Assembly (NCBI RefSeq): GCF_002117935.1
Contig: NZ_BDJE01000036.1
Span: forward strand, 62,001-126,000
Direction of reading: 5' to 3'
Source: Nocardioides sp. PD653-B2
Lineage (GTDB): Bacteria; Actinomycetota; Actinomycetes; Propionibacteriales; Nocardioidaceae
DNA length: 64,000 bases
Shown: one piece after another, positions 1-64,000 of the stretch
Position numbering within the stretch: position 1 is the first letter of the stretch
How the letters are laid out: the number at the start of each line of letters is the position of its first letter
The notes under the pieces: model-generated
Told to the model about the DNA's origin: nothing
Databases searched by the model: none
What the model saw: the letters and a program-made list of their open reading frames with translations, nothing else
Program-made: the position numbers and the translations under genes

Positions 1-190
1 ACACGTCGCGTCCGTCGGAGTCGGGCAGGCCGATGTCGATGACCAGGACGTCGACCCCGCTGTCCGTCCCGAACCGTCGCAGCGCCTCACCGCCGTCGTG
101 GGCCATGACGGTCTCGTGCCCGGCGAACCGCAGCGCCTCCGCCAGCAGCCGGCGGATCGCGGGGTCGTCCTCACAGACACCGATGATCAT
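1..190 (-). CDS. Response regulator, receiver domain (partial, cut by window edge)
   Basis: The first 63 codons of a two-component response regulator are present; the rest lies beyond base 1. The N-terminus MIIGVCEDDPAIRRLL has the acidic pair D8/D9, and D52 in VLVIDIGLPD is the expected phospho-acceptor, followed by the usual PDSDGRD turn. Output domain and DNA target cannot be seen. The ATG (188-190) overlaps the stop of the PAP2-like gene upstream (ATGA), so the two are probably co-translated, which would link this regulator to the envelope cluster. The fold assignment is firm; the role is unknown. Confidence 0.85.
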   Translation of the reverse strand, partial: MIIGVCEDDPAIRRLLAEALRFAGHETVMAHDGGEALRRFGTDSGVDVLVIDIGLPDSDGRDV

Positions 191-1317
191 GGACCCTCCT
201 CCGCGGGCTCCGAGGATCGCGCCGGCCCGGGGGAGGTGCCGGCGCGACCTGCATCATGCTCACGCGTCCGGCCTGCCATCAACCTGACCGTCGAGCCCGG
301 GTAGATCGTGAGCAGGCCCAGGAGCACCGCGACCAGACCGATCGCCAGGCCGGCGATGTCGTCCACGACGAAGTGCCAGCCGAGGTAGACCGTCGCGACC
401 ACGGTGAGCGCGAGGTACGCCGCCAGCACCGCGGCGGCCGTCCGGCGCCGGTAGTAGGCCAGCATCAGGACGATCACGGTGGTGACGCCGACGTGCAGGC
501 TCGCGAACGCCGACACCTGGGCGAAGGCGTCGTGCGCGGCCGGGTCGGCGAGCAGGTGCGCGCGCTGGGCGAGGTACGTCGCCTGGGTGTCGGTCACGAT
601 CGTGCGCGGCAGGCCCGCGAAGTCCTGCGGCACGTCGTCGAACGGCCCGAGGGACGGCACCAGGTAGTAGCTCCCCACTCCGAGGATCCACACCCAGATC
701 ATCGACGCGAGGAACACGTAGCCGTCACGGAGCCGGTCGCCCAGGACGACGGCGGCGACGAACGAGACGGACACCAGGGTCGGGAACGACTCGTACACGA
801 GCATCAGCACGTACGCGCTCACGTGCTCGCCCAGCAGCGAGTGCAGCAGCACCGCGGGCGAGTGGCCCAGGAACAGCGCCCGGTCGACCCGGGTGAGCAG
901 GTCGTCGCGCGGTGCGTTCAAGACGTCCCAGCTCTTCAGGTTGTGGTAGCTGAAGTAGACGAGGTGGTAGGCCAGCAGCCCACCGGCGGCCAGGGCGAGG
1001 CGACGCCCCGGCCAGCGGCGTCGCAGCGTCGTCAGGACGTCGTGGCTGCGGCGCCGGCCGCGCGGCGTCCGCCGTACGGCGTCGAGCAGTGCCAGGACGA
1101 CGAAGATCCCCACGGTGATGGCCACCCGGCTGCGAAGGACCTCCCCACCGGGGTCGCGCACCGGGATCCCCACGGTCACGGAGCGCCAGCCGGTGACGAC
1201 CGCGAACGCCGCCACGACGAGCCAGACCCGGATCACCCAGCCAGGACCGGGCTCGACGTCGGCCGAGCCGTCGTCGCCGACCGGGGAGCCGGCGATGAAG
1301 GGGACCGATTCGAACAC
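187..1317 (-). CDS. PAP2 / inositolphosphotransferase-like integral membrane protein
   Basis: A 376-aa polytopic membrane protein of the PAP2 superfamily (Aur1/Ipt1-like branch), whose members move or remove lipid-linked phosphate head groups at the membrane. Several hydrophobic helices lie between about residues 29 and 335. The phosphatase signature is split as SLGPFDD (222-228), SLHVG (273-277) and YLGWHFVVDD (311-320), giving the conserved Ser-His and His-Asp sets. A GTG start at 1315-1317 is chosen because further upstream the frame turns low-complexity and runs into the divergent gene. It is head-to-head with the UPF0104 gene and overlaps the response regulator start. A phosphatidylinositol-phosphate type product is possible but not proven. 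Confidence 0.8.
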   Translation of the reverse strand: MFESVPFIAGSPVGDDGSADVEPGPGWVIRVWLVVAAFAVVTGWRSVTVGIPVRDPGGEVLRSRVAITVGIFVVLALLDAVRRTPRGRRRSHDVLTTLRRRWPGRRLALAAGGLLAYHLVYFSYHNLKSWDVLNAPRDDLLTRVDRALFLGHSPAVLLHSLLGEHVSAYVLMLVYESFPTLVSVSFVAAVVLGDRLRDGYVFLASMIWVWILGVGSYYLVPSLGPFDDVPQDFAGLPRTIVTDTQATYLAQRAHLLADPAAHDAFAQVSAFASLHVGVTTVIVLMLAYYRRRTAAAVLAAYLALTVVATVYLGWHFVVDDIAGLAIGLVAVLLGLLTIYPGSTVRLMAGRTREHDAGRAGTSPGPARSSEPAEEGP

Positions 1318-1411
1318 GCCGTGAGGATCGCGCCCACAACCTGCACTCTTCCTGAACGAACCGGCGCGGACGGTCAGGTCGTTGGCAGGCAACGCCTCCG
1401 ACTCTGGCTGC

Positions 1412-2470
1412 GTGAGCGCAATCCTGACGCACCCGAGGCAGCCGGCCGTCACGCTGGCGGCCGGAAGCCGCTGGATCCTCGGCTCGTGCGTCGGACTGGC
1501 GCTGCTGCTGGTCGCCCTGCCCGCTGCGGCCGGGGTGCCGTGGGCCGAGGTCTGGTCCGTGGTCGCCGGAGTCCCCGCCGCCGACCTCGCCGCGCTGGTC
1601 GCCCTGTGGGCGGTGGGGCTCCTGACCCACACGGTGACCCTCACCGCGGCGCTCCCGCGCCTCAGCCACCGCCGGGCCCTCACGATGAGCCTGACCGGCA
1701 GCGCGGTGGCGAACGTGCTGCCGATGGGCGGCGCGGCGGGCATCGCGGTCAACTACCGGATGGCCCGGCACTGGGGTTTCACCGGCGCCCAGTTCGCGAC
1801 GTACACCGTGGTGACCAACGCGTGGGACGTCCTCGCGAAGCTCGCCCTCCCGCTGGTCGCCGTGCCGACCCTGGCGCTCGTCGCCGATGCGGCCGTCGGC
1901 CCCTTCCTCGGCCCGTCCCTGGTCGTCGCGGCAGGACTGGCGCTCGCGGCGGGTCTGGCCGGGGTGGTGCTCGCCCGACCCGCAGCCGCAGACCTCGTCG
2001 GCGGCGCCGCCGAACGGGTGCTGGCAGGCGCACTGCGGATCGTCGGCTCGACGAGGCACGTCGGCGTCCGAGCTTCCCTCGTCGCCCTGCAGAGCAGCTG
2101 CAGCGACGTGGTCCGCACGCGGTGGGTACGCCTCAGCATCGGCATGCTGCTCTACACCGCCCTGCTCTTCGCCCTCCTGTGGGCGTGCCTCACCGTGACC
2201 GACACCGGGCTGGCTCCGGCCGCGGTGCTGGCCGGGTTCGCGGTCGAGCGTCTGCTGACCCTGGCGGGGATCACCCCGGGCGGTGCCGGGGTGGTCGAGG
2301 TCGGGCTGGCCGGCGCCCTGCTCGCGCTGGGCGGGAGCCCCGCGGGTGTCGTGGCGGGGGTGGTGCTCTACCGGGCGCTGACCTTCGGGCTGGAGATCCC
2401 GGTCGGCGGCCTCGGCCTGGCCGCGTGGGTCTGGGCCCGACGCGGGGACGCCCGGGCGGCGGTGGCGTGA
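1412..2470 (+). CDS. UPF0104 / lysylphosphatidylglycerol-synthase-like membrane protein
   Basis: A 352-aa membrane protein resembling the flippase-type N-terminal half of lysyl-phosphatidylglycerol synthase (UPF0104), without the aminoacyltransferase domain. Family members are thought to flip lipids or lipid-linked sugars. Visible hallmarks are about eight hydrophobic segments, the NVLPMGGAAGIAVNYRM stretch near residue 100 and GITPGGAGVVEVGL near residue 290. The GTG at 1412 is preferred; an in-frame TTG at 1382 would add 10 residues. Its stop overlaps the next start (TGATG), beginning a tightly coupled run of six genes to 8131. The substrate is probably a glycolipid made by its neighbours, by inference. 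Confidence 0.82.
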   Translation: MSAILTHPRQPAVTLAAGSRWILGSCVGLALLLVALPAAAGVPWAEVWSVVAGVPAADLAALVALWAVGLLTHTVTLTAALPRLSHRRALTMSLTGSAVANVLPMGGAAGIAVNYRMARHWGFTGAQFATYTVVTNAWDVLAKLALPLVAVPTLALVADAAVGPFLGPSLVVAAGLALAAGLAGVVLARPAAADLVGGAAERVLAGALRIVGSTRHVGVRASLVALQSSCSDVVRTRWVRLSIGMLLYTALLFALLWACLTVTDTGLAPAAVLAGFAVERLLTLAGITPGGAGVVEVGLAGALLALGGSPAGVVAGVVLYRALTFGLEIPVGGLGLAAWVWARRGDARAAVA

Positions 2471-3579
2471 TGCGCATCCTCCACGTGAGCGACTGCTACT
2501 GGCCGCGACTCGGTGGCATCGAGATGCACCTGCGCGACCTGGTGGTGCACCAGCGTGCTGCCGGGCACGACGCCCGCGTGGTCACGACCAGTCCTCCTCC
2601 GCCCGACGGGACGCCCGACGACCCCTGGGTGCACCGGGTCGGCGCCCGGACCGGACTGGCCGGGATCCTCGACGAGGCCCACCCCGACGTGGTGCACGTG
2701 CACGTGTCGATGTTCTCGCCCTTCGCCACCGCGGCCGCCTGGCGGACGTCGTCGCTCGGTCTGCCCACGGCCGTGACGGTGCACTCGATGTGGTCGCGGC
2801 TCGGACCGCTGCCCGCAACGGCGTGCTCCCTGCTGCGCCTGCGCTCCTGGTCGATCACCTGGTCCGCTGTCAGCGAGCGCGCCGCCGAGCCGCTGCGCGT
2901 CATGCTCGGGCCCGACATCCCGGTCCGGGTCCTGCCCAACGCGGTCGAGCCGGCCCGGTGGCGCGAGGGGGGTGGTCCCGACCTGGCGCCCGACGTCCCG
3001 ACCGTCATCAGCGTCATGCGCCTGACGCACACGAAGCGGACGCTCCCCCTGGCCAGGATCCTGCGCGACGTACGACGACGAGTCCCCGGCGATCAGCCGC
3101 TCCGCGCACTCGTCGTCGGGGACGGGCCGCAGCGACCCGCGCTCGAGCGCTACCTCCGACGGCACCGGATGGACGCCTGGGTCGAGGTCGCGGGGCGCAT
3201 GGACCGGTCCGCGGTACGCCGCGCGCTCAGCGGTGCCGCCGTCTACCTCGCGCCCGCCGAGCTCGAGTCCTTCGGGATCGCCGCCCTCGAGGCGCGCACG
3301 GTCGGCCTGCCCGTCGTGGCGAGCAGCCACAGCGGGGTCGGTGAGTTCGTCACGCACGGGACGGAGGGCCTGCTCGGCGCCTCGGACGACGCCCTCGCGA
3401 CCCACGTCGCCCGGCTCGTGACCGATGGACCGCTGCGGGCCGCGATCACGCGTCACAACGTGGCCGTGCCCCCGCGACACGACTGGGCCGAGGCCTGCCG
3501 TCGGACCGAGGACCTCTACCTCGCCGCAGCGGCTGCGGCACCGGCCCATCCGGCCTTCACCCTGGCGGGCGCGTCATGA
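2470..3579 (+). CDS. GT4-family glycosyltransferase
   Basis: A 369-aa GT-B fold retaining glycosyltransferase. The N-terminal half begins MRILHVSDCYWPRLGGIEMH, with the Gly-rich acceptor loop, and has DVVHVHVS near residue 75. The C-terminal half carries VVGDGPQRPALE and the nucleotide-sugar motif ELESFGIAALEA with the E-x7-E pair near residues 260-267. The length is normal for the family. It overlaps both neighbours by 1-4 nt. It probably transfers a hexose to a lipid or glycan acceptor on the cytoplasmic side; the PIG-L gene next to it fits an N-acetylhexosamine donor, as in mycothiol or GPI pathways, but this is inference. Confidence 0.9.
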   Translation: MRILHVSDCYWPRLGGIEMHLRDLVVHQRAAGHDARVVTTSPPPPDGTPDDPWVHRVGARTGLAGILDEAHPDVVHVHVSMFSPFATAAAWRTSSLGLPTAVTVHSMWSRLGPLPATACSLLRLRSWSITWSAVSERAAEPLRVMLGPDIPVRVLPNAVEPARWREGGGPDLAPDVPTVISVMRLTHTKRTLPLARILRDVRRRVPGDQPLRALVVGDGPQRPALERYLRRHRMDAWVEVAGRMDRSAVRRALSGAAVYLAPAELESFGIAALEARTVGLPVVASSHSGVGEFVTHGTEGLLGASDDALATHVARLVTDGPLRAAITRHNVAVPPRHDWAEACRRTEDLYLAAAAAAPAHPAFTLAGAS

Positions 3580-4418
3580 CGGCCCGACCGGACGGCACCT
3601 TCACCGTGGTCTCCTTCCACGCCCACCCCGACGACGAGGCACTGTTGACCGGCGGCACCCTCGCAAGGGCGGCGGCGGACGGGCACCGGGTGGTGCTGGT
3701 CGTCGCCACCGCCGGCGAGGCCGGGCTTGCCCCGGCCGACCACCGGCCCACCCTCGGGCGGCGCCGGGCGCAGGAGCTCGACGCCTCGGCGCGAGCGATC
3801 GGGGCCGCGCGCGTCGAGCTCCTCGGGTACGCCGACTCGGGGTCGCGGGGCCCCCTCCCGGCGGGGTCCTTCGCGGCGGTCGACGTCGAGGTCGCCGCGA
3901 CCCGGCTGGCGGCCATCCTCGACGAGGAGGGCGCCGACGCGCTCACGGTCTACGACCCGGCCGGGGGGTACGGACACCGTGACCACGTCCAGGTGCACCG
4001 CGTCGGCGTGCGCGCCGCCGAGCTCGCCGGCACTCCGCTCGTGCTCGAGGCGACCGTCGATCGCCGCCGGATCGAGCGCGTCGTCCGGGTCCTGCGACAC
4101 CTGGCGCGGGTCATCCCGATGCCCGAGCTCCCCGAGACCGCTGGTGCCTTCACCGCGCGCGCCGACCTCACGCACCAGGTCGACGTACGCCGCCACCTCG
4201 ACGCCAAGCGGTCCGCGCTCGCCGCCCACCACAGCCAGACCGGCGGCGGTCCGCGGACGTTGGCCCTCCTGCTGCGGCTGCCGCGCCCCCTCGCCCGCGC
4301 CGCCCTCGGCCGGGAGTGGTTCCGCGAGGTGGGGAGGACGCCCGACGGTCCGCTGCAGGACGACATCTTCGCGACGCTGCGCGATGCCCGGGTCTCGGGA
4401 GCCCGTCGTGCTGCCTGA
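3576..4418 (+). CDS. PIG-L family N-acetylsugar deacetylase
   Basis: A 280-aa PIG-L/LmbE-type zinc deacetylase. The metal and catalytic motif AHPDDE lies at residues 16-21, and the second metal site GHRDHVQVHR near residue 133. Family members (MshB, Bca1, GPI PIG-L) remove the acetyl group from N-acetylglucosamine attached to a small molecule or lipid. It starts at an ATGA overlap with the GT4 gene, so the two probably act one after the other: add GlcNAc, then deacetylate it. It is not called mshB because mshA-like neighbours are absent and the context is envelope sugars. Confidence 0.9.
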   Translation: MTARPDGTFTVVSFHAHPDDEALLTGGTLARAAADGHRVVLVVATAGEAGLAPADHRPTLGRRRAQELDASARAIGAARVELLGYADSGSRGPLPAGSFAAVDVEVAATRLAAILDEEGADALTVYDPAGGYGHRDHVQVHRVGVRAAELAGTPLVLEATVDRRRIERVVRVLRHLARVIPMPELPETAGAFTARADLTHQVDVRRHLDAKRSALAAHHSQTGGGPRTLALLLRLPRPLARAALGREWFREVGRTPDGPLQDDIFATLRDARVSGARRAA

Positions 4419-5913
4419 GCGGCGCCGCGAGGTGCTCACGTTCCTGGCGGTCGGCGGGGCCGGGTACGTCGTCGACGTGCTCGCGTTCAACGGGCTGCGC
4501 GTGCAGCCGGGCCTCGCGGGTCTCGACCCGACGGTCTCGAAGGTGCTCGCGGTGGCCGCAGCCATGGTCGTCACCTACCTGGGCAACCGGATGCTGACCT
4601 GGCGCGACCAGGCGCCCCGTGCCGAGCGCCACCGGGAGATCTCGCTGTTCGTGCTGTTCAACCTGGTCGGACTCGGCATCTCGGTGGCTCTCCTCGCCCT
4701 CACCCACGACCTGCTCGGACTGACCAGCAGGCTGGCGGACAACCTGTCCGCGAACGTCGTCGGCCTCGCTCTCGGCACGGCATTCCGCTACTGGTCCTAC
4801 CGCCGCTACGTCTTCGTGCCGTCCGGGCTGCCGGTCCGGCCGGCGACCGTGCACGTGATCTCCGGCAGCTACGGCGCGGGCCACGATGCGGCTGCACACG
4901 AGATCGAGCTGCGCCTGATCGCCGCCGGGCACGTCGTCCGCCGCTGGGACGTCGTCGGCCTGTTCCCCGCGGGCATCGGACGACTCCTGCGGTGGGGGTA
5001 CTTCGTGCAGCTGCGGCTCAGCCCCGGCTCCTGGGGGCTGCTGCTCCATCGCCTCCAGCCCGGCCGACTCGCCCACCGGGTCGCGGTGCGCTTCCTCGCG
5101 CTGCCGGGCCGGAGGATCCGCGGGATCGCCGCCGAGGGTGGGGTGCTCTTCATCTCGACCCATCCGTTCGCGAGCCATGCGCTCGGCCGGCTGCGCAGCA
5201 CCGGCCGGCTCGACGTCCCGGTGGTCACCTACCTCACCGACGCGTCGGTCCACCCCCTGTGGGTCAACCCGGGCGTGGACCTCCACCTCGCCCTGCACGA
5301 CGTCGCGGCCGGTCAGGCCCGGGCTCTCGGGGGTACGACCACGGTGGTCGAGCCGCTGGTCCCCCGAGCCTGTCGGGAGCCGGTCGCTCGGTCGGTGTGG
5401 GACCTGCGGGCGCACCTGGGTCTGCCCGTCGAGGACGACCTCGTCCTGGTCGTCGGGGGGTCGCACGGCGTGGGCGACCTCGAAGCGGCCGCGGTCGACA
5501 TCGCGGCGACCGGTCTGGCGCGACCGGTCGTCGCCTGCGGCCACAACGACGCCCTGCGGCGGCGTCTCGAGCTGCGCCCCGGCATCATCGCGCTCGGCTG
5601 GCGCGACGACATGACCGACCTCATTCGCGCGAGCAGCTGCGTCGTGCAGAACGCCGGCGGCTTCACCAGCCTCGAGGCGATGGCCGCCGGGGTCCCGGTC
5701 ATCAGCTACCGCTGCCTCCCGGGCCACGGCACCACGAACGCGGCCGCCCTGGAGGAGTCGGGGCTGGTGCCGTGGGCCCGCGACGTCGTCGGGCTCGGCC
5801 ACGCCCTCGCGCGGGCCGTGTCGAGACCGCGGCAGTCCCCCGGCCCGCCTGCGGTCGAGTCGCTGTCCCTCCTCGACGCACTGCCGCTCCGGTCGCCGGT
5901 GGCCGTCGGATGA
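4384..5913 (+). CDS. GtrA-like membrane domain fused to MGDG-synthase/UgtP-like glycosyltransferase
   Basis: A 509-aa two-domain protein. Residues about 15-145 form a GtrA-like domain with four hydrophobic segments (FLAVGGAGYVVDVLAFN; end FRYWSYRRYVF), a family tied to flipping polyprenyl-phosphate sugars. Residues about 155-490 form a GT28/MGDG-synthase type glycosyltransferase: VHVISGSYGAGHDAAAHEI matches the diacylglycerol-binding N-terminal motif, and NAGGFTSLEAMAAGVPVI is the sugar-nucleotide loop. The fusion would place a diacylglycerol glucosyl- or galactosyltransferase directly on a membrane module. ATG 4384 is used; GTG 4408 is an alternative. It overlaps the PIG-L gene by 35 nt. I do not recognise this architecture as a named protein. 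Confidence 0.85.
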   Translation: MPGSREPVVLPERRREVLTFLAVGGAGYVVDVLAFNGLRVQPGLAGLDPTVSKVLAVAAAMVVTYLGNRMLTWRDQAPRAERHREISLFVLFNLVGLGISVALLALTHDLLGLTSRLADNLSANVVGLALGTAFRYWSYRRYVFVPSGLPVRPATVHVISGSYGAGHDAAAHEIELRLIAAGHVVRRWDVVGLFPAGIGRLLRWGYFVQLRLSPGSWGLLLHRLQPGRLAHRVAVRFLALPGRRIRGIAAEGGVLFISTHPFASHALGRLRSTGRLDVPVVTYLTDASVHPLWVNPGVDLHLALHDVAAGQARALGGTTTVVEPLVPRACREPVARSVWDLRAHLGLPVEDDLVLVVGGSHGVGDLEAAAVDIAATGLARPVVACGHNDALRRRLELRPGIIALGWRDDMTDLIRASSCVVQNAGGFTSLEAMAAGVPVISYRCLPGHGTTNAAALEESGLVPWARDVVGLGHALARAVSRPRQSPGPPAVESLSLLDALPLRSPVAVG

Positions 5914-6608
5914 ACGACGCCCTCGACGTCGTGTCGGCCGGGGTCGGCCCCCTCCGCCGGCGGGTCCGGCCGACGCTCGCCGGGATCAGCGGGCTCGCCC
6001 ACGTCGCCCTCACCTTCGACGACGGCCCCGACCCGGCATCGACGCCGTCGTTCGTGGCGCTGCTCGAGAGGTGGGACTGCCGGGCGACGTTCTTCCTCCT
6101 CGGGCAGCACGTCGCCCCCCACGCCGGTCTGGTCCGCGACCTGGCGGACCGGGGCCACGAGCTCGCGGTGCACGGCTGGGACCACCGGTGCGTGCTGCGC
6201 TCGGGAGAAGCAGCGCTGGTCGACGACCTGCGCCGCACCGCCGCGACGATCGAGGACCTGACCGGAGGTCCGGTGACCTGGTACCGCCCGCCGTACGGCG
6301 TCCTCGGCACCCACGCGCTCCGCGCCGCGAGGAGGGCCGGGCTGCGCACGGTCCTCTGGTCCGCCTGGGGGCGAGACTGGGAGCGGCGGGCCACGCCGGC
6401 GCGCATCGTGACCAGCGTCGACCGCACCCTGCGCCCGGGCGGGGTCGTCCTGCTGCACGACACGGACCGGACCTCGGCGCCCGGCTCATGGCAGCGGACG
6501 CTCCCGGCGACCGAGATCCTGTTGTCGAGGTGGAGCGAGGCCGGCCTCCGCGTCGGGCCGCTGAGCGACCACGGTCTCGCCGACGACGTCCGGACCCGGT
6601 CGCGATGA
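5910..6608 (+). CDS. Polysaccharide deacetylase (NodB homology, CE4)
   Basis: A 232-aa CE4 deacetylase with all NodB motifs: FDDGPD at 36-41 (catalytic base and metal Asp), HGWDH at 88-92 (metal His pair), RPPYG at 126-130 and VLLHDTD with the catalytic His at 183. It would remove N-acetyl groups from a glycan such as peptidoglycan or a lipid-linked oligosaccharide. No clear signal peptide is seen, which favours a cytoplasmic or membrane-face substrate. It starts at an ATGA-type overlap with the fusion gene, so it is the second deacetylase in this operon after PIG-L. Confidence 0.9.
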   Translation: MNDALDVVSAGVGPLRRRVRPTLAGISGLAHVALTFDDGPDPASTPSFVALLERWDCRATFFLLGQHVAPHAGLVRDLADRGHELAVHGWDHRCVLRSGEAALVDDLRRTAATIEDLTGGPVTWYRPPYGVLGTHALRAARRAGLRTVLWSAWGRDWERRATPARIVTSVDRTLRPGGVVLLHDTDRTSAPGSWQRTLPATEILLSRWSEAGLRVGPLSDHGLADDVRTRSR

Positions 6609-8131
6609 GCTCCGCGGTCGTCACCCGACCGGCACCCTCGCCGCCGCCTGCCCGGGTCCCGGCAGCGCGATGGCGCGGCGTCGCCGTCGTCGCGCTCGCG
6701 GCGGCCCTGCTCTGGCTCCCGAACCTCCTGCGGCCGCTGTCGTCCGACGAGGGCGGGTTCCTGCTCGTGGCCTCGCAGTGGTCGCCGGGCACCTCGCTCT
6801 ACGGCAACTACTGGGTGGATCGTCCCCCGCTCCTCATCGGCCTGTTCCAGCTGGCCGACGAGGGCGGGGGACGGACCGGCCTCCGTCTCCTCGGCCTGCT
6901 CGCGGTCGTCGTCTCGGTGCTCCTCGCCGGGCGGATCGGCCGCCTCGCCGCACCGCACACGTCCGCGGCACCGGTGCTCGTGGCCGCCACATCGGCCGTG
7001 TTCGTCACCGCTCCGCTGTTCGGCGCGAGCGAGGTCGACGGCGAGCTGTTGGCGGTCCCGTGGGTGCTGGGCGGCATGCTGTGCGTCCTGGAGGCCCTGG
7101 GGTCCGCCCCACGCCGCCGGAAGCGGCTGCGGTGGGCGGCCGCCGGCGCCGCAGCGATGGCTGCGGCCTTGGTCAAGCAGAGCATGGTCGAGGTGCTCGT
7201 GCTGGCAGCGGTCGTCATCGCGTGGCTGGTCGTGCGGCGCCGCTACGCCGATGCCGGCGAGGCCGCGGCAGCCTTCTCACTGGGCGCCGTCGCGCTGCTC
7301 GGCACCGTCCTCGTCTGGGCAGCGGTCCACGGCACCGACCCGGCCGGCCTGTGGGACGCGGTGGTCGTGTTCCGTGCCGAGGCCGCCGCGACCATCTCCC
7401 ACGAGTCGAGCCCGGCCACCTCCCACCGAGCCGCCGGACTGGTCGCCTCGTTCCTCGCGAGCGGAGCGCTGGTGGTGCCGGCGGTCGCCTTCCTGCCCGG
7501 CGTACGGCGACGGGGAGTCCTCGGCGCGCGCGACCGCGCACTGCCCGACGTCCGCCTGCTCGCCGGCGCCGTCCTCGCGTGGGAGCTCGTCGGGGTCGCC
7601 CTCGGCGGCAGCTACTGGCTCCACTACCTGATCGGCACCGTGCCGGGTCTCGTCCTGGTGGCGGCGGCTCTCGCAGCGCACCGGCCCGCGCGGACCCGCT
7701 GGGTCGTCGCCGCCCTGACGTACGGCACGGCGGTCAGCCTCGTCGCCACCGCCGGCCTCGCGGTGCACGACCGCGACGTGCCGCCCGATGCAGCGGTCGC
7801 GGCCTACCTCGTGGCCCACGAACACCCCGGTGACACCGGTGTCGTGGGCTTCGGCAACCCGGCGATCCTCGAGAACGCCCACCTGACCAGTCCCTATCCG
7901 GAGCTCTGGAGCCTTCCCGTCCGGGTGCGCGACCCGCACCTGGCCGAGCTCACCCGGATCCTGGAGAGCAGCGACCGCCCGTCGTGGGTGGTCGTCGACG
8001 GCACCTCGCTCGCCACGTGGGGCGTGGACGCCACCGCGGCCGACCCCGTGCTGGAGCGTGAGTACCAGTGGGTCGACACCGAGGGTGACCTCCGGATCTA
8101 CCGACGGCGCATGCCCCCGGGCGCGGGCTGA
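6605..8131 (+). CDS. GT39/ArnT-like polytopic glycosyltransferase (GT-C)
   Basis: A 508-aa membrane protein with about ten hydrophobic helices. The GT-C signature SSDEGGFLLVASQW near residue 47 supplies the catalytic acidic pair in the first extracytoplasmic loop, followed by NYWVDRPPLL, which resembles the ArnT/PMT family loop. Such enzymes take a polyprenyl-phosphate sugar and transfer it outside the membrane. The C-terminal 130 residues form a soluble domain. It overlaps the deacetylase by ATGA and ends the operon, and its last 34 nt overlap the convergent small membrane gene. It probably finishes the glycoconjugate after export. Confidence 0.85.
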   Translation: MSSAVVTRPAPSPPPARVPAARWRGVAVVALAAALLWLPNLLRPLSSDEGGFLLVASQWSPGTSLYGNYWVDRPPLLIGLFQLADEGGGRTGLRLLGLLAVVVSVLLAGRIGRLAAPHTSAAPVLVAATSAVFVTAPLFGASEVDGELLAVPWVLGGMLCVLEALGSAPRRRKRLRWAAAGAAAMAAALVKQSMVEVLVLAAVVIAWLVVRRRYADAGEAAAAFSLGAVALLGTVLVWAAVHGTDPAGLWDAVVVFRAEAAATISHESSPATSHRAAGLVASFLASGALVVPAVAFLPGVRRRGVLGARDRALPDVRLLAGAVLAWELVGVALGGSYWLHYLIGTVPGLVLVAAALAAHRPARTRWVVAALTYGTAVSLVATAGLAVHDRDVPPDAAVAAYLVAHEHPGDTGVVGFGNPAILENAHLTSPYPELWSLPVRVRDPHLAELTRILESSDRPSWVVVDGTSLATWGVDATAADPVLEREYQWVDTEGDLRIYRRRMPPGAG

Positions 8132-8559
8132 CCCAGGCAACCCGCGGAGACGGCGAGGCAGCCGAGCGCCACCAGGATCCCGGTCGTCCACGGATGGCCG
8201 ATCCCGCTCCCGACCTCGCCTGCGACCCAGCCGAGCAGGAGCAGGCCACCCGTCCAGGCGGCGGCGCCCACGACCGAGGCGGCCGCGAAGTCGATCGTGC
8301 TGTGGGCCCGGCGCAGGAGACCGAGGGGATCGCGCCCCGACGGGCGCCCGGCGACACGCGCGACCTGGTCCCCCGCCGCGGCGGCGGTCACCAGCCAGCA
8401 CCACGCCGCGACGAGCGGAAGCCCTCCCGACCAGGTCGTGAGCATGCCGACCACGACCGGGCCCACGGCCACGGGCACCCGGGTGCGTCCCAGTGCTCGC
8501 TCCGCGAACACCAGGCTCATCACGACCAGGAGGGCCGACTGCTCCCAGGGCTGGACCAC
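8098..8559 (-). CDS. Small integral membrane protein of unknown function
   Basis: A 153-aa protein with four or five hydrophobic segments (for example SALLVVMSLVFAE, VGMLTTWSGGLPLVAAWCWLVTA, AASVVGAAAWTGGLLLLGWVAG). I do not recognise the family. The length and a central arginine-rich HST loop recall small PAP2-linked membrane proteins, but no catalytic motif is seen. The GTG start at 8557-8559 is supported by a TAGCGT hexamer (forward acgcta, 8566-8571) six bases upstream, the leaderless spacing seen repeatedly in this window. The 3' end overlaps the GT39 gene by 34 nt. Confidence 0.6.
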   Translation of the reverse strand: MVQPWEQSALLVVMSLVFAERALGRTRVPVAVGPVVVGMLTTWSGGLPLVAAWCWLVTAAAAGDQVARVAGRPSGRDPLGLLRRAHSTIDFAAASVVGAAAWTGGLLLLGWVAGEVGSGIGHPWTTGILVALGCLAVSAGCLGQPAPGGMRRR

Positions 8560-8576
8560 GCCGGGACGCTAGACAC

Positions 8577-8629
8577 CCGCACCTGCCACACGCCTGACCG
8601 TCGCGCAGTCAGGTGGACGGCAGGTGCGG
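8577..8629. promoter_or_regulatory. Large double palindrome in divergent promoter region
   Basis: An 11-bp inverted repeat (CCGCACCTGCC / GGCAGGTGCGG) encloses a second 6-bp one (CCTGAC / GTCAGG). It sits immediately upstream of the -10 of the minus-strand membrane gene and about 110 nt before the redox operon. It could be an operator covering the -35 of the minus gene, or an RNA hairpin in the redox operon leader. No gene is present between 8560 and 8736. Confidence 0.6.
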
Positions 8630-8736
8630 CGCGCCACCCTGAGGACGTCAGCAGGTGGTCATGAGAACCATCGGTTCCGCACAGGGAACGGACAGGAACC
8701 CCGACCAGGCTGGCACCCTTGACAAAGGGACCAGAC

Positions 8737-8991
8737 ATGACGAACTCACGCCCCACCGCACTGAGCCGGGCCAAGATGCTCACCGCGACCGTCCTCGTGG
8801 CCGCCACGGTCGCCACCGGAGCCGTCGCCGTCGAGCTCGCGACGTCCGCGTCGACCTCCGCCGTCGGCACGTCGACGTCCGGCTCCGGCCACTCCTCGTC
8901 GAGCTCGTCCGGCGGCTTCCGCAAGGCGCAGCCCGTGCAGGGGAGCACCAGCGGGAGCAGCAACACCACCACGACCACCCGGGGGTCGTGA
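8737..8991 (+). CDS. Small Ser/Thr-rich exported or membrane-anchored protein
   Basis: An 84-aa protein with a basic N-terminus (NSRPTALSRAKM), one hydrophobic helix at about residues 16-36 and a tail made almost wholly of Ser, Thr and Gly, ending in poly-Thr. The ATG at 8737 has an AAAGGGA ribosome site at 8724-8730. It overlaps apbE by TGATG and so belongs to the redox operon. No haem, FeS or canonical flavinylation motif is seen. It may be a membrane-tethered spacer or partner for the reductase; function unknown. Confidence 0.65.
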   Translation: MTNSRPTALSRAKMLTATVLVAATVATGAVAVELATSASTSAVGTSTSGSGHSSSSSSGGFRKAQPVQGSTSGSSNTTTTTRGS

Positions 8992-9920
8992 TGGCCGCCA
9001 CGGTCGACACGGTCCGGCCGGCGTCGGAGACCTTCGAGGCCATCGGCAGCGTCCACCGGATCGCGGCGACCCAGCACGACCGCCTGCCTGCGGCCGTCGC
9101 CGTCGCCCGTCGCCACCTCGCCGACCTCGACCGGGCGGTCTCGCGCTTCCGCCCCGACTCCGAGGTCTCCGCGCTGGCCCGGCTGGCCGAGCACGGCCGG
9201 GCGTCCGTGCCCGCGTCCCCGGTCTTCGTGTCCTCCCTGCGCGCCGCGCTCCGGGTCGCCCGGCTGACCGACGGACTGGTCGACCCGACCGTGGGGCGCG
9301 CGGTCGCCGCGTCGGGGTACGACGCCGACCTCGCGGTCGTCCGACTGCGGTCCGGTGCCGGTGACCCGGACCAGACCGACGTGGTGCCGGGCTGGACCCG
9401 GGTGTCCGTGAGCGACGACGGCTGGGTGGGAGTGCCTCCGCGCACGCTGCTCGACCTCGGCGCCTCCGCCAAGGCCCACGCCGCCGACACCATCGCCGCG
9501 CTCCTCGCCCGGGACCTCCCCGGAGGCTTCCTGGTCGACCTCGGCGGTGACATCGCGACGTCCGGCGCGGTGCCGCCCGACGGCTGGCGGATCGGCGTCG
9601 AGCTGGCGGACGGCAGCGTGGCGCAGGTCGTCGTGGGCCGGGGACAGGGGTTCGCCACCTCCTCGACCCAGCTGCGGACCTGGCAGGTCGGCGGCCGCGT
9701 CCGCCACCACCTCATCGACCCGCGCACCGGCCGCACCGCCCTGACCCCGTGGGCCCAGGTCACCTGCTCAGGCGCGTCGGCGCTGGAGGCCAACGCCGCC
9801 TCGACCGCGGCCGTCCTGCTCGGCTCGGACGCGCCCGCCTGGCTCACCGGCCACGGCATCGCGGCCCGGCTCGACGCCGTCGACGGGACCGTCGTACGCA
9901 CTCCTGGCTGGCCCTCGTGA
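8991..9920 (+). CDS. apbE: FAD:protein FMN transferase (ApbE family)
   Basis: A 309-aa ApbE-type enzyme, which uses FAD to attach FMN covalently to Thr/Ser of exported electron carriers. Visible features are LDRAVSRFRPDSEVSALA near residue 42, LTDGLVDPTVGRAV near 95, LLDLGASAKAHAADTIA near 155 (FAD binding), FLVDLGGDIATSG near 180 and HHLIDPRTGRTAL near 240, where the Asp/Thr metal site lies. No lipoprotein signal is present, unlike many ApbE proteins, so it may be cytoplasmic. It sits between the small Ser/Thr-rich protein and the reductase-like membrane protein, in overlap with both. No obvious FMN-binding substrate protein is encoded beside it. Confidence 0.9.
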   Translation: MAATVDTVRPASETFEAIGSVHRIAATQHDRLPAAVAVARRHLADLDRAVSRFRPDSEVSALARLAEHGRASVPASPVFVSSLRAALRVARLTDGLVDPTVGRAVAASGYDADLAVVRLRSGAGDPDQTDVVPGWTRVSVSDDGWVGVPPRTLLDLGASAKAHAADTIAALLARDLPGGFLVDLGGDIATSGAVPPDGWRIGVELADGSVAQVVVGRGQGFATSSTQLRTWQVGGRVRHHLIDPRTGRTALTPWAQVTCSGASALEANAASTAAVLLGSDAPAWLTGHGIAARLDAVDGTVVRTPGWPS

Positions 9921-10480
9921 ACGAGCTGCTGTGGTACTTCTCGCGGGCCACCGGCGTCATCAGCATGGTCCTGCTCACCACCACCCTGGTGCTCGGCATG
10001 ACCCTGTCCGGCCGGCGGAGCGCCCGGCCCGCCACGAGCACCGTGGTCGCGGGCCTGCACCGCTGGCTGGGCCTGGGCATGGTCGTCTTCGTCGTCGGCC
10101 ACGTCACGACCGCGATCGTCGAGACCTACGTGTCGATCGGCCCGCTGTCCGCGCTCGTGCCCTTCACCGCCGGCTACCAGCCGCTCTGGGTCGGGCTCGG
10201 CACCATCGCCTTCGACATCCTGCTCGCGGTCGCCGTCACCTCCGCGCTCCGCCACCGGATCTCCGAGCGGGTGTGGCGCGGCGTCCACCTCGCGTCGTAC
10301 CTGCTGTGGCCGACCGCGCTCGTCCACGGCTTCCTGCTCGGCACCTCCGACCAGCCGCTGCTGCGACTGGTGACGGTGGCCTGCGGCGTCGTCGGCATGC
10401 TCGCGGTCTCCTGGCGGATCCAGGCCACCCACCACGACCGGGAGCACCGTCGCTCGGTCACCGCGCAGGGGTGGTCGTGA
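9917..10480 (+). CDS. Ferric-reductase-like / cytochrome b-type transmembrane protein
   Basis: A 187-aa protein with five hydrophobic helices and paired histidines in them: GLHRWLGLGMVVFVVGHVTTA (His near residues 47 and 60) and WRGVHLASYLLWPTALVHGFLLG (His near 121 and 135). This is the bis-His pattern of ferric-reductase-like domains, which carry electrons across the membrane on two haems. The start is GTG in a GTGA overlap with apbE. With the NuoF-like and ferredoxin genes downstream it suggests electrons passed from NAD(P)H through the membrane to an extracytoplasmic acceptor. Confidence 0.82.
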   Translation: MNELLWYFSRATGVISMVLLTTTLVLGMTLSGRRSARPATSTVVAGLHRWLGLGMVVFVVGHVTTAIVETYVSIGPLSALVPFTAGYQPLWVGLGTIAFDILLAVAVTSALRHRISERVWRGVHLASYLLWPTALVHGFLLGTSDQPLLRLVTVACGVVGMLAVSWRIQATHHDREHRRSVTAQGWS

Positions 10481-11562
10481 TGGACCTCGCCGACCTGCTC
10501 GAGTCCGCGGGCCTGACCGGCCGGGGCGGTGCGGCGTTCAGCACCGCGACCAAGCTGCGCGCCGCCCGGGAGCACCGGGCCGACCTCGTCGTCAACGCCT
10601 GCGACGGCGAGCTGGGTGCGACCAAGGACGCCTGGGTGGTCGCCCACCACCTCGACGACCTGGTGACCGGCGCCGGGCTGGTCGCGGCCCGCAGCCGCCG
10701 GCCGGTCCGCTACGCCGCCCACCGCGGCAGCGCCACCCTCGCGACCCTGCGCGCCCGGGGGCTCGAGGTCCTCGAGGTGCCGGCCCGCTACGTCTCGTCG
10801 GAGGAGTCGGCCCTGGTCTCGCTCGCCGGCGGGGGCCTGGCCCGTCCTCTCACCAAGCAGGTCCCGGTCGTCATGGGCGGCCGGGACAGCCGGGGCCGCT
10901 CGACGCGCCCGACCCTCGTCCTCAACGCGGAGACGGTCTGGCGGGTGGCCCAGATCGCGTGGTACGGCGCACCGTGGTTCCGGTCGTTCGGCACCCCCGC
11001 CGAGCCCGGGCCGCGCCTGGTGACCGTCCACGGGTACGTCGCCCGCCCGGGCGTCGTCGAGACCGCGGCCGGAGCCGCCATGACGTCGATCGTCGACGCC
11101 GTGGGCGGGCTGGCCCCCGAGGTGGAGTCGGCGCTGGTCGGCGGGCTCGCCGGCGTCTTCCTCACCGCCGACGAGCTCCGCTCCGCGACCTGGAGCACGG
11201 CCTCGCTCTCGGCCTTCGGCGGCGGGGTCGGCTCCGGCGTCGTCGAGGTCCTCGACCCGCGGCCGTGCCCGCTCGACCGGCTGGTCGCGATGCTGCGCTA
11301 CGCCGCGGGCGAGTCCGCCGGCCAGTGCGGCCCGTGCATGTTCGGGCTCCCGGCCGTCGCCGACGACGTGGCCCGGCTGGTCGCCCACCCGGACCGCGCG
11401 ACGTACGACCGGCTCCGTGGCCGGCTCGGCCTGCTGCCCGGGCGTGGTGCGTGCCGGTTCCCCGACGGCGTCTCACGCTTCACCGGCTCCGCGCTGCGGG
11501 TCTACGCCGGCCACCTGGAAGAGCACCTCACGGGAAGGGCCCTCCATGCCAGCCTCGCGTGA
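10480..11562 (+). CDS. NuoF-like NADH dehydrogenase / SLBB-domain FeS flavoprotein
   Basis: A 360-aa protein related to the 51-kDa (NuoF) subunit of complex I. It starts with the flavin/NADH-binding Gly-rich segment GLTGRGGAAFSTATKL (residues 10-25) and VVNACDGELGATKD, contains an SLBB-type region near 180-250, and ends with the 4Fe-4S site GESAGQCGPCMFGL near 282 plus the distal GRGACRFPDGV Cys. No NuoE or other complex I gene is nearby, so it works outside complex I. ATG 10480 is used in TGATG overlap with the membrane gene. It is likely to oxidise NAD(P)H and feed the adjacent ferredoxin or the membrane reductase. Confidence 0.85.
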   Translation: MDLADLLESAGLTGRGGAAFSTATKLRAAREHRADLVVNACDGELGATKDAWVVAHHLDDLVTGAGLVAARSRRPVRYAAHRGSATLATLRARGLEVLEVPARYVSSEESALVSLAGGGLARPLTKQVPVVMGGRDSRGRSTRPTLVLNAETVWRVAQIAWYGAPWFRSFGTPAEPGPRLVTVHGYVARPGVVETAAGAAMTSIVDAVGGLAPEVESALVGGLAGVFLTADELRSATWSTASLSAFGGGVGSGVVEVLDPRPCPLDRLVAMLRYAAGESAGQCGPCMFGLPAVADDVARLVAHPDRATYDRLRGRLGLLPGRGACRFPDGVSRFTGSALRVYAGHLEEHLTGRALHASLA

Positions 11563-11764
11563 GCAGGCCACCCGCGTGGCCGTCGACCGGGTCGCCTGCA
11601 CCGGTCACGGGGTCTGTGCCGCCCTGCTGCCCCGCCAGATCACGCTGGACGAGTGGGGCTACCCGATCGTCGCGGCCGCGGACGACCCCGCCGTCGACGT
11701 CGAGGCCGCGGTGCGCCTGTGTCCGGCTCGGGCGCTGCGCCCGAGCCGGGCACCGCGTCAGTAG
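11546..11764 (+). CDS. 3Fe-4S type ferredoxin
   Basis: A 72-aa ferredoxin of the actinobacterial single-cluster type. The Cys ligands are CTGHGVC (C-x5-C near residues 18-24) and LCPARAL near 61; the usual middle position holds no further Cys, giving a 3Fe-4S site. The ATG at 11546 follows a GGGAAGGG ribosome site and lies inside the end of the NuoF-like gene (17-nt overlap), so it is the last gene of the redox operon. Its stop overlaps the convergent alcohol dehydrogenase by 7 nt. It probably shuttles electrons from the NuoF-like protein. Confidence 0.88.
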   Translation: MPASREQATRVAVDRVACTGHGVCAALLPRQITLDEWGYPIVAAADDPAVDVEAAVRLCPARALRPSRAPRQ

Positions 11765-12903
11765 ACGATGACGCCGCGGATGTTCTTGCCGTCGCGCATG
11801 TCCTGGTAGCCCTGGTTGATCTGGTCCAGGGTGTACTCCTGGGTCACCATCTCGTCGAGCTTGAGCTTGCCGTCCATGTAGAGGTTGAGCAGCCGCGGGA
11901 TGTCGTAGCGCGGGTTGGCGTTGCCGAAGATGCAGCCCACCAGCTCCTTGCGCTGCATCGACATGTCGAAGAGGTTGAGCTTCACGTCGTCGGCCATCAT
12001 GTTCGAGACCGAGGTGACCACGCCGCGACCGGCCTTCTTGATCAGCGACATCATCGGGGCGATGTGCGTGCCCTCGGCCAGGCCGAGCGCGAGGATCGCC
12101 TTGTCGGCCATCGCGCCGTACGTGATCTCGGAGATGAGCGGCTGGGCGTCCGCCATCGACGCGGCCACGTGGGTCGCGCCGAGGGTGAGCGCCTTCTCGC
12201 GCTTCCACTCGACCGGGTCGATGGCGACGACGAACCGGGCGCCGGCCATCGCCGCGCCCTGCACCGCGCTCATGCCGATGCCACCGAGGCCGACGACGGC
12301 CACGGTCTCGCCGGACTGCACGTCGGCGGCGTACGTCGCCGAGCCCCAGCCGGTCGTCACACCGCAGCCCACGAGCGCGGCCTTCTCGAGCGGGATGTGC
12401 TTCTCGATCTTCACCGCGCTGTCGACGTTCACCACCGTGTACGGCGAGAAGGTGCCGAGCCCGACCATGATGCCGAGGTCGCGCCCGTCCTTGGCGTGGT
12501 GACGGTAGCTGAAGTCGCTGAGCTGCATGCCGCTGAGCAGGAACGCGCCGAGGTCGCAGAGGTGCTGCTTGCCGGTCGAGCACGACGGGCACTTGCCGCA
12601 CGACGGGATGAAGCTGAAGACGACGTGGTCGCCCACCTCGAAGCCGACGGTGTCGGGGCCGACCTCCTCGACGACGCCGGCGCCCTCGTGGCCGCCGATC
12701 AGCGGGAACTGCTTGAGCCCGAAGGCCTCGGCCAGCTCCGGGTCGAGGACCATGTCACCGGTGACCATGTGCTCGTCGGAGTGGCAGAGGCCGGACGCGG
12801 CGAGCTTGACCAGGATCTCGCCCCTCTTGGGCGGGTCCAGCTCGATGTCCTCGACGCTCCAGTCGGTGTGCGGCTCCCAGAGGATGGCGGCGCGTGTCTG
12901 CAT
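11758..12903 (-). CDS. NDMA-dependent (mycofactocin-linked) zinc alcohol dehydrogenase
   Basis: A 381-aa class III-like zinc alcohol dehydrogenase of the nicotinoprotein type that holds NAD(H) tightly and is recycled by mycofactocin. The catalytic zinc site is SGLCHSDEH (Cys near 40) and GGHEGAGVVEEVG; the structural zinc lobe is CGKCPSCSTGKQHLC; the dinucleotide fold is VVGLGGIGMS. The ATG at 12903 is preceded by a GGGAG ribosome site, while an upstream in-frame ATG at 12945 has none and lies in the promoter. It sits just downstream of mftF but separated by 95 nt, with its own palindromic operator, so it is probably separately controlled. Confidence 0.93.
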   Translation of the reverse strand: MQTRAAILWEPHTDWSVEDIELDPPKRGEILVKLAASGLCHSDEHMVTGDMVLDPELAEAFGLKQFPLIGGHEGAGVVEEVGPDTVGFEVGDHVVFSFIPSCGKCPSCSTGKQHLCDLGAFLLSGMQLSDFSYRHHAKDGRDLGIMVGLGTFSPYTVVNVDSAVKIEKHIPLEKAALVGCGVTTGWGSATYAADVQSGETVAVVGLGGIGMSAVQGAAMAGARFVVAIDPVEWKREKALTLGATHVAASMADAQPLISEITYGAMADKAILALGLAEGTHIAPMMSLIKKAGRGVVTSVSNMMADDVKLNLFDMSMQRKELVGCIFGNANPRYDIPRLLNLYMDGKLKLDEMVTQEYTLDQINQGYQDMRDGKNIRGVIVY

Positions 12904-12922
12904 GATCACTCCCGGTGAGAAA

Positions 12923-12936
12923 TAGAACGTGTTCCT
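12923..12936 (-). promoter_or_regulatory. GAAC-N2-GTTC palindrome upstream of the alcohol dehydrogenase
   Basis: The minus-strand sequence AGGAACACGTTCTA lies 20 nt before the dehydrogenase start. The core AAC-N2-GTT is the same as the well-known KstR/TetR-type operators of sterol genes (TNNAACNNGTTNNA), with one outer base differing. A TetR-family repressor is the likely binder; which one cannot be told. Confidence 0.5.
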
Positions 12937-12998
12937 GTCGAGCAAGTTAGCGCCGTCACCCCCGATCCGTCAGCACCTGGGGGAAACATTCCGGGCAG

Positions 12999-14387
12999 CT
13001 ACCTGCGCGTGAGACGCGGGGCGAGCGCGCGGGCGGACCGCGCGCGTGCCGCACCCGCCCAGAGGCCGGCGCCGTAGGCCAGGTCGTCGAGGCGTCGCGA
13101 GACGAAGAACGCCAGCCGCGGCACCCCCGCCGGCCGCGGAGTGAGCACGGCGTCCACGACGGCCGCCACCCCCAGCGCGCGGCGCGCCCGGGACGAGAAC
13201 GGCACGGCCACGGCGGTCAGCGGCCACCAGTGCCGGAGCACCAGTGCGGCGGTCTGGGAGACCACGGCCGACATCCCCTTCCCCGCCAGGACGGCGGCCT
13301 CCTGCGTGCGTCGTTCGGTCAGCGGGAGCGACCTCCTGACCCGGAGCGTCGTGACGACGACGCAACCGGCCGCCACGGGCACCGACCAGCGCCGCTGGGC
13401 CAGCAGCGCGAGCACCGCGACGGCGTAGGCCGGCGACATCACCGTGGGCGCGATCAGGTTGCCGTGCCGCTCGGCGAGCAGCGCACCGCCCGTGCCGTAG
13501 AACGCCTTGCGGCCCATCCAGCCGGCCAGCGTGCCGCGGCTGTCGTGGCGCACCTCGAAGTCGGCGTCGTAGCGCACCCGCCGCCCACCCTCGACGAGCC
13601 GCCACACGAAGTCGACGTCCTCCGCCACCCGCATGCGGTCGTCGAAGCCGGCCCCCGCAGCGTCGACCCGGACCACCAGGCACGCGCTCGGCAGCCAGGA
13701 GACCCGGGAGCCGGGCCGGACGAGCGCCTGCTCGTCACCGAGGTCGAGCGACATCGACAGCTCGTCGTACCGCTCGAACCACCGCACCCGGTCGGAGCGG
13801 GCGACCCCGCGCACCCGGGGCGCGACGGCGGCGACCGACGGGTCGGCGAAGTGGGCACAGAGCCCGGTGATCGTGGCCGCCGTGGCCTCCACGTCGCTGT
13901 CGACGAAGGCGACGTACGGCGTCGTCACCGTGCGGAGCCCGGCGTTGCGGGCGCCGGCCGGACCGACGTTCTCCGCGAGAGCGAGCAGCCGGGCGCCGTG
14001 CCGTGCCGCCACCGCGGCGACGGGACCGGGGTCGAGGGACGCGTCGTCGACCACCACACAGTCCAGGTCCGGTCGCAGCTGGGCGAGGAGGCGGTCGAGC
14101 TGCTCGGCGCGGTCGCGCACCGGGACCACGACCGTGACGTCGTCGGCGCTGACCGGGGTGGCCCCGAGCACGGGCGTGGCGAGGTTGCCCTCGAGCAGCC
14201 GGTCGGCCAGCGCCCGCGAGGCGGCGTCGACCACCGCGACGCGGCCGTCGCGCACCAGCGCGGCACCCGCGTCGCTGAGCCGGGCGACCCGGACCGGCGA
14301 GCCTCCGATGAGCACCCGCCCGCCGTCGGCGAGCCGGACGTCGTCCCGGATCCGGACCTCGTAACCGTCCGGCAGCCCGGGGCTCAT
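12999..14387 (-). CDS. mftF: Mycofactocin system glycosyltransferase MftF
   Basis: A 462-aa GT2 glycosyltransferase that adds beta-1,4-glucose units to the mycofactocin core. It has a short N-terminal PqqD-like segment (about 1-75), then the GT-A domain with VTVVVPVRDRAEQLDRLL, CVVVDDASLD and YVAFVDSDVEA (the DxD-type site near 165), and MRVAEDVDFVWRLVEGG (ED acceptor motif). The C-terminal 150 residues contain hydrophobic segments that may sit on the membrane. It begins 4 nt after the SDR stop and is the last gene of the mft operon. Length and motifs fit MftF well. Confidence 0.92.
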   Translation of the reverse strand: MSPGLPDGYEVRIRDDVRLADGGRVLIGGSPVRVARLSDAGAALVRDGRVAVVDAASRALADRLLEGNLATPVLGATPVSADDVTVVVPVRDRAEQLDRLLAQLRPDLDCVVVDDASLDPGPVAAVAARHGARLLALAENVGPAGARNAGLRTVTTPYVAFVDSDVEATAATITGLCAHFADPSVAAVAPRVRGVARSDRVRWFERYDELSMSLDLGDEQALVRPGSRVSWLPSACLVVRVDAAGAGFDDRMRVAEDVDFVWRLVEGGRRVRYDADFEVRHDSRGTLAGWMGRKAFYGTGGALLAERHGNLIAPTVMSPAYAVAVLALLAQRRWSVPVAAGCVVVTTLRVRRSLPLTERRTQEAAVLAGKGMSAVVSQTAALVLRHWWPLTAVAVPFSSRARRALGVAAVVDAVLTPRPAGVPRLAFFVSRRLDDLAYGAGLWAGAARARSARALAPRLTRR

Positions 14388-14391
14388 CGCG

Positions 14392-15177
14392 TCACGCCGG
14401 GAAGCCGCCGTCGGCGTGCACGACGCTGCCGTTGAGGACGGCGCCCGCGGGCGAGCAGCAGAACGCGATGCACCGGGCGATCTCGTCCGGCTCGATGAGC
14501 CGCCGGATCTTCTGGTGCTCCACCAGGTCGGTGACGTCGGCGTCGTCGTACAGCGCTGCGGTCTGGCGCAGCATCGCCGTGTCGGTGGCTCCCGGCGACA
14601 CGGCGACCGCGGTGACGCCGGTGCCGACCAGGTCGGCGGCCAGCCCCTTCGCGATCCCCACCACGGCGTGCTTGACGGCGGTGTAGGCAGCGAGGTGGAA
14701 GAGCCCGTGGGTCCCCGACGCGGAGGCGACGGCGACGAACCGGCAACCCGACGGGTCCGGCCCGGTGAGCATCAGGGGGACGGTCACGGCCGCGGTGTTC
14801 CACACGCCCTTGGCGTCGATCTCCCACAGCAGGTCGACCTGGTCGTCGGGCGTCTCCCAGAGCGACCGGCCCCCGGAGACCACCGCGGCCGCGGCGACCG
14901 CGACGTCGAGCCGGCCCCACCGCTGCACCGCGTCGGCGACCGCGCCCTCGAGCGCGGTCCGGTCGCGGACGTCGGCGAGGTAGGCCCGGGCGGCGTCGTA
15001 CGGCGCGACCACGGCGTCGAGGTCCTCGCGCGTCGGCATCGGGTACGGCGCCGCGTCCGGCCCGGCGCACCAGTCGACCGCGAGGACGGCGTACCCCTCC
15101 TCGGCGAGGCGGCGCACCGTGGCCGCACCGATGCCGCGCGCGGCGCCGGTGACCAGGGCGACCCGCGGGTCGGTCAT
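14392..15177 (-). CDS. Mycofactocin-coupled SDR family oxidoreductase
   Basis: A 261-aa short-chain dehydrogenase. The NAD motif TGAARGIGA is at residues 10-18, and the catalytic set S...YTAVK near 150-175 (VASASGTHGLFHLAAYTAVK). The long insert after the second beta strand (VDWCAGPDAAPYPMPT) is typical of mycofactocin-coupled SDRs, which bury NAD so that it can only be recycled by mycofactocin. The ATG at 15177 overlaps the mftE stop. Substrate is probably an alcohol or carbonyl; not predictable here. Confidence 0.9.
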   Translation of the reverse strand: MTDPRVALVTGAARGIGAATVRRLAEEGYAVLAVDWCAGPDAAPYPMPTREDLDAVVAPYDAARAYLADVRDRTALEGAVADAVQRWGRLDVAVAAAAVVSGGRSLWETPDDQVDLLWEIDAKGVWNTAAVTVPLMLTGPDPSGCRFVAVASASGTHGLFHLAAYTAVKHAVVGIAKGLAADLVGTGVTAVAVSPGATDTAMLRQTAALYDDADVTDLVEHQKIRRLIEPDEIARCIAFCCSPAGAVLNGSVVHADGGFPA

Positions 15178-15893
15178 CGGACCGCCCCCACGGACCGCAG
15201 CCGCCCGTGCCGGTCGGCCTCTCCCCCACTGACGGCGGCCGCGATGTCGGCGGCCATCTGGTGGAGCACCCGCTGACCCTCGCCGGCGGTGGCGCCCGCG
15301 GGGTCGCCGAGCACGCCGTTGGGAGACACCGCCGCGACTCCCCCGGCGACGAGCTCGGGCAGGAGCTCGGCGATCGGGCGGGTGTTGCCGGCCTCCGCGA
15401 GGTCGGAGCGGACCGCCCAGGGGTGCAGGTGCAGCATCAGCGAGGTCTCGGTGAGGCCCGCGTGGGCGTCCACCTGCTCGGTGGCGCACGGCACCCAGGC
15501 CACGTCGTGCCCCTCGGCGACGAGCTGCTCGACCGCCGTCGTGAGCGCGGCCAGGTTGCCGCCGTGCGCGTTGACGAAGACGACCCGGGCGCACCAGGTG
15601 CGCAGCGACCGGGTCAGCTCGACCACGGTCTGGCGCAGCACGTCGGTGCCGATCGACGAGGTGCCGGGGAACATCTGGTGCTCGCCGCTCGCGCCGTACG
15701 AGATCGCCGGCGCCACCACCACGTCGTCACGCTGCAGCAGGCCGGCCACCCGGTGGGCGACGGCGCCGGCGATCACGGTGTCGGTGTCGAGCGGCAGGTG
15801 CGGTCCGTGCTGCTCGATCGAGCCGACGGGCACCAGCACCAGCGCCGATGGCGGCAGCGCCGGCGACCGCGACCCGCCGAGCTCGCGACTCAC
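15174..15893 (-). CDS. mftE: Mycofactocin peptidase MftE (creatininase family)
   Basis: A 239-aa creatininase-like metallopeptidase that releases the cyclised C-terminal Val-Tyr part from modified MftA. Metal-binding motifs are GSIEQHGPHLPLDTDT (Glu/His/Asp near 25-36), GASGEHQMFPGTSS near 69 and VNAHGGNLAAL near 110. GTG start at 15891-15893 overlaps the mftD stop (GTGA). Length and context are canonical. Confidence 0.94.
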   Translation of the reverse strand: MSRELGGSRSPALPPSALVLVPVGSIEQHGPHLPLDTDTVIAGAVAHRVAGLLQRDDVVVAPAISYGASGEHQMFPGTSSIGTDVLRQTVVELTRSLRTWCARVVFVNAHGGNLAALTTAVEQLVAEGHDVAWVPCATEQVDAHAGLTETSLMLHLHPWAVRSDLAEAGNTRPIAELLPELVAGGVAAVSPNGVLGDPAGATAGEGQRVLHQMAADIAAAVSGGEADRHGRLRSVGAVR

Positions 15894-17098
15894 GCCGGCG
15901 CGCCCAGGGTGCGGTGGAAGCCGTCGGGGATGTCGAAGAGCCCGGGGTGCAGCTCGTCGATCGACGACAGCCCCATGCCCAGCAGGGCCGAGTCGATGCC
16001 GCCGCGCAGGATGTCGAGCACGTTCTCGACGCCGGCCTGGCCGTTGGCGCCGAGACCCCAGAGGTAGGCGCGGCCGATCATCACCGAGCGCGCGCCCAGG
16101 GCGAGCGCCTTGACGACGTCCGAGCCGCGCCGGATGCCGCCGTCGAGGAGCACCTCGAGCTGCTCGCCCACGGCGTCCGCGACCGGCTTGAGCATCCGGA
16201 TCGAGGCGGGGGTGCCGTCGAGGTTGTTGCCGCCGTGGTTGGACACCGAGATGGCGTCGGCGCCGGCGTCGACGGCCCGCAGCGCGTCGTCGACCCGGCA
16301 GACGCCCTTGAGCATGAACGGCTTCCCGCTCATCTGCTCCCACTGCTCGCGCATCCACGCAACGTCCTGCCACGACGGCGGCGGGGTGCTCATCCACTCG
16401 TAGTAGGCGCCGAAGAACGTCGGCGCATCTCCCCCGGGCGGAGCCAGGTTGGGAGCGGTGAGGTCGGGGATGTGCCGCGGACCGAACTGCCAGAGCCAGC
16501 GCGGCTTGGTGGCCACCTTCGGTGCCATCCGAATCATCGTCTTGAGGTCGATCTTCTCGGGGATCTCCGGGCTGCCCCAGTCGCGCCCCATCGAGAACGA
16601 CCAGTCCAGCGTGGCGATCAGGCCCTGGGCACCGGCCGCGCGGGCCCGGTCCATCCGCTGGATCATCACGTCGCGGTCGCCGGTCCAGTACATCTGGAAG
16701 AACGTGCGGTCGTTGACCGCACAGACCTCCTCGACCGACTTGCTGGCGAAGTTGCTCAGGCCCATCACGGTGCCGCGGGCGGCGGCGGCCCGAGCGACCG
16801 CGACCTCGCCGTCGGGGTGCACGGCCTGGACGCCGGTCGGGGAGATGACCACCGGCAGCGAGATGTCCTGGCCCATCACGGTGGTCGCCATCGACCTCTC
16901 GGCCTGCTGCCCGGCGACGTGCGGCGCGAAGCCGATCTCGCCGAACGCCGCCTCGTTGTCGCGCAGCGTCAGGCCGCGCTCGGAGCCGGCGACCAGGGCG
17001 GCGTACACCGGAGCGGGCAGCCGCTTGCGGGCGCGCTGCTGCGCGACCGCGACCGACTCGAACCAGGGGTTCTGCTTCCAGGGGTTCTCGACCTTCAC
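15890..17098 (-). CDS. mftD: Pre-mycofactocin synthase MftD (FMN-dependent)
   Basis: A 402-aa FMN enzyme of the lactate-dehydrogenase/glycolate-oxidase fold that oxidatively deaminates the released AHDP intermediate to pre-mycofactocin. FMN and active-site motifs include LPVVISPTGVQAVHPDGE near 80, SVSNHGGNNLDGTPAS near 290 (active His) and LDGGIRRGSDVVKALALGARSVMIGR near 322-347. The GTG start at 17096-17098 is just downstream of a palindromic repeat, making this the only clear gap (45 nt) inside mftA-F. The family's usual length is about 400 aa, so it is intact. Confidence 0.94.
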   Translation of the reverse strand: MKVENPWKQNPWFESVAVAQQRARKRLPAPVYAALVAGSERGLTLRDNEAAFGEIGFAPHVAGQQAERSMATTVMGQDISLPVVISPTGVQAVHPDGEVAVARAAAARGTVMGLSNFASKSVEEVCAVNDRTFFQMYWTGDRDVMIQRMDRARAAGAQGLIATLDWSFSMGRDWGSPEIPEKIDLKTMIRMAPKVATKPRWLWQFGPRHIPDLTAPNLAPPGGDAPTFFGAYYEWMSTPPPSWQDVAWMREQWEQMSGKPFMLKGVCRVDDALRAVDAGADAISVSNHGGNNLDGTPASIRMLKPVADAVGEQLEVLLDGGIRRGSDVVKALALGARSVMIGRAYLWGLGANGQAGVENVLDILRGGIDSALLGMGLSSIDELHPGLFDIPDGFHRTLGAPA

Positions 17099-17113
17099 AC
17101 TGCCGTCCTTCGA

Positions 17114-17152
17114 GGTGGTTTCGAGGCTCGCTTCGCTCGCACCTCAACCACC
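17114..17152. repeat. REP-like palindromic element between mftC and mftD
   Basis: The element begins GGTGGTTTCGAGG and ends CCTCAACCACC, with CTCGC/GCTCG inner arms, so it folds into an imperfect hairpin. The stop codon of mftC (17144-17146, minus strand) lies inside it. Related elements occur at 53373-53407 and 63184-63242. It could attenuate or insulate expression of mftD relative to mftABC. Confidence 0.7.
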
Positions 17153-18364
17153 GATCGGCTCGAAGCCGGCGAGCGGGCTCTCCGCGCAGTCGCTCACCGG
17201 CGGACGGGTCATCAGCTTCAGCATCACCGGCTGGTTGCGGGTCGGGGTGGTGCGGGAGTGGTCCTGGCTGGCGGCCGGGACGGTCCGGTCGCCGGCCAGC
17301 GCGGTCTCCCCGTACCCCTGCACGCACTCGGGATCCGGACCGTCGAGCGGCAGCCCGGTGAAGAACTTCGCGGCCATGCAGCCGCCCCGGCACGAGTCGT
17401 AGAAGGAGCACTTGGCGCAGGCGCCTCCCGTCTGCGGCGAGCGCAGGTCCGCGAACAGCTCCGAGGTCTGCCACACCTGCTGGAAGCCTCCGTCGGCGAG
17501 CAGGTTGCCGGCCAGGAAGTTGTCGTGGATCGCGAACGGGCAGGCGTAGACGTCGCCCACGGGGTCGATCAGGCAGACCACCCGGCCGGCTCCGCAGAGG
17601 TTGAGGCCCGGCAGGCTCTCACCGAACGCCGCGAGGTGGAAGAACGAGTCGCCGGTCAGGACACCCTCGCCGTGCGCCATCAGCCAGTCGTAGAGCACGC
17701 GCTGCTGCTCGGGCAGCGGGTGCAGCTCGTCCCACACGTCGGCGCCGCGGCCCGAAGGACGCAGCCGGGTCAGCCGCAGGGTCGCGCCGTACTTGTCTGC
17801 CAGGGCCTTGAACTCGTCGAGCTGCCCGATGTTCTGCCGGGTGCAGACCACCGAGATCTTGGCGTCCTGGAAGCCCGCGTCCTGCAGGTTCTGCAGGGCC
17901 GTCAGCGCGGTGTCGTAGGAGCCCGGGCCGCGCACGTAGTCGTTGACCTCGGCGGTCGCGCCGTCGAGGGAGATCTGCACGTCGACGTAGCCGCCGCAGG
18001 CCGGGGAGGCCAGGTAGGCCGCGCGCTCCGGGTCGAGCCGGACACCGTTGGTGGAGAACTTCACGCCCACGTTGTGGTTGACGGCGTACTCCAGCAGGTG
18101 CCAGAAGTCGGGTCGGATGGTGGGCTCGCCGCCACCGATGTTGACGTAGAACACCTGCATCCGCTGCAGCGCGTCGATGACCGCCTCGCACTGCTCGGTC
18201 GACAGCTCGCGCGGATCGCGCTTGCCCGAGGAGGAGAGGCAGTGCGCGCAGGCGAGGTTGCACGCGTAGGTCAGCTCCCAGGTCAGGCAGATGGGCGCGT
18301 CCAGGCCGTACTCGAACTGCTGCACCAGCGAGCCGCCGCTCGGCCGCTCCTGCACCGCGGTCAC
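17144..18364 (-). CDS. mftC: Mycofactocin radical SAM maturase MftC
   Basis: A 406-aa radical SAM/SPASM enzyme that decarboxylates the C-terminal Tyr of MftA and joins it to Val. The SAM cluster motif CNLACAHC (C-x3-C-x2-C) is at residues 35-42, followed by the GGEPT glycine motif near 77. The SPASM region has Cys in CGAGRVVCLIDPVGDVYACP and GACAKCSFYDSCRGGC for auxiliary 4Fe-4S clusters. GTG start overlaps mftB (GTGA). The last codons FEPIGG and the stop are donated by the palindromic element at 17114-17152, so the extreme C-terminus may differ from relatives. Confidence 0.96.
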   Translation of the reverse strand: MTAVQERPSGGSLVQQFEYGLDAPICLTWELTYACNLACAHCLSSSGKRDPRELSTEQCEAVIDALQRMQVFYVNIGGGEPTIRPDFWHLLEYAVNHNVGVKFSTNGVRLDPERAAYLASPACGGYVDVQISLDGATAEVNDYVRGPGSYDTALTALQNLQDAGFQDAKISVVCTRQNIGQLDEFKALADKYGATLRLTRLRPSGRGADVWDELHPLPEQQRVLYDWLMAHGEGVLTGDSFFHLAAFGESLPGLNLCGAGRVVCLIDPVGDVYACPFAIHDNFLAGNLLADGGFQQVWQTSELFADLRSPQTGGACAKCSFYDSCRGGCMAAKFFTGLPLDGPDPECVQGYGETALAGDRTVPAASQDHSRTTPTRNQPVMLKLMTRPPVSDCAESPLAGFEPIGG

Positions 18365-18660
18365 GCCGCGACCTCGGCGGCGCGCGGGCGGATCATGTCG
18401 GTGACCGCGAGACCGCGCAGCGCGTCGGCGTACGCCGCCCACTGCTCCTCGGGCACGCCGGCGGCGCGCAGGGCGCCGCGGACGTCCGGGCTCTCGGCGA
18501 GCCCCCGCACGACCGCGACCAGCTCCGGCCGCTTGAGGAACGTGAGCTTGCGGTTGCCGAAGTGGTAGGCCAGCGCCCCGAATGGCTCGGGCCGCAGCGC
18601 GACCGACGGCGAGAGGCCCCAGGCCTCGCTCAGCAGGGGGTCGGGCATCGGGTCCGGCAT
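18361..18660 (-). CDS. mftB: Mycofactocin chaperone MftB (RRE/PqqD-like)
   Basis: A 99-aa peptide-binding chaperone with the PqqD-like RiPP recognition fold, which presents the MftA precursor to MftC. Core text SEAWGLSPSVALRPEPFGALAYHFGNRKLTFL matches the beta-hairpin part of the fold, followed by a helical half ending RPRAAEV. The ATG at 18660 overlaps the last base of the mftA stop; a second in-frame ATG at 18648 (MPDP repeat) is possible. It is in strict order between mftA and mftC. Confidence 0.92.
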   Translation of the reverse strand: MPDPMPDPLLSEAWGLSPSVALRPEPFGALAYHFGNRKLTFLKRPELVAVVRGLAESPDVRGALRAAGVPEEQWAAYADALRGLAVTDMIRPRAAEVAA

Positions 18661-18776
18661 CAGTAGACGCCGCACATGCCGTCGATCGAGACCTCTTCGA
18701 TCAGCGACTCGGCGGTCACCGGGGACTCGTCCTGGGCCGGGGCGGTGGTGGCGGTGTCGCGGGACTCGGCGGTCAT
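18660..18776 (-). CDS. mftA: Mycofactocin precursor peptide MftA
   Basis: A 38-residue peptide starting MTAESRDTATTAPAQ and ending in the family hallmark IDGMCGVY. The final Val-Tyr pair becomes the redox-active mycofactocin core, and the preceding leader (ESLIEEVSIDGMCG) is bound by MftB. The ATG at 18774-18776 follows a GGAG ribosome site (forward ctcc, 18782-18785). The stop overlaps the mftB start by one base. The gene is shorter than usual ORF cut-offs and easily missed. Confidence 0.97.
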   Translation of the reverse strand: MTAESRDTATTAPAQDESPVTAESLIEEVSIDGMCGVY

Positions 18777-18819
18777 GGCTGCTCCATCTGTCGGTGGGGT
18801 GGTGTGGGCCACACATTAA

Positions 18820-18834
18820 TGGCAGTCAGTGCCA
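18820..18834. promoter_or_regulatory. TGGCA-N5-TGCCA palindrome between mftA and mftR
   Basis: A perfect inverted repeat TGGCA GTCAG TGCCA sits in the 96-bp divergent region, 44 nt upstream of the mftA start and 39 nt upstream of the mftR start. The local stretch (acattaat beside it) is AT-richer than its surroundings and could hold the mftA core promoter. It is the natural candidate operator for MftR, by position. Confidence 0.6.
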
Positions 18835-18860
18835 GAAAGAAGGGGGTCGCGAGATGTTGT

Positions 18861-18866
18861 TAGATT
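18861..18866 (+). promoter_or_regulatory. Probable -10 element of leaderless mftR
   Basis: TAGATT ends 6 nt before the GTG start of mftR, the spacing expected if transcription starts at the start codon. No Shine-Dalgarno sequence is visible between them, which supports a leaderless message. Confidence 0.55.
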
Positions 18867-18872
18867 CCGGCC

Positions 18873-19481
18873 GTGACGACCAGCGCGGGCAGGCCCCGAG
18901 GGGCTGCAGTGGGACGGCCGGTCGTCACCACGCCCGGCGAGATCGAGCAGGCCGCCTTCAGGCTGTTCGCGGCCGCCGGCTTCGAGGGCACGACGATGGC
19001 CGCGATCGCCGCCGAGGTCGGCGTCGGGCAACGCACGCTCTTCCGCTACTACCCGTCGAAGAACGACATCCCCTGGGGCCAGTTCGACCAGACGCTCGAC
19101 AGCTTCCGCCAGATCCTCGACGGCACTCCCGAGGACGTCTCGCTGATCGACGCCATCCAGCAGGCCGTGCTCCGGTTCAACGAGTACGACCCCGACGCCC
19201 AGCCTCCGCACCGCGACCGGATGCGGCTGATCCTGCGCACCCCGGCGCTGCAGGCCCACTCCGTGCTCCGCTACGCCGACTGGCGCGCGGTCATCGCCAC
19301 CTACGTCGCTCGTCGCCGCGGCCTGGCCGTGGACGACCTCTTCCCCCAGACCGTCGCGCAGGTCAGCCTCTCGCTCGCCCTGACGGCGTACGACGCGTGG
19401 CTCGACCACCCCGAGACCTCCCTCGCCGCGCTGCTCGACGACGCGATGGGCTGCCTGCGGGACTACGTCACCGCGGACTAG
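18873..19481 (+). CDS. mftR: Mycofactocin system TetR-family regulator MftR
   Basis: A 202-aa TetR regulator. The HTH lies at about residues 22-67 (IEQAAFRLFAAAGFEGTTMAAIAAEVGVGQRTLFRYYPSKNDI in overlapping pieces), with the TLFRYYPSK signature of the MftR group. The C-terminal ligand domain is helical. It is divergent from mftA with the TGGCA palindrome between. MftR relatives repress the mft operon and respond to acyl-CoA, per published work on mycobacterial MftR. GTG start supported by the leaderless -10. Confidence 0.93.
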   Translation: MTTSAGRPRGAAVGRPVVTTPGEIEQAAFRLFAAAGFEGTTMAAIAAEVGVGQRTLFRYYPSKNDIPWGQFDQTLDSFRQILDGTPEDVSLIDAIQQAVLRFNEYDPDAQPPHRDRMRLILRTPALQAHSVLRYADWRAVIATYVARRRGLAVDDLFPQTVAQVSLSLALTAYDAWLDHPETSLAALLDDAMGCLRDYVTAD

Positions 19482-19541
19482 CCCGGCACCGCCGCCCGGC
19501 CCGCCGACCGGGACTTGGGAGTAGCGTCGCCGCAGTACTTT

Positions 19542-19581
19542 CGTCGGGTTCGTCCGACGACGTCCGGACCCGGGAGTCCGG
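19542..19581. terminator. Tandem hairpins after mftR
   Basis: Two short perfect stems follow each other, CGTCGG/CCGACG (19542-19559) and CCGGAC/GTCCGG (19564-19581), between the mftR stop and the DUF1254 gene. No U-tract follows, so if this is a terminator it is of the GC-hairpin actinobacterial type. Confidence 0.4.
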
Positions 19582-19634
19582 CCGCCGCCGGCGTGTGCAG
19601 CGTCCTGTGACCACCTCCGGCGGAAGGCCAGCAC

Positions 19635-21845
19635 ATGCACCTCGAAGACTCCCCACCGTCGCGTGGGCGAGGCAGGGCGCTCGTCGCGGCAGCTGCCGTC
19701 GTCCTCGGCGGCGGGCTCCTGGTCCCGGCGCACGCGGAAGCACCGGCGGCGCCCCGGCCGAGGGCGGCCTCCCGGGACGCGCGCGGGCCGGGCTCGACGC
19801 TGACCGACCCGCAGCGGATCCGCCGGCTCGCGGCCCAGGCCTACAGGTGGGGCCTGCCGGCCGAGTTCGTCTACCGCTTCTCGCGCTACAACTACCTGGC
19901 GACCGCGCCTCGCAACCAGCTCGGCGGCGGGCGGGCAGCGGCCGCCTGGAACAACAACGCGACCAACGCCGGCGACGCGTCGGTCGTCTACCTCAACGCG
20001 ATGCTGGACCTGAGCGGCGACCCGGGCCGCGGCCACGCGAAGCAGCTCGTCATGACCGTGCCGCCGTCGCAGGACGACTACTTCGTGGTCAACCTCCTCG
20101 ACAGCTTCGTCAACACGGTGGGCAGCATCGGCACCCGGACCACTCCGTCCGCAGCGGCGCAGACCTACCTGCTCGCCGGCCCGACCTCGCCGTACGCGCA
20201 CCGCCGGACCGTCACTATCAAGGGCTTCACCTACCGGGTGATGACGATGGACACCGACCTCGGCTGGCTGCTGGTGCGGATCCGGGCCGACACCCTGGTC
20301 GACCCGACGTCCCCCGCCTCGGCCAGGTCGGTCATCGACCGCGTGGTCGGGGGCTTCGCCCTCCAGAGCCTGCGCAGCTTCGAGTGGGACCACCACGAAC
20401 CCCGGTACTTCGAGCCGGGGTACACGCCGACCGCCGAGCAGAAGGCCGCGGCCCAGAAGTGGCACAACACGCCGGCCCAGGCGACGGTGTTCTTCGAGCA
20501 GATGGGGCGTTCGCTGCGGATCAGTCCCCTGCCCACGCGGCATACCGGGCTCAACGGCTCACCCCTGGAGACGCTGCCGCCATGGGTCGCCGCACAACCG
20601 GGTGCGAGGACGGTCTTCCGGTACCCGTCGTACGGCCAGCAACAGACCCTGAAGCGGTTCGCCCCGCTCGGCCTGACCGAGCGGGGCTTCCACGTCCCCC
20701 GCACCTGGGGCCAGCCCCAGCTGGACGCCCTGCAGGACGGCTTCGTGCTCGGGCAGCAGCGGGTCGCCCAGGCCTCGACGTCGGTCGGCGTCAGCAGCAG
20801 CACCCACTACTGGAGCTACCTCAACGACAACATCGGCAGCTACCCGAACTCCACAGCGGGCTACCTCTTCCGCGCCATCGTCGTGCTTGCCGGCGGGTCG
20901 GCGAACCTTCCCGCGGACGCGGTGTACGCGCAGCTGGACGAGTACGTCGACGCCGACGGGCACGCGGAGGGTCTCGACGGCAACGACACCTACACGCTGA
21001 CGTTCACCCCGCCGGTCGACGGCGGACCGGTGCCCGCCGACGGGATCCTGCCGTCCATGGTCACCGGCTCCGACGGCAACCCGCAGGGCTTCTGGTCGCT
21101 CCACGTCTACGCGACGGACCCGTCCCAGGCGGCCGCGCCCTTCATCACCCAGGCCAGCGTGCTCAACACGGCGTACTCGGACGCCGACCTCGCCGTGACC
21201 GCGGTGGATCCCGTCGCCGACACGGTGACGGTGACCCCGTCCGACTGGGGACCGCTGGTCGAGGGCTCGCCCGTGCTGTTCGGCCCGACCGCCGGGCAGT
21301 ACGGCTTGCAGCCCGACACCCCCTACTACGTGGCGGGTGTGCCGACCGCGACGACCCTCGACGGAGCCGTGACGAGCTACACGTTCCAGGTCAGCACGCG
21401 CTGGCTCCAGGACTGGGACGCCACGGAGACCCACCCGGTGCCGATCCAGGGCCCGGGCGGACACCCGGGCGACGTGGCAGCGATCGACGACCCGGGCGGC
21501 GCGGTCCACCTGACGTGGGGGCCGGTCCAGCCGGTGTCCCAGCTCGGCTCGCAGCAGCTGACGTCGGGCCGGCTGGCGACGAACCCCGACGGCTCGGTGA
21601 CGATCTGGATCGGGCCGACGCTGCCGGACGGCGCGCCGATGACGAACTGGCTGCCGACGCCCTCGACGGCGTACCACGAGTCGGTGTACGGCGCAGCCGG
21701 GACGTCCATGGCGACGGGCATCCGGCCGATGATGCGGATGTACTACCCGTCGCCCGGGAGCGACACGCAGCCGTCGATCCTGCCCCCGCCGGCCGGCGGG
21801 TCGACGGCGACGTACGTGCTGCCCCCGCTGGCGAAGGTCGGCTAG
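19635..21845 (+). CDS. Secreted DUF1254/DUF1214 domain protein
   Basis: A 736-aa exported protein with a signal peptide (basic start, then hydrophobic ALVAAAAVVLGGGLLVPAHA, residues 15-34). An N-terminal DUF1254 domain (about 60-230) shows YRWGLPAEFVYRFSRYNYL and NNATNAGDASVVYLNAMLDLSG; a DUF1214 domain lies around 400-520 (GFWSLHVYATD). The rest, about 520-736, includes an immunoglobulin-like insert (VDPVADTVTVTPSDWGPLVEGSPVLFG) before the final GPTLPDGAPMTNWLPTP, a motif normally at the end of DUF1214. So the DUF1214 domain looks split by a roughly 100-residue insertion, making it about 250 aa longer than usual. Function of the family is unknown. Confidence 0.8.
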   Translation: MHLEDSPPSRGRGRALVAAAAVVLGGGLLVPAHAEAPAAPRPRAASRDARGPGSTLTDPQRIRRLAAQAYRWGLPAEFVYRFSRYNYLATAPRNQLGGGRAAAAWNNNATNAGDASVVYLNAMLDLSGDPGRGHAKQLVMTVPPSQDDYFVVNLLDSFVNTVGSIGTRTTPSAAAQTYLLAGPTSPYAHRRTVTIKGFTYRVMTMDTDLGWLLVRIRADTLVDPTSPASARSVIDRVVGGFALQSLRSFEWDHHEPRYFEPGYTPTAEQKAAAQKWHNTPAQATVFFEQMGRSLRISPLPTRHTGLNGSPLETLPPWVAAQPGARTVFRYPSYGQQQTLKRFAPLGLTERGFHVPRTWGQPQLDALQDGFVLGQQRVAQASTSVGVSSSTHYWSYLNDNIGSYPNSTAGYLFRAIVVLAGGSANLPADAVYAQLDEYVDADGHAEGLDGNDTYTLTFTPPVDGGPVPADGILPSMVTGSDGNPQGFWSLHVYATDPSQAAAPFITQASVLNTAYSDADLAVTAVDPVADTVTVTPSDWGPLVEGSPVLFGPTAGQYGLQPDTPYYVAGVPTATTLDGAVTSYTFQVSTRWLQDWDATETHPVPIQGPGGHPGDVAAIDDPGGAVHLTWGPVQPVSQLGSQQLTSGRLATNPDGSVTIWIGPTLPDGAPMTNWLPTPSTAYHESVYGAAGTSMATGIRPMMRMYYPSPGSDTQPSILPPPAGGSTATYVLPPLAKVG

Positions 21846-22243
21846 GTCGGGTCCTCCGCGTGGAGGAGCGCGTCGGGGTCGAGCCTCGGTGGCACGTGCG
21901 CGAGAGCCGTCTGCACCAGCGCCGTCCGCGCCTTGACCACGACCGCGCGCCGCAGCCTGCCGACGTCGTCGCCGACCGATGCGGCGACCGTGTCGCTCAC
22001 CTGCTGCTCGGAGAAGGTCGGCCGGGTGCCGGGCGCGACGTCGATGTCGGGCAGCGCCACCAGCACCGGCAGGACCTGGTCGCCGAGGGCGTCGAGCACC
22101 TGGAACCTCTCGAGGCGGCTCATCGCCTCCCACGCCGTGTCGATGTCGACGGCACCCTTGCGGACGTCCTTGCGCTGTGCCGTCACCACCGCCTTGGCCG
22201 CCCCGGTGAGAGCCGCGGTCAGCTCATGCTCGGTGAATCGCAT
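21842..22243 (-). CDS. Conserved small hypothetical protein
   Basis: A 133-aa soluble, mostly helical protein starting MRFTEHELTAALTGAAKAV, with an acidic C-terminus. I do not recognise a family. The amphipathic opening and the WEAMSRLERFQVLDALGDQVLPVL segment suggest a compact helical bundle. Its stop overlaps the convergent DUF1254 stop by four bases. The ATG at 22241-22243 is the only plausible start. Confidence 0.6.
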   Translation of the reverse strand: MRFTEHELTAALTGAAKAVVTAQRKDVRKGAVDIDTAWEAMSRLERFQVLDALGDQVLPVLVALPDIDVAPGTRPTFSEQQVSDTVAASVGDDVGRLRRAVVVKARTALVQTALAHVPPRLDPDALLHAEDPT

Positions 22244-22392
22244 GCGCCCAGCATGGCGGACGGGCCCGCCACGGCGTCGACCGAGCCGCCAGTCAGGACC
22301 CGGCCGCCGGGCGGACGGCCGCGCCGGCCCGTCGGCCGGTGCGCCCGGGGAGGGAGCGCCGTTCGCGTCGCAGGGAGGCCGGAGCAGCTCCC

Positions 22393-22434
22393 CCGGCGGC
22401 TGACGACCTGGAAGGAGGAGCCGTCAGCCGCCGG
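22393..22434 (-). terminator. Hairpin terminator of the DUF5335 gene
   Basis: A perfect 13-bp stem (CCGGCGGCTGACG / CGTCAGCCGCCGG) with a 16-nt loop overlaps the last codons and stop of the DUF5335 gene. It is a strong, probably intrinsic, terminator although no U-run follows. The 180-bp stretch 22244-22423 holds no gene. Confidence 0.6.
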
Positions 22435-22768
22435 ACCTGGGGAAGAAGCTCACGATGGTCGTGGTGCCGTCCTGCTCGACGACGCGAAAGGCGCCCGCGG
22501 CCGGGTCGATGTCGACCTCGCTCGGGTGCGGGACCAGGTGGCGGAGCACGACGGGATGGCTCGAGGAGCTCCCGCCCACGGCCACGATCACCACGTCGTC
22601 CTTGGGGTCGTACGACGTGTACGCGAACGGCAGCCGTTCGACCTCTCTCTGGTCGCCGAACGAGCGGTCGAGGACCTCGATCGTGACGTCTTGTCCCTCG
22701 CGGTCCTTGGTCAGCCGGTCCAAACCCTCCACCCAGCCCTGGTGGTCCGTCGTCGAGGTGTCTGCCAT
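22424..22768 (-). CDS. DUF5335 family protein
   Basis: A 114-aa small beta-rich soluble protein. Features fitting DUF5335 are the opening segment HQGWVEGLDRLTKDREG, the middle VEVERLPFAYTSYDPKDDVVIVAVGG and HPVVLRHLVPHPSEVDID near residue 75, followed by two short beta strands. Function of the family is unknown. The ATG at 22768 has a GGA-rich ribosome site (forward tccttcc). It is divergent from the DUF1931 gene with a palindrome between, so the two may share regulation. Confidence 0.75.
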   Translation of the reverse strand: MADTSTTDHQGWVEGLDRLTKDREGQDVTIEVLDRSFGDQREVERLPFAYTSYDPKDDVVIVAVGGSSSSHPVVLRHLVPHPSEVDIDPAAGAFRVVEQDGTTTIVSFFPRSGG

Positions 22769-22846
22769 CGGTCCTGATCCTTCCGGACGTCGCTCGGGTG
22801 CCCTACCCGCGGCCGAGACCCATCCTCGGTGGCCCGGCGGAGCGAC

Positions 22847-22868
22847 ACATCCCGCGTATCCGGGATGT
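22847..22868. promoter_or_regulatory. ACATCCCG-N6-CGGGATGT palindrome
   Basis: A perfect 8-bp inverted repeat lies in the 154-bp divergent region between the DUF5335 and DUF1931 genes. The spacing and dyad symmetry suggest a dimeric repressor site. The flanking CGAC/GTCG bases extend the symmetry imperfectly. Confidence 0.55.
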
Positions 22869-22922
22869 CCCGTCGTGCCGCGGGCGCGAGGCTGGGACAC
22901 CGACAACACAGGAGGACCGACG

Positions 22923-23372
22923 ATGGAGCTCTTCGGCATCGCCCGATTCGAGCGTTTCTTCCGAGCGGCCGCCGGTCTCGACGTCGACAAGAGCGACCTG
23001 CGCCGCTTCGACGACTTCGTGAACGACAAGATCTACGACCTCCTGCTGCGCGGGCAGGCGAACGCGAAGGCGAACGGCCGCGACGTCATCGAGCCGCAGG
23101 ACCTGCCGATCACCAAGGGGCTCCAGGAGTCCATCCACGCCTTCAAGGCGATCGATCAGGAGCTGTCGCTGGAGCCGATCCTCGAGCAGCTCACCAGGCG
23201 GCCGCCGCTCGACGTGACCTACAGCGACGAGGCCCAGGCGCTGCTCCCGCTGGTCGCGGGCGGCCTGGGCGTCGCCCTCGCGCGGACGTTCCCGATCCTC
23301 GAGGAAGGCCTGGTGAACCCGCAGACCGTCCACTGGGACCGCGCCATCCGGATCTTCGACCTCCTGCTCTGA
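22923..23372 (+). CDS. DUF1931 histone-fold protein
   Basis: A 149-aa protein of the DUF1931 family, which has a pseudo-dimeric histone fold (two tandem helix-strand-helix units in one chain) known from Aquifex. The N-terminal unit covers about 5-75 (FERFFRAAAGLDVDKSDLRRFDDFVNDKIYDLL in parts) with RDVIEPQDLPITKG as the loop-strand; the second unit runs from KAIDQELSLEPILEQL to WDRAIRIFDLLL. AGGAGGA precedes the ATG. Family members are suspected DNA-binding or stress proteins; no function is established. Confidence 0.82.
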   Translation: MELFGIARFERFFRAAAGLDVDKSDLRRFDDFVNDKIYDLLLRGQANAKANGRDVIEPQDLPITKGLQESIHAFKAIDQELSLEPILEQLTRRPPLDVTYSDEAQALLPLVAGGLGVALARTFPILEEGLVNPQTVHWDRAIRIFDLLL

Positions 23373-23448
23373 CGAGCTGCCTCGGACAAGCCGGGAGGCC
23401 CGTCGAGCAGCCCGGCGCCGAGGTCCTCTACGGGGACCGGACCCGGCG

Positions 23449-23467
23449 TCACACGTTGAAGCGGAAC
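23449..23467. repeat. Left 19-bp direct repeat (candidate attL)
   Basis: TCACACGTTGAAGCGGAAC is identical, in the same orientation, to 34800-34818, where it is the last 19 bases of ychF. It marks the left edge of the interval whose content differs from its surroundings. No coding function here. Confidence 0.75.
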
Positions 23468-23552
23468 GATCACGCGGGGTTTCGGTGGTCGTGGGTCATC
23501 ACCGACTGCGACTGACAAACGCCGTCTGACCTACGGAAACGCGTTCGCGTGA

Positions 23553-24190
23553 CTATTGGAGGTCGTCGGCGATCGTCGGTCTCGGCCGAACTTCTTGCGG
23601 TCCATTTGCTGACCTGGGTCGCGGCGAGATCCCTCGGGCGAGGGCGGCGTCGAACAGCGTCCGGGCGACCTGCTCAGCCTTCTCGGTCGCCGCGGCACCC
23701 ACCGACTTCGCCTCGTAGCGTCCTGGTTGAGAGCGCGTCGCAGGCGGTCGAACTCTCGCGCCGCCCTTTCTGCGGGCGGCTTGTCGAAAACGGCGCGCAG
23801 GTAGCAGCCGAGCGCCTCGTCCTGGCCCGGCCCGTTGGTCGTCAGGAAGCCGTACGCCGCCAGCAGCGCCTCGCCCGTGTCGTGGCAGGCGTCGTAGGCG
23901 ATGCCGTATCTGACGACGAGGTTGGTGAGCAGCGGTAGTTGGTTCAGACGGTCCTCGGCCTGGCGCAGGAACGACGCTGCGCGCGCAGGATCCGCTTGTA
24001 CGGCCTCAAGACGGCGTGCCTCGACCAGCGCGAGCACGGTCGCCTGCTGGACGCGGGTGAGCGGGGGTCAGCGCCACGGCAGCTCCCCGACCACGGCGAC
24101 CGCCGGGCCGCTGCGCACGTTGCCCAGGAACCCGTAGAGCGGGGCGAACTCCGCAGCTGTGACGATCGTCGGGTTCAAGGGCCGGTGCAC
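23553..24190 (-). pseudogene. Degraded HEPN-like protein gene (in-frame stop plus frameshift)
   Basis: The minus-strand frame opens at GTG 24190 (HRPLNPTIVTAAEFAPLYGF), meets a TGA at 24068-24070 after ELPWR, and continues in the same frame as PPLTRVQQATVLALVEARRLEAV. Near 23719-23722 the frame breaks: one base is missing between ALNQD and a downstream reading RYEAKSVGAAATEKAEQVA, which runs to a stop at 23553. The helical body and the RRA-NQ-RYE segment resemble HEPN-domain proteins, often the toxin half of toxin-antitoxin or ribonuclease pairs. An alternative is a separate 40-aa ORF followed by a GTG-24037 gene with a frameshift. Either way the product is likely lost. Confidence 0.6.
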
Positions 24191-24336
24191 CGCGGCCTCC
24201 CTCCAACGTGAGGCCACGAGATCATCAGATCGAAGATGCTAAGCGCCGATAGCCGATCTGGTCAGGGTCCTCGTCCCCGTGCTCCACTCTGCGGCAACCG
24301 GAAGGATCTCTTCGACGAAGGTCCGATTCAAGGCGA

Positions 24337-25167
24337 TCACAGACTGACTAGCGCAATGGCGACGACGCTGAGCCCCAGACCCGCTGCCCGCACCTTGCCG
24401 AGGGGTTCGGCGAGAACTGTGACCGCCAGCAGGACGGTGACTGCCGGATACAGCGACGCGATCACGGCCGTGAGGGCGGTGGAGCCCCCGGTGGCTCCGA
24501 GCCGGAAGGCGAGGTGGCCGATACCGGCCACCGCACCTGCGACGACGGCGGGGACGACGACGGGCCCCGAAAATCCGCCGGAGGACCGGCTCATCGGGAA
24601 CAGAACGCAGGCGCCGATCAGCACGGAGAGTAGGACGGGCCACGCGCCCGCCCCCTCCGCGGAGCCGTAGGCCAGGTACATAACTCCGAATCCGCAGCCG
24701 GCAATCACGCCGTGCATAGCGCCAGATGCGGTCGACTGCGCCGTCTCCGGGTCCAAAGGTGTTTCGCCGGTTCCCGCGACGCACGCGAGCGCCGGAACGG
24801 CCAGGAGCCCTCCGACGATCGCTGTGGGACTGAGCGACTCCCCGGCCAGCAGGCCCCCCATCACCGGAACCGCCGCGCCGAACAGGGCGCTAAGAGGGGC
24901 CACGACGACCATGCTCCCGACCGCCAGGCCGCGATACAGCCCTAAACAGCCGATGATCAGCCCGACGCCGGCGACCATCCCGGCGACCAAAGACCCTGCG
25001 CCCAGGGGTGAGCCCTGCGCGCCCATGAACGTCAGGATAGGGACGAGTGCCCCCAGTTGACTTACCGCCGCGACATGGGTGGCCGCCGATCGCCGGGAAG
25101 CACTTCCGGCGAGGAAATCTGAAGCCCCGTAGCCAACAGCAGCAACCAGGGCGTAGATCGTGATCAG
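24337..25167 (-). CDS. EamA/DMT-family transporter (probable CTG start)
   Basis: A 276-aa drug/metabolite transporter with ten hydrophobic helices in two EamA repeats. The first in-frame ATG (25026) would remove the first helix and a half. Upstream the frame reads ITIYALVAAVGYGASDFLAG, the normal EamA N-terminus, and the only start there is CTG at 25165-25167, six bases after a clear AGGAG (forward ctcct, 25174-25178). I therefore use CTG. It could export a pathway intermediate or amino acid. It follows the amidohydrolase on the same strand after 240 bp without a recognisable gene. Confidence 0.75.
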   Translation of the reverse strand: MITIYALVAAVGYGASDFLAGSASRRSAATHVAAVSQLGALVPILTFMGAQGSPLGAGSLVAGMVAGVGLIIGCLGLYRGLAVGSMVVVAPLSALFGAAVPVMGGLLAGESLSPTAIVGGLLAVPALACVAGTGETPLDPETAQSTASGAMHGVIAGCGFGVMYLAYGSAEGAGAWPVLLSVLIGACVLFPMSRSSGGFSGPVVVPAVVAGAVAGIGHLAFRLGATGGSTALTAVIASLYPAVTVLLAVTVLAEPLGKVRAAGLGLSVVAIALVSL

Positions 25168-25408
25168 TGGGAACTCCTAGGTCTTCGGTGTGCACACTCG
25201 CGCGATCGGCCTGCCGCCATGAGGCCGGCTGCTGCGGTTGTTCGTCACGGCGATGGGCAAGGAGGGCGCGATCACCCGGAACTGGTATTCCATGCTTGTC
25301 GGCAGGGCACCGTCGCCGCCGGAGTCATGGCTGACAGGAGGGTGACGCCGCAGGGGAACCTGAAGAAGAGCTTCGCCCCCCATGTCCTAGCAGCGGGCTC
25401 TCGGGCAA

Positions 25409-27046
25409 TCATGCGGTGGTGTGCACAAGATTGCCGCCAAGGAAGACGTCGGTCACCGTGATGTCGACGAGCTCGTCGGGGCTGGTCGCCTCGGGATTGC
25501 GGTCCAGGGCGATGAGGTCGGCGAGCTTCCCGGCCTCGAGGGTCCCCCGCGTCTGCTCCTCACCCAAGGCGTAGGCGCCGCCGATCGTGTGCATTTTCAG
25601 CGCCTCGCGGATAGTGATGGCCTGGTCTTCGTTCAATGCATGCCCGTGGAAGGTGCGCCGAGCGACGCAGCTGGCGATGCTGAGGAACGGGTTCGTCTGT
25701 CCGATGTCCGACCCGACCCACACGTCGGAGCTCCCGGAGAGTGGCCAGCCGTCGTCGAGCATGCGCCGCAGCGGGAACTGACGGTGGCGCGAGTACTCGC
25801 CCACGTAGTTCGGCATGAACTCGGCGAAGTTCTTCATGAACACCGGTTGCGGAACCGGGACGATGCCGGCTTGCCGCCACGCGTCGCTGAGCTTCGGGTA
25901 GTCGGGGACGAAGTTTCCTGCATGCTCAATCCGGATCCGCGGGCCGCCGTTGCGCGGAAGCGTGGCCAACGCCTCGCACACATGAAACTGGGCGTGGTCA
26001 CCGTTCGCGTGAATCGCCAGCTGCAGTCCGGCCTCCGCCGTGGCCCGCGCGAGTTCGACGACCTGCTCGGTGGACACCGCGATCTCGCCGCAGTTGTGTC
26101 CGTCGCCGATTGCGTACGGGCGGCTGAGCGCCGCGCGGGCGGCGGAGTACCCGCCGTCCGCGAACGCCTTGACCCCCTGGACGCGGAGCAGGTCCCGTGA
26201 CGATCGCAGGCTGGACCACTTCGCCGGGTCGCACGCCTCCTCCAGGCTGACGGTTCCCGGTGTCCAGAAGTACACGTGGATCCGGACCGCGATACGACCT
26301 CCTGAGAGCGCGTCGTCGTAGACGTGGAGCCCTTCGTCGATGGTCTCGGAGATCTCCCCGATCGTCGTGACCCCGTGCGCTGTGAACAGGTCCCGAATTC
26401 CGCGCTCGACGGCTGTCCGCGCCTCCTCGCCGGTCAGGGCCGGGAATGGCAGCAGCTTGTCCATCTCCGTGACGATGCCCGTCGGGCGACCGGAGGCGTC
26501 GCGTTGCACGGTCGGCTTACCCGTGACGCTGTAGTCGACCGCCCGGTAGTGCTCGTCGATACCCGCCAGCTCGAGGGCACGGGAGTTAAGAACGCTGAGG
26601 TGACCGCCGGCGCGGATCGCGATCGCGACGTCCGCACTGACCGAGTCGAGCTCCTTCCGTGTCGGGAACCGCCCGTCGGTGAGCTTCTGGTCGAAGAACA
26701 GGTTGCCCTGAGCGACCAGCCAGCCTTCCCGCGCCCGGTCGAGGTTGTCGCGCAGCACGTCGAGGACCGCCGCGATGTCCGAGCACCCAGGTGCACGGAC
26801 GTCGACCATGGAGTAGGCCGCCTTCGCCGCCACCTCGGCATGCACGTGGGGGTCCACGAAGCCCGGCATCAGGATGCGCGTCCCGAGGTCGACGACCTCC
26901 TCACACGCCGCCTCGGCCGATGCGAGGCTGTGGACGTCGACCACGTGTGCGATGCGTCCGTCCCGGACCACGACTCCTCCAGGTCCGTCGATCTCCTCCG
27001 CGGACAGCGTCAGGACGTGATCGCCCTTGATGAGGGTGCTCGACAT
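25409..27046 (-). CDS. YtcJ-like metal-dependent amidohydrolase
   Basis: A 545-aa amidohydrolase of the YtcJ/N-substituted formamide deformylase group. The first metal motif is GFVDPHVH near residues 61-68; later motifs include IAIRAGGHLSVLNS, GVKAFADGGYSAARA (Lys ligand region), LAIHANGDHAQ (His near 340) and RIEHAGNF, and the C-terminal strand GTLEAGKLADLIALDRNP. Family members cleave amides or formamides. It is followed on the minus strand by the EamA gene and preceded 4 nt away by the EthD gene, so it belongs to the catabolic operon. Substrate unknown; probably an amide released after monooxygenation. Confidence 0.85.
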   Translation of the reverse strand: MSSTLIKGDHVLTLSAEEIDGPGGVVVRDGRIAHVVDVHSLASAEAACEEVVDLGTRILMPGFVDPHVHAEVAAKAAYSMVDVRAPGCSDIAAVLDVLRDNLDRAREGWLVAQGNLFFDQKLTDGRFPTRKELDSVSADVAIAIRAGGHLSVLNSRALELAGIDEHYRAVDYSVTGKPTVQRDASGRPTGIVTEMDKLLPFPALTGEEARTAVERGIRDLFTAHGVTTIGEISETIDEGLHVYDDALSGGRIAVRIHVYFWTPGTVSLEEACDPAKWSSLRSSRDLLRVQGVKAFADGGYSAARAALSRPYAIGDGHNCGEIAVSTEQVVELARATAEAGLQLAIHANGDHAQFHVCEALATLPRNGGPRIRIEHAGNFVPDYPKLSDAWRQAGIVPVPQPVFMKNFAEFMPNYVGEYSRHRQFPLRRMLDDGWPLSGSSDVWVGSDIGQTNPFLSIASCVARRTFHGHALNEDQAITIREALKMHTIGGAYALGEEQTRGTLEAGKLADLIALDRNPEATSPDELVDITVTDVFLGGNLVHTTA

Positions 27047-27050
27047 GCTG

Positions 27051-27344
27051 TCAGCTCTGCCGGGCGATGTTGAGCACGGTCACGCCGGCGCCGGCGAAGT
27101 TCGCCAGGTCGTCGACAGAGGCGCGTCCGGGCTCGGACGAGAACGACTCGGCCGCGTCCTCGGCGCTGTCGTACGTCAGCCGGGCGACCACGTAGTAGGG
27201 CGAGTCACTCTCGGCGGGCTTCCCCCAGCTGAACTCACGCAGCTTCGGCAGCATGTCAACGAGCGGAGCGTGCGTGCTGGCGTAGTGCGCGTCGAACTCC
27301 TCGGGGGAGGACGGGTGGTTGTAGAGGACGATCACGTCGTGCAT
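27051..27344 (-). CDS. EthD family protein
   Basis: A 97-aa ferredoxin-like alpha-beta barrel protein. The opening HDVIVLYNHPSSPEEFDAHYASTHAPLVDMLP has the conserved HYxxTHxPLV motif of EthD proteins, found beside oxygenases and dehalogenases as small isomerase or accessory units. The ATG at 27344 follows GAGAGG. Its stop lies 4 nt from the amidohydrolase start. It is 122 nt downstream of the permease gene. Confidence 0.83.
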   Translation of the reverse strand: MHDVIVLYNHPSSPEEFDAHYASTHAPLVDMLPKLREFSWGKPAESDSPYYVVARLTYDSAEDAAESFSSEPGRASVDDLANFAGAGVTVLNIARQS

Positions 27345-27466
27345 GAGGAGAGGCCTTTCAAGGGGATCGGTGGGCGAACGTCGCCGGGACGGGGAACCAG
27401 GTAGCCCGGCCCCGGCGACGCCTCGCGTGGGGTGGAGGAGCTGCGCTGCCCGGGGGCTCGCGGCTG

Positions 27467-29014
27467 TCAGCCGGCTCCGCTCGCGCGGGGACCGAGCACC
27501 GGCAGCTCGGATCGCGCCGGCGCCGGCTCCGGTGTCACCGGGCCGGGTTCGACGTCGCCGACGGGCGGAGCATCCTGGGTGCCGGCCTGCGGGACCCGCG
27601 TCCGGCGGCCGTACCCGCCGAGCCCGAACGGCGCGACGAGAACTCGGACCGCGACCACGTAGACGACACCCGCGACGATCGCCGAGGGGAAGGAGGCGGT
27701 GAGGTACTGGAACGGCGGGCGGTAGACGTAGGTCACGGGGTCGAGCAGGTAGATGTAGACCGCGATGCCAGCGGCGAACCCCAGGAAGCCGGCCGGGTTG
27801 ACGCCGGCGACGTAGAAGTACGCGGACGACTTGTCGAGCTGGTACAGCGAGCGCACGTCGTAGCGCTGCCGACGCAGGATGAACCAGTCGGCGACCTGGA
27901 TGCCGCAGATGGGCGCGAACGCCACGCCGAGGAACGCCAGGAAGATCGAGAAGAACGAGTTCGCGGACGTTGCGAACAGGGCGACGATCACCATGGCCGG
28001 CACCGACACCAGGAAGATCGTCCACTTCCAGGACAGCTTGTCCGCCTTGGGCAGCTGACGGATGGCCAGGCTGGCCGCGTAGATGCCCATCATCGCTGTA
28101 CCGACGTTGGCGACGAGGAGGAACACGAGCATGACGGCACCGACCAGGAGACCTCCCTGGCTGACCAGGAAGTCGGTCGGGTCGCCGCCCGACCCGCTGA
28201 CCGCAACGCCGGTGTAGAGACCGGTCAGTGACCCCAGTCCGACGCCGAGCCCGAACCCGATGACGACGGGCCACAGGGAGCCGCGCGCGCTGGGGCTGGT
28301 GCGGACGATGGTGCCGATGTAGGCCCACCAGGACAGGTTGGACGCGATGAGGACCTCGATGGCGCTGGCCCAGTTGCCGGCGCCCTGTGGGTACGGCGAG
28401 ACCGCGACCGCGTCCACGACCCCGCTCACCCCCACCCGCTGCACCAGCAGGAGGAGGATCACCAGGCTCATCACAGCGACCACGACCGCGATGATCGGGC
28501 CGCGGCTCCGAACGTACTCCGGACCCTTGCGGATCAGGTCCAGCACGATGAAGATCGCGAGGACGCCGACGATCTTCACGCAGAGGTCGAAGTGCGAACG
28601 GTCCATGATGTCGAACGAGACCAGCAGCTCGGCGATCGCGCGTCCCTTGTAGATGAACAGGAGGATGCTCCAGCCCATCGCGGAGCAGTAGACCAGGATG
28701 AGCGACACGTACGAGCCGCGTGTGCCGAGCTGCGCGCGGCTGGCGATGACGGAGTCGATGCCGTACTTCGAGCACATCGGCAGCGTCGCGAGCGTCACCA
28801 GCAGGATCCCGAGCAGCGCGCCCGCGAGCGTGGCGAACGTCCCGGTGGTGGCCGAGAGGTAGTAGGCGACGAAGCCGCCGATGGTGAAGCACCAGGTCGC
28901 CATGGCGGCCGAGAATGCGGCCAGGAAGATGGCGGTCTTCCCGAAGCCGCGCTCGGAGCGCATGAGCGGCCAGCCGTTCTCCTCGGCCAGCTTGGCCGAT
29001 CCCAGGATGCTCAC
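27467..29014 (-). CDS. NCS1-family permease (cytosine/purine/hydantoin type)
   Basis: A 515-aa permease with twelve hydrophobic helices and a Pro-rich cytoplasmic tail (about 465-515). N-terminal text SAAMATWCFTIGGFVAYYLSATTG and the mid SWWAYIGTIVRTS and FAPICGIQVADWFILRR segments match the NCS1 nucleobase:cation symporter family, which carries cytosine, allantoin, hydantoins, uracil or thiamine. GTG at 29012-29014 overlaps the stop of the 52-aa membrane gene. Its position between the monooxygenase and amidohydrolase points to import of the pathway's nitrogen heterocycle or amide substrate. Confidence 0.87.
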   Translation of the reverse strand: MSILGSAKLAEENGWPLMRSERGFGKTAIFLAAFSAAMATWCFTIGGFVAYYLSATTGTFATLAGALLGILLVTLATLPMCSKYGIDSVIASRAQLGTRGSYVSLILVYCSAMGWSILLFIYKGRAIAELLVSFDIMDRSHFDLCVKIVGVLAIFIVLDLIRKGPEYVRSRGPIIAVVVAVMSLVILLLLVQRVGVSGVVDAVAVSPYPQGAGNWASAIEVLIASNLSWWAYIGTIVRTSPSARGSLWPVVIGFGLGVGLGSLTGLYTGVAVSGSGGDPTDFLVSQGGLLVGAVMLVFLLVANVGTAMMGIYAASLAIRQLPKADKLSWKWTIFLVSVPAMVIVALFATSANSFFSIFLAFLGVAFAPICGIQVADWFILRRQRYDVRSLYQLDKSSAYFYVAGVNPAGFLGFAAGIAVYIYLLDPVTYVYRPPFQYLTASFPSAIVAGVVYVVAVRVLVAPFGLGGYGRRTRVPQAGTQDAPPVGDVEPGPVTPEPAPARSELPVLGPRASGAG

Positions 29015-29169
29015 AGCGCCACCCCGACCGCGATGAGGATCGCCGGGACCACGACGGTCACGACGAGGAACCAGAAGTAGTCGGCCTTCGTCAGCGCGAC
29101 GCCCTGCTGGTCTGCGCTGAGGATCTGCTGACAGCGGAGCTCGAGCTCTGCGGGCAATGACTTGGACAT
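29011..29169 (-). CDS. 52-aa single-pass membrane protein coupled to the NCS1 permease
   Basis: A 52-residue protein: a charged N-terminal 30 residues (LPAELELRCQQILSADQQG) and one C-terminal helix FWFLVVTVVVPAILIAVGVAL. The ATG at 29167-29169 follows GAGAGAG-rich leader sequence, and its stop overlaps the permease GTG, so translation is coupled. Such tiny partners are known for other symporters (for example the small subunits of acetate- and pantothenate-type permeases), but I know of none assigned to NCS1. It may stabilise the permease. Confidence 0.7.
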   Translation of the reverse strand: MSKSLPAELELRCQQILSADQQGVALTKADYFWFLVVTVVVPAILIAVGVAL

Positions 29170-29204
29170 GGTTGCTGCTCTCTCTCTGTGGAGGTCCGCC
29201 GCCG

Positions 29205-30275
29205 CTAGCGCGTGGCCGCGGTGGGGTCGACGACGGGGATGACCTCGCGGCCGATGAGCTCCAGTGAGCGCTTGATGTTCTCGTGTCCGAATCCGTCGAT
29301 GCGGAGCAGGACCTCGTCCACGCCCATCGCCTCGAGCCGGTGGATGCGCTCGATGAAGTCCTCGGGCGTGCCGATCATGACCGAGGGGGTGTACTCGCAG
29401 AGCCAGTTGAGGTCGTCCTGGTGCTCGATCAGCTTGTCGAGGGTGTCGAGGTAGGTGTAGCCGGGCTTTTGCGACAAGGGGATGTAGAGGTCGAGGATGA
29501 ACTTGAAGTAGTCCATGGCGATGTCGTGCGCGATGCGACGCGCCTCGTCGCGGTCCGCGGCGCAGTAGGCGGTGGCGACGTAGACGCCGCGGTAGTCGTT
29601 GGGTGCGGCCACGTTCGACAGGTCGGCCGCGTCGAACGCGATCCGATAGGCGTCGAGGCATTCCTGGAGGTAGTCGAAGCCGAAGTAGTTGTCGAACGTG
29701 ATGGCGCCGATGCCACGAGTACCTGCGTTGCCGTGGCTCTCCACGCTCGAGGCGGCCACCGACACGGCCGGGTGCGGCTTCGTGAAAGGCTTGGGAACGA
29801 CCTCGACGGGGGGGATCTTCCAGATCGGTCCGTCGTGCTCGAGCTTCTCGTCGACCATGGCCTTCATGAGCACGTCCATGCCGTCCTCCCACTGATCGCG
29901 CGTCTCGGCCGGGTCGACGCCGAACGCGCGCAGGCTGGTGAGGTTGTTCGAACGGGCCGTGCACACCTCTGCCCGGCCCCGCGAGACGATGTCGAGGGTC
30001 GCGAGCCGCTCGGCAACCAGGATCGGGTGGTTCCACTTCAGCATGACCGACGCCATCGTCCGCAGCTTGATGTTCTTGGTCCGCATCGCGATCGCGGAGT
30101 AGAGGACCTCGGGGGCCGCGACCGAGAAGCTCGGCGGCGTGAAGTGCTGCTCGGAGGTGCCCCAGGTGGAGAACCCGAGGCTGTCAGCGAGAGCGACCTC
30201 GTCGATCAGCTGGTGGTAGCGATCCGCCACCGTCGTGCCGGTGAGGTCGCCCTCTTGCAGGAGTCCTACACGCAT
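29205..30275 (-). CDS. LLM-class flavin-dependent monooxygenase
   Basis: A 356-aa bacterial luciferase-like TIM-barrel protein that uses reduced FMN from a partner reductase. The start MRVGLLQEGDLTG, ADSLGFSTWGTSEQHFTP near 34-51, RTMASVMLKWNHPILVAERLATLDIVSRGRAEVCTA in the 85-125 region and VAASSVESHGNAGTRGIG near 183 are typical LLM elements. It probably oxidises the imported substrate; a flavin reductase is encoded at 33592-34113. It is first in the minus-strand operon (monooxygenase, 52-aa protein, permease, EthD, amidohydrolase, EamA) and divergent from the Lrp-type regulator. Confidence 0.88.
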   Translation of the reverse strand: MRVGLLQEGDLTGTTVADRYHQLIDEVALADSLGFSTWGTSEQHFTPPSFSVAAPEVLYSAIAMRTKNIKLRTMASVMLKWNHPILVAERLATLDIVSRGRAEVCTARSNNLTSLRAFGVDPAETRDQWEDGMDVLMKAMVDEKLEHDGPIWKIPPVEVVPKPFTKPHPAVSVAASSVESHGNAGTRGIGAITFDNYFGFDYLQECLDAYRIAFDAADLSNVAAPNDYRGVYVATAYCAADRDEARRIAHDIAMDYFKFILDLYIPLSQKPGYTYLDTLDKLIEHQDDLNWLCEYTPSVMIGTPEDFIERIHRLEAMGVDEVLLRIDGFGHENIKRSLELIGREVIPVVDPTAATR

Positions 30276-30402
30276 GGTTCGTACCTTCCGTTTGGCGTTG
30301 CTGTTCGTTGTCGTTCTGGGCACGGGTGCCGGGGTTGTCGACGGCGCTGAGGCGGTTTCACGCTGCGCTGTCGCAGCCGACCGATCCCGTAGGGTGGCGG
30401 CC

Positions 30403-31443
30403 ATGTCGTCGCAGGTCGCTACTGGAATCGATGAGGGCCCCGACGCGTCCGGCGTGTTGGCGGCTGCGGACAACGCCGCCGACCTGGACGAGCTGGACCT
30501 GCGGCTGATCGACGAGCTTCAGCGGGACGGCCGCGTGCCGTTCGCGGAGGTGGCGCGTCGCATCGGTGTCACGGAGAAGACGGTGCGTCGCCGGGTGTCG
30601 CGGCTCATCGAGCAACGCTTCATCACCATCGCCGCGGTCACCGATCCTGCGATCCTGGGCTTCGGTTGCATGGCCTTGGCGTTGATCACGACTGACGGAT
30701 CGCGTCCGCCGACCGAGCTTGCCGCCGAGCTCGCCCGGCTGCCTGAGGTGGACTATGTGTCCGTCACGACCGGGCCCTTCGCGATCCAGGTCGAGCTGAT
30801 GAGCTCGACCCCCGCTGCAGTCCACGCGGTGGTCTCGGACCGGATCCGACCGGTCACCGGCGTGGCTTCCGTGGAGGTGCTTCCCTACCTCCGACTGCAC
30901 TACCAGCAGGCGCACCTCTCCCCGGTCCGGGAGAGGTCCGACGGCGTTCGTCCCCGCCCCCTCGACGAGACCGACCGCGCGATCATCGCCTATCTCGCGG
31001 CCGACGGCCGTGCACCCCTGCGGGACCTCGCCCCTGCGCTGCAGGTCTCCGAAGCAAAGATCCGGTTCCGGTACAACAAGTTGGTCGAGTCCGGCGCCGT
31101 CCGGGTCATGTGCATCGTCAACCCCTTGCGGCTGGGCCACCACTTCACGAGCTGGGTGGCAATCCGCGTCGGCCAGCACGGTCGCGCCGAGGATGTTGCC
31201 GAGGCGTTGACCCACCTGGCGTCCGTCTCGTACGTCGCGATCACCGCAGGGCGGTGCGACGTGCTGGCCGAGGTCGTCGCCGACTCCGGTGAGCACCTGC
31301 TGGGCATCCTGGACGGGGAGATCCGGTCCGTCGACGGGGTGGTCGAGGTGGAGTCGTGGCTGTACGTGGCCGTCTACTACAAGGCGATTCGGCCGCGCCG
31401 TGCACTCGACGATGATCACGCCAGCGACATCCAGACCGTCTGA
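30403..31443 (+). CDS. Double Lrp/AsnC-family regulator
   Basis: A 346-aa protein consisting of two complete Lrp/AsnC units in tandem. Unit 1 has an HTH at about 30-75 (DLRLIDELQRDGRVPFAEVARRIG) and a RAM ligand domain to 170; unit 2 has an HTH from DETDRAIIAYLAADGRAPLRDLA (about 190-235) and a second RAM domain. Typical Lrp is 150-170 aa, so this is a fused duplication as in several actinobacterial regulators. TAGGGT (30390-30395) lies 7 nt before the ATG, suggesting a leaderless message. It probably controls the divergent monooxygenase operon and the aldehyde dehydrogenase, whose 3' end it overlaps. Confidence 0.87.
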   Translation: MSSQVATGIDEGPDASGVLAAADNAADLDELDLRLIDELQRDGRVPFAEVARRIGVTEKTVRRRVSRLIEQRFITIAAVTDPAILGFGCMALALITTDGSRPPTELAAELARLPEVDYVSVTTGPFAIQVELMSSTPAAVHAVVSDRIRPVTGVASVEVLPYLRLHYQQAHLSPVRERSDGVRPRPLDETDRAIIAYLAADGRAPLRDLAPALQVSEAKIRFRYNKLVESGAVRVMCIVNPLRLGHHFTSWVAIRVGQHGRAEDVAEALTHLASVSYVAITAGRCDVLAEVVADSGEHLLGILDGEIRSVDGVVEVESWLYVAVYYKAIRPRRALDDDHASDIQTV

Positions 31444-32912
31444 GTGTCGAGGTACTTGGAGAGGCCCTCGTAGCCGCAGTCCTTGCCGATGCCGGAGCTC
31501 TTGAAGCCGCCGAACGGCGCCGCCGCGTGATAGTCCGCGTAGGTGTTGACCCACACCAGGCCCGACTGGATCTGCTGCGACACGGCGTGCGCCTTGCGAA
31601 CGTCATTGGTCCACACACCTGCAGTGAGGCCGTAGTGCGACTTCGCCAGTCGGGGCATCAGCTCCTCGACGGTGTCGAAGACCTGGATGTTGAGCACCGG
31701 CCCGAAGATCTCGTCGGTGATGACCCGGTCGTCATCGCCGGCACCGACGATCGCGGTCGGCTCCAGGAAGTACCCCGGGCGGTCGACGCGCGAGCCGCCG
31801 AAAGCGACCTTCGCTGCCGAACCGGCGACGCCGTTCAGGTACGACTCCACCTTGTCGCGGTGCTGCGCGGAGGCGAGCGGTCCCATGGTCGTGTCCCGGT
31901 CGAGGCCGGCGCCCAGCACAAGACCCTGCGCGTACTGCTGGATGACGTCGAGCACCTCGTCGAGCGCGGCGCGCTCGACCATCAGGCGCGAACCGCTGAA
32001 GCACACCTGGCCGGAGTAGAAGAAGGCCGTCACGGCGGCCGCGGTCGCGGCCTTCGTGAGGTCGGCATCCGCGAAGATGACGTGCGGGTTCTTGCCGCCC
32101 AGCTCGAGCGAGATGTGCTTGAGGTTCCCGCCGGCGGAGGCGCCCAGCAAGCGTCCCGTGCGCTCGGACCCCGTGAAGGAAATCTTGGCGACGTCGGGAT
32201 GCGACACCAGTGCCTGGCCGGTTACGCCGCCGGTCCCGGTGACCACATTCAGCGTGCCGTCGGGCAGGCCGGCCTCCGTGGCGAGCTCCGCGAGTCGGAG
32301 TGAGGACAGCGAGGTCAGCTCCGACGGCTTGAGCACGACCGTGTTCCCAGCCGCGAGGGCCGGGGCGATCTTGATCGCAGCCTGGCAGAGCGGGAAGTTC
32401 CACGGCGTGATCGCGGCGACGACCCCGAGGGGCACCCGGCGGGTGTAGACGTGGGCCTGCGGGGTGTCCACCGGCACCACGTCGCCCGTGAGTTTCGTCG
32501 GCCAGCCCGCGTAGTACCTGAACTGCTCGACCGCGAGCGGCAGGTCGACCGCCTCGACGTACGACACGGGCTTCCCAGCCTCGTGAGCGTCGTAGGCAGC
32601 GAGCTCGGCGGCGTGCTCCTCGATGAGGTCGGCGAAGCGGTGGATGGCCGCCTCCCGTCGACCGGCAGTCAGCTGCCCCCACTCGCCGCGGAAGGCCGAG
32701 CTCGCGGCGGCCACGGCGGCATCGACGCCCTCGTGCCCGGCCTCCGACACCTGCGTGATCACCTCACCGGTCGACGGGTCGACCGTGTCGATCATGTCGG
32801 CGGACGGCGCACATGCCCGGCCGTTGATGAAGGCGCCGTGCGGGGCGCTGGCAAAGTCCCACCAGGCCTCGGACATCTCCTGGCCTGTGTGGGTGGCGGT
32901 GGTGGTGGTCAT
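31416..32912 (-). CDS. NAD(P)-dependent aldehyde dehydrogenase
   Basis: A 498-aa ALDH superfamily enzyme. Catalytic features are TPWNFPLCQAAIKIAPALAAGN (residues about 160-180), FTGSERTGR, LELGGKNPHVIF (general base Glu near 265) and YSGQVCFSGSRL (nucleophile Cys near 298), with PFGGFKSSGIG close to the end. It oxidises an aldehyde, presumably one released in this catabolic route. ATG 32912 is chosen because GAGGAG lies just upstream. It overlaps the convergent Lrp gene by 28 nt and is divergent from the SnoaL gene. Confidence 0.92.
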   Translation of the reverse strand: MTTTTATHTGQEMSEAWWDFASAPHGAFINGRACAPSADMIDTVDPSTGEVITQVSEAGHEGVDAAVAAASSAFRGEWGQLTAGRREAAIHRFADLIEEHAAELAAYDAHEAGKPVSYVEAVDLPLAVEQFRYYAGWPTKLTGDVVPVDTPQAHVYTRRVPLGVVAAITPWNFPLCQAAIKIAPALAAGNTVVLKPSELTSLSSLRLAELATEAGLPDGTLNVVTGTGGVTGQALVSHPDVAKISFTGSERTGRLLGASAGGNLKHISLELGGKNPHVIFADADLTKAATAAAVTAFFYSGQVCFSGSRLMVERAALDEVLDVIQQYAQGLVLGAGLDRDTTMGPLASAQHRDKVESYLNGVAGSAAKVAFGGSRVDRPGYFLEPTAIVGAGDDDRVITDEIFGPVLNIQVFDTVEELMPRLAKSHYGLTAGVWTNDVRKAHAVSQQIQSGLVWVNTYADYHAAAPFGGFKSSGIGKDCGYEGLSKYLDTQTVWMSLA

Positions 32913-32952
32913 GGTTTCCGCTCCTCGTCTGCAAGTTCTTGTCGCGGGGCCC

Positions 32953-33002
32953 GTGACGTAGGTCACCAGGCGGCAGGAACGTTATACGTGACATCTCGTG
33001 AC
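32953..33002. promoter_or_regulatory. GTGAC operator cluster between ALDH and SnoaL genes
   Basis: A perfect inverted repeat GTGAC-GTAG-GTCAC (32953-32966) is followed by two direct GTGAC copies (32988-32992 and 32998-33002). A TATAAC candidate -10 for the ALDH gene (forward gttata, 32981-32986) lies among them. The arrangement suits a multimeric regulator such as the double-Lrp protein. The 215-bp region contains no gene. Confidence 0.55.
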
Positions 33003-33136
33003 CACAAGACCCGAATTCGCAATCTTGCTTCTATTTCGAGCCGGATATCGCTAACGTGGCGGCAGTCACAGCGCCGCCTGAGGCGTCGGCCTACGTGGAC
33101 CGACTGCGTTAGACCACTCGGATTGAGATGAGACCC

Positions 33137-33592
33137 ATGACCCTGATTGACCATCGTGGCCCTGCCACAGCCGCCTCGCCCGTCGAGCCGGGACGTCTGG
33201 TGCATCAAGCACTCGTGGACGTCTGGAACAGCGGCGAGGTCGACCAGCTCGACGCGCTTCTCGCGGCGGACTATGTGCGCCACGGTCGCGCCGAGGACAC
33301 CGACAAGAACCACATCAAGCAGACGATCCAGGAAGCCCGAGCAGCGTTCCCGGACATGCGGACCGTGGCCGAGCACCAACTCGTCGACGGCGACCTGGTG
33401 GCGACCCACTGGCGGTGCACCGGCACCCATGAGGGCCCCTTCTACGACCTCCCAGTGACCCACCGGCGAGTCGACATCGAAGGCATGACGTTCTCGCGTC
33501 TGCACAACGGCCAGATCGTCGAGGAGTGGGAGTCATGGTCGAAGTCGGACCTGTTCTCGAGCCTCGGCGTGGCGAACCTCTGGGAGGCGTGA
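33137..33592 (+). CDS. SnoaL-like ester cyclase / polyketide-cyclase family protein
   Basis: A 151-aa NTF2/SnoaL-fold protein. Conserved elements are VHQALVDVWNSGEVDQLDALLAADYVRH, THWRCTGTHEGPFYDLPVTHRRVDIEGMTFSRLHNGQIVEEWESWS in pieces, ending with the DLFSSLGV helix. The fold supports small-molecule cyclase, hydrolase or isomerase roles. ATG 33137 is preferred over 33128 since GATGAG lies 5 nt before it. Its stop overlaps the flavin reductase start (TGATG), so these two form an operon. Confidence 0.8.
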   Translation: MTLIDHRGPATAASPVEPGRLVHQALVDVWNSGEVDQLDALLAADYVRHGRAEDTDKNHIKQTIQEARAAFPDMRTVAEHQLVDGDLVATHWRCTGTHEGPFYDLPVTHRRVDIEGMTFSRLHNGQIVEEWESWSKSDLFSSLGVANLWEA

Positions 33593-34113
33593 TGACGGAC
33601 ACCCTGATCGACCAGCTGCTCGCCGAGCCGACGCTCGACGACATCAGGAACTTCCACCGGAAGTTCGTCACCGGCGTCACCATCGTGACGACGATGGACG
33701 GTGACGAGCCGCGCGGCCTGGCGCTCAACGCCTTCAGCAGCGTGACCCTCGATCCGGCCATGGTGCTCGTGTGCGTCGCCAAGTCGTCCAGCACCCACGA
33801 CGCCCTGTTCTCCGCGAGTCACTTCGCGGTCAATCTGCTCAGCCGCGAGCAACTGGCGGTGGCGAAGCGCTTCGCAACCAAGTCCTCCGACAAGTTCGCC
33901 GGCCTCGATTGGCACGAAGGGCCGACCGGGTGCCCGATCATCGAAGACAGCTGCGCCCACCTGGAGGCCGAGATCAGCATGCGCGTGCGGACGTCCACCC
34001 ACACGGTGTTCTTCGGTCGCGTCGTCCACGCTCGCAGCAGTGACGTCGACCCCTTGGTCTACCTCGGTTCAGCGTTCTTCGATGGAGCGCGACTGGAGCC
34101 GTTGACGACCTAG
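33592..34113 (+). CDS. Flavin reductase (HpaC/RutF-like)
   Basis: A 173-aa flavin reductase-like FMN-binding split-barrel protein. FRKFVTGVTIVTT near 25, GLALNAFSSVTLDPAMVLVCVAKSSSTHD near 45-73, HFAVNLLSREQ and the C-terminal FFGRVVHA match the family. It supplies reduced FMN and is the natural partner of the LLM monooxygenase at 29205-30275, although encoded in a different transcript. It is the last gene of the catabolic region. Confidence 0.9.
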   Translation: MTDTLIDQLLAEPTLDDIRNFHRKFVTGVTIVTTMDGDEPRGLALNAFSSVTLDPAMVLVCVAKSSSTHDALFSASHFAVNLLSREQLAVAKRFATKSSDKFAGLDWHEGPTGCPIIEDSCAHLEAEISMRVRTSTHTVFFGRVVHARSSDVDPLVYLGSAFFDGARLEPLTT

Positions 34114-34799
34114 CCGCCAGGACCGGCAGGGCCCGGCTGCCCGCGTTCTAGAGTGTCCGGAAGCGCGGGCCGGCTCGGCGGGCGTCGCTGGGCAAGTTTG
34201 CCCCAACGCGACGGTGGAGCACGCCCAACCGGATTCGAACCGGCGCTACGCCGTGAAGGTGGCGACCGAGAGGTAACGGACGACACCTGAACCGGCGCCC
34301 GGTCTCGCGGTGACGAGGGCCGGCTGCGCCATGAGGCGGCACCGGGTTGGAGAGCAGCCCCCACGGGGGACGCCCGCTTCAGGCGCTTTGTAAGTCGACG
34401 GCTCGGTCCCGTGATCGCCGCGAGTGACGGATCCGGTTGAGCGACGTTGGCATCGGAGTGCCCTCCGAGACAGGGTGCGACTTACTCTTGCCTAGCCAGC
34501 ATGCGCTCCGGTGACCCGTTCGTCATGGCCAATCGGGGGACCCAGGGTAGGGATACGTCGGTGCACGAGCGCGAGCGCTGACAGGATGGCACCGCCGACA
34601 CCCACGAAGAGGGCAGCACTCCTGATGGTGCCGATCGCATGCCAGGGCCGCGCGACGCGACACGGACGGGGGTGGCCGTCCCAGGCCGCCACTGGCCAGG
34701 CTTGATCCCTGCCCGATCTTCGAGCGCTTGGCTGAAATTCTTGCGGGTTCTGTCTGCGCACGGGGAGGGGTCACACCCCTTCTGCGCAAACGCGCCGAT
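34114..34799. other. Gene-poor 686-bp stretch at the right end of the island
   Basis: No protein gene is supported here. It contains the tRNA-Glu remnant (34221-34260). A minus-strand frame near 34500-34650 encodes one hydrophobic stretch (SAALFVGVGGAILSALALVH) but lacks a good start and ribosome site. No integrase or transposase fragment is recognisable in any frame I read. Confidence 0.5.
34221..34260 (-). pseudogene. tRNA-Glu 3'-half remnant
   Basis: On the minus strand the sequence reads CTTCACGGCGTAGCGCCGG followed by TTCGAATCCGGTTGGG. This is the anticodon-arm-to-T-arm part of actinobacterial tRNA-Glu (T loop TTCGAAT, TTC anticodon context). The T stem pairs, but no complementary 5' acceptor strand or D arm is found upstream, so it is a fragment. 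Such pieces are commonly left by integration at tRNA genes. Confidence 0.55.
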
Positions 34800-34818
34800 T
34801 CACACGTTGAAGCGGAAC
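34800..34818. repeat. Right 19-bp direct repeat (candidate attR, end of ychF)
   Basis: Same sequence and orientation as 23449-23467. Here it encodes the last codons (FRFNV and stop) of ychF on the minus strand. An element inserted at this point would keep ychF intact, as integrases targeting gene 3' ends usually do. Confidence 0.75.
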
Positions 34819-35876
34819 TCCACGACGTCGCCGTCGGCCATCACGTAGTCCTTGCCCTCCATGCGCACCCTGCCGGCCTCCTTGGCCTTGAGCATGGAGC
34901 CGGCCGCGACCAGGTCGTCGAAGGAGACGATCTCGGCCTTGATGAAGCCGCGCTGGAAGTCGGTGTGGATGACGCCGGCGGCCTCGGGAGCGGTCGCGCC
35001 CTGGGGGATGGTCCAGGCGCGGGTCTCCTTGGGGCCTGCCGTCAGGTAGGTCTGCAGGCCGAGGGTGTCGAAGCCGACGCGGGCGAGGGTCTCGAGGCCG
35101 GGCTCGGTGACGCCCATCTCGGCGAGCATCTCGCGCGCCTCCTCGTCGTCGTCCAGCTCGACCAACTCGGCCTCGAACTTCGCGTCCAGGAAGATCGCCT
35201 CGGACGGCGCGACCAGCGCACGCATCTTGTCCTTGAGCGCCTCGTCGGCCAGCTCGTCGGCGTCGCAGTTGAAGACGTAGATGAAGGGCTTCGCGGTCAT
35301 CAGGGAGAGCTCGCGGATCGCCGCACGGTCGACCTTGGTCGCGATGATCGGCGTGCCGGCCTCGAGGTGTCCGAGCGCCTCCTTGGCCGCCTCGACGACG
35401 GGGGCAAGAGCCTTGTTGGTCTTGGCCTCCTTCTCCAGCCGCGGGATCGCCTTCTCGACGGTCTGGAGGTCGGCGAGGATCAGCTCGGTCTGGATCGTCG
35501 AGATGTCGTTGCCGGGGTTGACCTCGCCGTCGACGTGGGTGACGTCCTCGTCGCGGAAGACCCGGGTCACCTGGCAGATCGCCGCGGACTCCCGGATGTG
35601 GGAGAGGAACTTGTTGCCCAACCCCTCGCCCTCGGAGGCGCCGCGCACGATGCCGGCGATGTCGACGAACTCGACGGTCGCGGGCAGGATCCGGGCCGAC
35701 CCGAAGATCTCGGCGAGCTGCGGCAGCCGCTCGTCCGGGACGCCCACCACCCCGACGTTGGGCTCGATCGTCGCGAACGGGTAGTTCGCCGCGAGGACGT
35801 CGTTCTTGGTCAGAGCGTTGAAAAGGGTCGACTTGCCCGCGTTGGGGAGACCGACGATGCCGATGGTGAGTGCCAC
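34800..35876 (-). CDS. ychF: Redox-regulated ATPase/GTPase YchF
   Basis: A 358-aa Obg-family P-loop protein that hydrolyses ATP and binds ribosomes. G1 is GLPNAGKST (9-17), G3 DIAGIVRGASEGEGLGNKFL near 70, and the ATP-specifying NxxE-type position lies in IYVFNCDADE; the C-terminal TGS-like domain holds RAWTIPQGATAPEAAGVIHTDFQRGFIKAE in pieces and the conserved end VVEFRFNV. GTG start; TAGACT 8 nt upstream suggests a leaderless message. Its last 19 nt form the island repeat. Confidence 0.95.
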   Translation of the reverse strand: MALTIGIVGLPNAGKSTLFNALTKNDVLAANYPFATIEPNVGVVGVPDERLPQLAEIFGSARILPATVEFVDIAGIVRGASEGEGLGNKFLSHIRESAAICQVTRVFRDEDVTHVDGEVNPGNDISTIQTELILADLQTVEKAIPRLEKEAKTNKALAPVVEAAKEALGHLEAGTPIIATKVDRAAIRELSLMTAKPFIYVFNCDADELADEALKDKMRALVAPSEAIFLDAKFEAELVELDDDEEAREMLAEMGVTEPGLETLARVGFDTLGLQTYLTAGPKETRAWTIPQGATAPEAAGVIHTDFQRGFIKAEIVSFDDLVAAGSMLKAKEAGRVRMEGKDYVMADGDVVEFRFNV

Positions 35877-35915
35877 GGGCGGCGAGTCTACGGGCGTGCG
35901 GGCGACGCCGGTGAA

Positions 35916-36242
35916 TCAGCGCTTCGCGGCGTCCTCCACGCACAGGGTCGCCCACGGGAGCGCCTCGAGGCGGCCGTCGCCGATCGGCTTGCCGCAGACG
36001 TCGCAGGTGCCGTACGTGCCCTCGTCGAGCTTGGCGAGCGCGCGCTCCACGTCGACCATCGTGACCTGCAACTTGTCGTGTACGGCGACCTGCGAGAGCC
36101 GGTCGACCGCGATGGAGGTGCCTTCTCCCACGCGTTTGCCGAAGGAGATCTCGCCGCGCTCGCCGGGCGGCTCCTCGAGCACGGCCATCTGCTCCTCGAG
36201 CTCGGCCTTCTTCTCGAGCAGGGTCGTGCGGGTGTCGTCCAT
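35916..36242 (-). CDS. TraR/DksA-type zinc-finger protein
   Basis: A 108-aa protein with a coiled-coil N-terminal half (LLEKKAELEEQMAVLEE) and a C-terminal zinc finger GTYGTCDVCGKPIGDGRLEALPWATLCVEDA in pieces: three Cys (C-x2-C ... C) are visible where DksA has four. The DksA/TraR family binds the RNA polymerase secondary channel. Actinobacterial members of this length are common but little studied. CAGACT lies 6 nt before the ATG. Confidence 0.87.
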   Translation of the reverse strand: MDDTRTTLLEKKAELEEQMAVLEEPPGERGEISFGKRVGEGTSIAVDRLSQVAVHDKLQVTMVDVERALAKLDEGTYGTCDVCGKPIGDGRLEALPWATLCVEDAAKR

Positions 36243-36289
36243 CTGCCCAGTCTGCTCCGCACCCCAAGTCCGGCGCGCAGAATGACGCT

Positions 36290-36667
36290 ATGACCGAACT
36301 CGACGCCCGGGCGATTCTCGCCGAGCTGCAACGACGGATGGACGCCCGCGACCTGGACGAGGTGGTGGAGCTCTTCACCGAGGACGCGTTGCTGATCGGT
36401 ACGGCGGCGTACAACACCGGGCCGGAGGCGGTGCGCGCCTACCTCGCGCGGGTGCTCGACCAGCCGGGCCGGATCGTGTGGGACTACGACCGGGTCGACG
36501 TCTTTCACCGGGCTCCGGGCGAGCTGGGGGTCTCGGGTCTCGGGTCGGTCGGGTTCGCCGACGAGGCACCCGCAGACCGCGATCCGTTCCGGTTGACGGT
36601 GCTGGCCGTGGAGACCGACGCCGGGTGGCGGCTCCGGATGTTTCACGGGTCCGTGCCGCAGGCCTGA
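36290..36667 (+). CDS. SnoaL/NTF2-like protein
   Basis: A 125-aa NTF2-like cone fold. Features are ILAELQRRMDARDLDEVVELFTEDALLIGTAAYNTGPEAVRAYLARV in pieces and VLAVETDAGWRLRMFHGSVPQ at the end. Function unknown; many act in small-molecule turnover. The 3' end overlaps the convergent membrane protein gene by 25 nt. Confidence 0.72.
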   Translation: MTELDARAILAELQRRMDARDLDEVVELFTEDALLIGTAAYNTGPEAVRAYLARVLDQPGRIVWDYDRVDVFHRAPGELGVSGLGSVGFADEAPADRDPFRLTVLAVETDAGWRLRMFHGSVPQA

Positions 36668-37071
36668 CCCGCCAGCAGCTCCGCGCGCCGGGTCCAGGCG
36701 AAGCGCAGGATCACGAGGGAGAACACCAGCGTCACGGCCACGATGCACGCCTCGGCGATCCCGCCCCCACCGGAGGTGAAGATGCCGTGCTCGAGGTCGT
36801 AGAGCAGGTCCATCCCGAAGAGGTACAGCCCCGATGAGCCGGCGGCGATCAGCCAGAAGAGCGCCATCGGCCGGCGTCGGGTGAGCGTGACGAGGGCGAG
36901 GACGCAGGCGCTGCCGAGCCAGAGGTCGGCGAGCGGGAAGGCGTTCTCGAAGTCGTAGTAGGCCCGGGTGTGCTCGCTCGCGAGCACGTCGCGGTCGAGG
37001 AACCAGAGGGACCAGTACGCGATGTCGAGCACGATCGCGCCGACGAGCAGCCACTGCACGGTGCGCCTCAT
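36643..37071 (-). CDS. Four-helix membrane protein of unknown function
   Basis: A 142-aa protein with four hydrophobic helices (VQWLLVGAIVLDIAYWSLWFL, ADLWLGSACVLALVTL, ALFWLIAAGSSGLYLFGMDL, ACIVAVTLVFSLVILRF). The conserved-looking YYDFENAFPLADLW loop suggests a small uncharacterised actinobacterial family. The ATG at 37071 is 19 nt downstream of the MFS stop on the same strand, so it may be in the ArsR-MFS operon. Confidence 0.65.
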   Translation of the reverse strand: MRRTVQWLLVGAIVLDIAYWSLWFLDRDVLASEHTRAYYDFENAFPLADLWLGSACVLALVTLTRRRPMALFWLIAAGSSGLYLFGMDLLYDLEHGIFTSGGGGIAEACIVAVTLVFSLVILRFAWTRRAELLAGQACGTDP

Positions 37072-37089
37072 GCGCCGATGAAAGCAGAC

Positions 37090-38301
37090 TCAGGCCAGCG
37101 AGATGCGCCGGACGGCGGGACGCGACAGCGGCACCACCATCAGCCCGGCCATCGCGAGCCCGAAGACCGCGCACGCCGCCCCCACCCCGGCCGCGCCGGC
37201 GAGCGCTCCGAAGGCCACCATCGCGACCGGCATCAGCACGTCGTCACCGAGCCGCGTGAGGGAGGCCATCCGACCGAGGTACTCGCCGTCGACGGTCGCC
37301 ACGAACACGGCGCCCAGCAGCGACGACGCGGCGCCCGCAGTCACGCCGATGACCGCGCAGGCGACCGCGGTCGCGACCAGCGACCCGACGCCGATCCCGA
37401 CGATCGCGAGCCCCTGGAGGACCAGCAGCCAGAAGCCGGCCACGGCCTCGCGCGCCGGCCGCCACCGCACCAGCGCGAGCGCCCCGGCGGCGGCGCCGAG
37501 CCCGACCAGTGCCTGGAGGGCCCCGAGAGTGCCGGCGCCCCAGCCCGCGTCCCGGGCGCGCAGCGCGATGCCGAGCGCGAGCGCCGGCGAGACCGCGAGG
37601 TTGAGCCCCGAGAGCGTCAGCACGAGCGTGCGCGTCGTCGGCTGGTCACGCAGGTGCGCGAACCCGCGCCCGACCGCGCGCAGCACCGGCTCGGCCTCGG
37701 CCCGCGGCAGCGGGTAGCGAGGCCGCAGCGCCAGGGCGAGGTAGCCGACGACCACCGCGAACGTGATCGCGTTGGCCAGCGCGCTGCCGCCCAGCCCCCA
37801 GACCGCGACGACGACGCCACCGAGCGCCGCGCCGGTCATGCTGCCGATCCGGGTGACGGTCTGGCTGGCACCGGTGTAGGCCGGCAGCTGGTCGGGGCGC
37901 ACCAGCTGGCGGCCGATGGTTGCCGCCGACGGCTCGTAGAGCGCGTCGCAGACCCCGAAGGCGATCGCGGCCGCGAGCAGCAGCGGGACCGACGTACCGA
38001 CGGAGAGCACCCAGACGCAGGTCGCGATGAGCACGGCGACCCGGAGGACGTTCACGCCGAGCATCACCCAGCGCGCCTCGCGCCGGTCGGCGACGACTCC
38101 GCCGAGGAGGAGGACGACGGCGCGCGGCACCGTCCCGGCGGCGACCACGAGCCCGGCGAGCGCCGGGCTCGCGACCTGGACCGCGGTCCACGCGAGGGCG
38201 ACCGTCCAGAGCGCGTCGCCGGCGTCGGAGAGGCCCTTGACCAGCAGCCAGCCCTGGACCAGCCGATCGCGCCCCAACCCTGCGCGCTCCGGCCCGGTCA
38301 C
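37090..38301 (-). CDS. MFS transporter (exporter type)
   Basis: A 403-aa major facilitator with twelve hydrophobic segments. GLSDAGDALWTVALAWTAVQVA near 20-45 and VADRREARWVMLGVNVLRVAV (loop 2-3 motif A variant) resemble the DHA3-type macrolide exporters. GTG start overlaps the regulator stop (GTGA), so export is controlled by the adjacent ArsR-type protein. Substrate unknown. Confidence 0.85.
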   Translation of the reverse strand: MTGPERAGLGRDRLVQGWLLVKGLSDAGDALWTVALAWTAVQVASPALAGLVVAAGTVPRAVVLLLGGVVADRREARWVMLGVNVLRVAVLIATCVWVLSVGTSVPLLLAAAIAFGVCDALYEPSAATIGRQLVRPDQLPAYTGASQTVTRIGSMTGAALGGVVVAVWGLGGSALANAITFAVVVGYLALALRPRYPLPRAEAEPVLRAVGRGFAHLRDQPTTRTLVLTLSGLNLAVSPALALGIALRARDAGWGAGTLGALQALVGLGAAAGALALVRWRPAREAVAGFWLLVLQGLAIVGIGVGSLVATAVACAVIGVTAGAASSLLGAVFVATVDGEYLGRMASLTRLGDDVLMPVAMVAFGALAGAAGVGAACAVFGLAMAGLMVVPLSRPAVRRISLA

Positions 38302-38849
38302 GGCTGCGACCGGAAGCCGTGCGCGAAGACGAACACCGGCTCGCGCACCTGGCCGTCGTCGGTGGGCAGGGCGGCCTGCCAGGCCCGGACGACGGCGGTC
38401 AGCGACTCCTGGAGGGCGACCAGCTCGTCGGGGGTCGCCAGCCCGATGAAGTCGGAGCTGAACGCCGCGCGCCGCCACGCGGGGTCGACCCGCTCGGCCT
38501 CCCGCTTCCACGCCGCGAGCTTGCCGAGCTGGTGGTCGATGTTCAGCCGCTCGGCCGCCTTGGCCTGGGTGCGGTCGGCGGCGTCGTCCGCGAAGTCCTC
38601 GACGGACCAGCTGATCGAGCTCTGCTCGAGCCGCCACCAGCTGGTGCGCCCGTCGGTCGCGAGCTCGGGCGCCGCGGCCACCACGCCCGCCTTCTCGAGC
38701 ATCCGCAGGTGGTGGCTGATGCTGCCGACCTGCTCGCCGAGCTCCCGCGCCAGCGTGCCGACCTGGCACGGGCCGTGGAGGTACAGGAAGTCGACCATCC
38801 GGCGCCGCGTCGGGTGGTGGACGGCGCGCAGCGTCTCGATCGAGGTCAT
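38298..38849 (-). CDS. ArsR-like winged-helix regulator
   Basis: A 183-aa regulator: ArsR/HTH_20-type winged helix at about 5-75 (LRAVHHPTRRRMVDFLYLHGPCQVGTLARELGEQVGSISHHLRMLEKAGVV in pieces) and a helical C-terminal extension with no metal-binding CxC motif. TAGCGT (forward acgcta, 38857-38862) lies 7 nt before the ATG. A 16-bp AT-rich palindrome over the -35 position is the likely autoregulatory operator. It is coupled to the MFS exporter. Confidence 0.88.
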   Translation of the reverse strand: MTSIETLRAVHHPTRRRMVDFLYLHGPCQVGTLARELGEQVGSISHHLRMLEKAGVVAAAPELATDGRTSWWRLEQSSISWSVEDFADDAADRTQAKAAERLNIDHQLGKLAAWKREAERVDPAWRRAAFSSDFIGLATPDELVALQESLTAVVRAWQAALPTDDGQVREPVFVFAHGFRSQP

Positions 38850-38880
38850 GCGGAGGACGCTAGGTGCGGCCCCGACCTTC

Positions 38881-38896
38881 TACAAGACTTCTTGTA
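38881..38896. promoter_or_regulatory. TACAAG-N4-CTTGTA operator
   Basis: A perfect 6-bp inverted repeat with a 4-bp spacer, unusually AT-rich for this genome. It is 32-47 nt upstream of the leaderless start of the ArsR-like gene, covering its -35 region. Autorepression of the regulator-exporter operon is the simplest reading. Confidence 0.7.
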
Positions 38897-38905
38897 TGTC
38901 TCCGG

Positions 38906-39967
38906 TCAGCCCCGGACGAGGCGGACGACGGTCCCCTCCGGGCCGCTCCCCCAGCAGCCGCCGGTCACGCACTGCACCGCGTCGAGGTCGAGCTGGCTGA
39001 ACCGGTCCCACGTCTTGCCGCCGTCGCGGCTGACGTCGCTGCCGTTGGGCCCGACGGCGACCGCCATGTGCGCCGTCCGCCAGTCGACGCCGGAGCGGTA
39101 GCCGCTCAGGTCGCCGGCGTTGTGCCACGTCCGGCCGCCCCGCGAGAAGGCGGCCATGTTCTCGCCGTTGTCCTCGGCCTCGAAGTCGCCGCCGACCGCG
39201 ATGCCGTGGCCCGACCGGAAGGCGATCGAGAAGACGCCACCGGCGGCCGCCGCCGGGATGGTCGACGTCCGGACCGACCAGTGCCTGCCGCGGTCACGGG
39301 TCACGAAGATGCGCGACGCCGTGCCGCCCGACGCCAGGTAGCCGTCGCGGTGACCGGCGGTCGCCAGGCAGGAGCCGCTCGCGGCGAAGCCGAACTCGCC
39401 CTTCTCGGCGGCCGGCATGCCCTTCGAGCTCAGCTTCTTCCAGCTCGCCCCGCCGTCGTGGGTGGCGATGATCCGGAACTTGCCGTGGACCGGGTCGCTC
39501 ATCGCGAGGCCGTTCTTGTCACCGGGCCACATGGCCATGCAGTCGTAGAACGCCTTCTCGTCCTGGTTGACGAAGGCCTTGGTCCAGCTGCGGCCACCGT
39601 TGGTGGTGCGGTAGATCCGACTGTCCCGGCCCTCCCCGATCGCCAGCACCAGTGCGACCTTCGCGCTCGCCGCCTCGACGTCGCGGAAGAGCAGGCCCTT
39701 CGCGCCCTTCGGCGACACGTTCTTCCAGGTCTTGCCGCCGTCCGTCGTGCGCCAGACGCCGCCCTCGCTGCCGCCGACCCAGGCGGTGCGGTCGTTCACT
39801 CCGTCGAGCCCGCGGAGCTGCTGGTCGGTCGAGACGTCGACGTGCTCCCAGGTCAGGACGGCCCGGCCGGCCGGCGGTGCGGGCGAGGACGGGGCAGCCG
39901 TCGACGGGGCTGCGGACGCGAGCGGCACGGCCAGGGCGGCGGCGAGGATCCCGAGGAGTGTGCGCAT
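38906..39967 (-). CDS. Secreted BNR/Ycf48-like beta-propeller protein
   Basis: A 353-aa exported protein. The signal peptide is residues 1-24 (LLGILAAALAVPLASA, cleavage AAPSTA). The body contains repeated propeller blades with the Asp-box/BNR pattern: VWRTTDGGKTWKNVS, IYRTTNGGRSWTKAF, IIATHDGGASWKKLS, IFVTRDRGRHWSVRT, DVSRDGGKTWDRFS. The C-terminus has VTGGCWGSGPEGTVVRL. Similar to oxidoreductase-like sialidase-fold proteins; binding partner unknown. TAGGGT lies 7 nt before the ATG. Confidence 0.82.
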   Translation of the reverse strand: MRTLLGILAAALAVPLASAAPSTAAPSSPAPPAGRAVLTWEHVDVSTDQQLRGLDGVNDRTAWVGGSEGGVWRTTDGGKTWKNVSPKGAKGLLFRDVEAASAKVALVLAIGEGRDSRIYRTTNGGRSWTKAFVNQDEKAFYDCMAMWPGDKNGLAMSDPVHGKFRIIATHDGGASWKKLSSKGMPAAEKGEFGFAASGSCLATAGHRDGYLASGGTASRIFVTRDRGRHWSVRTSTIPAAAAGGVFSIAFRSGHGIAVGGDFEAEDNGENMAAFSRGGRTWHNAGDLSGYRSGVDWRTAHMAVAVGPNGSDVSRDGGKTWDRFSQLDLDAVQCVTGGCWGSGPEGTVVRLVRG

Positions 39968-39974
39968 GGTCGCC

Positions 39975-39984
39975 ACCCTAGGCT
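39975..39984. promoter_or_regulatory. Back-to-back overlapping -10 elements
   Basis: Plus-strand TAGGCT (39979-39984) lies 7 nt before the exonuclease GTG, and minus-strand TAGGGT (39975-39980) 7 nt before the propeller ATG. They share the central TA. The two genes start only 24 nt apart, so one symmetric promoter may fire in both directions. Confidence 0.6.
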
Positions 39985-39991
39985 GACCTTC

Positions 39992-40771
39992 GTGCGCATC
40001 GCCACGTGGAACGTCAACTCTCTCCGCTCCCGCATCGACCGGGTCGAGGCGCTCCTCGACCGCCACGAGATCGACGTGCTCGCACTCCAGGAGACCAAGG
40101 CGCGCGAGGACCAGCTGCCGCTGATGGGCCTCCAGGGTCGTGGGTACGAGGTCGCTGCGGCCGGCACCAACCAGTGGAACGGCGTCGCGATCATCAGCCG
40201 GGTCGGGCTCGAGGACGTCCAGGTCGGCTTCCCCGGGCAGCCCGGGTACGCCAAGGACGCGGAGAGCGCCGCCGACCCGGAGTCGCGCGCGATCGGAGCC
40301 ACCTGCGGCGGCGTCCGTCTGTGGTCGCTGTACGTCCCCAACGGGCGCAAGCCCGACGACCCGCACTACGTCTACAAGCTCGACTGGTACGCCAAGCTCC
40401 GCGAGGCCGCGAGCGACTGGCTCGGCGGTGACGCCGCGCTGGTGGGCGACTGGAACGTCTGCCCCACCGACGACGACGTCTTCGACGTCGCCCAGTTCAA
40501 GAACTCGACGCACGTGACGCCGGCCGAGCGCGCCGCCTTCTTCGCCCTCGTGGAGGACGGCTGGGTCGACACCGCCAAGCCGTACGACGCCGGCTACACC
40601 TACTGGGACTACTACCGGCAGAGGTTCGAGCGCAACCGCGGCCTGCGCATCGACTTCGTCCTGGGCTCGCCGTCGCTCGCCGCGCGGGTCACCGGCGCGT
40701 TCGTGGACCGCGAGGAGCGGGCCGGCACCGGCGCCTCCGACCACGCCCCGGTGATCGTCGACCTCGACTGA
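39992..40771 (+). CDS. xthA: Exodeoxyribonuclease III
   Basis: A 259-aa EEP-fold AP endonuclease/exonuclease. RIATWNVNSLRSRIDR, LALQETKAREDQLP (metal Glu), SLYVPNGRK, LVGDWNVCPTDDDVFD and the final GTGASDHAPVIVDLD are all family motifs. Acts in base-excision repair. GTG start with leaderless -10. Confidence 0.94.
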   Translation: MRIATWNVNSLRSRIDRVEALLDRHEIDVLALQETKAREDQLPLMGLQGRGYEVAAAGTNQWNGVAIISRVGLEDVQVGFPGQPGYAKDAESAADPESRAIGATCGGVRLWSLYVPNGRKPDDPHYVYKLDWYAKLREAASDWLGGDAALVGDWNVCPTDDDVFDVAQFKNSTHVTPAERAAFFALVEDGWVDTAKPYDAGYTYWDYYRQRFERNRGLRIDFVLGSPSLAARVTGAFVDREERAGTGASDHAPVIVDLD

Positions 40772-40807
40772 CGGGTCACTGTCGGTGCCGCCGTCCATGC
40801 TGGCGCC

Positions 40808-41899
40808 ATGGAGATCCTCACGCTCTTCCTCACCCTGTTCGTCGGGCTCGCGCTCGGCGGGCTCGTCGGCGTGCTCTGGTCCCGCTCCCGCCCCGCGGTC
40901 GCGGCCGGCCTGCTCGACCAGGCCGAGGTGATGCTGGAGCTCGACCGGCTCAGTGACCAGATGCGCGACCTCGACCACCAGCGGGCCAGCTGGCAGGGGC
41001 AGCTCAACCAGCAGGTGCTCGACATGCGCGCGACCGCCGAGGGCCTGCGCCGCGAGACCCAGTCGCTGTCGACCGCGCTGCGCAAGCCGCAGGTCCGGGG
41101 CCGGTGGGGCGAGCTGCACCTGCGCCGCGCGGTCGAGCTGGCCGGGCTGGTCGACCGCTGCGACTTCTCCGAGCAGGTGCGCCTCGACGACGGCGCCCGC
41201 CGCCCCGACCTGGTGGTGCACCTGGTCGGGGGCCGCCAGGTGGTGGTCGATGCCAAGGTCCCGCTCGACGCCTACCTCGACGCGACCTCGACCGACGACC
41301 CCGAGGACGCCGACCGGCGCGCCGACCACCTGCGCCGCCACGTCGTCCAGCTGCGCACGCACATCGACGCGCTGGCCTCCAAGCAGTACTGGCGCTCGCT
41401 CGACGAGAGCCCGGAGTTCGTCGTCCTCTTCGTGCCGGCCGAGTCGTTCCTGGCTGCGGCGCTCGAGACCGACGGCTCGCTCATCGAGTACGCCGCCACC
41501 CGCCAGGTGGTGCTCGCGACCCCGACGACGCTGATCGCGCTGCTGCGCACCGTCGCCCACGGGTGGAGCCACGAGGCACTGGCCGACCAGGCTCGGGAGA
41601 TCCACCGCCTGGGCCGCGAGCTGCACGGCCGGCTCGCCGGCATGAACGCCCACCTCGACACCCTCGGCCGATCGCTCAACGCGGCCGTCGGCCACTACAA
41701 CCAGACGGTCGGCTCGCTGGAGTCGCGGGTGCTGGTGACCGCCCGCCGGTTCCACGACCTGTCCGTGACCGACGACGGCCTGCCCCCGCCGCGCCAGGTC
41801 GAGTCCACGAGCCGGTCCATATCACCGGTCGACCTGCGGGTGGTCGAACGGCGCGGCTCCCCCGGCGACGGAGACGCGGACCATACCGTGGCCCTGTGA
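40808..41899 (+). CDS. rmuC: DNA recombination protein RmuC
   Basis: A 363-aa RmuC family protein: N-terminal membrane helix (1-23), coiled coil (about 35-85) and a restriction-nuclease-like core with GRWGELHLRRAVELAGL, RPDLVVHLVGGRQVVVDAKVPLDAYLDA (D..D-x-K type site) and the VVLFVPAESFL strand. Limits genome inversions in E. coli. CATGCT 6 nt before the ATG. It overlaps the next gene by GTGA. Confidence 0.92.
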   Translation: MEILTLFLTLFVGLALGGLVGVLWSRSRPAVAAGLLDQAEVMLELDRLSDQMRDLDHQRASWQGQLNQQVLDMRATAEGLRRETQSLSTALRKPQVRGRWGELHLRRAVELAGLVDRCDFSEQVRLDDGARRPDLVVHLVGGRQVVVDAKVPLDAYLDATSTDDPEDADRRADHLRRHVVQLRTHIDALASKQYWRSLDESPEFVVLFVPAESFLAAALETDGSLIEYAATRQVVLATPTTLIALLRTVAHGWSHEALADQAREIHRLGRELHGRLAGMNAHLDTLGRSLNAAVGHYNQTVGSLESRVLVTARRFHDLSVTDDGLPPPRQVESTSRSISPVDLRVVERRGSPGDGDADHTVAL

Positions 41900-42345
41900 G
41901 CCAGAGTCACACCCTCTGGGAGGAGGGTCACGAGCCGGGCCGGCAGGTGGTCGCGCTCGGGCTGGCGCTCGCCCTGACGGCGACCGTGCTCGACCTCGCG
42001 CTCTCGGGTCGGGTGAGCCTCTTCTTCGACGTCTGCTTCGTGCTGCTCTGCGTCGGGCTGGCGCTCGCCGTACGTCCCGCCGACTTCTTCACCGTGGGCG
42101 TGCTGCCGCCGCTGCTGATGGTCGTGGTCTTCACGCTGCTCGGGATCACCCGGCCCGACGTGATCGCCGACGCCGAGGACGGCGTCATCCAGGCCGTGGT
42201 CGCCGGTCTCGCCCACCACTCGGGCTCGTTGGTGGTCGGCTACGTGCTGTGCCTGGTCACCCTCGCGATCCGGCACCGCGTGCTGGGTCAGGCGGCCTCG
42301 AACCGGGCCGGGTCACCGGCTCCCACCCGCACGACCTCCGGGTAG
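41896..42345 (+). CDS. DUF6542 membrane protein
   Basis: A 149-aa protein with four hydrophobic helices (VVALGLALALTATVLDLAL, FFDVCFVLLCVGLALAV, LPPLLMVVVFTLLGI, HHSGSLVVGYVLCLVTLAI). The arrangement matches actinobacterial DUF6542 proteins, usually encoded by rmuC, xseA and ychF as here. GTG start overlaps the rmuC stop; the end overlaps the convergent gene by 58 nt. Function unknown. Confidence 0.75.
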   Translation: MSQSHTLWEEGHEPGRQVVALGLALALTATVLDLALSGRVSLFFDVCFVLLCVGLALAVRPADFFTVGVLPPLLMVVVFTLLGITRPDVIADAEDGVIQAVVAGLAHHSGSLVVGYVLCLVTLAIRHRVLGQAASNRAGSPAPTRTTSG

Positions 42346-42914
42346 CCCTCCGACCAGTCGACGACGGTGGTCGGCTCGGCGGGCGTCTCGCCGGCCTCGA
42401 CCACCAGGTCGACCACGTGGTCGAGCTCCTCCTTGACGTCCCAGCCCACCGTCTGCGCCTCGGTCTGGCCGGGGAGGATGAGCGTGCTGCTCAGCAGCGG
42501 CTCCCCCAGGGCCTCGAGCAGCGCCTGGTCGAACACGTGGTCGGGGATCCGGACGCCGACGGTGCGCTTCTTGGGGTGCATCAGCCGCCGCGGGACCTCC
42601 TGGGTCGCCGGCAGGATGAAGGTGTACGGGCCCGGCGTCGCCGCCTTGATCGCCCGGAAGGCCGAGTTGGCGACCTGCGCGAACTGCCCGAGCTGGGCGA
42701 AGTCCTTGCACATCAGCGTGAAGTGGTGCTTGTCGTCGAGCCCGCGGATCCGCAGCATCCGGTCCCGGCCCTCGCGGTTGCCGAGCTGGCAGCCGAGCGC
42801 GTAACCGGAGTCGGTCGGGTAGGCGATCAGCTCGTCGTCGCGCAGCGCCGCCACGATCTGGTCGATCAACCGCTGCTGCGGGTTCTCCGGGTGGACGTCG
42901 ACGAAGCGGGCCAC
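42288..42914 (-). CDS. L-threonylcarbamoyladenylate synthase-like protein (YciO/Sua5/YrdC family)
   Basis: A 208-aa YrdC-fold protein. LIAYPTDSGYALGCQLGNREGRDRMLRIRG is the YciO-type nucleotide and tRNA-binding core; TPGPYTFILPAT and KKRTVGVRIPDH follow. The family forms threonylcarbamoyl-AMP for tRNA t6A or is a paralogue of that enzyme (YciO). The GTG start is 3 nt after the ispH stop; the C-terminal 20 codons overlap the DUF6542 gene. Confidence 0.85.
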   Translation of the reverse strand: MARFVDVHPENPQQRLIDQIVAALRDDELIAYPTDSGYALGCQLGNREGRDRMLRIRGLDDKHHFTLMCKDFAQLGQFAQVANSAFRAIKAATPGPYTFILPATQEVPRRLMHPKKRTVGVRIPDHVFDQALLEALGEPLLSSTLILPGQTEAQTVGWDVKEELDHVVDLVVEAGETPAEPTTVVDWSEGYPEVVRVGAGDPARFEAA

Positions 42915-42916
42915 GG

Positions 42917-43918
42917 TCAGACCCGACCTGCGGCCTTGAGGTCGCGCCGCAGCTCCACGGGGAGCGCGAAGATCAGCGACTCCTCGGCGCTGTGCACGGC
43001 CTTCGCATCGGGGTAGCCGCGCTCGGCGAGGAAGGCCAGCACGCCGTCCACCAGCTCCTCGGGCACGCTCGCGCCCGACGTCACGCTGACGGTGCGGACA
43101 CCGTCGAGCCAGGCCTCGTCGATCTCCGAGGCGTCGTCGACGCGGTAGGACGACCGCGCGCCGGCCTCGAGCGCGACCTCGACGAGGCGCACGGAGTTGG
43201 AGGAGTTGCCGGAGCCGACCACGATCACCAGGTCGGCGCCCGGGGAGATCTCCTTGACCGCGAGCTGGCGGTTCTGGGTGGCGTAGCAGATGTCGTCGCT
43301 CGGCGGGTCGAGCAGGTCGGGGAAGCGCTCCCGGATCGCGGCCACCGTCTCGAGCGTCTCGTCGACCGACAGCGTGGTCTGCGAGAGCCAGGCGACCCGC
43401 TTCGGGTCGCGCACGACGATGCCGGGCACGTCGGCCGGGCTCTGCACCAGCTGGATGTGGTCGGGCGCCTCGCCCGCGGTGCCCTCGACCTCCTCGTGGC
43501 CGGCGTGGCCGATGAGCAGGATGTCGTAGTCCTCGTTCGCGAAGCGCTTCGCCTCGTGGTGCACCTTGGTGACCAGCGGGCAGGTCGCGTCGATGGTCTT
43601 GAGCGCGCGCTCCCCGGCCTCTCGGTGCACCTCCGGCGAGACGCCGTGGGCGGAGAACACCACGGTCTGGCCCTCGGGCACCTCGTCGAGCTCCTCGACG
43701 AAGATCGCACCGCGCGACTCGAGGTCGGCCACGACGTGCTTGTTGTGCACGATCTGCTTGCGGACGTAGACGGGCGCGCCGTAGAGATCCAGCGCCTTCT
43801 CGACGGTGATCACCGCGCGGTCGACACCGGCGCAGTAGCCCCGCGGCGCCGCCAGCAGGACGGCCTTCTCGGCCTCCTCCGGCGACAGGATCGGCGGCAT
43901 CCCCATGTCGGTGCTCAT
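42917..43918 (-). CDS. ispH: 4-hydroxy-3-methylbut-2-enyl diphosphate reductase
   Basis: A 333-aa IspH, last enzyme of the MEP isoprenoid pathway. The three FeS cysteines are in [23 protein letters not shown] and [25 protein letters not shown] and [13 protein letters not shown] complete the active site. TAGACT (forward agtcta, 43925-43930) lies 6 nt before the ATG. It is divergent from xseA. Confidence 0.97.
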
Positions 43919-43962
43919 GCGGCCAGTCTAGGTGCGTCGGTCCCATCCCCTAATCTCGCGAC

Positions 43963-45219
43963 ATGGCCCTGGAGACCTCGCTCGAGTCACCGGCCCCGGT
44001 CCGGCAGGTCGCCAATGCGATTGCCGGCTGGGTCGACCGGCTCGGCGCCGTGTGGGTCGAGGGCCAGGTCGCCCAGGTCAGCCGCCGGACGGGGATGAAC
44101 ACCGTCTTCATGACCCTGCGCGACTCGGTGGCCGACATCTCCGTCACGGTCACCTGCTCGCGCACCCTGTTCGACGGGCTCAACCCGCCGGTGGTCGAGG
44201 GCGCGAGCATCGTCGTCCACGCCAAGCCGTCCTACTACGCCAACCGCGGCACCATCTCGCTCTACGCCCGCGACATCCGGATGGTCGGGCTCGGCGAGCT
44301 CCTGGCCCGGATCGAGCGCCGCCGCCAGCTGCTGGCGGCCGAGGGGTTGTTCGCGGCCGAGCTCAAGCGGTCGCTGCCCTTCCTGCCCGGCACCGTCGGC
44401 CTGGTCACCGCGCCCGGCTCCGCCGCCGAGCGCGACGTGCTGGAGAACGCGAAGCGCCGCTGGCCGGCCGTCGCGTTCGAGGTGGCGTACGCCGCCATGC
44501 AGGGTCCGCGCTCCGCCGCCGAGGTGATCGAGGCCGTCGAGCGGCTCGACCGCAACCCGGCCGTCCACGTGATCGTGGTGGCCCGCGGAGGCGGCTCGGT
44601 CGAGGACCTGCTGCCCTTCTCCGACGAGGGCCTGATCCGGGCGGTGCACGCGATCCGCACGCCCCTGATCTCGGCGATCGGCCACGAGCCCGACTCCCCG
44701 CTGCTCGACCTGGTCGCCGACGTCCGCGCGTCGACCCCCACGGACGCCGCGAAGCTCGTGGTCCCCGACGTCGCGGAGGAGCTGCGCATCGTCATCCGGG
44801 CCCGCGACCGGGTCCGCGGCTCCCTGGCCGGGTGGCTGGCCCGCGAGCAGGCGGGCCTCGACGCGCTCCGCTCGCGCCCCGCGCTCGCCGACCCGCGCAG
44901 CCTGCTCGACGCCCGCCTCGACGAGGTCGTGGCGCTGCGCGAGCGGGCCCGCCGCACCCTTCACCACGCCCTCGACCGGGCCGGCGACGACATCGGCCAC
45001 CAGCGGGCCCGCGCCCGGGCGCTGTCGCCGCTGGCCACCCTCCAGCGCGGCTACGCCGTGCTCCAGGACGCCGACGGCCACGTCGTCACGTCGGTCGCCG
45101 ACGTCGTCGCCGGGCAGCAGCTCAGCGTCCGGGTCGCCGACGGCCGCATCCACGCCACCACGACCGGCACCGAACCCCTCGAAGGACCCCTCGAAAGGCA
45201 GCGAGAGACCGATGGCTGA
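43963..45219 (+). CDS. xseA: Exodeoxyribonuclease VII large subunit
   Basis: A 418-aa XseA with an N-terminal OB fold (about 10-105; [15 protein letters not shown]) and the nuclease domain ([69 protein letters not shown] in pieces). TAATCT ends 6 nt before the ATG, a leaderless promoter. Overlaps xseB by 8 nt. Confidence 0.96.
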
Positions 45220-45427
45220 GAAGAAGACCGCCGAGGAGAGGCCCTCCTACGAGGCCGCCCGCGAGGAGCTCATCGACGTCGTACGACGCCTCGAGGCCGG
45301 CGGCACCACCCTCGAGGAGTCGCTCGCCCTCTGGGAGCGCGGCGAGAAGCTGTCCACCCTCTGCCAGGAGTGGCTCGACGGCGCCCGGCAGCGCCTCGAC
45401 GCCGCCATCGACGCCGACGAAGGCTAG
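45212..45427 (+). CDS. xseB: Exodeoxyribonuclease VII small subunit
   Basis: A 71-aa Xse[45 protein letters not shown] in pieces covers the two-helix hairpin with the [10 protein letters not shown] signature. The ATG lies within the end of xseA. Its stop overlaps the convergent DUF4245 stop by four bases. Confidence 0.95.
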
Positions 45428-46005
45428 GAGACGTCCTGGGGGTCGAGCGGCGCGGTCGTCAGCGACTCCACGAGCTCGCGCAGGTCGTCCTCGGGCGCGG
45501 AGCCGTAGACCAGCACGGTGTCTTCGCCGACCTGGGCCGCGAACGCGTGGTCGCCGTCAGGATCGGAGAAGGTCTGCCAGCTCGACGCGACGCTGCTGTC
45601 GAGCCGCACCTCGTCGCCCTCGGTGGCGTCGGTCCCGACCAGGGTGTCGACCAGCGCGTCGACCGACCGGTCCTCCTGGTGCAGCCCGGCGAAGTGGTCC
45701 TCGTCGGTGGTCATGGCCAGGTCGAACACCGGCCGGTCGCCCGGCGTGAAGGTCGCCTGCTTGACGAACCAGCCGTCGGGCAGCGCGGCGGGGTAGACGG
45801 GCTCGAGGCCGGCGCCCTGCTGGATGCTCGTGACGAGCGCCAGGTAGTCGACGTGGTCGGGCTCGTACGTCGGGGTGTCGCGGAAGGTGCCCCGGAAGAT
45901 CACGATGCCGAGCACCACCAGGACCAGCACGATCATCGACCCGACCAGCCCGCCCGCGGACCGGTCGTACCGCCCCGGACGGCCGGTCCCTGACGCCTCA
46001 CTCAC
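45424..46005 (-). CDS. DUF4245 domain membrane-anchored protein
   Basis: A 193-aa protein: a short cytoplasmic N-terminus, one membrane helix (SMIVLVLVVLGIVIF, about 23-37), then an extracytoplasmic domain with YPAALPDGWFVKQATFTPG and the WQTFSDPDGDHAFAAQVGEDTVLVYG segment typical of DUF4245. Often near xseAB and glpX in actinobacteria, as here. Function unknown. GAGGAT lies 6 nt before the GTG. Confidence 0.82.
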   Translation of the reverse strand: MSEASGTGRPGRYDRSAGGLVGSMIVLVLVVLGIVIFRGTFRDTPTYEPDHVDYLALVTSIQQGAGLEPVYPAALPDGWFVKQATFTPGDRPVFDLAMTTDEDHFAGLHQEDRSVDALVDTLVGTDATEGDEVRLDSSVASSWQTFSDPDGDHAFAAQVGEDTVLVYGSAPEDDLRELVESLTTAPLDPQDVS

Positions 46006-46039
46006 GGACCCATCCTCACAGGTGGTCTACCGTCTCCGC

Positions 46040-47281
46040 GTGCCGACCCTCGACGCCGTACCCGTGGTGGCGCTCGTCGTCCTCCTGGTCACGGCGTACG
46101 CCCACCCCTCAGCGCGCGCCGAGCTGTCCCTGGGATTGGGGGCGGCGGCGGCGACGCTCGCCACCGGCATCCTCGGGTGGTCCGAGGTCGAGGCGACGCT
46201 GCGCCACCTCGCCCCGGTGGTGCTCTTCTTGGCGACGATCCTGGTGGTCGCCGACGTCTGCGCGCGGGCCGGACTCTTCACCGCCGCCGCGGCGCGGGTC
46301 CGCGACGCGAGCAGCGGCCGGCCGGCGCGGCTCTTCACCGGCGTGTTCCTGCTCGCGGCCGCGGTCACGGCCGTGCTCAGCCTCGACGCGACCGTCGTGC
46401 TGCTGACCCCCGTGGTCATCGGTGCGGCCCTCGCGACCGGCACGTCGATCCGGCCCGGGGCCCAGGCCTGCGTGCGGATGGCCAACTCCGCCTCGCTCCT
46501 GCTCCCCGTCTCGAACCTCACCAACCTGCTGGCGATGCCCCACCTCGACCTGACCTTCGGCGGCTTCGCGCTGGTGATGGCGCCGGTGCTCGCGGTCGTG
46601 CTGGTCGTGGAGTACGTCGTGCTCCGCGTGCTGGTCCGCCGCGACCTGTCCGCGCCCGTCCACCCCGGCGCGGCCGGGCAGGCCGACACGCCTCCCCTGC
46701 CGCCGGTCCCGCTGGTGGTCGTCGGGCTGATGCTGGCCGGCTTCGGGGTCGGCTCGCCGTTCGGCGTCGACCCGTTCTGGATCTCGGGCGCGGCCGCGGT
46801 CGTGCTCGTCGTCTGGGCCCACCGCCGCGGGCTGCTGGGCGCGGCCGACGCCGTGCGCGCCGCGCACCCGGCGTTCGCGGTGTTCGTGCTCTGCCTGGGC
46901 GTGGTCGTCGCGGCGCTGTCCGAGGGGTTCCTCGGCGACTGGGTCTCCGACCTGCTGCCCGGCCCGACCGGCTTCGTGGACCTGCTCGTGATCGCGCTGA
47001 TCGCCACCGCGCTGGCCAACCTGCTCACGAACCTCTCCGCGACCCTCCTCCTGCTCCCGCTGCTGGCGCCCCTCGGCGACACCGCCGTGCTCGCGGCGCT
47101 CCTCGGGCTCAACATCGGCTCCGGGCTCACCTACACGGGGTCCCTGGCCAACCTGCTCTGGCGCCGCGGGCTGGTCCGGCTCGGCGAGCCGCCGTCGCTC
47201 CGCGAGTTCCACCGGGTCTCGCTCCTCGCCACCCCCCTGTCCCTGGTGGCCGCGGTGGCCGCGCTGACCCTCGTCACCTGA
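46040..47281 (+). CDS. SLC13/ArsB-like permease
   Basis: A 413-aa ion-transporter-superfamily permease with about eleven helices. MANSASLLLPVSNLTNLLAM near residue 155 is the re-entrant substrate loop and ANLLTNLSATLLLLP near 335 the second copy. Relatives carry arsenite (ArsB) or dicarboxylates/sulfate. TACCGT (46028-46033) sits 6 nt before GTG 46040, fixing the start. Substrate not predictable; next to molybdate genes, an oxyanion is possible. Confidence 0.82.
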   Translation: MPTLDAVPVVALVVLLVTAYAHPSARAELSLGLGAAAATLATGILGWSEVEATLRHLAPVVLFLATILVVADVCARAGLFTAAAARVRDASSGRPARLFTGVFLLAAAVTAVLSLDATVVLLTPVVIGAALATGTSIRPGAQACVRMANSASLLLPVSNLTNLLAMPHLDLTFGGFALVMAPVLAVVLVVEYVVLRVLVRRDLSAPVHPGAAGQADTPPLPPVPLVVVGLMLAGFGVGSPFGVDPFWISGAAAVVLVVWAHRRGLLGAADAVRAAHPAFAVFVLCLGVVVAALSEGFLGDWVSDLLPGPTGFVDLLVIALIATALANLLTNLSATLLLLPLLAPLGDTAVLAALLGLNIGSGLTYTGSLANLLWRRGLVRLGEPPSLREFHRVSLLATPLSLVAAVAALTLVT

Positions 47282-47336
47282 CCGCACCTGCGGAGATCGG
47301 TCGCCAGATCCCCCGCATCTGCGGCATGATGCCAGG

Positions 47337-47732
47337 GTGACGACGTACCGAATCGCGGAGGCAGCCGAGCTGCTCGGCGTCAGCGACGACACCCTGCGGC
47401 GCTGGGTCGACGCGGGACGCGTGGCCAGCAGCAAGGACGACGGCCGCACCGTCGTCCCCGGCGCGGATCTCGCCGCGCTGGCGGAGTCGCTGGCCGACCA
47501 CCCCGACCGCGACGTCACCCGCGCCTCGGCGGTGAGCGCGCGCAACCGCCTCGCCGGCATCGTCACGAAGGTCACCAAGGACACCGTCATGGCCCAGGTC
47601 GAGATGATCTGCGGCCCCTACCGGATGGTCTCGCTGATGAGCTCCGAGGCCGCGGAGGAGCTCGGCCTCGAGCCCGGCGTCCGCGCCATCGCCTCCGTCA
47701 AGTCCACCAACGTCGTCGTGGAGCGCCCGTGA
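47337..47732 (+). CDS. MerR-type HTH + TOBE (molybdate-responsive?) regulator
   Basis: A 131-aa protein: an excisionase/MerR-like HTH (TYRIAEAAELLGVSDDTLRRWVDAGRVAS, residues 2-31) joined to a C-terminal single TOBE/Mop domain (RNRLAGIVTKVTKDTVMAQVEMICGPYRMVSLMSSEAAEELGL in pieces). It is not a ModE homologue but has the same logic: a DNA-binding head with an oxyanion-binding tail. GTG start; it overlaps modA by GTGA, so it is the first gene of the molybdate operon and probably its regulator. Confidence 0.85.
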   Translation: MTTYRIAEAAELLGVSDDTLRRWVDAGRVASSKDDGRTVVPGADLAALAESLADHPDRDVTRASAVSARNRLAGIVTKVTKDTVMAQVEMICGPYRMVSLMSSEAAEELGLEPGVRAIASVKSTNVVVERP

Positions 47733-48502
47733 ACAGGTCGCCGCTCGTCCTGCCTGCCGTGCTCGCGCTGGTCCTCCCCCTCGCCGCCTGCGGCAGCGAC
47801 GCCAACGACGGGGACAGCGCGGCCACCACCACCCTCACGGTGTACGCCGCGTCCTCGCTCACCGCGACGTTCGGGGAGATCGCCCAGGAGTTCGAGGCCG
47901 CGCACGACGGGGTGGCGGTCGACCTGAACTTCGGCGGGTCCTCCGACCTGGTCACCCAGATCCAGGAGGGTGCGCCCGCCGACGTGTTCGCGTCGGCCGA
48001 CACCGCCACCATGGACACGCTCGTCGGCGACGACCTCGCGGGCGCCGACCCGCAGGACTTCGCGACCAACACGCTCGAGATCGTGGTGCCCGCCGGCAAC
48101 CCGGCAGGGATCACGTCTTTCCAGGACCTCGCCGAGCAGGGCCTCAACCTCGTCATCTGCGCGCCCGAGGTGCCCTGCGGCGCGGCGGCCCAGGCCGTCG
48201 CCGACGACGCCGGCGTCACCCTGAGCCCGGTGAGCGAGGAGCAGTCGGTCACCGACGTCCTGGCCAAGGTCACGAGCGGCGAGGCCGATGCCGGGCTCGT
48301 CTACGTGACCGACGTCGAGGCGGCCGGCGACGACGTCGAGGGGATCACCTTCCCGGAGTCCGCCTCGGTCGTGAACACCTACCCGATCGTCCCGGTGCAG
48401 GGCACCGACGAGTCCGACCTCGCCCAGGAGTTCGTCGACCTGGTCCTCGGCTCGACGGGCCAGCGGATCCTCGCCGACGCCGGCTTCGGTCCGGCGGCCT
48501 GA
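47729..48502 (+). CDS. modA: Molybdate ABC transporter substrate-binding lipoprotein
   Basis: A 257-aa ModA. The lipobox is LPLAACGSD (Cys near 21). [48 protein letters not shown] and [19 protein letters not shown] match the molybdate/tungstate binder. GTG start overlapping the MerR-TOBE gene; 4 nt before modB. Confidence 0.94.
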
Positions 48503-48506
48503 CGGC

Positions 48507-49295
48507 GTGTCCCACCAACGACAGGTCGGCGTACCCCGGTGGATCTACGCCCCGGCTGCCGTCGGGGTGGCCCTGGTGCTGCTCCCCCTGGCCGCGATGG
48601 TGTCGCGGGTCGCCTGGGGCGACTTCCTGGACCTGGTCACCTCCGAGTCGGCGCTGACCGCGCTGTCGTTGAGCCTGCGCACCTCGGCGGTGAGCACCGT
48701 GCTGTGCGTGCTCCTGGGCGTGCCGATGGCCGTCGTGCTGGCGCGCACCAGATTCCCCGGCCAGGGCGTGGTGCGCTCGCTGGTGCTGCTGCCGCTGGTG
48801 CTGCCGCCGGTGGTGGGCGGCATCGCGCTGCTCTACACGTTCGGCCGTCGCGGGCTGCTCGGCAGCGAGCTGGACGCCCTCGGCATCCAGGTCGCGTTCT
48901 CGACCACCGCGGTGGTGCTGGCGCAGACGTTCGTGTCTCTGCCGTTCCTGGTGGTCAGCCTGGAGGGTGCGTTGCGCAGTGCCGGCCAGCGCTACGAGGT
49001 GGTCGCCGCGTCGCTGGGCGCGGCGCCGACGACCGTGTTCCGCCGGGTGACCCTCCCGCTGGTGCTGCCCGGCCTCGTCTCCGGAGCGGTCCTGGCCTTC
49101 GCCCGGGCGCTGGGCGAGTTCGGCGCCACGATCACGTTCGCCGGCAACCTGCAGGGCACCACCCAGACGCTGCCCCTCTACATCTACAACCTGCGCGTCA
49201 CCGACCCGGACGCGGCGGTCGCGATGTCGCTCGTGCTCGTCGTGGTCGCGGTCGTGGTGATCGGGCTGGCCCGTCCGGAGCGGAGCACCCGGTGA
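48507..49295 (+). CDS. modB: Molybdate ABC transporter permease
   Basis: A 262-aa ModB permease with five to six helices and the cytoplasmic EAA loop [28 protein letters not shown] near residues 170-195. [17 protein letters not shown] and [26 protein letters not shown] are typical ModB segments. GTG start; overlaps modC. Confidence 0.93.
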
Positions 49296-50329
49296 TGCTC
49301 GAGCTCCGGGCCGGCGTCGACGAGCGCGGCGTGGACGTCGACCTCGACGTGGGTGCCGGCGAGACCGTCGCCCTGCTCGGACCCAACGGGGCCGGCAAGT
49401 CGACCGTGCTCGCCGTGGCGGCCGGGCTGCTCCGACCGGACCGCGGGCAGGTGACGCTGGACGGCCGGGTCCTCACCGACGACGCAGGCTGGGTCGCGCC
49501 GCACCACCGACACGTCGCACTGCTCGCCCAGGACCCGCTGCTCTTCCCGCACCTCACGGTGCTCGACAACGTGGCTTTCGGTCCGCGCAGCGCTGGGGCC
49601 TCGCGGAGTGCGGCGCGCGACGCGGCGGGCCACTGGCTGCGCGAGGTGGGCGTCGTCGACCTCGCCGACCGACGGCCCTCCCAGCTGTCCGGGGGCCAGG
49701 CGCAGCGGGTCGCGGTCGCCCGCGCGCTGGCCGCCGAGCCGCAGCTGCTGCTGCTCGACGAGCCGATGGCCGCCCTCGACGTCGCCGTCACCCCGGCGCT
49801 GCGGCAGACCCTGCGCCGGGTGCTGGCCGACCGGACGGTCGTCCTGGTCACCCACGACGTGCTCGACGCCCTGCTGCTGGCCGACCGGGTGGTGGTCCTC
49901 GAGGGCGGCGTGGTCGTCGAGTCGGGCCCCAGCGCCGAGGTGCTGGCCCGGCCGCGGAGCGCCTTCGCCGCCCGGATCGCCGGGCTCAACATGCTGGCCG
50001 GGACCTGGCGGGACGGCGCCGTGCAGGCTGCGGACCTCGTCGTCCACGGCCTGACGACCGATCCCGTCCCCGAGGAAGGGGACGACGTCGTCGCGGTCTT
50101 CCGGCCGAGCGCCGTGTCGGTCTTCCGCGAGGCGCCGGGCGGCAGCCCCCGCAACAGCCTGCCCGTCACCGTCACGGACCTCGAGCCGCACGGCGACCAG
50201 GTGCGGGTGCGAGCCGGCGACCTGGCCGCCGAGGTCACCCTCCTCGCCGCGGCCGAGCTCGATCTCACGCCAGGAGTTCGCGTGACGTTCAGCGTCAAGG
50301 CGAATGAGGTGGCGGTCTACCGGACCTGA
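49295..50329 (+). CDS. modC: Molybdate ABC transporter ATPase
   Basis: A 344-aa ATPase: Walker A GPNGAGKST near 30-38, signature LSGGQAQRVAVARAL, Walker B LLLLDEPMAALD, switch His THDVLDA. A C-terminal TOBE/Mop domain (about 280-344; NSLPVTVTDLEPHGDQVRVRAG) senses molybdate. ATG 49295 is used; a GTG one codon upstream is equally possible. Ends the mod operon 19 nt before glpX. Confidence 0.94.
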   Translation: MLELRAGVDERGVDVDLDVGAGETVALLGPNGAGKSTVLAVAAGLLRPDRGQVTLDGRVLTDDAGWVAPHHRHVALLAQDPLLFPHLTVLDNVAFGPRSAGASRSAARDAAGHWLREVGVVDLADRRPSQLSGGQAQRVAVARALAAEPQLLLLDEPMAALDVAVTPALRQTLRRVLADRTVVLVTHDVLDALLLADRVVVLEGGVVVESGPSAEVLARPRSAFAARIAGLNMLAGTWRDGAVQAADLVVHGLTTDPVPEEGDDVVAVFRPSAVSVFREAPGGSPRNSLPVTVTDLEPHGDQVRVRAGDLAAEVTLLAAAELDLTPGVRVTFSVKANEVAVYRT

Positions 50330-50348
50330 GTCCCGGTAGAGTCCGAGC

Positions 50349-51362
50349 ATGGATCGACTGTCGCCAGCCCCGGAGTCCCCCGACCGCAACCTGGCGCTGG
50401 AGCTGGTCCGCGTGACCGAGGCCGCCGCGATGGCCGCCGGGCGCTGGGTCGGCCGGGGCGACAAGAACGGCGCGGACGGCGTCGCGGTGAACGCGATGCG
50501 CGTGATGATCTCGACGATCGGCATGAACGGCACCGTCGTCATCGGTGAGGGCGAGAAGGACAACGCCCCCATGCTCTACAACGGCGAGCAGGTGGGCGAC
50601 GGCACCGGACCCGAGTGCGACGTCGCGGTCGACCCGATCGACGGCACCACCCTCACCGCCAAGGGCATGACCAACGCCGTGTCGGTGCTGGCCGTGTCGC
50701 CGCGCGGCTCGATGTACGACCCGTCGGCCGTCTTCTACATGGAGAAGCTCGTCACCGGGCACGAGGCCGCGGACGTCGTGGACATCCGCTACCCGGTCGC
50801 CGAGAACATCCACCAGGTCGCCAAGGCCAAGGGCAAGAACCCGTCCGACGTCACGGTCGTCCTCCTCGACCGGCCCCGGCACGCAGCGCTCGTCGACGAG
50901 ATCCGGGCGACCGGCGCGATGATCAAGTTCATCACCGACGGCGACGTCGCGGGCGCGATCATGGCCGCGCGGCACGAGACCGGCATCGACCTGCTGCTCG
51001 GCATCGGCGGCACGCCCGAAGGCATCATCACCGCCTGCGCGATGAAGTCGCTGGGCGGCGTGATCCAGGGCCGGCTCTGGCCGCAGGACGACGACGAGCG
51101 CCAGAAGGCCCTCGACGCGGGCCACGTCCTCGACCCCGACCACGTGCTCAGCACCGACGACCTGGTCACCGGCGACGACTGCTTCTTCGTCGCGACCGGC
51201 ATCACCGACGGAGAGCTGATGCGGGGCGTGCGCTACCGCGCCGGTGGCGCGACCACCCACTCGCTGGTGATGCGCTCGCGCAGTGGCACGATCCGCTCCA
51301 TCACCTCGGAGCACCAGCTGCAGAAGCTACGCGCTTTCGCCGCGATCGACTTCGACAGCTGA
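50349..51362 (+). CDS. glpX: Class II fructose-1,6-bisphosphatase
   Basis: A 337-aa GlpX, gluconeogenic fructose-1,6-bisphosphatase. Metal motifs are [12 protein letters not shown] and [36 protein letters not shown] follows. TAGAGT (50337-50342) lies 6 nt before the ATG. Overlaps the convergent lipase-like gene by 36 nt. Confidence 0.96.
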
Positions 51363-52163
51363 GAGAGCGGCGTTGCGCACCAGCGCACCGTTGACCTCGT
51401 CGATCACCCGCGGGTCCCACGCCATCCCGAGGTGGGAGGCGCGCACCTCGACCGGCACGGCCAGCGGGTCGACACAGGCCTTCCAGTCGACGATGCCGTC
51501 GCGCTTGGAGTAGATCGCGGTGAAGCCGACGCCGGCCGGCATCGGCTGCCGGCTCTCGCCGAAGCTCTGCTGCGCACACGCGCCGCCGACACACTCCTCC
51601 GACATCAGGCCGGGCACGCCGGCCTTGCTGAGCCGGACCAGGAGGTCGACGCTCGCGCGCAGGGAGAGGTGGTGGGCGCCGGGTGCCAGCATCGGGCTGC
51701 CGAGGGTGACGATGTTGGAGACCAGGTCGGGGCGGCGTACGGCGACGCCCCGCGCGAGCATGCCGCCCAGGCTGTGGCCGACGACCTGGACGCGGGAGCC
51801 GCGGCGCATCGCGATCGACTCGAGACGCGCCTCGAGCTGGGCCGCGGCGCCCCGCGTACAGCCGACGTTGGCGTGGATGTGGGAGCGGTAGGTGCGGAAG
51901 CCCTGGGCACGCAGGGCACGGGACATCAGGGCGAGGGTGCCGTCGCCGGCGAGGAAGCCCGGCACCAGGATCACCGGGTCGCCCAGGCGGGAGCCGGTGC
52001 GGGAGGCGTACGGCGTGCCGCGACGGGCGCGGCGGTCGCCGGCGGCCCGCAGTGCGTAGCGCCCGAACTCGGCCACCGCGCTCCGCTCGCGCAGCACGGC
52101 GCCCGGCGAGGGGCACTCGAAGCCTGTCGGCAGCAGGAACTCCGCCAGCGAAGAGGACGTCAC
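51327..52163 (-). CDS. Alpha/beta hydrolase, lipase-like
   Basis: A 278-aa alpha/beta hydrolase. [14 protein letters not shown] holds the oxyanion region, [17 protein letters not shown] the nucleophile Ser (GHSLGG), and [16 protein letters not shown] the catalytic His; Asp is likely [11 protein letters not shown]. Two Cys ([11 protein letters not shown]) may pair, which favours an exported product though no signal peptide is clear. GTG at 52163 is chosen because TAGCGT (forward acgcta, 52171-52176) is 7 nt away; GTG 52172 is the alternative. Confidence 0.78.
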
Positions 52164-52264
52164 GTCCGTCACGCTACGTCGTGTCACCACGAAATCGCCT
52201 GCAATACGGCCATCTGGTGTCCCCTTCGTCCCGGCGATCCCTCGGCACCTGATTGACTGGATCG

Positions 52265-53233
52265 GTGCCCCCACGTTCCCGACGTACCCGCGCCGAGGTC
52301 GGCGAAACGCCTGCACCCACCGAGGTAGCGCAGGTCCAGACGTCCGACGAGCTCTTCTCGCCGGTCGGTCGCGGCATCGAGCTCTGCTACCAGACCTTCG
52401 GCGATCCGGACGACGACCCGCTGCTGCTGGTGATGGGTCTGGGCGGCCCGATGAACTGGTGGGACCCGGACCTGTGCCGCGCCCTGGCCCGGCGGGGGTT
52501 CTACGTGATCCGCTACGACAACCGCGACACGGGGCGCTCGACCGTGCTCGACGGCCGGGTCAGCCGGACCACGCTGCTGCGCGCCTTCGCCGGCGCCCGC
52601 ACCCGGGTGCCCTACGGCCTCGCCGACCTGGCCGAGGACGCCTTCGGCCTGCTCGACCACCTCGGCCTGGAGTCGGCGCACGTCGTGGGCGTCTCGATGG
52701 GCGGCATGATCGCCCAGACGATGGCGATCGCCCGGCCCGGGCGGGTGCGCTCGCTGACCAGCGTCATGTCGACGACCGGCAAGCGGACCGTGGGGTGGCT
52801 GCACCCCTCCCTCTTCCCCGCCATGCTGGCCGGGCGCAAGCCGGGCCGCGCGGCGTACGTGAGGTCGAGCGCCGAGTTCTGGAAGATGATCGGCTCGCCC
52901 GGCTACCCGCAGACGGCCGAGCAGGTCGAGAGGCGGGCCGCCGAGACCTACGACCGCGGGGTCAGCGTCAACGGAGTCGCCCGCCACATGCTCGCGGTGA
53001 TCACGCAGCCCAACCGCGGTCAACGGCTGCGCAGCGTGCGCGTGCCGACCCTGGTCGTGCACGGCCTGGCGGACAAGATGGTCCACCCCTCCGGCGGCCG
53101 GGCGACCGCGGCCGCCGTGCCCGGCGCCGAGCTGCTGCTCATCGACGGCATGGGCCACGACCTGCCCCCGGACCTCTTCGAGACCTTCGTCGCCGCCATC
53201 CGGCGCAACGCCGATCGGGCCGAGCGGAGCTGA
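52265..53233 (+). CDS. Alpha/beta hydrolase
   Basis: A 322-aa alpha/beta hydrolase. LLLVMGLGGPMNWWDPDLCRALARRG (oxyanion), VIRYDNRDTGRS, VVGVSMGGMIAQTMA (nucleophile Ser in GVSMGG), LVVHGLADKMVHP (Asp) and IDGMGHDLP (His) form the full triad. Resembles the proline iminopeptidase/haloperoxidase-like esterase group. Start unclear: GTG 52265 or TTG 52253. Confidence 0.85.
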   Translation: MPPRSRRTRAEVGETPAPTEVAQVQTSDELFSPVGRGIELCYQTFGDPDDDPLLLVMGLGGPMNWWDPDLCRALARRGFYVIRYDNRDTGRSTVLDGRVSRTTLLRAFAGARTRVPYGLADLAEDAFGLLDHLGLESAHVVGVSMGGMIAQTMAIARPGRVRSLTSVMSTTGKRTVGWLHPSLFPAMLAGRKPGRAAYVRSSAEFWKMIGSPGYPQTAEQVERRAAETYDRGVSVNGVARHMLAVITQPNRGQRLRSVRVPTLVVHGLADKMVHPSGGRATAAAVPGAELLLIDGMGHDLPPDLFETFVAAIRRNADRAERS

Positions 53234-53280
53234 GGGGGCAGCGGCGCGTCGGCTCCGCCAGATCGGGCAAGCCCGCGGCC

Positions 53281-53312
53281 GGAACGAAGCCGCGACAGGC
53301 GTGTCGAAATCC
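53281..53312. repeat. Partial REP-like element
   Basis: Shares the exact 15-mer GGAACGAAGCCGCGA with the element at 63209-63223 and ends with GTGTCGAAATCC. It is in the intergenic space after the hydrolase gene. Confidence 0.5.
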
Positions 53313-53324
53313 GGTGGGACGACA

Positions 53325-53359
53325 CAGGGCGGCGACCACGTGTCGTGGTCACCGCCCTG
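53325..53359. terminator. Strong bidirectional hairpin
   Basis: A 16-bp stem with a single mismatch (arms begin CAGGGCGGCGACCACG and end CGTGGTCACCGCCCTG) and a 3-nt loop lies between two convergent genes, the hydrolase and the sugar ABC ATPase. It probably terminates both. Confidence 0.75.
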
Positions 53360-53372
53360 CGTACGCTTCCGG

Positions 53373-53407
53373 GGTTTCGAGACGGTTGCTGCGCAACCTC
53401 CTCAACC
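53373..53407. repeat. REP-like palindromic element
   Basis: GGTTTCGAGACGGTTGC followed by GCAACCTCCTCAACC folds into a hairpin and matches the outer arms of the element in the mft operon (17114-17152). Located just before the 3' end of the ABC ATPase gene. Confidence 0.65.
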
Positions 53408-53420
53408 ACCGGTGGGTTGA

Positions 53421-54503
53421 CTAATCGGAGAGGCGCGCTCCGGTCGCGGTGTCGAACACGTGCACGTTCGCCGGGTCGGTCGTGACGTGGATCGTCTCGC
53501 CCTTCTGCACGTGGTCGCGGCCGTTGACGCGGATGATGATGTTGTTCGGGGTGCCCTCGACACCACTGGTGCCGTAGACGAACGCGTCGGAGCCGAGGTC
53601 CTCGACGACCGTCACCTTGACCGGCAGGCCCTCCTGGCTGTTGCCGACGATGCGCCACGCCTCGGGGCGGACCCCGACGGTGATGTCGCCCTCCATCTTC
53701 TTGGACGCCATCGGGTCGACCGGCACGAGGTAGTCGCCGATCTGCGCCTGGCCGTCCTTGGCGTGCGCCTCGAGGAGGTTCATCGCCGGGGAGCCGATGA
53801 AGCCGGCCACGAACAGGTTGACGGGCCGGTCGTAGAGGCCCAGGGGGGTGTCGACCTGCTGGAGGTAGCCGTCCTTCATGACCGCCACCCGGTCGCCCAT
53901 CGTCATCGCCTCGACCTGGTCGTGGGTGACGTAGACGGTGGTGACACCGAGGTCGGCCTGCAGCTTGGCGATGTCGGTGCGGGTCTGCACGCGCATCTTC
54001 GCGTCGAGGTTCGACAACGGCTCGTCCATGCAGAAGACCTGCGGCTGACGGACGATCGCGCGGCCCATCGCGACCCGCTGGCGCTGGCCGCCGGAGAGCG
54101 CCTTCGGCTTGCGGTCGAGGTACTCGGTCAGGCCGAGGATCTTCGCGGCGTCGTTGACCCGCCGGTTGCGCTCGTCGGTGGGGATCTTCGCCATCTTGAG
54201 GGCGAAGGCCATGTTGTCCGCGACGGACATGTGCGGGTAGAGCGCGTAGTTCTGGAACACCATCGCGATGTCCCGGTCCTTCGGCGGCATGTTGGTGATG
54301 TCGCGGTCGCCGATGAAGATCCTCCCCTTGTTGACCTCCTCCAGCCCGGCGAGCATCCGCAGGGTGGTGGACTTCCCGCAACCGGAGGGACCGACGAGGA
54401 CCATGAACTCCCCGTCGCCGATCTCCAGGGAGATCCCCGGGACGGCTGGCTTGTCAGCACCGGGGTACCAGCGCTGCGCCTCTTCGAACCTGACTGTGGC
54501 CAT
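53421..54503 (-). CDS. Sugar-type ABC transporter ATPase (UgpC/MsmK-like)
   Basis: A 360-aa ATPase. Walker A GPSGCGKST (39-47), signature LSGGQRQRVAMGRAI, Walker B VFCMDEPLSNLDA, switch VTHDQVEAMTMGD, then OB/TOBE domains with VGVRPEAWRIV. It matches the shared CUT1 ATPase of actinobacteria (MsiK/UgpC), which serves several sugar importers encoded elsewhere. It stands alone, with AAGGAG before its ATG and 142 bp of promoter region upstream. Confidence 0.9.
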   Translation of the reverse strand: MATVRFEEAQRWYPGADKPAVPGISLEIGDGEFMVLVGPSGCGKSTTLRMLAGLEEVNKGRIFIGDRDITNMPPKDRDIAMVFQNYALYPHMSVADNMAFALKMAKIPTDERNRRVNDAAKILGLTEYLDRKPKALSGGQRQRVAMGRAIVRQPQVFCMDEPLSNLDAKMRVQTRTDIAKLQADLGVTTVYVTHDQVEAMTMGDRVAVMKDGYLQQVDTPLGLYDRPVNLFVAGFIGSPAMNLLEAHAKDGQAQIGDYLVPVDPMASKKMEGDITVGVRPEAWRIVGNSQEGLPVKVTVVEDLGSDAFVYGTSGVEGTPNNIIIRVNGRDHVQKGETIHVTTDPANVHVFDTATGARLSD

Positions 54504-54645
54504 GCTTCAACAACTCCTTCACCGGCAGGTACGTGCCGGACGATCCGTCGTAAAGGTGAGCGCAGTCACAGTAGCGTGTCACCCGAGGATGTGGAGCCAC
54601 CGTCCGGTGGCGGAGATCCGACGGGAGTACGTCGCGCCGCGCAGA

Positions 54646-55710
54646 TCAGTCGGCGACGACGAGGACCGGGGACGGGTCGATCCCGACCGCGACCCGCTCC
54701 CCCACGGTGAGAGTCAGGGCCTCCGTGCTCGCGAGCTGGGCGAGCAGGAGGGTGCCGTCGTCGAGCGCGAGGGTCGCGCGCGACACCGGACCGAGGAAGG
54801 CCACCGACACGACGGTGGCGTGTCCGGCGGCGTCGGGCCTCAACCGCAGCGACTCCGGGCGTACGAGCGCCAGGCCCGACGGCGTCGCCGAACCCGGCAG
54901 GATCGGGAGCGAGGTGCCGAGCACGTCGGCCCGGCCGTCGACGACCCGCGCGGGCATGCGGTTGCTCAGCCCGACGAACGCGCCGACGAAGGGCGTCGCC
55001 GGGGCGTCGTACAGCTCGGCGGGCGTGGCGATCTGGTCGAGCCGGCCCGCGTTCATCACGCCGACCCGGTCGGCCACGGCGAGCGCCTCCTCCTGGTCGT
55101 GGGTGACGAAGAGCGTGGTGGTGCCGACGTCGAGCTGGATCCGGCGGATCTCGTCGCGCAGCTGCACCCGGACCTTGGCGTCGAGGGCGGAGAGCGGCTC
55201 GTCGAGGAGGAGCACCGACGGCTCGATCGCCAACGCCCGGGCGAGGGCGACGCGCTGCTGCTGACCACCGGAGAGCTGGTTGGCGTAGCGGTCCTTCTGA
55301 GTGCCGAGGCCGACCAGGTCGAGCATGTCGGCGGCCCGGGTGCGGCGCTCGGCGCGGGACCGCCCGCGCAGCTTGAGGCCGAACGCCACGTTGTCGAGGA
55401 CCGTGAGGTGCGGGAAGAGGCTGTAGGCCTGGAAGACCATCCCCATGTCGCGCTTGTTGGCCGGCACCCGGCTGAGGTCCTTGCCGCCCACCGTGATCGT
55501 GCCGGCGTCCTGGCGTTCGAGACCGGCCAGGATCCGCAGCGCCGTGGTCTTGCCGCAGCCCGACGGGCCCAGCAGCACCACGAGCTCGCCGGGCTCCAGG
55601 TGCAGGTCGAGCCCGTCGAGGGCGTGCACGTCGCCGTAGAACCGGCGCAGGCCGGTCATCTCGACGGCGAGCCCGCGGGTGGTCTCGGTGGCGGTGTCGG
55701 ACATCGACAT
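54646..55710 (-). CDS. Fe3+/polyamine-type ABC transporter ATPase
   Basis: A 354-aa ATPase. Walker A GPSGCGKTT near 48-56, signature LSGGQQQRVALARAL, Walker B VLLLDEPLSALDA, VTHDQEEALAVAD, and TOBE domain with LALVRPESLRLRP. It closes an operon of binding protein, two permeases and ATPase. GGAGGG lies 6 nt before the ATG, which begins directly after the permease stop. Confidence 0.92.
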   Translation of the reverse strand: MSMSDTATETTRGLAVEMTGLRRFYGDVHALDGLDLHLEPGELVVLLGPSGCGKTTALRILAGLERQDAGTITVGGKDLSRVPANKRDMGMVFQAYSLFPHLTVLDNVAFGLKLRGRSRAERRTRAADMLDLVGLGTQKDRYANQLSGGQQQRVALARALAIEPSVLLLDEPLSALDAKVRVQLRDEIRRIQLDVGTTTLFVTHDQEEALAVADRVGVMNAGRLDQIATPAELYDAPATPFVGAFVGLSNRMPARVVDGRADVLGTSLPILPGSATPSGLALVRPESLRLRPDAAGHATVVSVAFLGPVSRATLALDDGTLLLAQLASTEALTLTVGERVAVGIDPSPVLVVAD

Positions 55711-56490
55711 CTACTTCCCTCCGGAGTGGTGGCGGCGGCGGTCGAGGAACGACAGCAGGACCAGCAGGAGCGCGGCGAACAGCAGCGAGGCGAGCGCCGC
55801 CGCCATGGACTCGGGCGCGTCGGCCTTGTTGATGAAGACGATCACGACCGGCAACGTGTTGTAGTGCGACAGCGAGGCGATGGTGAACTCACCCAGCACC
55901 AGGGCAACCGCGATGAAGGCGCCGCCGAGGACGCCCGGCCAGATGTTGGGCAGGATCACCCGGGTGATGACGGTGAACCAGCTCGCGCCGAGCGACCGGG
56001 CCGCCTCGGCGAGGGTGGTGGCGTCGAGCGACCCGAGCGAGGCGTCGATCGCGCGGTAGGAGTACGGCAGCACCAGCACGACGTACACGAAGGCGAGCGT
56101 GAGCGGCGAGTCGCCGACCAGGTAGTTGACCCAGGCGTAGACGTTCTTCATGCCGACGAGGATCACCAGCGCGGGGATGGTGAGCGGGAGCAGACAGAGG
56201 AACTCGACGAGGCGGGTGGCCCGCGGGACCCGCAGCTTGACCCAGATCATGGTCGGCACCAGCAGCACCACCATGCCCACGACCGTGAGCACGGCCAGCA
56301 GCAGCGACGTGGTGATCGCCTCGGTCATCGTCGGGTCCTGGGCGAGCGCCCGCCAGGCCGCGAGGCTGCGCTCCCGGGTGAGCGGGTCCTTCGTGCTGAA
56401 GTTGAGCAGGGCCGCGAGCGGGATCAGGAAGTAGGTCGCGAACGCGATCAGCAGGATCCAACGGGTGACGCGCCAGGCCGCGGCGCTCAT
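55711..56490 (-). CDS. ABC transporter permease (PotC-like)
   Basis: A 259-aa permease with six helices. The EAA motif is TLAEAARSLGASWFTVITRVILPNIWPGVLGG (about 175-205). It overlaps the other permease gene (ATGA) and abuts the ATPase gene. Family: PotC/2-aminoethylphosphonate-type. Confidence 0.92.
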   Translation of the reverse strand: MSAAAWRVTRWILLIAFATYFLIPLAALLNFSTKDPLTRERSLAAWRALAQDPTMTEAITTSLLLAVLTVVGMVVLLVPTMIWVKLRVPRATRLVEFLCLLPLTIPALVILVGMKNVYAWVNYLVGDSPLTLAFVYVVLVLPYSYRAIDASLGSLDATTLAEAARSLGASWFTVITRVILPNIWPGVLGGAFIAVALVLGEFTIASLSHYNTLPVVIVFINKADAPESMAAALASLLFAALLLVLLSFLDRRRHHSGGK

Positions 56491-57398
56491 CACAGCCACC
56501 GCGACGTGCGCTTGAGCAGCCACGCGTAGAGGGACATCACGAGGGCGACCACGACGACCATCTCGAGGGCCAGCGCGAAGCCGAAGTTCCGCTGGCCGAG
56601 GAGGACCTCGCTGGTGAGCGAGTTCCGGATCAGCAGCGGAGTGATGAACGAGCCCTGCGAGATCAGGGCCGCGGCCGTGGCGTAGGCCGCGAACGCGTTG
56701 GCGAACAGCAGCAGGGCCGAGCCCAGGAAGGCCGGGCGGAGCAGCGGGAACGCGACCTGGGTCCAGTACTGCCGGGTCGTCGCGCCGAGGTTGACCGCCG
56801 CCTCGCGCCACTGCGGCTGCAGCCCTTCGAGGGCCGGCAGGAAGACGATGACCATCAGCGGGATCTGGAAGTAGGTGTAGACGAGCACCAGCCCGCGCAT
56901 CCCGTAGAGCCACGGGACGCCGCTCTCCTCGGTGCCGAGGGTGTCCGCGAGCACCTGCGTGAGCAGTCCGTTGAAGCCGAGCGTGGCCATCCACGCGAAG
57001 GCGAGGGTGACGCCGCCGAACTGCGCCAGGACCCCGCAGACCGCGGTCACGACGCGGCGGATGATGTTGGTCGGTGGCGCCGTGACGACCAGGTAGGCCA
57101 GGAGGGCACCGAGCACCGCGCCGAGGGCCGCCGACGAGAACGACAGCACCAGGCTGTTCTTCAGCGCGGTGAGCGCGGTGTCGTCACCGAGGAGCCGGAT
57201 CTTCGTCAGCGAGTAGCCGCCGTCGTCGTCCCGGAACGCACCGACCGCCACCGTGATGGTCGGGATGACCAGGAAGACGAAGACGTAGACGAGGAAGGGC
57301 AGCAGGCCCACGGACGGGCCGATCCGGAAGGAGCGGCCCGTCCGTGGTTCCGCTGCGGGGCCCGCCGTGGGCCCGGCGAGCGGGGCTGTGTCCGACAC
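56490..57398 (-). CDS. ABC transporter permease (PotB-like)
   Basis: A 302-aa permease with six helices and a Pro/Ala-rich N-terminus. EAA motif QWREAAVNLGATTRQYWTQVAFPLLRPAFLGS (about 210-240). The GTG start is 3 nt after the binding-protein stop. Pairs with the PotC-like permease. Confidence 0.92.
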   Translation of the reverse strand: MSDTAPLAGPTAGPAAEPRTGRSFRIGPSVGLLPFLVYVFVFLVIPTITVAVGAFRDDDGGYSLTKIRLLGDDTALTALKNSLVLSFSSAALGAVLGALLAYLVVTAPPTNIIRRVVTAVCGVLAQFGGVTLAFAWMATLGFNGLLTQVLADTLGTEESGVPWLYGMRGLVLVYTYFQIPLMVIVFLPALEGLQPQWREAAVNLGATTRQYWTQVAFPLLRPAFLGSALLLFANAFAAYATAAALISQGSFITPLLIRNSLTSEVLLGQRNFGFALALEMVVVVALVMSLYAWLLKRTSRWL

Positions 57399-57400
57399 GC

Positions 57401-58531
57401 TCAGCCGACGGCCTTGGCCCAGTTGTCGGCGAGGTACGCCGCCATCGCCTCCGTCTGCTCGTTGGTCGGGATGACGGGCGTGCCCGACACCTCCGGCAAC
57501 GCGTCGTACAGCGTCTTGTCGATCGTGCCGGCCTCGACCATCGCGTCGGCGCGCACGGGGCGTGCCCCGCCCGCGAGCCAGAGGTTCTGGCCCTCGTCGC
57601 TGTAGAGGAACTCCTCCCAGAGCCGGGCGGCCGCGGGGTGCGGGGCGTCGGCGTTGATCGCCTGGAAGTAGTAGCCGGCGATCGGCGCGTCCTCGGGCAC
57701 CCACACCTTCCAGCCGTCGACCTTGGCGGACTCGGCGGCGTTCAGGTAGTCCCAGTCGATGACGACGGGCGTCTGGCCGGACTCGATCGTCGCGGAGGTC
57801 GGGTCGACCGGCAGGAAGTTGCCGGCGTCGTTCAGCTTCGCGAAGAAGTCCACGCCCGGCTTGATGTCGTCGGCCGAGCCGCCGTTCGCGACCGAGGCCA
57901 TGACGACGCCGCTGAAGGCGGCGCCGGCTGCGGTCGGGTCGCCGTTGAGGGCGACCTTGCCCTTGAAGTCGGACCCGAGCAGGTCGTCCAGGGACGTGAT
58001 GTCCGGGACCTCGTTGGAGTTGTAGCCCACGGACATGAAGCCGCCGTAGTCGTTGACCCAGGCGCCGTTCGGGTCCTTGAACTCGGCCGGGATGTCACCG
58101 AAGGTCTCGACCTGGTACGGCGCGAACATCTCCGTGTTGGCGAGAGCCACGGACTGGCCGAGGTCGAACACGTCGGGCGCGCGGTCGGAGCCCGCGAGCT
58201 GGGTGGCGGCGTTGATCTCGTCCTGGCTCGCCCCGTCGGGCTGGTCGGACGTGATGTCGATGTCGTACTTGTCCTCGAACGCCTTGATGATGTTGCCGTA
58301 GTTGGCCCAGTCGGGCGGCAGGGCGATGACGTTGAGCTTGCCCTCCGCCTCCGCGGCCTTGACCAGCGCGTCCATGCCGCCGAAGTCCTCCGCGGAGGTG
58401 GCGGTCTTGGCGTCGACTCCGCCGCTGTCGTTGTTGCTGCTGCTGTTGTCGTCTGCCGGCGGCCCGCAGGCTGCGAGGGTCGTGGCCGCAGCCAGGGCGA
58501 CCAGGGTGACGAGCGATCTGCGTACCAACAC
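57401..58531 (-). CDS. ABC transporter substrate-binding lipoprotein (PotD-like)
   Basis: A 376-aa binding protein. Lipobox TLAACGPP (Cys near 22), then a Ser/Asn/Asp linker. LNVIALPPDWANYGNIIKAFEDKYDIDI, APDVFDLGQSVALANTEMFAPY and AAARLWEEFLYSDEGQNLWL match the PotD/AfuA family that binds polyamines, iron or phosphonates. GTG at 58529-58531 with GGAGG 6 nt before. It is the first gene of the importer operon. Confidence 0.92.
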   Translation of the reverse strand: MLVRRSLVTLVALAAATTLAACGPPADDNSSSNNDSGGVDAKTATSAEDFGGMDALVKAAEAEGKLNVIALPPDWANYGNIIKAFEDKYDIDITSDQPDGASQDEINAATQLAGSDRAPDVFDLGQSVALANTEMFAPYQVETFGDIPAEFKDPNGAWVNDYGGFMSVGYNSNEVPDITSLDDLLGSDFKGKVALNGDPTAAGAAFSGVVMASVANGGSADDIKPGVDFFAKLNDAGNFLPVDPTSATIESGQTPVVIDWDYLNAAESAKVDGWKVWVPEDAPIAGYYFQAINADAPHPAAARLWEEFLYSDEGQNLWLAGGARPVRADAMVEAGTIDKTLYDALPEVSGTPVIPTNEQTEAMAAYLADNWAKAVG

Positions 58532-58688
58532 GTGGAACCTCCCTGAAAGAGGCGCTCGATGCGCCTCGCGGACCCTCCCGAATGAAGCCGACTCGGACGT
58601 TACCCCCAGTTGGCCCCCGTCGGGCACCAGAATGAAGGGCTGGGGTGGCGAGTCTCCTCGGCGTGGTCGCGGCGTAGTCTGAGCGGCC

Positions 58689-60395
<1,707 letters not shown>

Positions 60396-60404
60396 CCGCG
60401 CGGA

Positions 60405-60641
60405 TCAGCCCGTCGTCTCGACGTCGGCCTTGTCCGGCTGGTGGCCGGGGTCCGGGTCGTTGGTCGGCGCCTCGGGTCCGGTGGGGCCCTCGTCGACCGT
60501 GCCGCTCTCCGCCGGGGGAGCTCCCGCAACGGAGTCCTCGGGCGAGATCTCCGTGCCGGGTTCGCCGAAGCTGGCGACCTCCGAGACCTGGCCCCTCTCG
60601 TCGTCGGGACGGCGGCGGTGCTTGCCCCGGTAGGGCGCCAT
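60405..60641 (-). CDS. Small acidic disordered protein
   Basis: A 78-aa protein with a basic N-terminus (PYRGKHRRRPDDERG) and a long Glu/Asp/Pro/Gly-rich tail. No fold or family recognised. AGGAGG precedes the ATG at the right distance, which supports real translation. It is convergent with the fumarase gene, 9 nt away. Confidence 0.65.
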   Translation of the reverse strand: MAPYRGKHRRRPDDERGQVSEVASFGEPGTEISPEDSVAGAPPAESGTVDEGPTGPEAPTNDPDPGHQPDKADVETTG

Positions 60642-60737
60642 GGTTCCTCCTGCAGGTGTGAGTGTCGCAACGTCGTACCCCGGAACCGTGCGGTCGACTC
60701 ACCCGTTCAGACCAGTAGGCGACGAGAGGAACGACAC

Positions 60738-61010
60738 ATGCTTTGCCCGACCGATGGAACCGCGCTGACGATGAGCGAGCGCAGCGGGATCGAGATCGAC
60801 TACTGCCCGACCTGCCGCGGCGTGTGGCTCGACCGCGGTGAGCTGGACAAGATCCTCGAGCGGTCCTTGAGCCAGCCGGGCGCGCCGGCGCCCGCAGCGC
60901 CCGCGCCGTCCTGGGACCGCGGCCAGCAGGGCTACCACCAGCCCAGCCAGCCGCAGGGCCACTACCGCAAGAAGCGCAAGGAGAGCTGGCTCAGCGAGCT
61001 CTTCGACTGA
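60738..61010 (+). CDS. zf-TFIIB domain protein
   Basis: A 90-aa protein with a TFIIB-like zinc ribbon: CPTDGTALTM ... YCPTCRGVWLDRGELDKILE (two C-x2-C/C-x4 type knuckles), then a Gln/Pro-rich linker and basic end KKRKESWLSELF. Family of small zinc proteins of unknown function. The AGAGGAACG ribosome site lies just before the ATG. Confidence 0.85.
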   Translation: MLCPTDGTALTMSERSGIEIDYCPTCRGVWLDRGELDKILERSLSQPGAPAPAAPAPSWDRGQQGYHQPSQPQGHYRKKRKESWLSELFD

Positions 61011-61089
61011 CCCCGCGACACGACGCCGTGCGGTGGTCGCCGGAGCGACCGGTGCGCAGGACGCCCGCGACGTCGGCGAGGATGGGCCC

Positions 61090-61773
61090 GTGGAGTACGT
61101 CGAGATAGCCCGCGCCGAGTCCGAGCGCGGAGAGCTGGTGCTACGCGAGCGCCGGTCGGAGCGCGCGCCGTCCTCGCTGGAGCTGCGGTCGAACGGCGTC
61201 TTCGTGATGGACACCCTCGAGGTCAGCACCGAGCGGGCGCTCGCGACCGCGGCCCTCGAGCTGGTCGACGACCCGCGGGCGGTCGTGGTCGGCGGGCTGG
61301 GCCTCGGCTACACCATGCACGAGGTGCTGTCCGACCACCGCGTCGAGAAGTGCCGGGTGGTCGAGATCGAGCCCGCGCTGGTCGAGTGGATGCGCGACGG
61401 CACGATCCCGCACGGGCCGGCCCTGCTGGCCGACGCGCGGGTCGGCGTGGTCGTCGCCGACATCGCCGTCGCGCTCGCCGAGGCAGCGCCCGCGTCGTAC
61501 GACCTGATCCTGCTGGACGTCGACAACGGCCCGGGCTACCTGGTCCACGACGTGAACGCCGAGCTCTACCGGGCGCCGTTCCTCGAGACCGCCCGCGCGG
61601 TGCTGCGCCCCGGCGGCGTGCTCGTCATCTGGTCGGCCGACGAGGCGCCCGAGCTCGCGGAGGTCCTGGAGACCGTGTTCGGCGCCGCGGAGGGCCGGCC
61701 GTACGACGTGCTGCTCCAGGACCGCGACGAGCAGTACTGGCTCTACGCCGCGCGGGTACCGTCCACGGCATGA
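61090..61773 (+). CDS. Spermidine-synthase-like methyltransferase-fold protein
   Basis: A 227-aa Rossmann-fold protein. [16 protein letters not shown] is the SAM-binding loop, [12 protein letters not shown] the acidic loop, and [18 protein letters not shown] replaces the usual DxxDP catalytic region of spermidine synthase. So it may be a diverged non-polyamine member. GTG 61090 is used; GAGGAT lies 6 nt upstream. It overlaps fumC by ATGA, an unusual pairing. Confidence 0.78.
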
Positions 61774-63158
61774 GCGAGTTCCGTACCGAGCACGACAGCA
61801 TGGGCGACGTCCAGGTCCCCCGAGACGCGGCCTGGCGGGCCCAGACCCAGCGCGCCGTCGAGAACTTCCCGATCAGCGGCACCCCGATCGAGCCGGCGCT
61901 GGTGCACGCGATCGGCCGGGTGAAGGCCGCCGCCGCCCGGGTGAACGGCGAGCTCGGCATCCTCACCCCCGAGCGCGCGGACGCGATCGTCGCCGCCGCG
62001 ACCGCGGTGGTCGACGGTGAGCACGACGCCGAGTTCCCGATCGACGTCTTCCAGACCGGGTCGGGCACCAGCTCGAACATGAACGCCAACGAGGTGATCG
62101 CCACCCTCGCCGGCCGGGCCGGGACCGACGTGCACCCCAACGACCACGTCAACGCCAGCCAGTCGAGCAACGACACCTTCCCGACCGCGATCCACGTCGC
62201 GGCGACCCTCGCCGTCACCGGCGACCTGCTGCCGGCCCTCGACGTGCTGGCGACCAGCCTGGAGGCGAAGGCCGAGGAGTTCGCCGGCATCGTGAAGTCC
62301 GGGCGCACCCACCTGATGGACGCGACCCCGGTGATGCTCGGCCAGGAGTTCGGCGGTTACGCCGCCACGGTCCGCTACGCGGCCGAGCGGCTCGAGTCCG
62401 TGCTCCCCCGGGTCCGCGAGCTCCCCCTGGGCGGGACGGCCGTCGGCACCGGCATCAACACCCCGCCCGGCTTCGCCGAGCGGGTGATCGGCGTGCTCGC
62501 CGAGACGACCGGCCAGGAGTTCACCGAGGCCCGCGACCACTTCGAGGCCCAGGGCACGCGCGACTCGCTCGTCGAGCTCAGCGGGGTGCTGAGGACGGTC
62601 GCGGTCGGCCTGATCAAGATCTGCAACGACCTGCGCTGGATGTCGTCGGGCCCGACCACGGGACTGGCCGAGATCCACCTGCCCGACCTGCAGCCGGGGT
62701 CGAGCATCATGCCCGGCAAGGTCAACCCGGTGCTGCCGGAGGCGACGCTGATGGTCTGCTTCCAGGTGATCGGCAACGACGCCGCGGTCACCGCCGCCGG
62801 CGCGAGCGGCAGCTTCGAGCTCAACGTCGCGATGCCGGTCATCGCCCGCAACGTGCTCGAGTCGGTGCGGCTGCTGTCGACGTCGAGCGTGCTGCTGGCC
62901 GAGCGCTGCGTCGACGGCATCACGCCGAACACCGAGCGGATGCGCGCCTACGCCGAGTCGTCGCCGTCGGTCGTCACGCCGCTGAACAAGTACGTCGGCT
63001 ACGAAGCTGCCGCGAAGATCGCCAAGCAGGCGCTCGCCGACGGGGCGACGATCCGGGACACCGTCGTACGACTGGGCTACGTCGAGCGCGGCGAGCTCAC
63101 CGAGGAGCAGCTGGACGAGGCCCTCGACGTCGCCGCGATGACCCGGCCCCGCGGGTGA
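61770..63158 (+). CDS. fumC: Fumarate hydratase, class II
   Basis: A 462-aa Fum[18 protein letters not shown] near 92-108, [15 protein letters not shown] near 128, [17 protein letters not shown] near 180 and the signature [15 protein letters not shown] near 312 are all present. Iron-independent and air-stable. TCA-cycle enzyme. A weak hairpin overlaps its stop. Confidence 0.97.
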
Positions 63159-63174
63159 GCTCGCGAGCCCGCGG
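63149..63174 (+). terminator. Hairpin at the end of fumC
   Basis: CCGCGGG and CCCGCGG arms enclose the fumC stop codon and a 12-nt loop. No U-tract; weak terminator. Confidence 0.4.
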
Positions 63175-63183
63175 ATCAGGCCG

Positions 63184-63242
63184 GGTGGTCGAGTAGCGCC
63201 GCGGCTGAGGAACGAAGCCGCGAGGCGCGTCGCTCGACCACC
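63184..63242. repeat. REP-like palindromic element
   Basis: Outer arms GGTGGTCGAG / CTCGACCACC enclose an inner GCGGCT/AGCCGC pair. Related to elements at 17114, 53281 and 53373. Between fumC and the transglycosylase gene, which face each other. Confidence 0.7.
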
Positions 63243-63269
63243 ATCAGCGGGCCCGGTGACGGGTCCCGC

Positions 63270-63917
63270 TCAGTAGAACCCGGACGACTCGGAGTGCGCC
63301 CAGGCGGCGCAGGGGCTGCCGTAGCGGTCCTGGATGTAGCCGAGGCCCCAGGTGATCTGGGTGACCGGGTTGGTGGCCCAGTCGGCGCCGGCGGAGGCCA
63401 TCTTGGAGCCGGGCAGCGCCTGCGGGATGCCGTAGGCGGAGGACGACGGGTTGTCGGCGCTGGGGTTCCAGCCACTCTCCCGCGTCCACAGCGAGTCGAG
63501 GCAGCCGAACTGGTCGGCGGAGAAGCCGAACCGCGGGAGCAGGGCCCGGGCGATCTCGCGCGGGTCGCCCTGGGCGATGTCGACGGTGTGGGTCGCGGCC
63601 GGCCCGTCGGAGACCGACAGTGCGGCCTTCTTCGCCGGGTCGGCGGCGGCGCGCCGGTCGAAGGACCGCGACACCGCGGGCTCACGCTCGGCGATCCGGT
63701 CGCTGGTGACCGGCGACGTGACGGTGGCCCCCAGGTCCTCGGCGGCGTTGCTGACGCTCGCCGGAGAGCTCAGCAGGCCACCGGAGATCGCGACACCCGT
63801 CGCGGCGACGGCCACCGACGACATGACCACGGTGTTCCGCAACGCCTTCTTCGGCGCTGCGGTGATCGAGGTCGGTGCAGCACGGTGCTTGGGGACGTAG
63901 TTGGCGTGTTTCGACAA
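63270..63917 (-). CDS. Secreted transglycosylase-like (SLT/Rpf-type) protein
   Basis: A 215-aa exported protein. The basic N-terminus and a hydrophobic segment (VVMSSVAVAATGVAISGGLL, about 29-48) form a signal peptide or anchor. The C-terminal 90 residues are a lysozyme-like lytic transglycosylase domain: FGCLDSLWTRESGWNP has the catalytic Glu (TRESGW), with SSAYGIPQALPGSKM and the ending AWAHSESSGFY. Such domains cleave peptidoglycan. Only a TTG start (63915-63917) is visible. The upstream region runs off the window at 64000. Confidence 0.82.
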   Translation of the reverse strand: MSKHANYVPKHRAAPTSITAAPKKALRNTVVMSSVAVAATGVAISGGLLSSPASVSNAAEDLGATVTSPVTSDRIAEREPAVSRSFDRRAAADPAKKAALSVSDGPAATHTVDIAQGDPREIARALLPRFGFSADQFGCLDSLWTRESGWNPSADNPSSSAYGIPQALPGSKMASAGADWATNPVTQITWGLGYIQDRYGSPCAAWAHSESSGFY

Positions 63918-64000
63918 GGGCTCGCAGCTCGGGTAGACGACAGTGCAGGTCCTTCGGGGATCAGACGAGACTGGACGACGCCCGAGGTCGGCAGGTCACG

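Follow-up and report, generated by a model that had tools for sequence, protein, structure and literature searches.

What does the group of genes between 24 and 34 kb of this stretch of DNA do, and do its members work on one compound? The stretch (hereafter the window) is 64,000 nucleotides of Nocardioides sp. PD653-B2, and an initial annotation had placed in it an oxidative catabolic unit combining import, FMNH2-dependent oxygenation, aldehyde oxidation and amide hydrolysis. Pfam and NCBIfam searches recovered the named gene families at the positions given there (Table 1). We consider it probable (roughly two chances in three) that these genes make up a catabolic cluster, mobile by horizontal transfer, whose substrate is a polar N-heteroaromatic of the pyridine type.

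Table 1. Features of the cluster, with coordinates in the window and predicted roles
Feature	Coordinates	Strand	Evidence or remark
EamA-like fragment, probably outside the pathway	24337..25026	-	PF00892 3.3e-08, one stretch, residues 128-228
AmiH, YtcJ-like Amidohydro_3 hydrolase, proposed N-formyl-enamide hydrolase	25409..27046	-	Pfam PF07969 4.8e-73
EthD-family small protein, proposed isomerase/helper on ring-opened aldehyde	27051..27344	-	PF07110 6.6e-10; TIGR02118 2.4e-22
NCS1-family permease, proposed substrate importer	27467..29014	-	PF02133 5.2e-24
Single-helix membrane protein, 52 aa, possible transporter partner	29011..29169	-	overlaps NCS1 start; unannotated
LLM (bacterial-luciferase family) FMNH2-dependent monooxygenase, proposed ring-cleaving oxygenase	29205..30275	-	PF00296 (Bac_luciferase) 2.8e-39
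Double Lrp/AsnC regulator	30403..31443	+	two HTH_AsnC + two AsnC ligand-domain stretches (Pfam)
ALDH, proposed oxidation of ring-opened aldehyde	31416..32912	-	PF00171 (Aldedh) 2e-158
SnoaL-like protein, accessory	33128..33592	+	PF07366 1.6e-30
Flavin reductase, proposed FMNH2 supplier	33592..34113	+	PF01613 (Flavin_Reduct) 3.1e-42

The transcript layout of the initial annotation needs correcting: the aldehyde dehydrogenase (ALDH) gene is on the minus strand, tail-to-tail with the Lrp gene, and the SnoaL and flavin reductase genes form a separate plus-strand pair. Measured in 2-kb steps, GC content is 66.5-69.5% between 24 and 36 kb and 68.9-76.1% in the rest of the window, and this low GC is consistent with acquired DNA. 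In a search for an empty site, 23 window proteins were compared with 10-18 kb stretches of five congeners, chiefly 3' of ychF; only ychF matched, and no such site emerged. The window contains no tRNA genes, Rfam found no RNA element in 23300-35000 (up to E 1), and no conserved operator between the Lrp and LLM genes was seen when the intergenic regions of 13 actinobacterial loci were aligned. ALDHs and YtcJ-like proteins are broad families, and for each of the two proteins here no NCBIfam model reached its cut-off among the best 25 of 44.

To see the cluster in other genomes, we used 23 further LLM loci, drawn from the phyla Actinomycetota and Pseudomonadota, leaving out L036 (22%, taken as chance) and L029 (nearly identical to the window but truncated). 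The initial annotation had suggested looking for a conserved neighborhood, and the core genes do co-occur, each at 18 to 23 of the 23 loci: flavin reductase at all 23 (in many only ~30% identical to that of the window), double Lrp at 22, AmiH and ALDH at 20 each, EthD at 19 and NCS1 at 18. By genome, AmiH occurs in 20 of 22 LLM genomes, with every best E ≤5.8e-123. Two MAG loci that are similar to each other (L034 and L035) carry LLM, Lrp and flavin reductase without AmiH, ALDH or EthD, and their genomes contain no AmiH at E ≤1e-60. The gene identities and their conservation are thus established at the sequence level, and the gene content shared by two phyla supports the predicted single oxidative unit. 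That the genes are instead a loose set of catabolic neighbors without a common pathway is hardly credible, being already contradicted by this conservation; although EamA and SnoaL are not conserved, the core set persists with its gene order shuffled, it is also found on two plasmids, and AmiH is otherwise rare, occurring in one of 393 sampled class genomes besides the window's own (E ≤1e-90).

Two genes do not belong to this conserved set. The start of the EamA open reading frame falls within the fold; the frame upstream of it resembles the first helix, with no ATG, GTG or TTG before a stop, and no EamA relative was found in 30 loci (tblastn, E ≤1e-3). Given the missing start and the absence from these loci, EamA, which had been listed with the pathway, is probably not a member of it but a 5'-damaged neighbor. 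SnoaL, present at two of the 23 loci besides the window and L029, is ruled out as a core enzyme by that count.

The structure model of the LLM (pLDDT 89) has luciferase-family proteins as its best fold matches, and comparison with oxygenases of known pathways bears on the substrate. Plasmid p2MP of Arthrobacter sp. 68b is said to carry the pyr pathway of pyridine degradation, reportedly described by Casaite in 2020. Its LLM and amidohydrolase we take to be PyrA and PyrC, labels absent from the annotation of the record. In a tree without five long rows, the 25 LLMs of our group form one branch (91/96), and the p2MP LLM, itself a long row, is the sister of this group in the reduced tree (100/98; 40% identity); in the full tree with the long rows kept, two LLM branches are not joined at 80% support. 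The p2MP stretch holds, besides the LLM oxygenase, a flavin reductase, SSADH-type ALDHs and a YtcJ-family amidohydrolase, so that flavin reductase, ALDH and YtcJ-type amidohydrolase in one cluster are common to p2MP and the window. The proteins are nevertheless distant (amidohydrolase 26%, ALDHs 30-34% identical), p2MP has an SSADH whereas the window cluster does not, and the annotation of the p2MP stretch that we examined names no NCS1, EthD or Lrp.

A second relative is the LLM of the tpd type. The TpdA-like LLM adjoins a gene annotated TpdB or an SgcJ/EcaC-family protein, presumably of SnoaL-like fold, and in R. opacus a flavin reductase gene is close by. The LLMs are only 36-38% identical (38% for the one beside TpdB), the window LLM lies outside the TpdA-like branch, and the tpd genes include an amidase-family hydrolase and a LuxR-type regulator where the window has YtcJ and Lrp and no amidase domain. 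The tpd pathway acts on tetramethylpyrazine in Rhodococcus (PMC6099782).

The initial annotation had likened the cluster to uracil degradation by the Rut system of E. coli, and this parallel failed beyond the shared logic of LLM, flavin reductase and permease. RutA is 18% identical to the window LLM and forms the longest branch in the tree, the flavin reductase, at 73.8 bits, falls far short of the 254.75 required for RutF, and Pfam detected in the cluster proteins none of the domain types expected for RutB, C, D and E; the low RutA identity in itself implies that the cluster is not Rut, and together these results led us to reject a Rut-type pathway. They also weigh on a related explanation, oxidative breakdown of a pyrimidine, a hydantoin or a lactam-like compound, in which the LLM would act RutA-like on an amide-bearing ring and AmiH would hydrolyze a ureide or imide. 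Pyrimidines, hydantoins and allantoin are the usual cargo of NCS1 carriers, and one locus (L013) adjoins urate-degradation-like genes (read by eye), but with so distant a RutA, no Rut-partner domains, MHPCO-like proteins beside AmiH relatives (below) and SSADH-like neighbors that point to a C4 semialdehyde and not to malonic semialdehyde, we regard this explanation as improbable. An N-heterocycle, as first proposed, remains the best-supported substrate class, given the ties to the LLMs of p2MP and of the TpdA-like type and to the MHPCO-like proteins.

AmiH provides the latter link. Its metal-ligand-type residues H67, H69, K293, H346, H375 and D441 are present in all 20 LLM-cluster rows aligned, as are R84 and R126, which are absent from those columns in PyrC; the two arginines hint, too weakly to lean on, that the substrate bears a further carboxylate. 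The two solved structures nearest to AmiH are both listed as uncharacterized. We assembled 12 loci that have AmiH without this LLM, nine of them from genomes chosen for having this LLM, leaving out L071 (an AmiH fragment) and L047 (a second A. crystallopoietes set). Eight of the 12 encode an MHPCO-like protein, while on the short contig of L063 none was seen. MHPCO is the pyridine-ring-opening oxygenase of vitamin B6 breakdown, a class A FAD flavoenzyme and not an LLM, and it is the best PDB match for both MHPCO-like proteins tested (1e-65 and 1e-68; next other enzyme ~1e-22). At none of the eight loci did a match to the ALDH, EthD or flavin reductase of this cluster exceed the thresholds (EthD, 0/8), which is expected if MHPCO-type cleavage yields an acid and not an aldehyde; a different ALDH gene is present at L076 (read by eye). 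The AmiH of the MHPCO cluster of NGR234 nests among the LLM-cluster AmiHs as sister to that of L033 (100/100), and in M. palustre (L031) an MHPCO relative lies ~5 kb from the LLM. The window genome itself has no MHPCO match at E ≤1e-20. In A. crystallopoietes, a second ALDH-EthD-AmiH-flavin reductase set (86/88/85/70% identity) is accompanied by an LLM only 25% identical and by a BCCT transporter. These sequences show one hydrolase type coupled to different oxygenases.

From this gene content we infer every reaction, their order and the substrate class, as follows. NCS1, with its small membrane partner, would take up the compound, and the flavin reductase would give FMNH2 to the LLM oxygenase, which with O2 would cleave the ring next to the nitrogen, leaving an N-formyl enamide with an aldehyde. 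EthD may isomerize the ring-opened product, ALDH would oxidize the aldehyde to the acid, and AmiH would strip the formyl group as formate; the unstable enamine would then decay, releasing ammonia and succinic semialdehyde, and an SSADH inside or outside the cluster would convert the semialdehyde to succinate. Regulation probably falls to the double Lrp protein. Two kinds of SSADH-like enzyme are found at four of the 23 other LLM loci, scoring below curated cut-offs (the second ALDH of L016 fits betaine-aldehyde models best, not SSADH). The window cluster lacks an SSADH, and four SSADH-like ALDHs are encoded elsewhere in the genome (530-573 bits against a curated cut-off of 646).

Similar routes exist. 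In the tgn (trigonelline) pathway the ring is likewise opened by an oxygenase system. Aldehyde oxidation and formamide hydrolysis then lead to succinic semialdehyde, and this pathway is not known to include an NCS1. The vitamin B6 route, besides the MHPCO relatives that adjoin AmiH relatives, hydrolyzes an N-acyl-aminomethylene succinate to succinic semialdehyde, although the E-2AMS hydrolase uses a Ser106 nucleophile (PMC3538738), whereas the YtcJ type is metal-dependent. With pyr, tgn, tpd and vitamin B6 ring opening as closer parallels, the kind of pathway is already known; the claim that the pathway is undescribed holds to the extent that we found no description of this cluster in the literature searched.

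The substrate is probably a polar pyridine. A pyridinium methylated on its nitrogen, such as N-methylpyridinium or a betaine of the nicotinamide type, from which AmiH would free an N-methylformamide-derived amine and formate, would be a sub-case of this pyridine reading and not its opposite. The methylotrophic habit of Hyphomicrobium, Hansschlegelia and Ancylobacter, all among the hosts, speaks for it, as do the BCCT transporter of the parallel A. crystallopoietes set and the glycine-betaine-type ABC transporters in L028 and L030, both without NCS1 above threshold. However, known NCS1 substrates are mostly uncharged, NCS1 is kept at 18 of the 23 loci, and L030 also carries a distant NCS1-like gene (24%), and we consider a methylated substrate rather unlikely.

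A wider reading of the polar-pyridine route is more tentative, and we put it forward as possible although doubtful: a widespread pyridine-opening module, carried in part by plasmids and transposons, may join one YtcJ hydrolase to three or more flavin oxygenases that can replace one another, namely the LLM described here, a second LLM unrelated to it and a class A enzyme resembling MHPCO. ALDH and EthD would accompany the hydrolase wherever ring opening yields an aldehyde. The window LLM might attack a polar, unactivated pyridine, either carboxylated or N-alkylated, of a sort that has no known gene, EthD might be a dedicated pathway isomerase, and NCS1 might need the small membrane partner. Three oxygenase kinds with one hydrolase type would suggest how bacteria assemble new routes for degrading pollutants or alkaloids. 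The analysis suggests what a group of YtcJ-like amidohydrolases may do, predicts an as yet unassigned N-heteroaromatic catabolic route common to two phyla and poses a direct question, namely which pyridine the LLM opens.

The permease scores 85.3 bits for PF02133, above the gathering score of 23.5 but below the 353.1 of TIGR00800, implying a divergent NCS1 member, and phmmer found no solved relative at E ≤0.001. The 52-residue protein, missing from the initial annotation, overlaps the NCS1 start by four bases. It has no NCBIfam match, and its A. crystallopoietes homologue has no Pfam match. Coupled to NCS1 in this way, the small protein might represent a transporter subunit of a new kind. All 13 actinobacterial loci inspected, the window among them, encode it, as do three of five proteobacterial regions, L026 being left out of the count, and the four-base overlap with an in-frame NCS1 start is possible at 14 of 15 other loci.

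The bacterial-luciferase-family monooxygenase (LLM) and its neighbours recur as a cluster in one relative of the same genus among the 195 genomes searched (its own included), and a non-exhaustive scan across 84,980 species genomes, using two peptide patterns and an LLM alignment of four rows, returned 25 LLM loci. We excluded L036 (22%, a chance match) and L029 (a truncated near copy of the window cluster) and scored partners at the remaining 23 loci by identity and coverage thresholds, with some queries, except that for NCS1, coming from the same loci. The flavin reductase was found at 23 of the 23 loci, the double Lrp/AsnC regulator (Lrp) at 22, the YtcJ-like hydrolase (AmiH) and the aldehyde dehydrogenase (ALDH) at 20 each, EthD at 19 and the NCS1 permease at 18; because L024 to L027 are close relatives, as are L034 and L035, and L027 and L028 share a genome, the effective number of loci is lower than 23. 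AmiH is missing at L012 because the contig ends there, and an AmiH piece of 70% identity lies in that genome. The initial annotation had read these genes as a candidate complete oxidative route for an N-heterocycle or amide, and the conserved neighbourhood it expected was recovered, with partners recurring at 18–23 of 23 loci in an order that varies among lineages, which argues for selection on content. The related MAG loci L034 and L035 keep LLM, Lrp and flavin reductase and lack AmiH, ALDH and EthD, and may use a different downstream route.

Among 394 sampled genomes of the class, LLM (E ≤ 1e-110) occurs only in the own genome and AmiH (E ≤ 1e-90) in two, the own genome being one of them. 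AmiH is present in 20 of the 22 LLM genomes, with every best E at 5.8e-123 or lower; in genome G195 the best match is a 45% paralogue, as a contig end truncates the 70% copy. The plasmids pLDW-10 and pYKAM101 each carry LLM, Lrp, AmiH, ALDH, EthD, flavin reductase and NCS1. On pYKAM101 (L007/L048), an environment-captured plasmid typed as mobilizable in PLSDB, the catabolic set lies between two ISPman1 copies in a composite-transposon-like arrangement; in the available part of its paper's main text the words "monooxygenase" and "oxidoreductase" are both absent.

Gene layout of the cluster in the window, with start points assigned by eye.
Feature	Position	Strand	Remark
EamA-like gene	24337-25200	-	without usable start codon
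AmiH, YtcJ-like hydrolase	25409-27046	-	
EthD	27051-27344	-	
NCS1	27467-29014	-	
52-residue membrane protein	29011-29169	-	
LLM	29205-30275	-	
Double Lrp gene	30403-31443	+	divergent from LLM, tail-to-tail with ALDH
ALDH	31416-32912	-	
SnoaL + flavin reductase	33128-34113	+	

The GC content of 24–36 kb is 66.5–69.5%, against 68.9–76.1% in the remaining 2-kb steps of the window. EamA, initially counted as a pathway member, has no usable start codon and is probably a damaged neighbour, possibly 5'-truncated at the island edge. A tRNA T-arm-like string (34220–34246, minus strand) sits where the low-GC stretch ends on the right; Rfam gave no match to it at E values of up to 1.

The group LLMs share 59–86% identity with the window LLM, and all other rows of the tree set 40% or lower. 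The pyridine plasmid p2MP of Arthrobacter sp. 68b has an LLM, presumably PyrA, that shows 40%; two TpdA-like LLMs, resembling the enzyme of the tetramethylpyrazine (tpd) pathway, show 38 and 36%, one adjoining a gene annotated TpdB; and RutA, whose uracil pathway had been proposed as similar in logic, shows 18%. The full tree (38 rows) settles neither the deep order nor, at 80% support, the group itself, whereas without five long rows the 25 group LLMs (window included) form one branch (91/96) with the p2MP LLM, itself a long row, as sister (100/98). The predicted LLM model (pLDDT 89) has a luciferase-family fold, and the comparison with solved proteins gave no close relative, PuwE matching best by sequence at 2.5e-26.

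We infer a pathway in which NCS1 would import the substrate, probably a polar pyridine, LLM would open the ring with FMNH2 and O2, EthD might isomerise the product, ALDH would oxidise it, and AmiH would then deformylate it, ending at succinic semialdehyde. Glycine-betaine-type transporters at L028 and L030, ABC genes of branched-chain type seen by eye close to L022 and L033, and the methylotrophic habit of some hosts would also be compatible with N-methylated pyridinium substrates. An ALDH gene directly follows AmiH at L013 and L031, with the succinate-semialdehyde dehydrogenase (SSADH) model NF010575, presumably of Sad type, as best NCBIfam model, and at L015, with TIGR01780, presumably of GabD type; a TIGR01780-type ALDH directly follows the cluster ALDH at L022, and all four are under the curated cut-offs. 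Two SSADH kinds joining the cluster point to succinic semialdehyde as product, which would be expected of a pyridine ring minus one carbon (as formate). Outside the cluster, the genome that holds the window encodes four SSADH-like enzymes (530–573 bits, under cut-off), and the second ALDH at L016 best fits betaine-aldehyde models. RibBA near the clusters L007, L018 and L023 would fit flavin demand, and CobW/COG0523-type GTPases near the Pseudomonadota clusters L007, L022, L023 (10761–11714), L028 and L030 would fit metal supply, perhaps as a metal chaperone for AmiH.

AmiH provides the strongest lead of the analysis. Its residues H67, H69, K293, H346, H375 and D441, putative metal ligands by analogy with the superfamily, are present in 20/20 aligned LLM-cluster rows. 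We found AmiH relatives at 12 loci without a group LLM, nine from genomes chosen for holding LLM and three (L045, L046, L076) not. Eight of the 12 carry a protein like MHPCO, the pyridine-ring-opening oxygenase of vitamin B6 breakdown (called as relatives of two proteins, from two of the eight loci, that match MHPC oxygenase best in the PDB); L068 and L069 have another LLM with flavin reductase and SnoaL, and L063 and L066 sit close to the ends of their contigs. MHPCO-like proteins (E ≤ 1e-60) occur in five of the 394 class genomes, and in G238, the one of these with AmiH, the two genes adjoin.

MHPCO makes E-2AMS via ring opening. In the vitamin B6 route, hydrolysis of E-2AMS yields succinic semialdehyde along with acetate, ammonia and CO2 (PMC3538738). 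No cluster-type ALDH, EthD or flavin reductase exceeded the thresholds at the eight MHPCO-like loci, the pattern to be expected if an acid results from MHPCO-type cleavage and an aldehyde from LLM-type cleavage; the MHPCO locus L076 has a different ALDH gene by eye. The AmiH tree places the protein of the NGR234 MHPCO cluster inside the proteobacterial LLM-cluster proteins, as sister to L033 (100/100). E234, W261, D350, Y414, W434 and W443 are common to the LLM-cluster rows (n = 20; E234 in 19/20) and the five closest MHPCO-side rows, while the four distant rows mostly differ. The neighbours, the tree and the common residues argue, at the level of sequence, that one hydrolase type is coupled to different ring openers.

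In A. crystallopoietes, pLDW-10 (L047/L006) carries a second parallel set, whose LLM is 25% identical to the first, whereas flavin reductase (70%), ALDH (86%), EthD (88%) and AmiH (85%) are much closer, implying that the downstream module was reused. In the AmiH tree the second copy groups with the first and L013 (100/99). This set also has a PucR regulator, a BCCT transporter, a carboxymuconolactone-decarboxylase-family protein and a 191-residue protein, and probably serves a second, betaine-like substrate. The literature searched, with subscription papers thinly covered, gave no description of the cluster, whose predicted chemistry is ordinary and whose modularity and breadth are unusual. 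SnoaL and flavin reductase are paired in the window and at L012, L015, L068 and L069 beside different LLM types, which suggests a small unit of its own.

A small protein of 48–91 residues with one hydrophobic helix and a common pattern, Q-G ahead of the helix and then D/E-Y in actinobacterial rows, precedes NCS1 at 13/13 actinobacterial loci examined (window included) and in 3/5 proteobacterial regions, the wrong side of NCS1 having been inspected at L026, one of the two without it. The window protein had no NCBIfam match and that of A. crystallopoietes no Pfam match. The end of the small protein overlaps an in-frame NCS1 start by four bases in the window and at 14 of 15 other loci, and the own genome has a similar protein ahead of another NCS1 gene (L075, ~1103–1453, minus strand).
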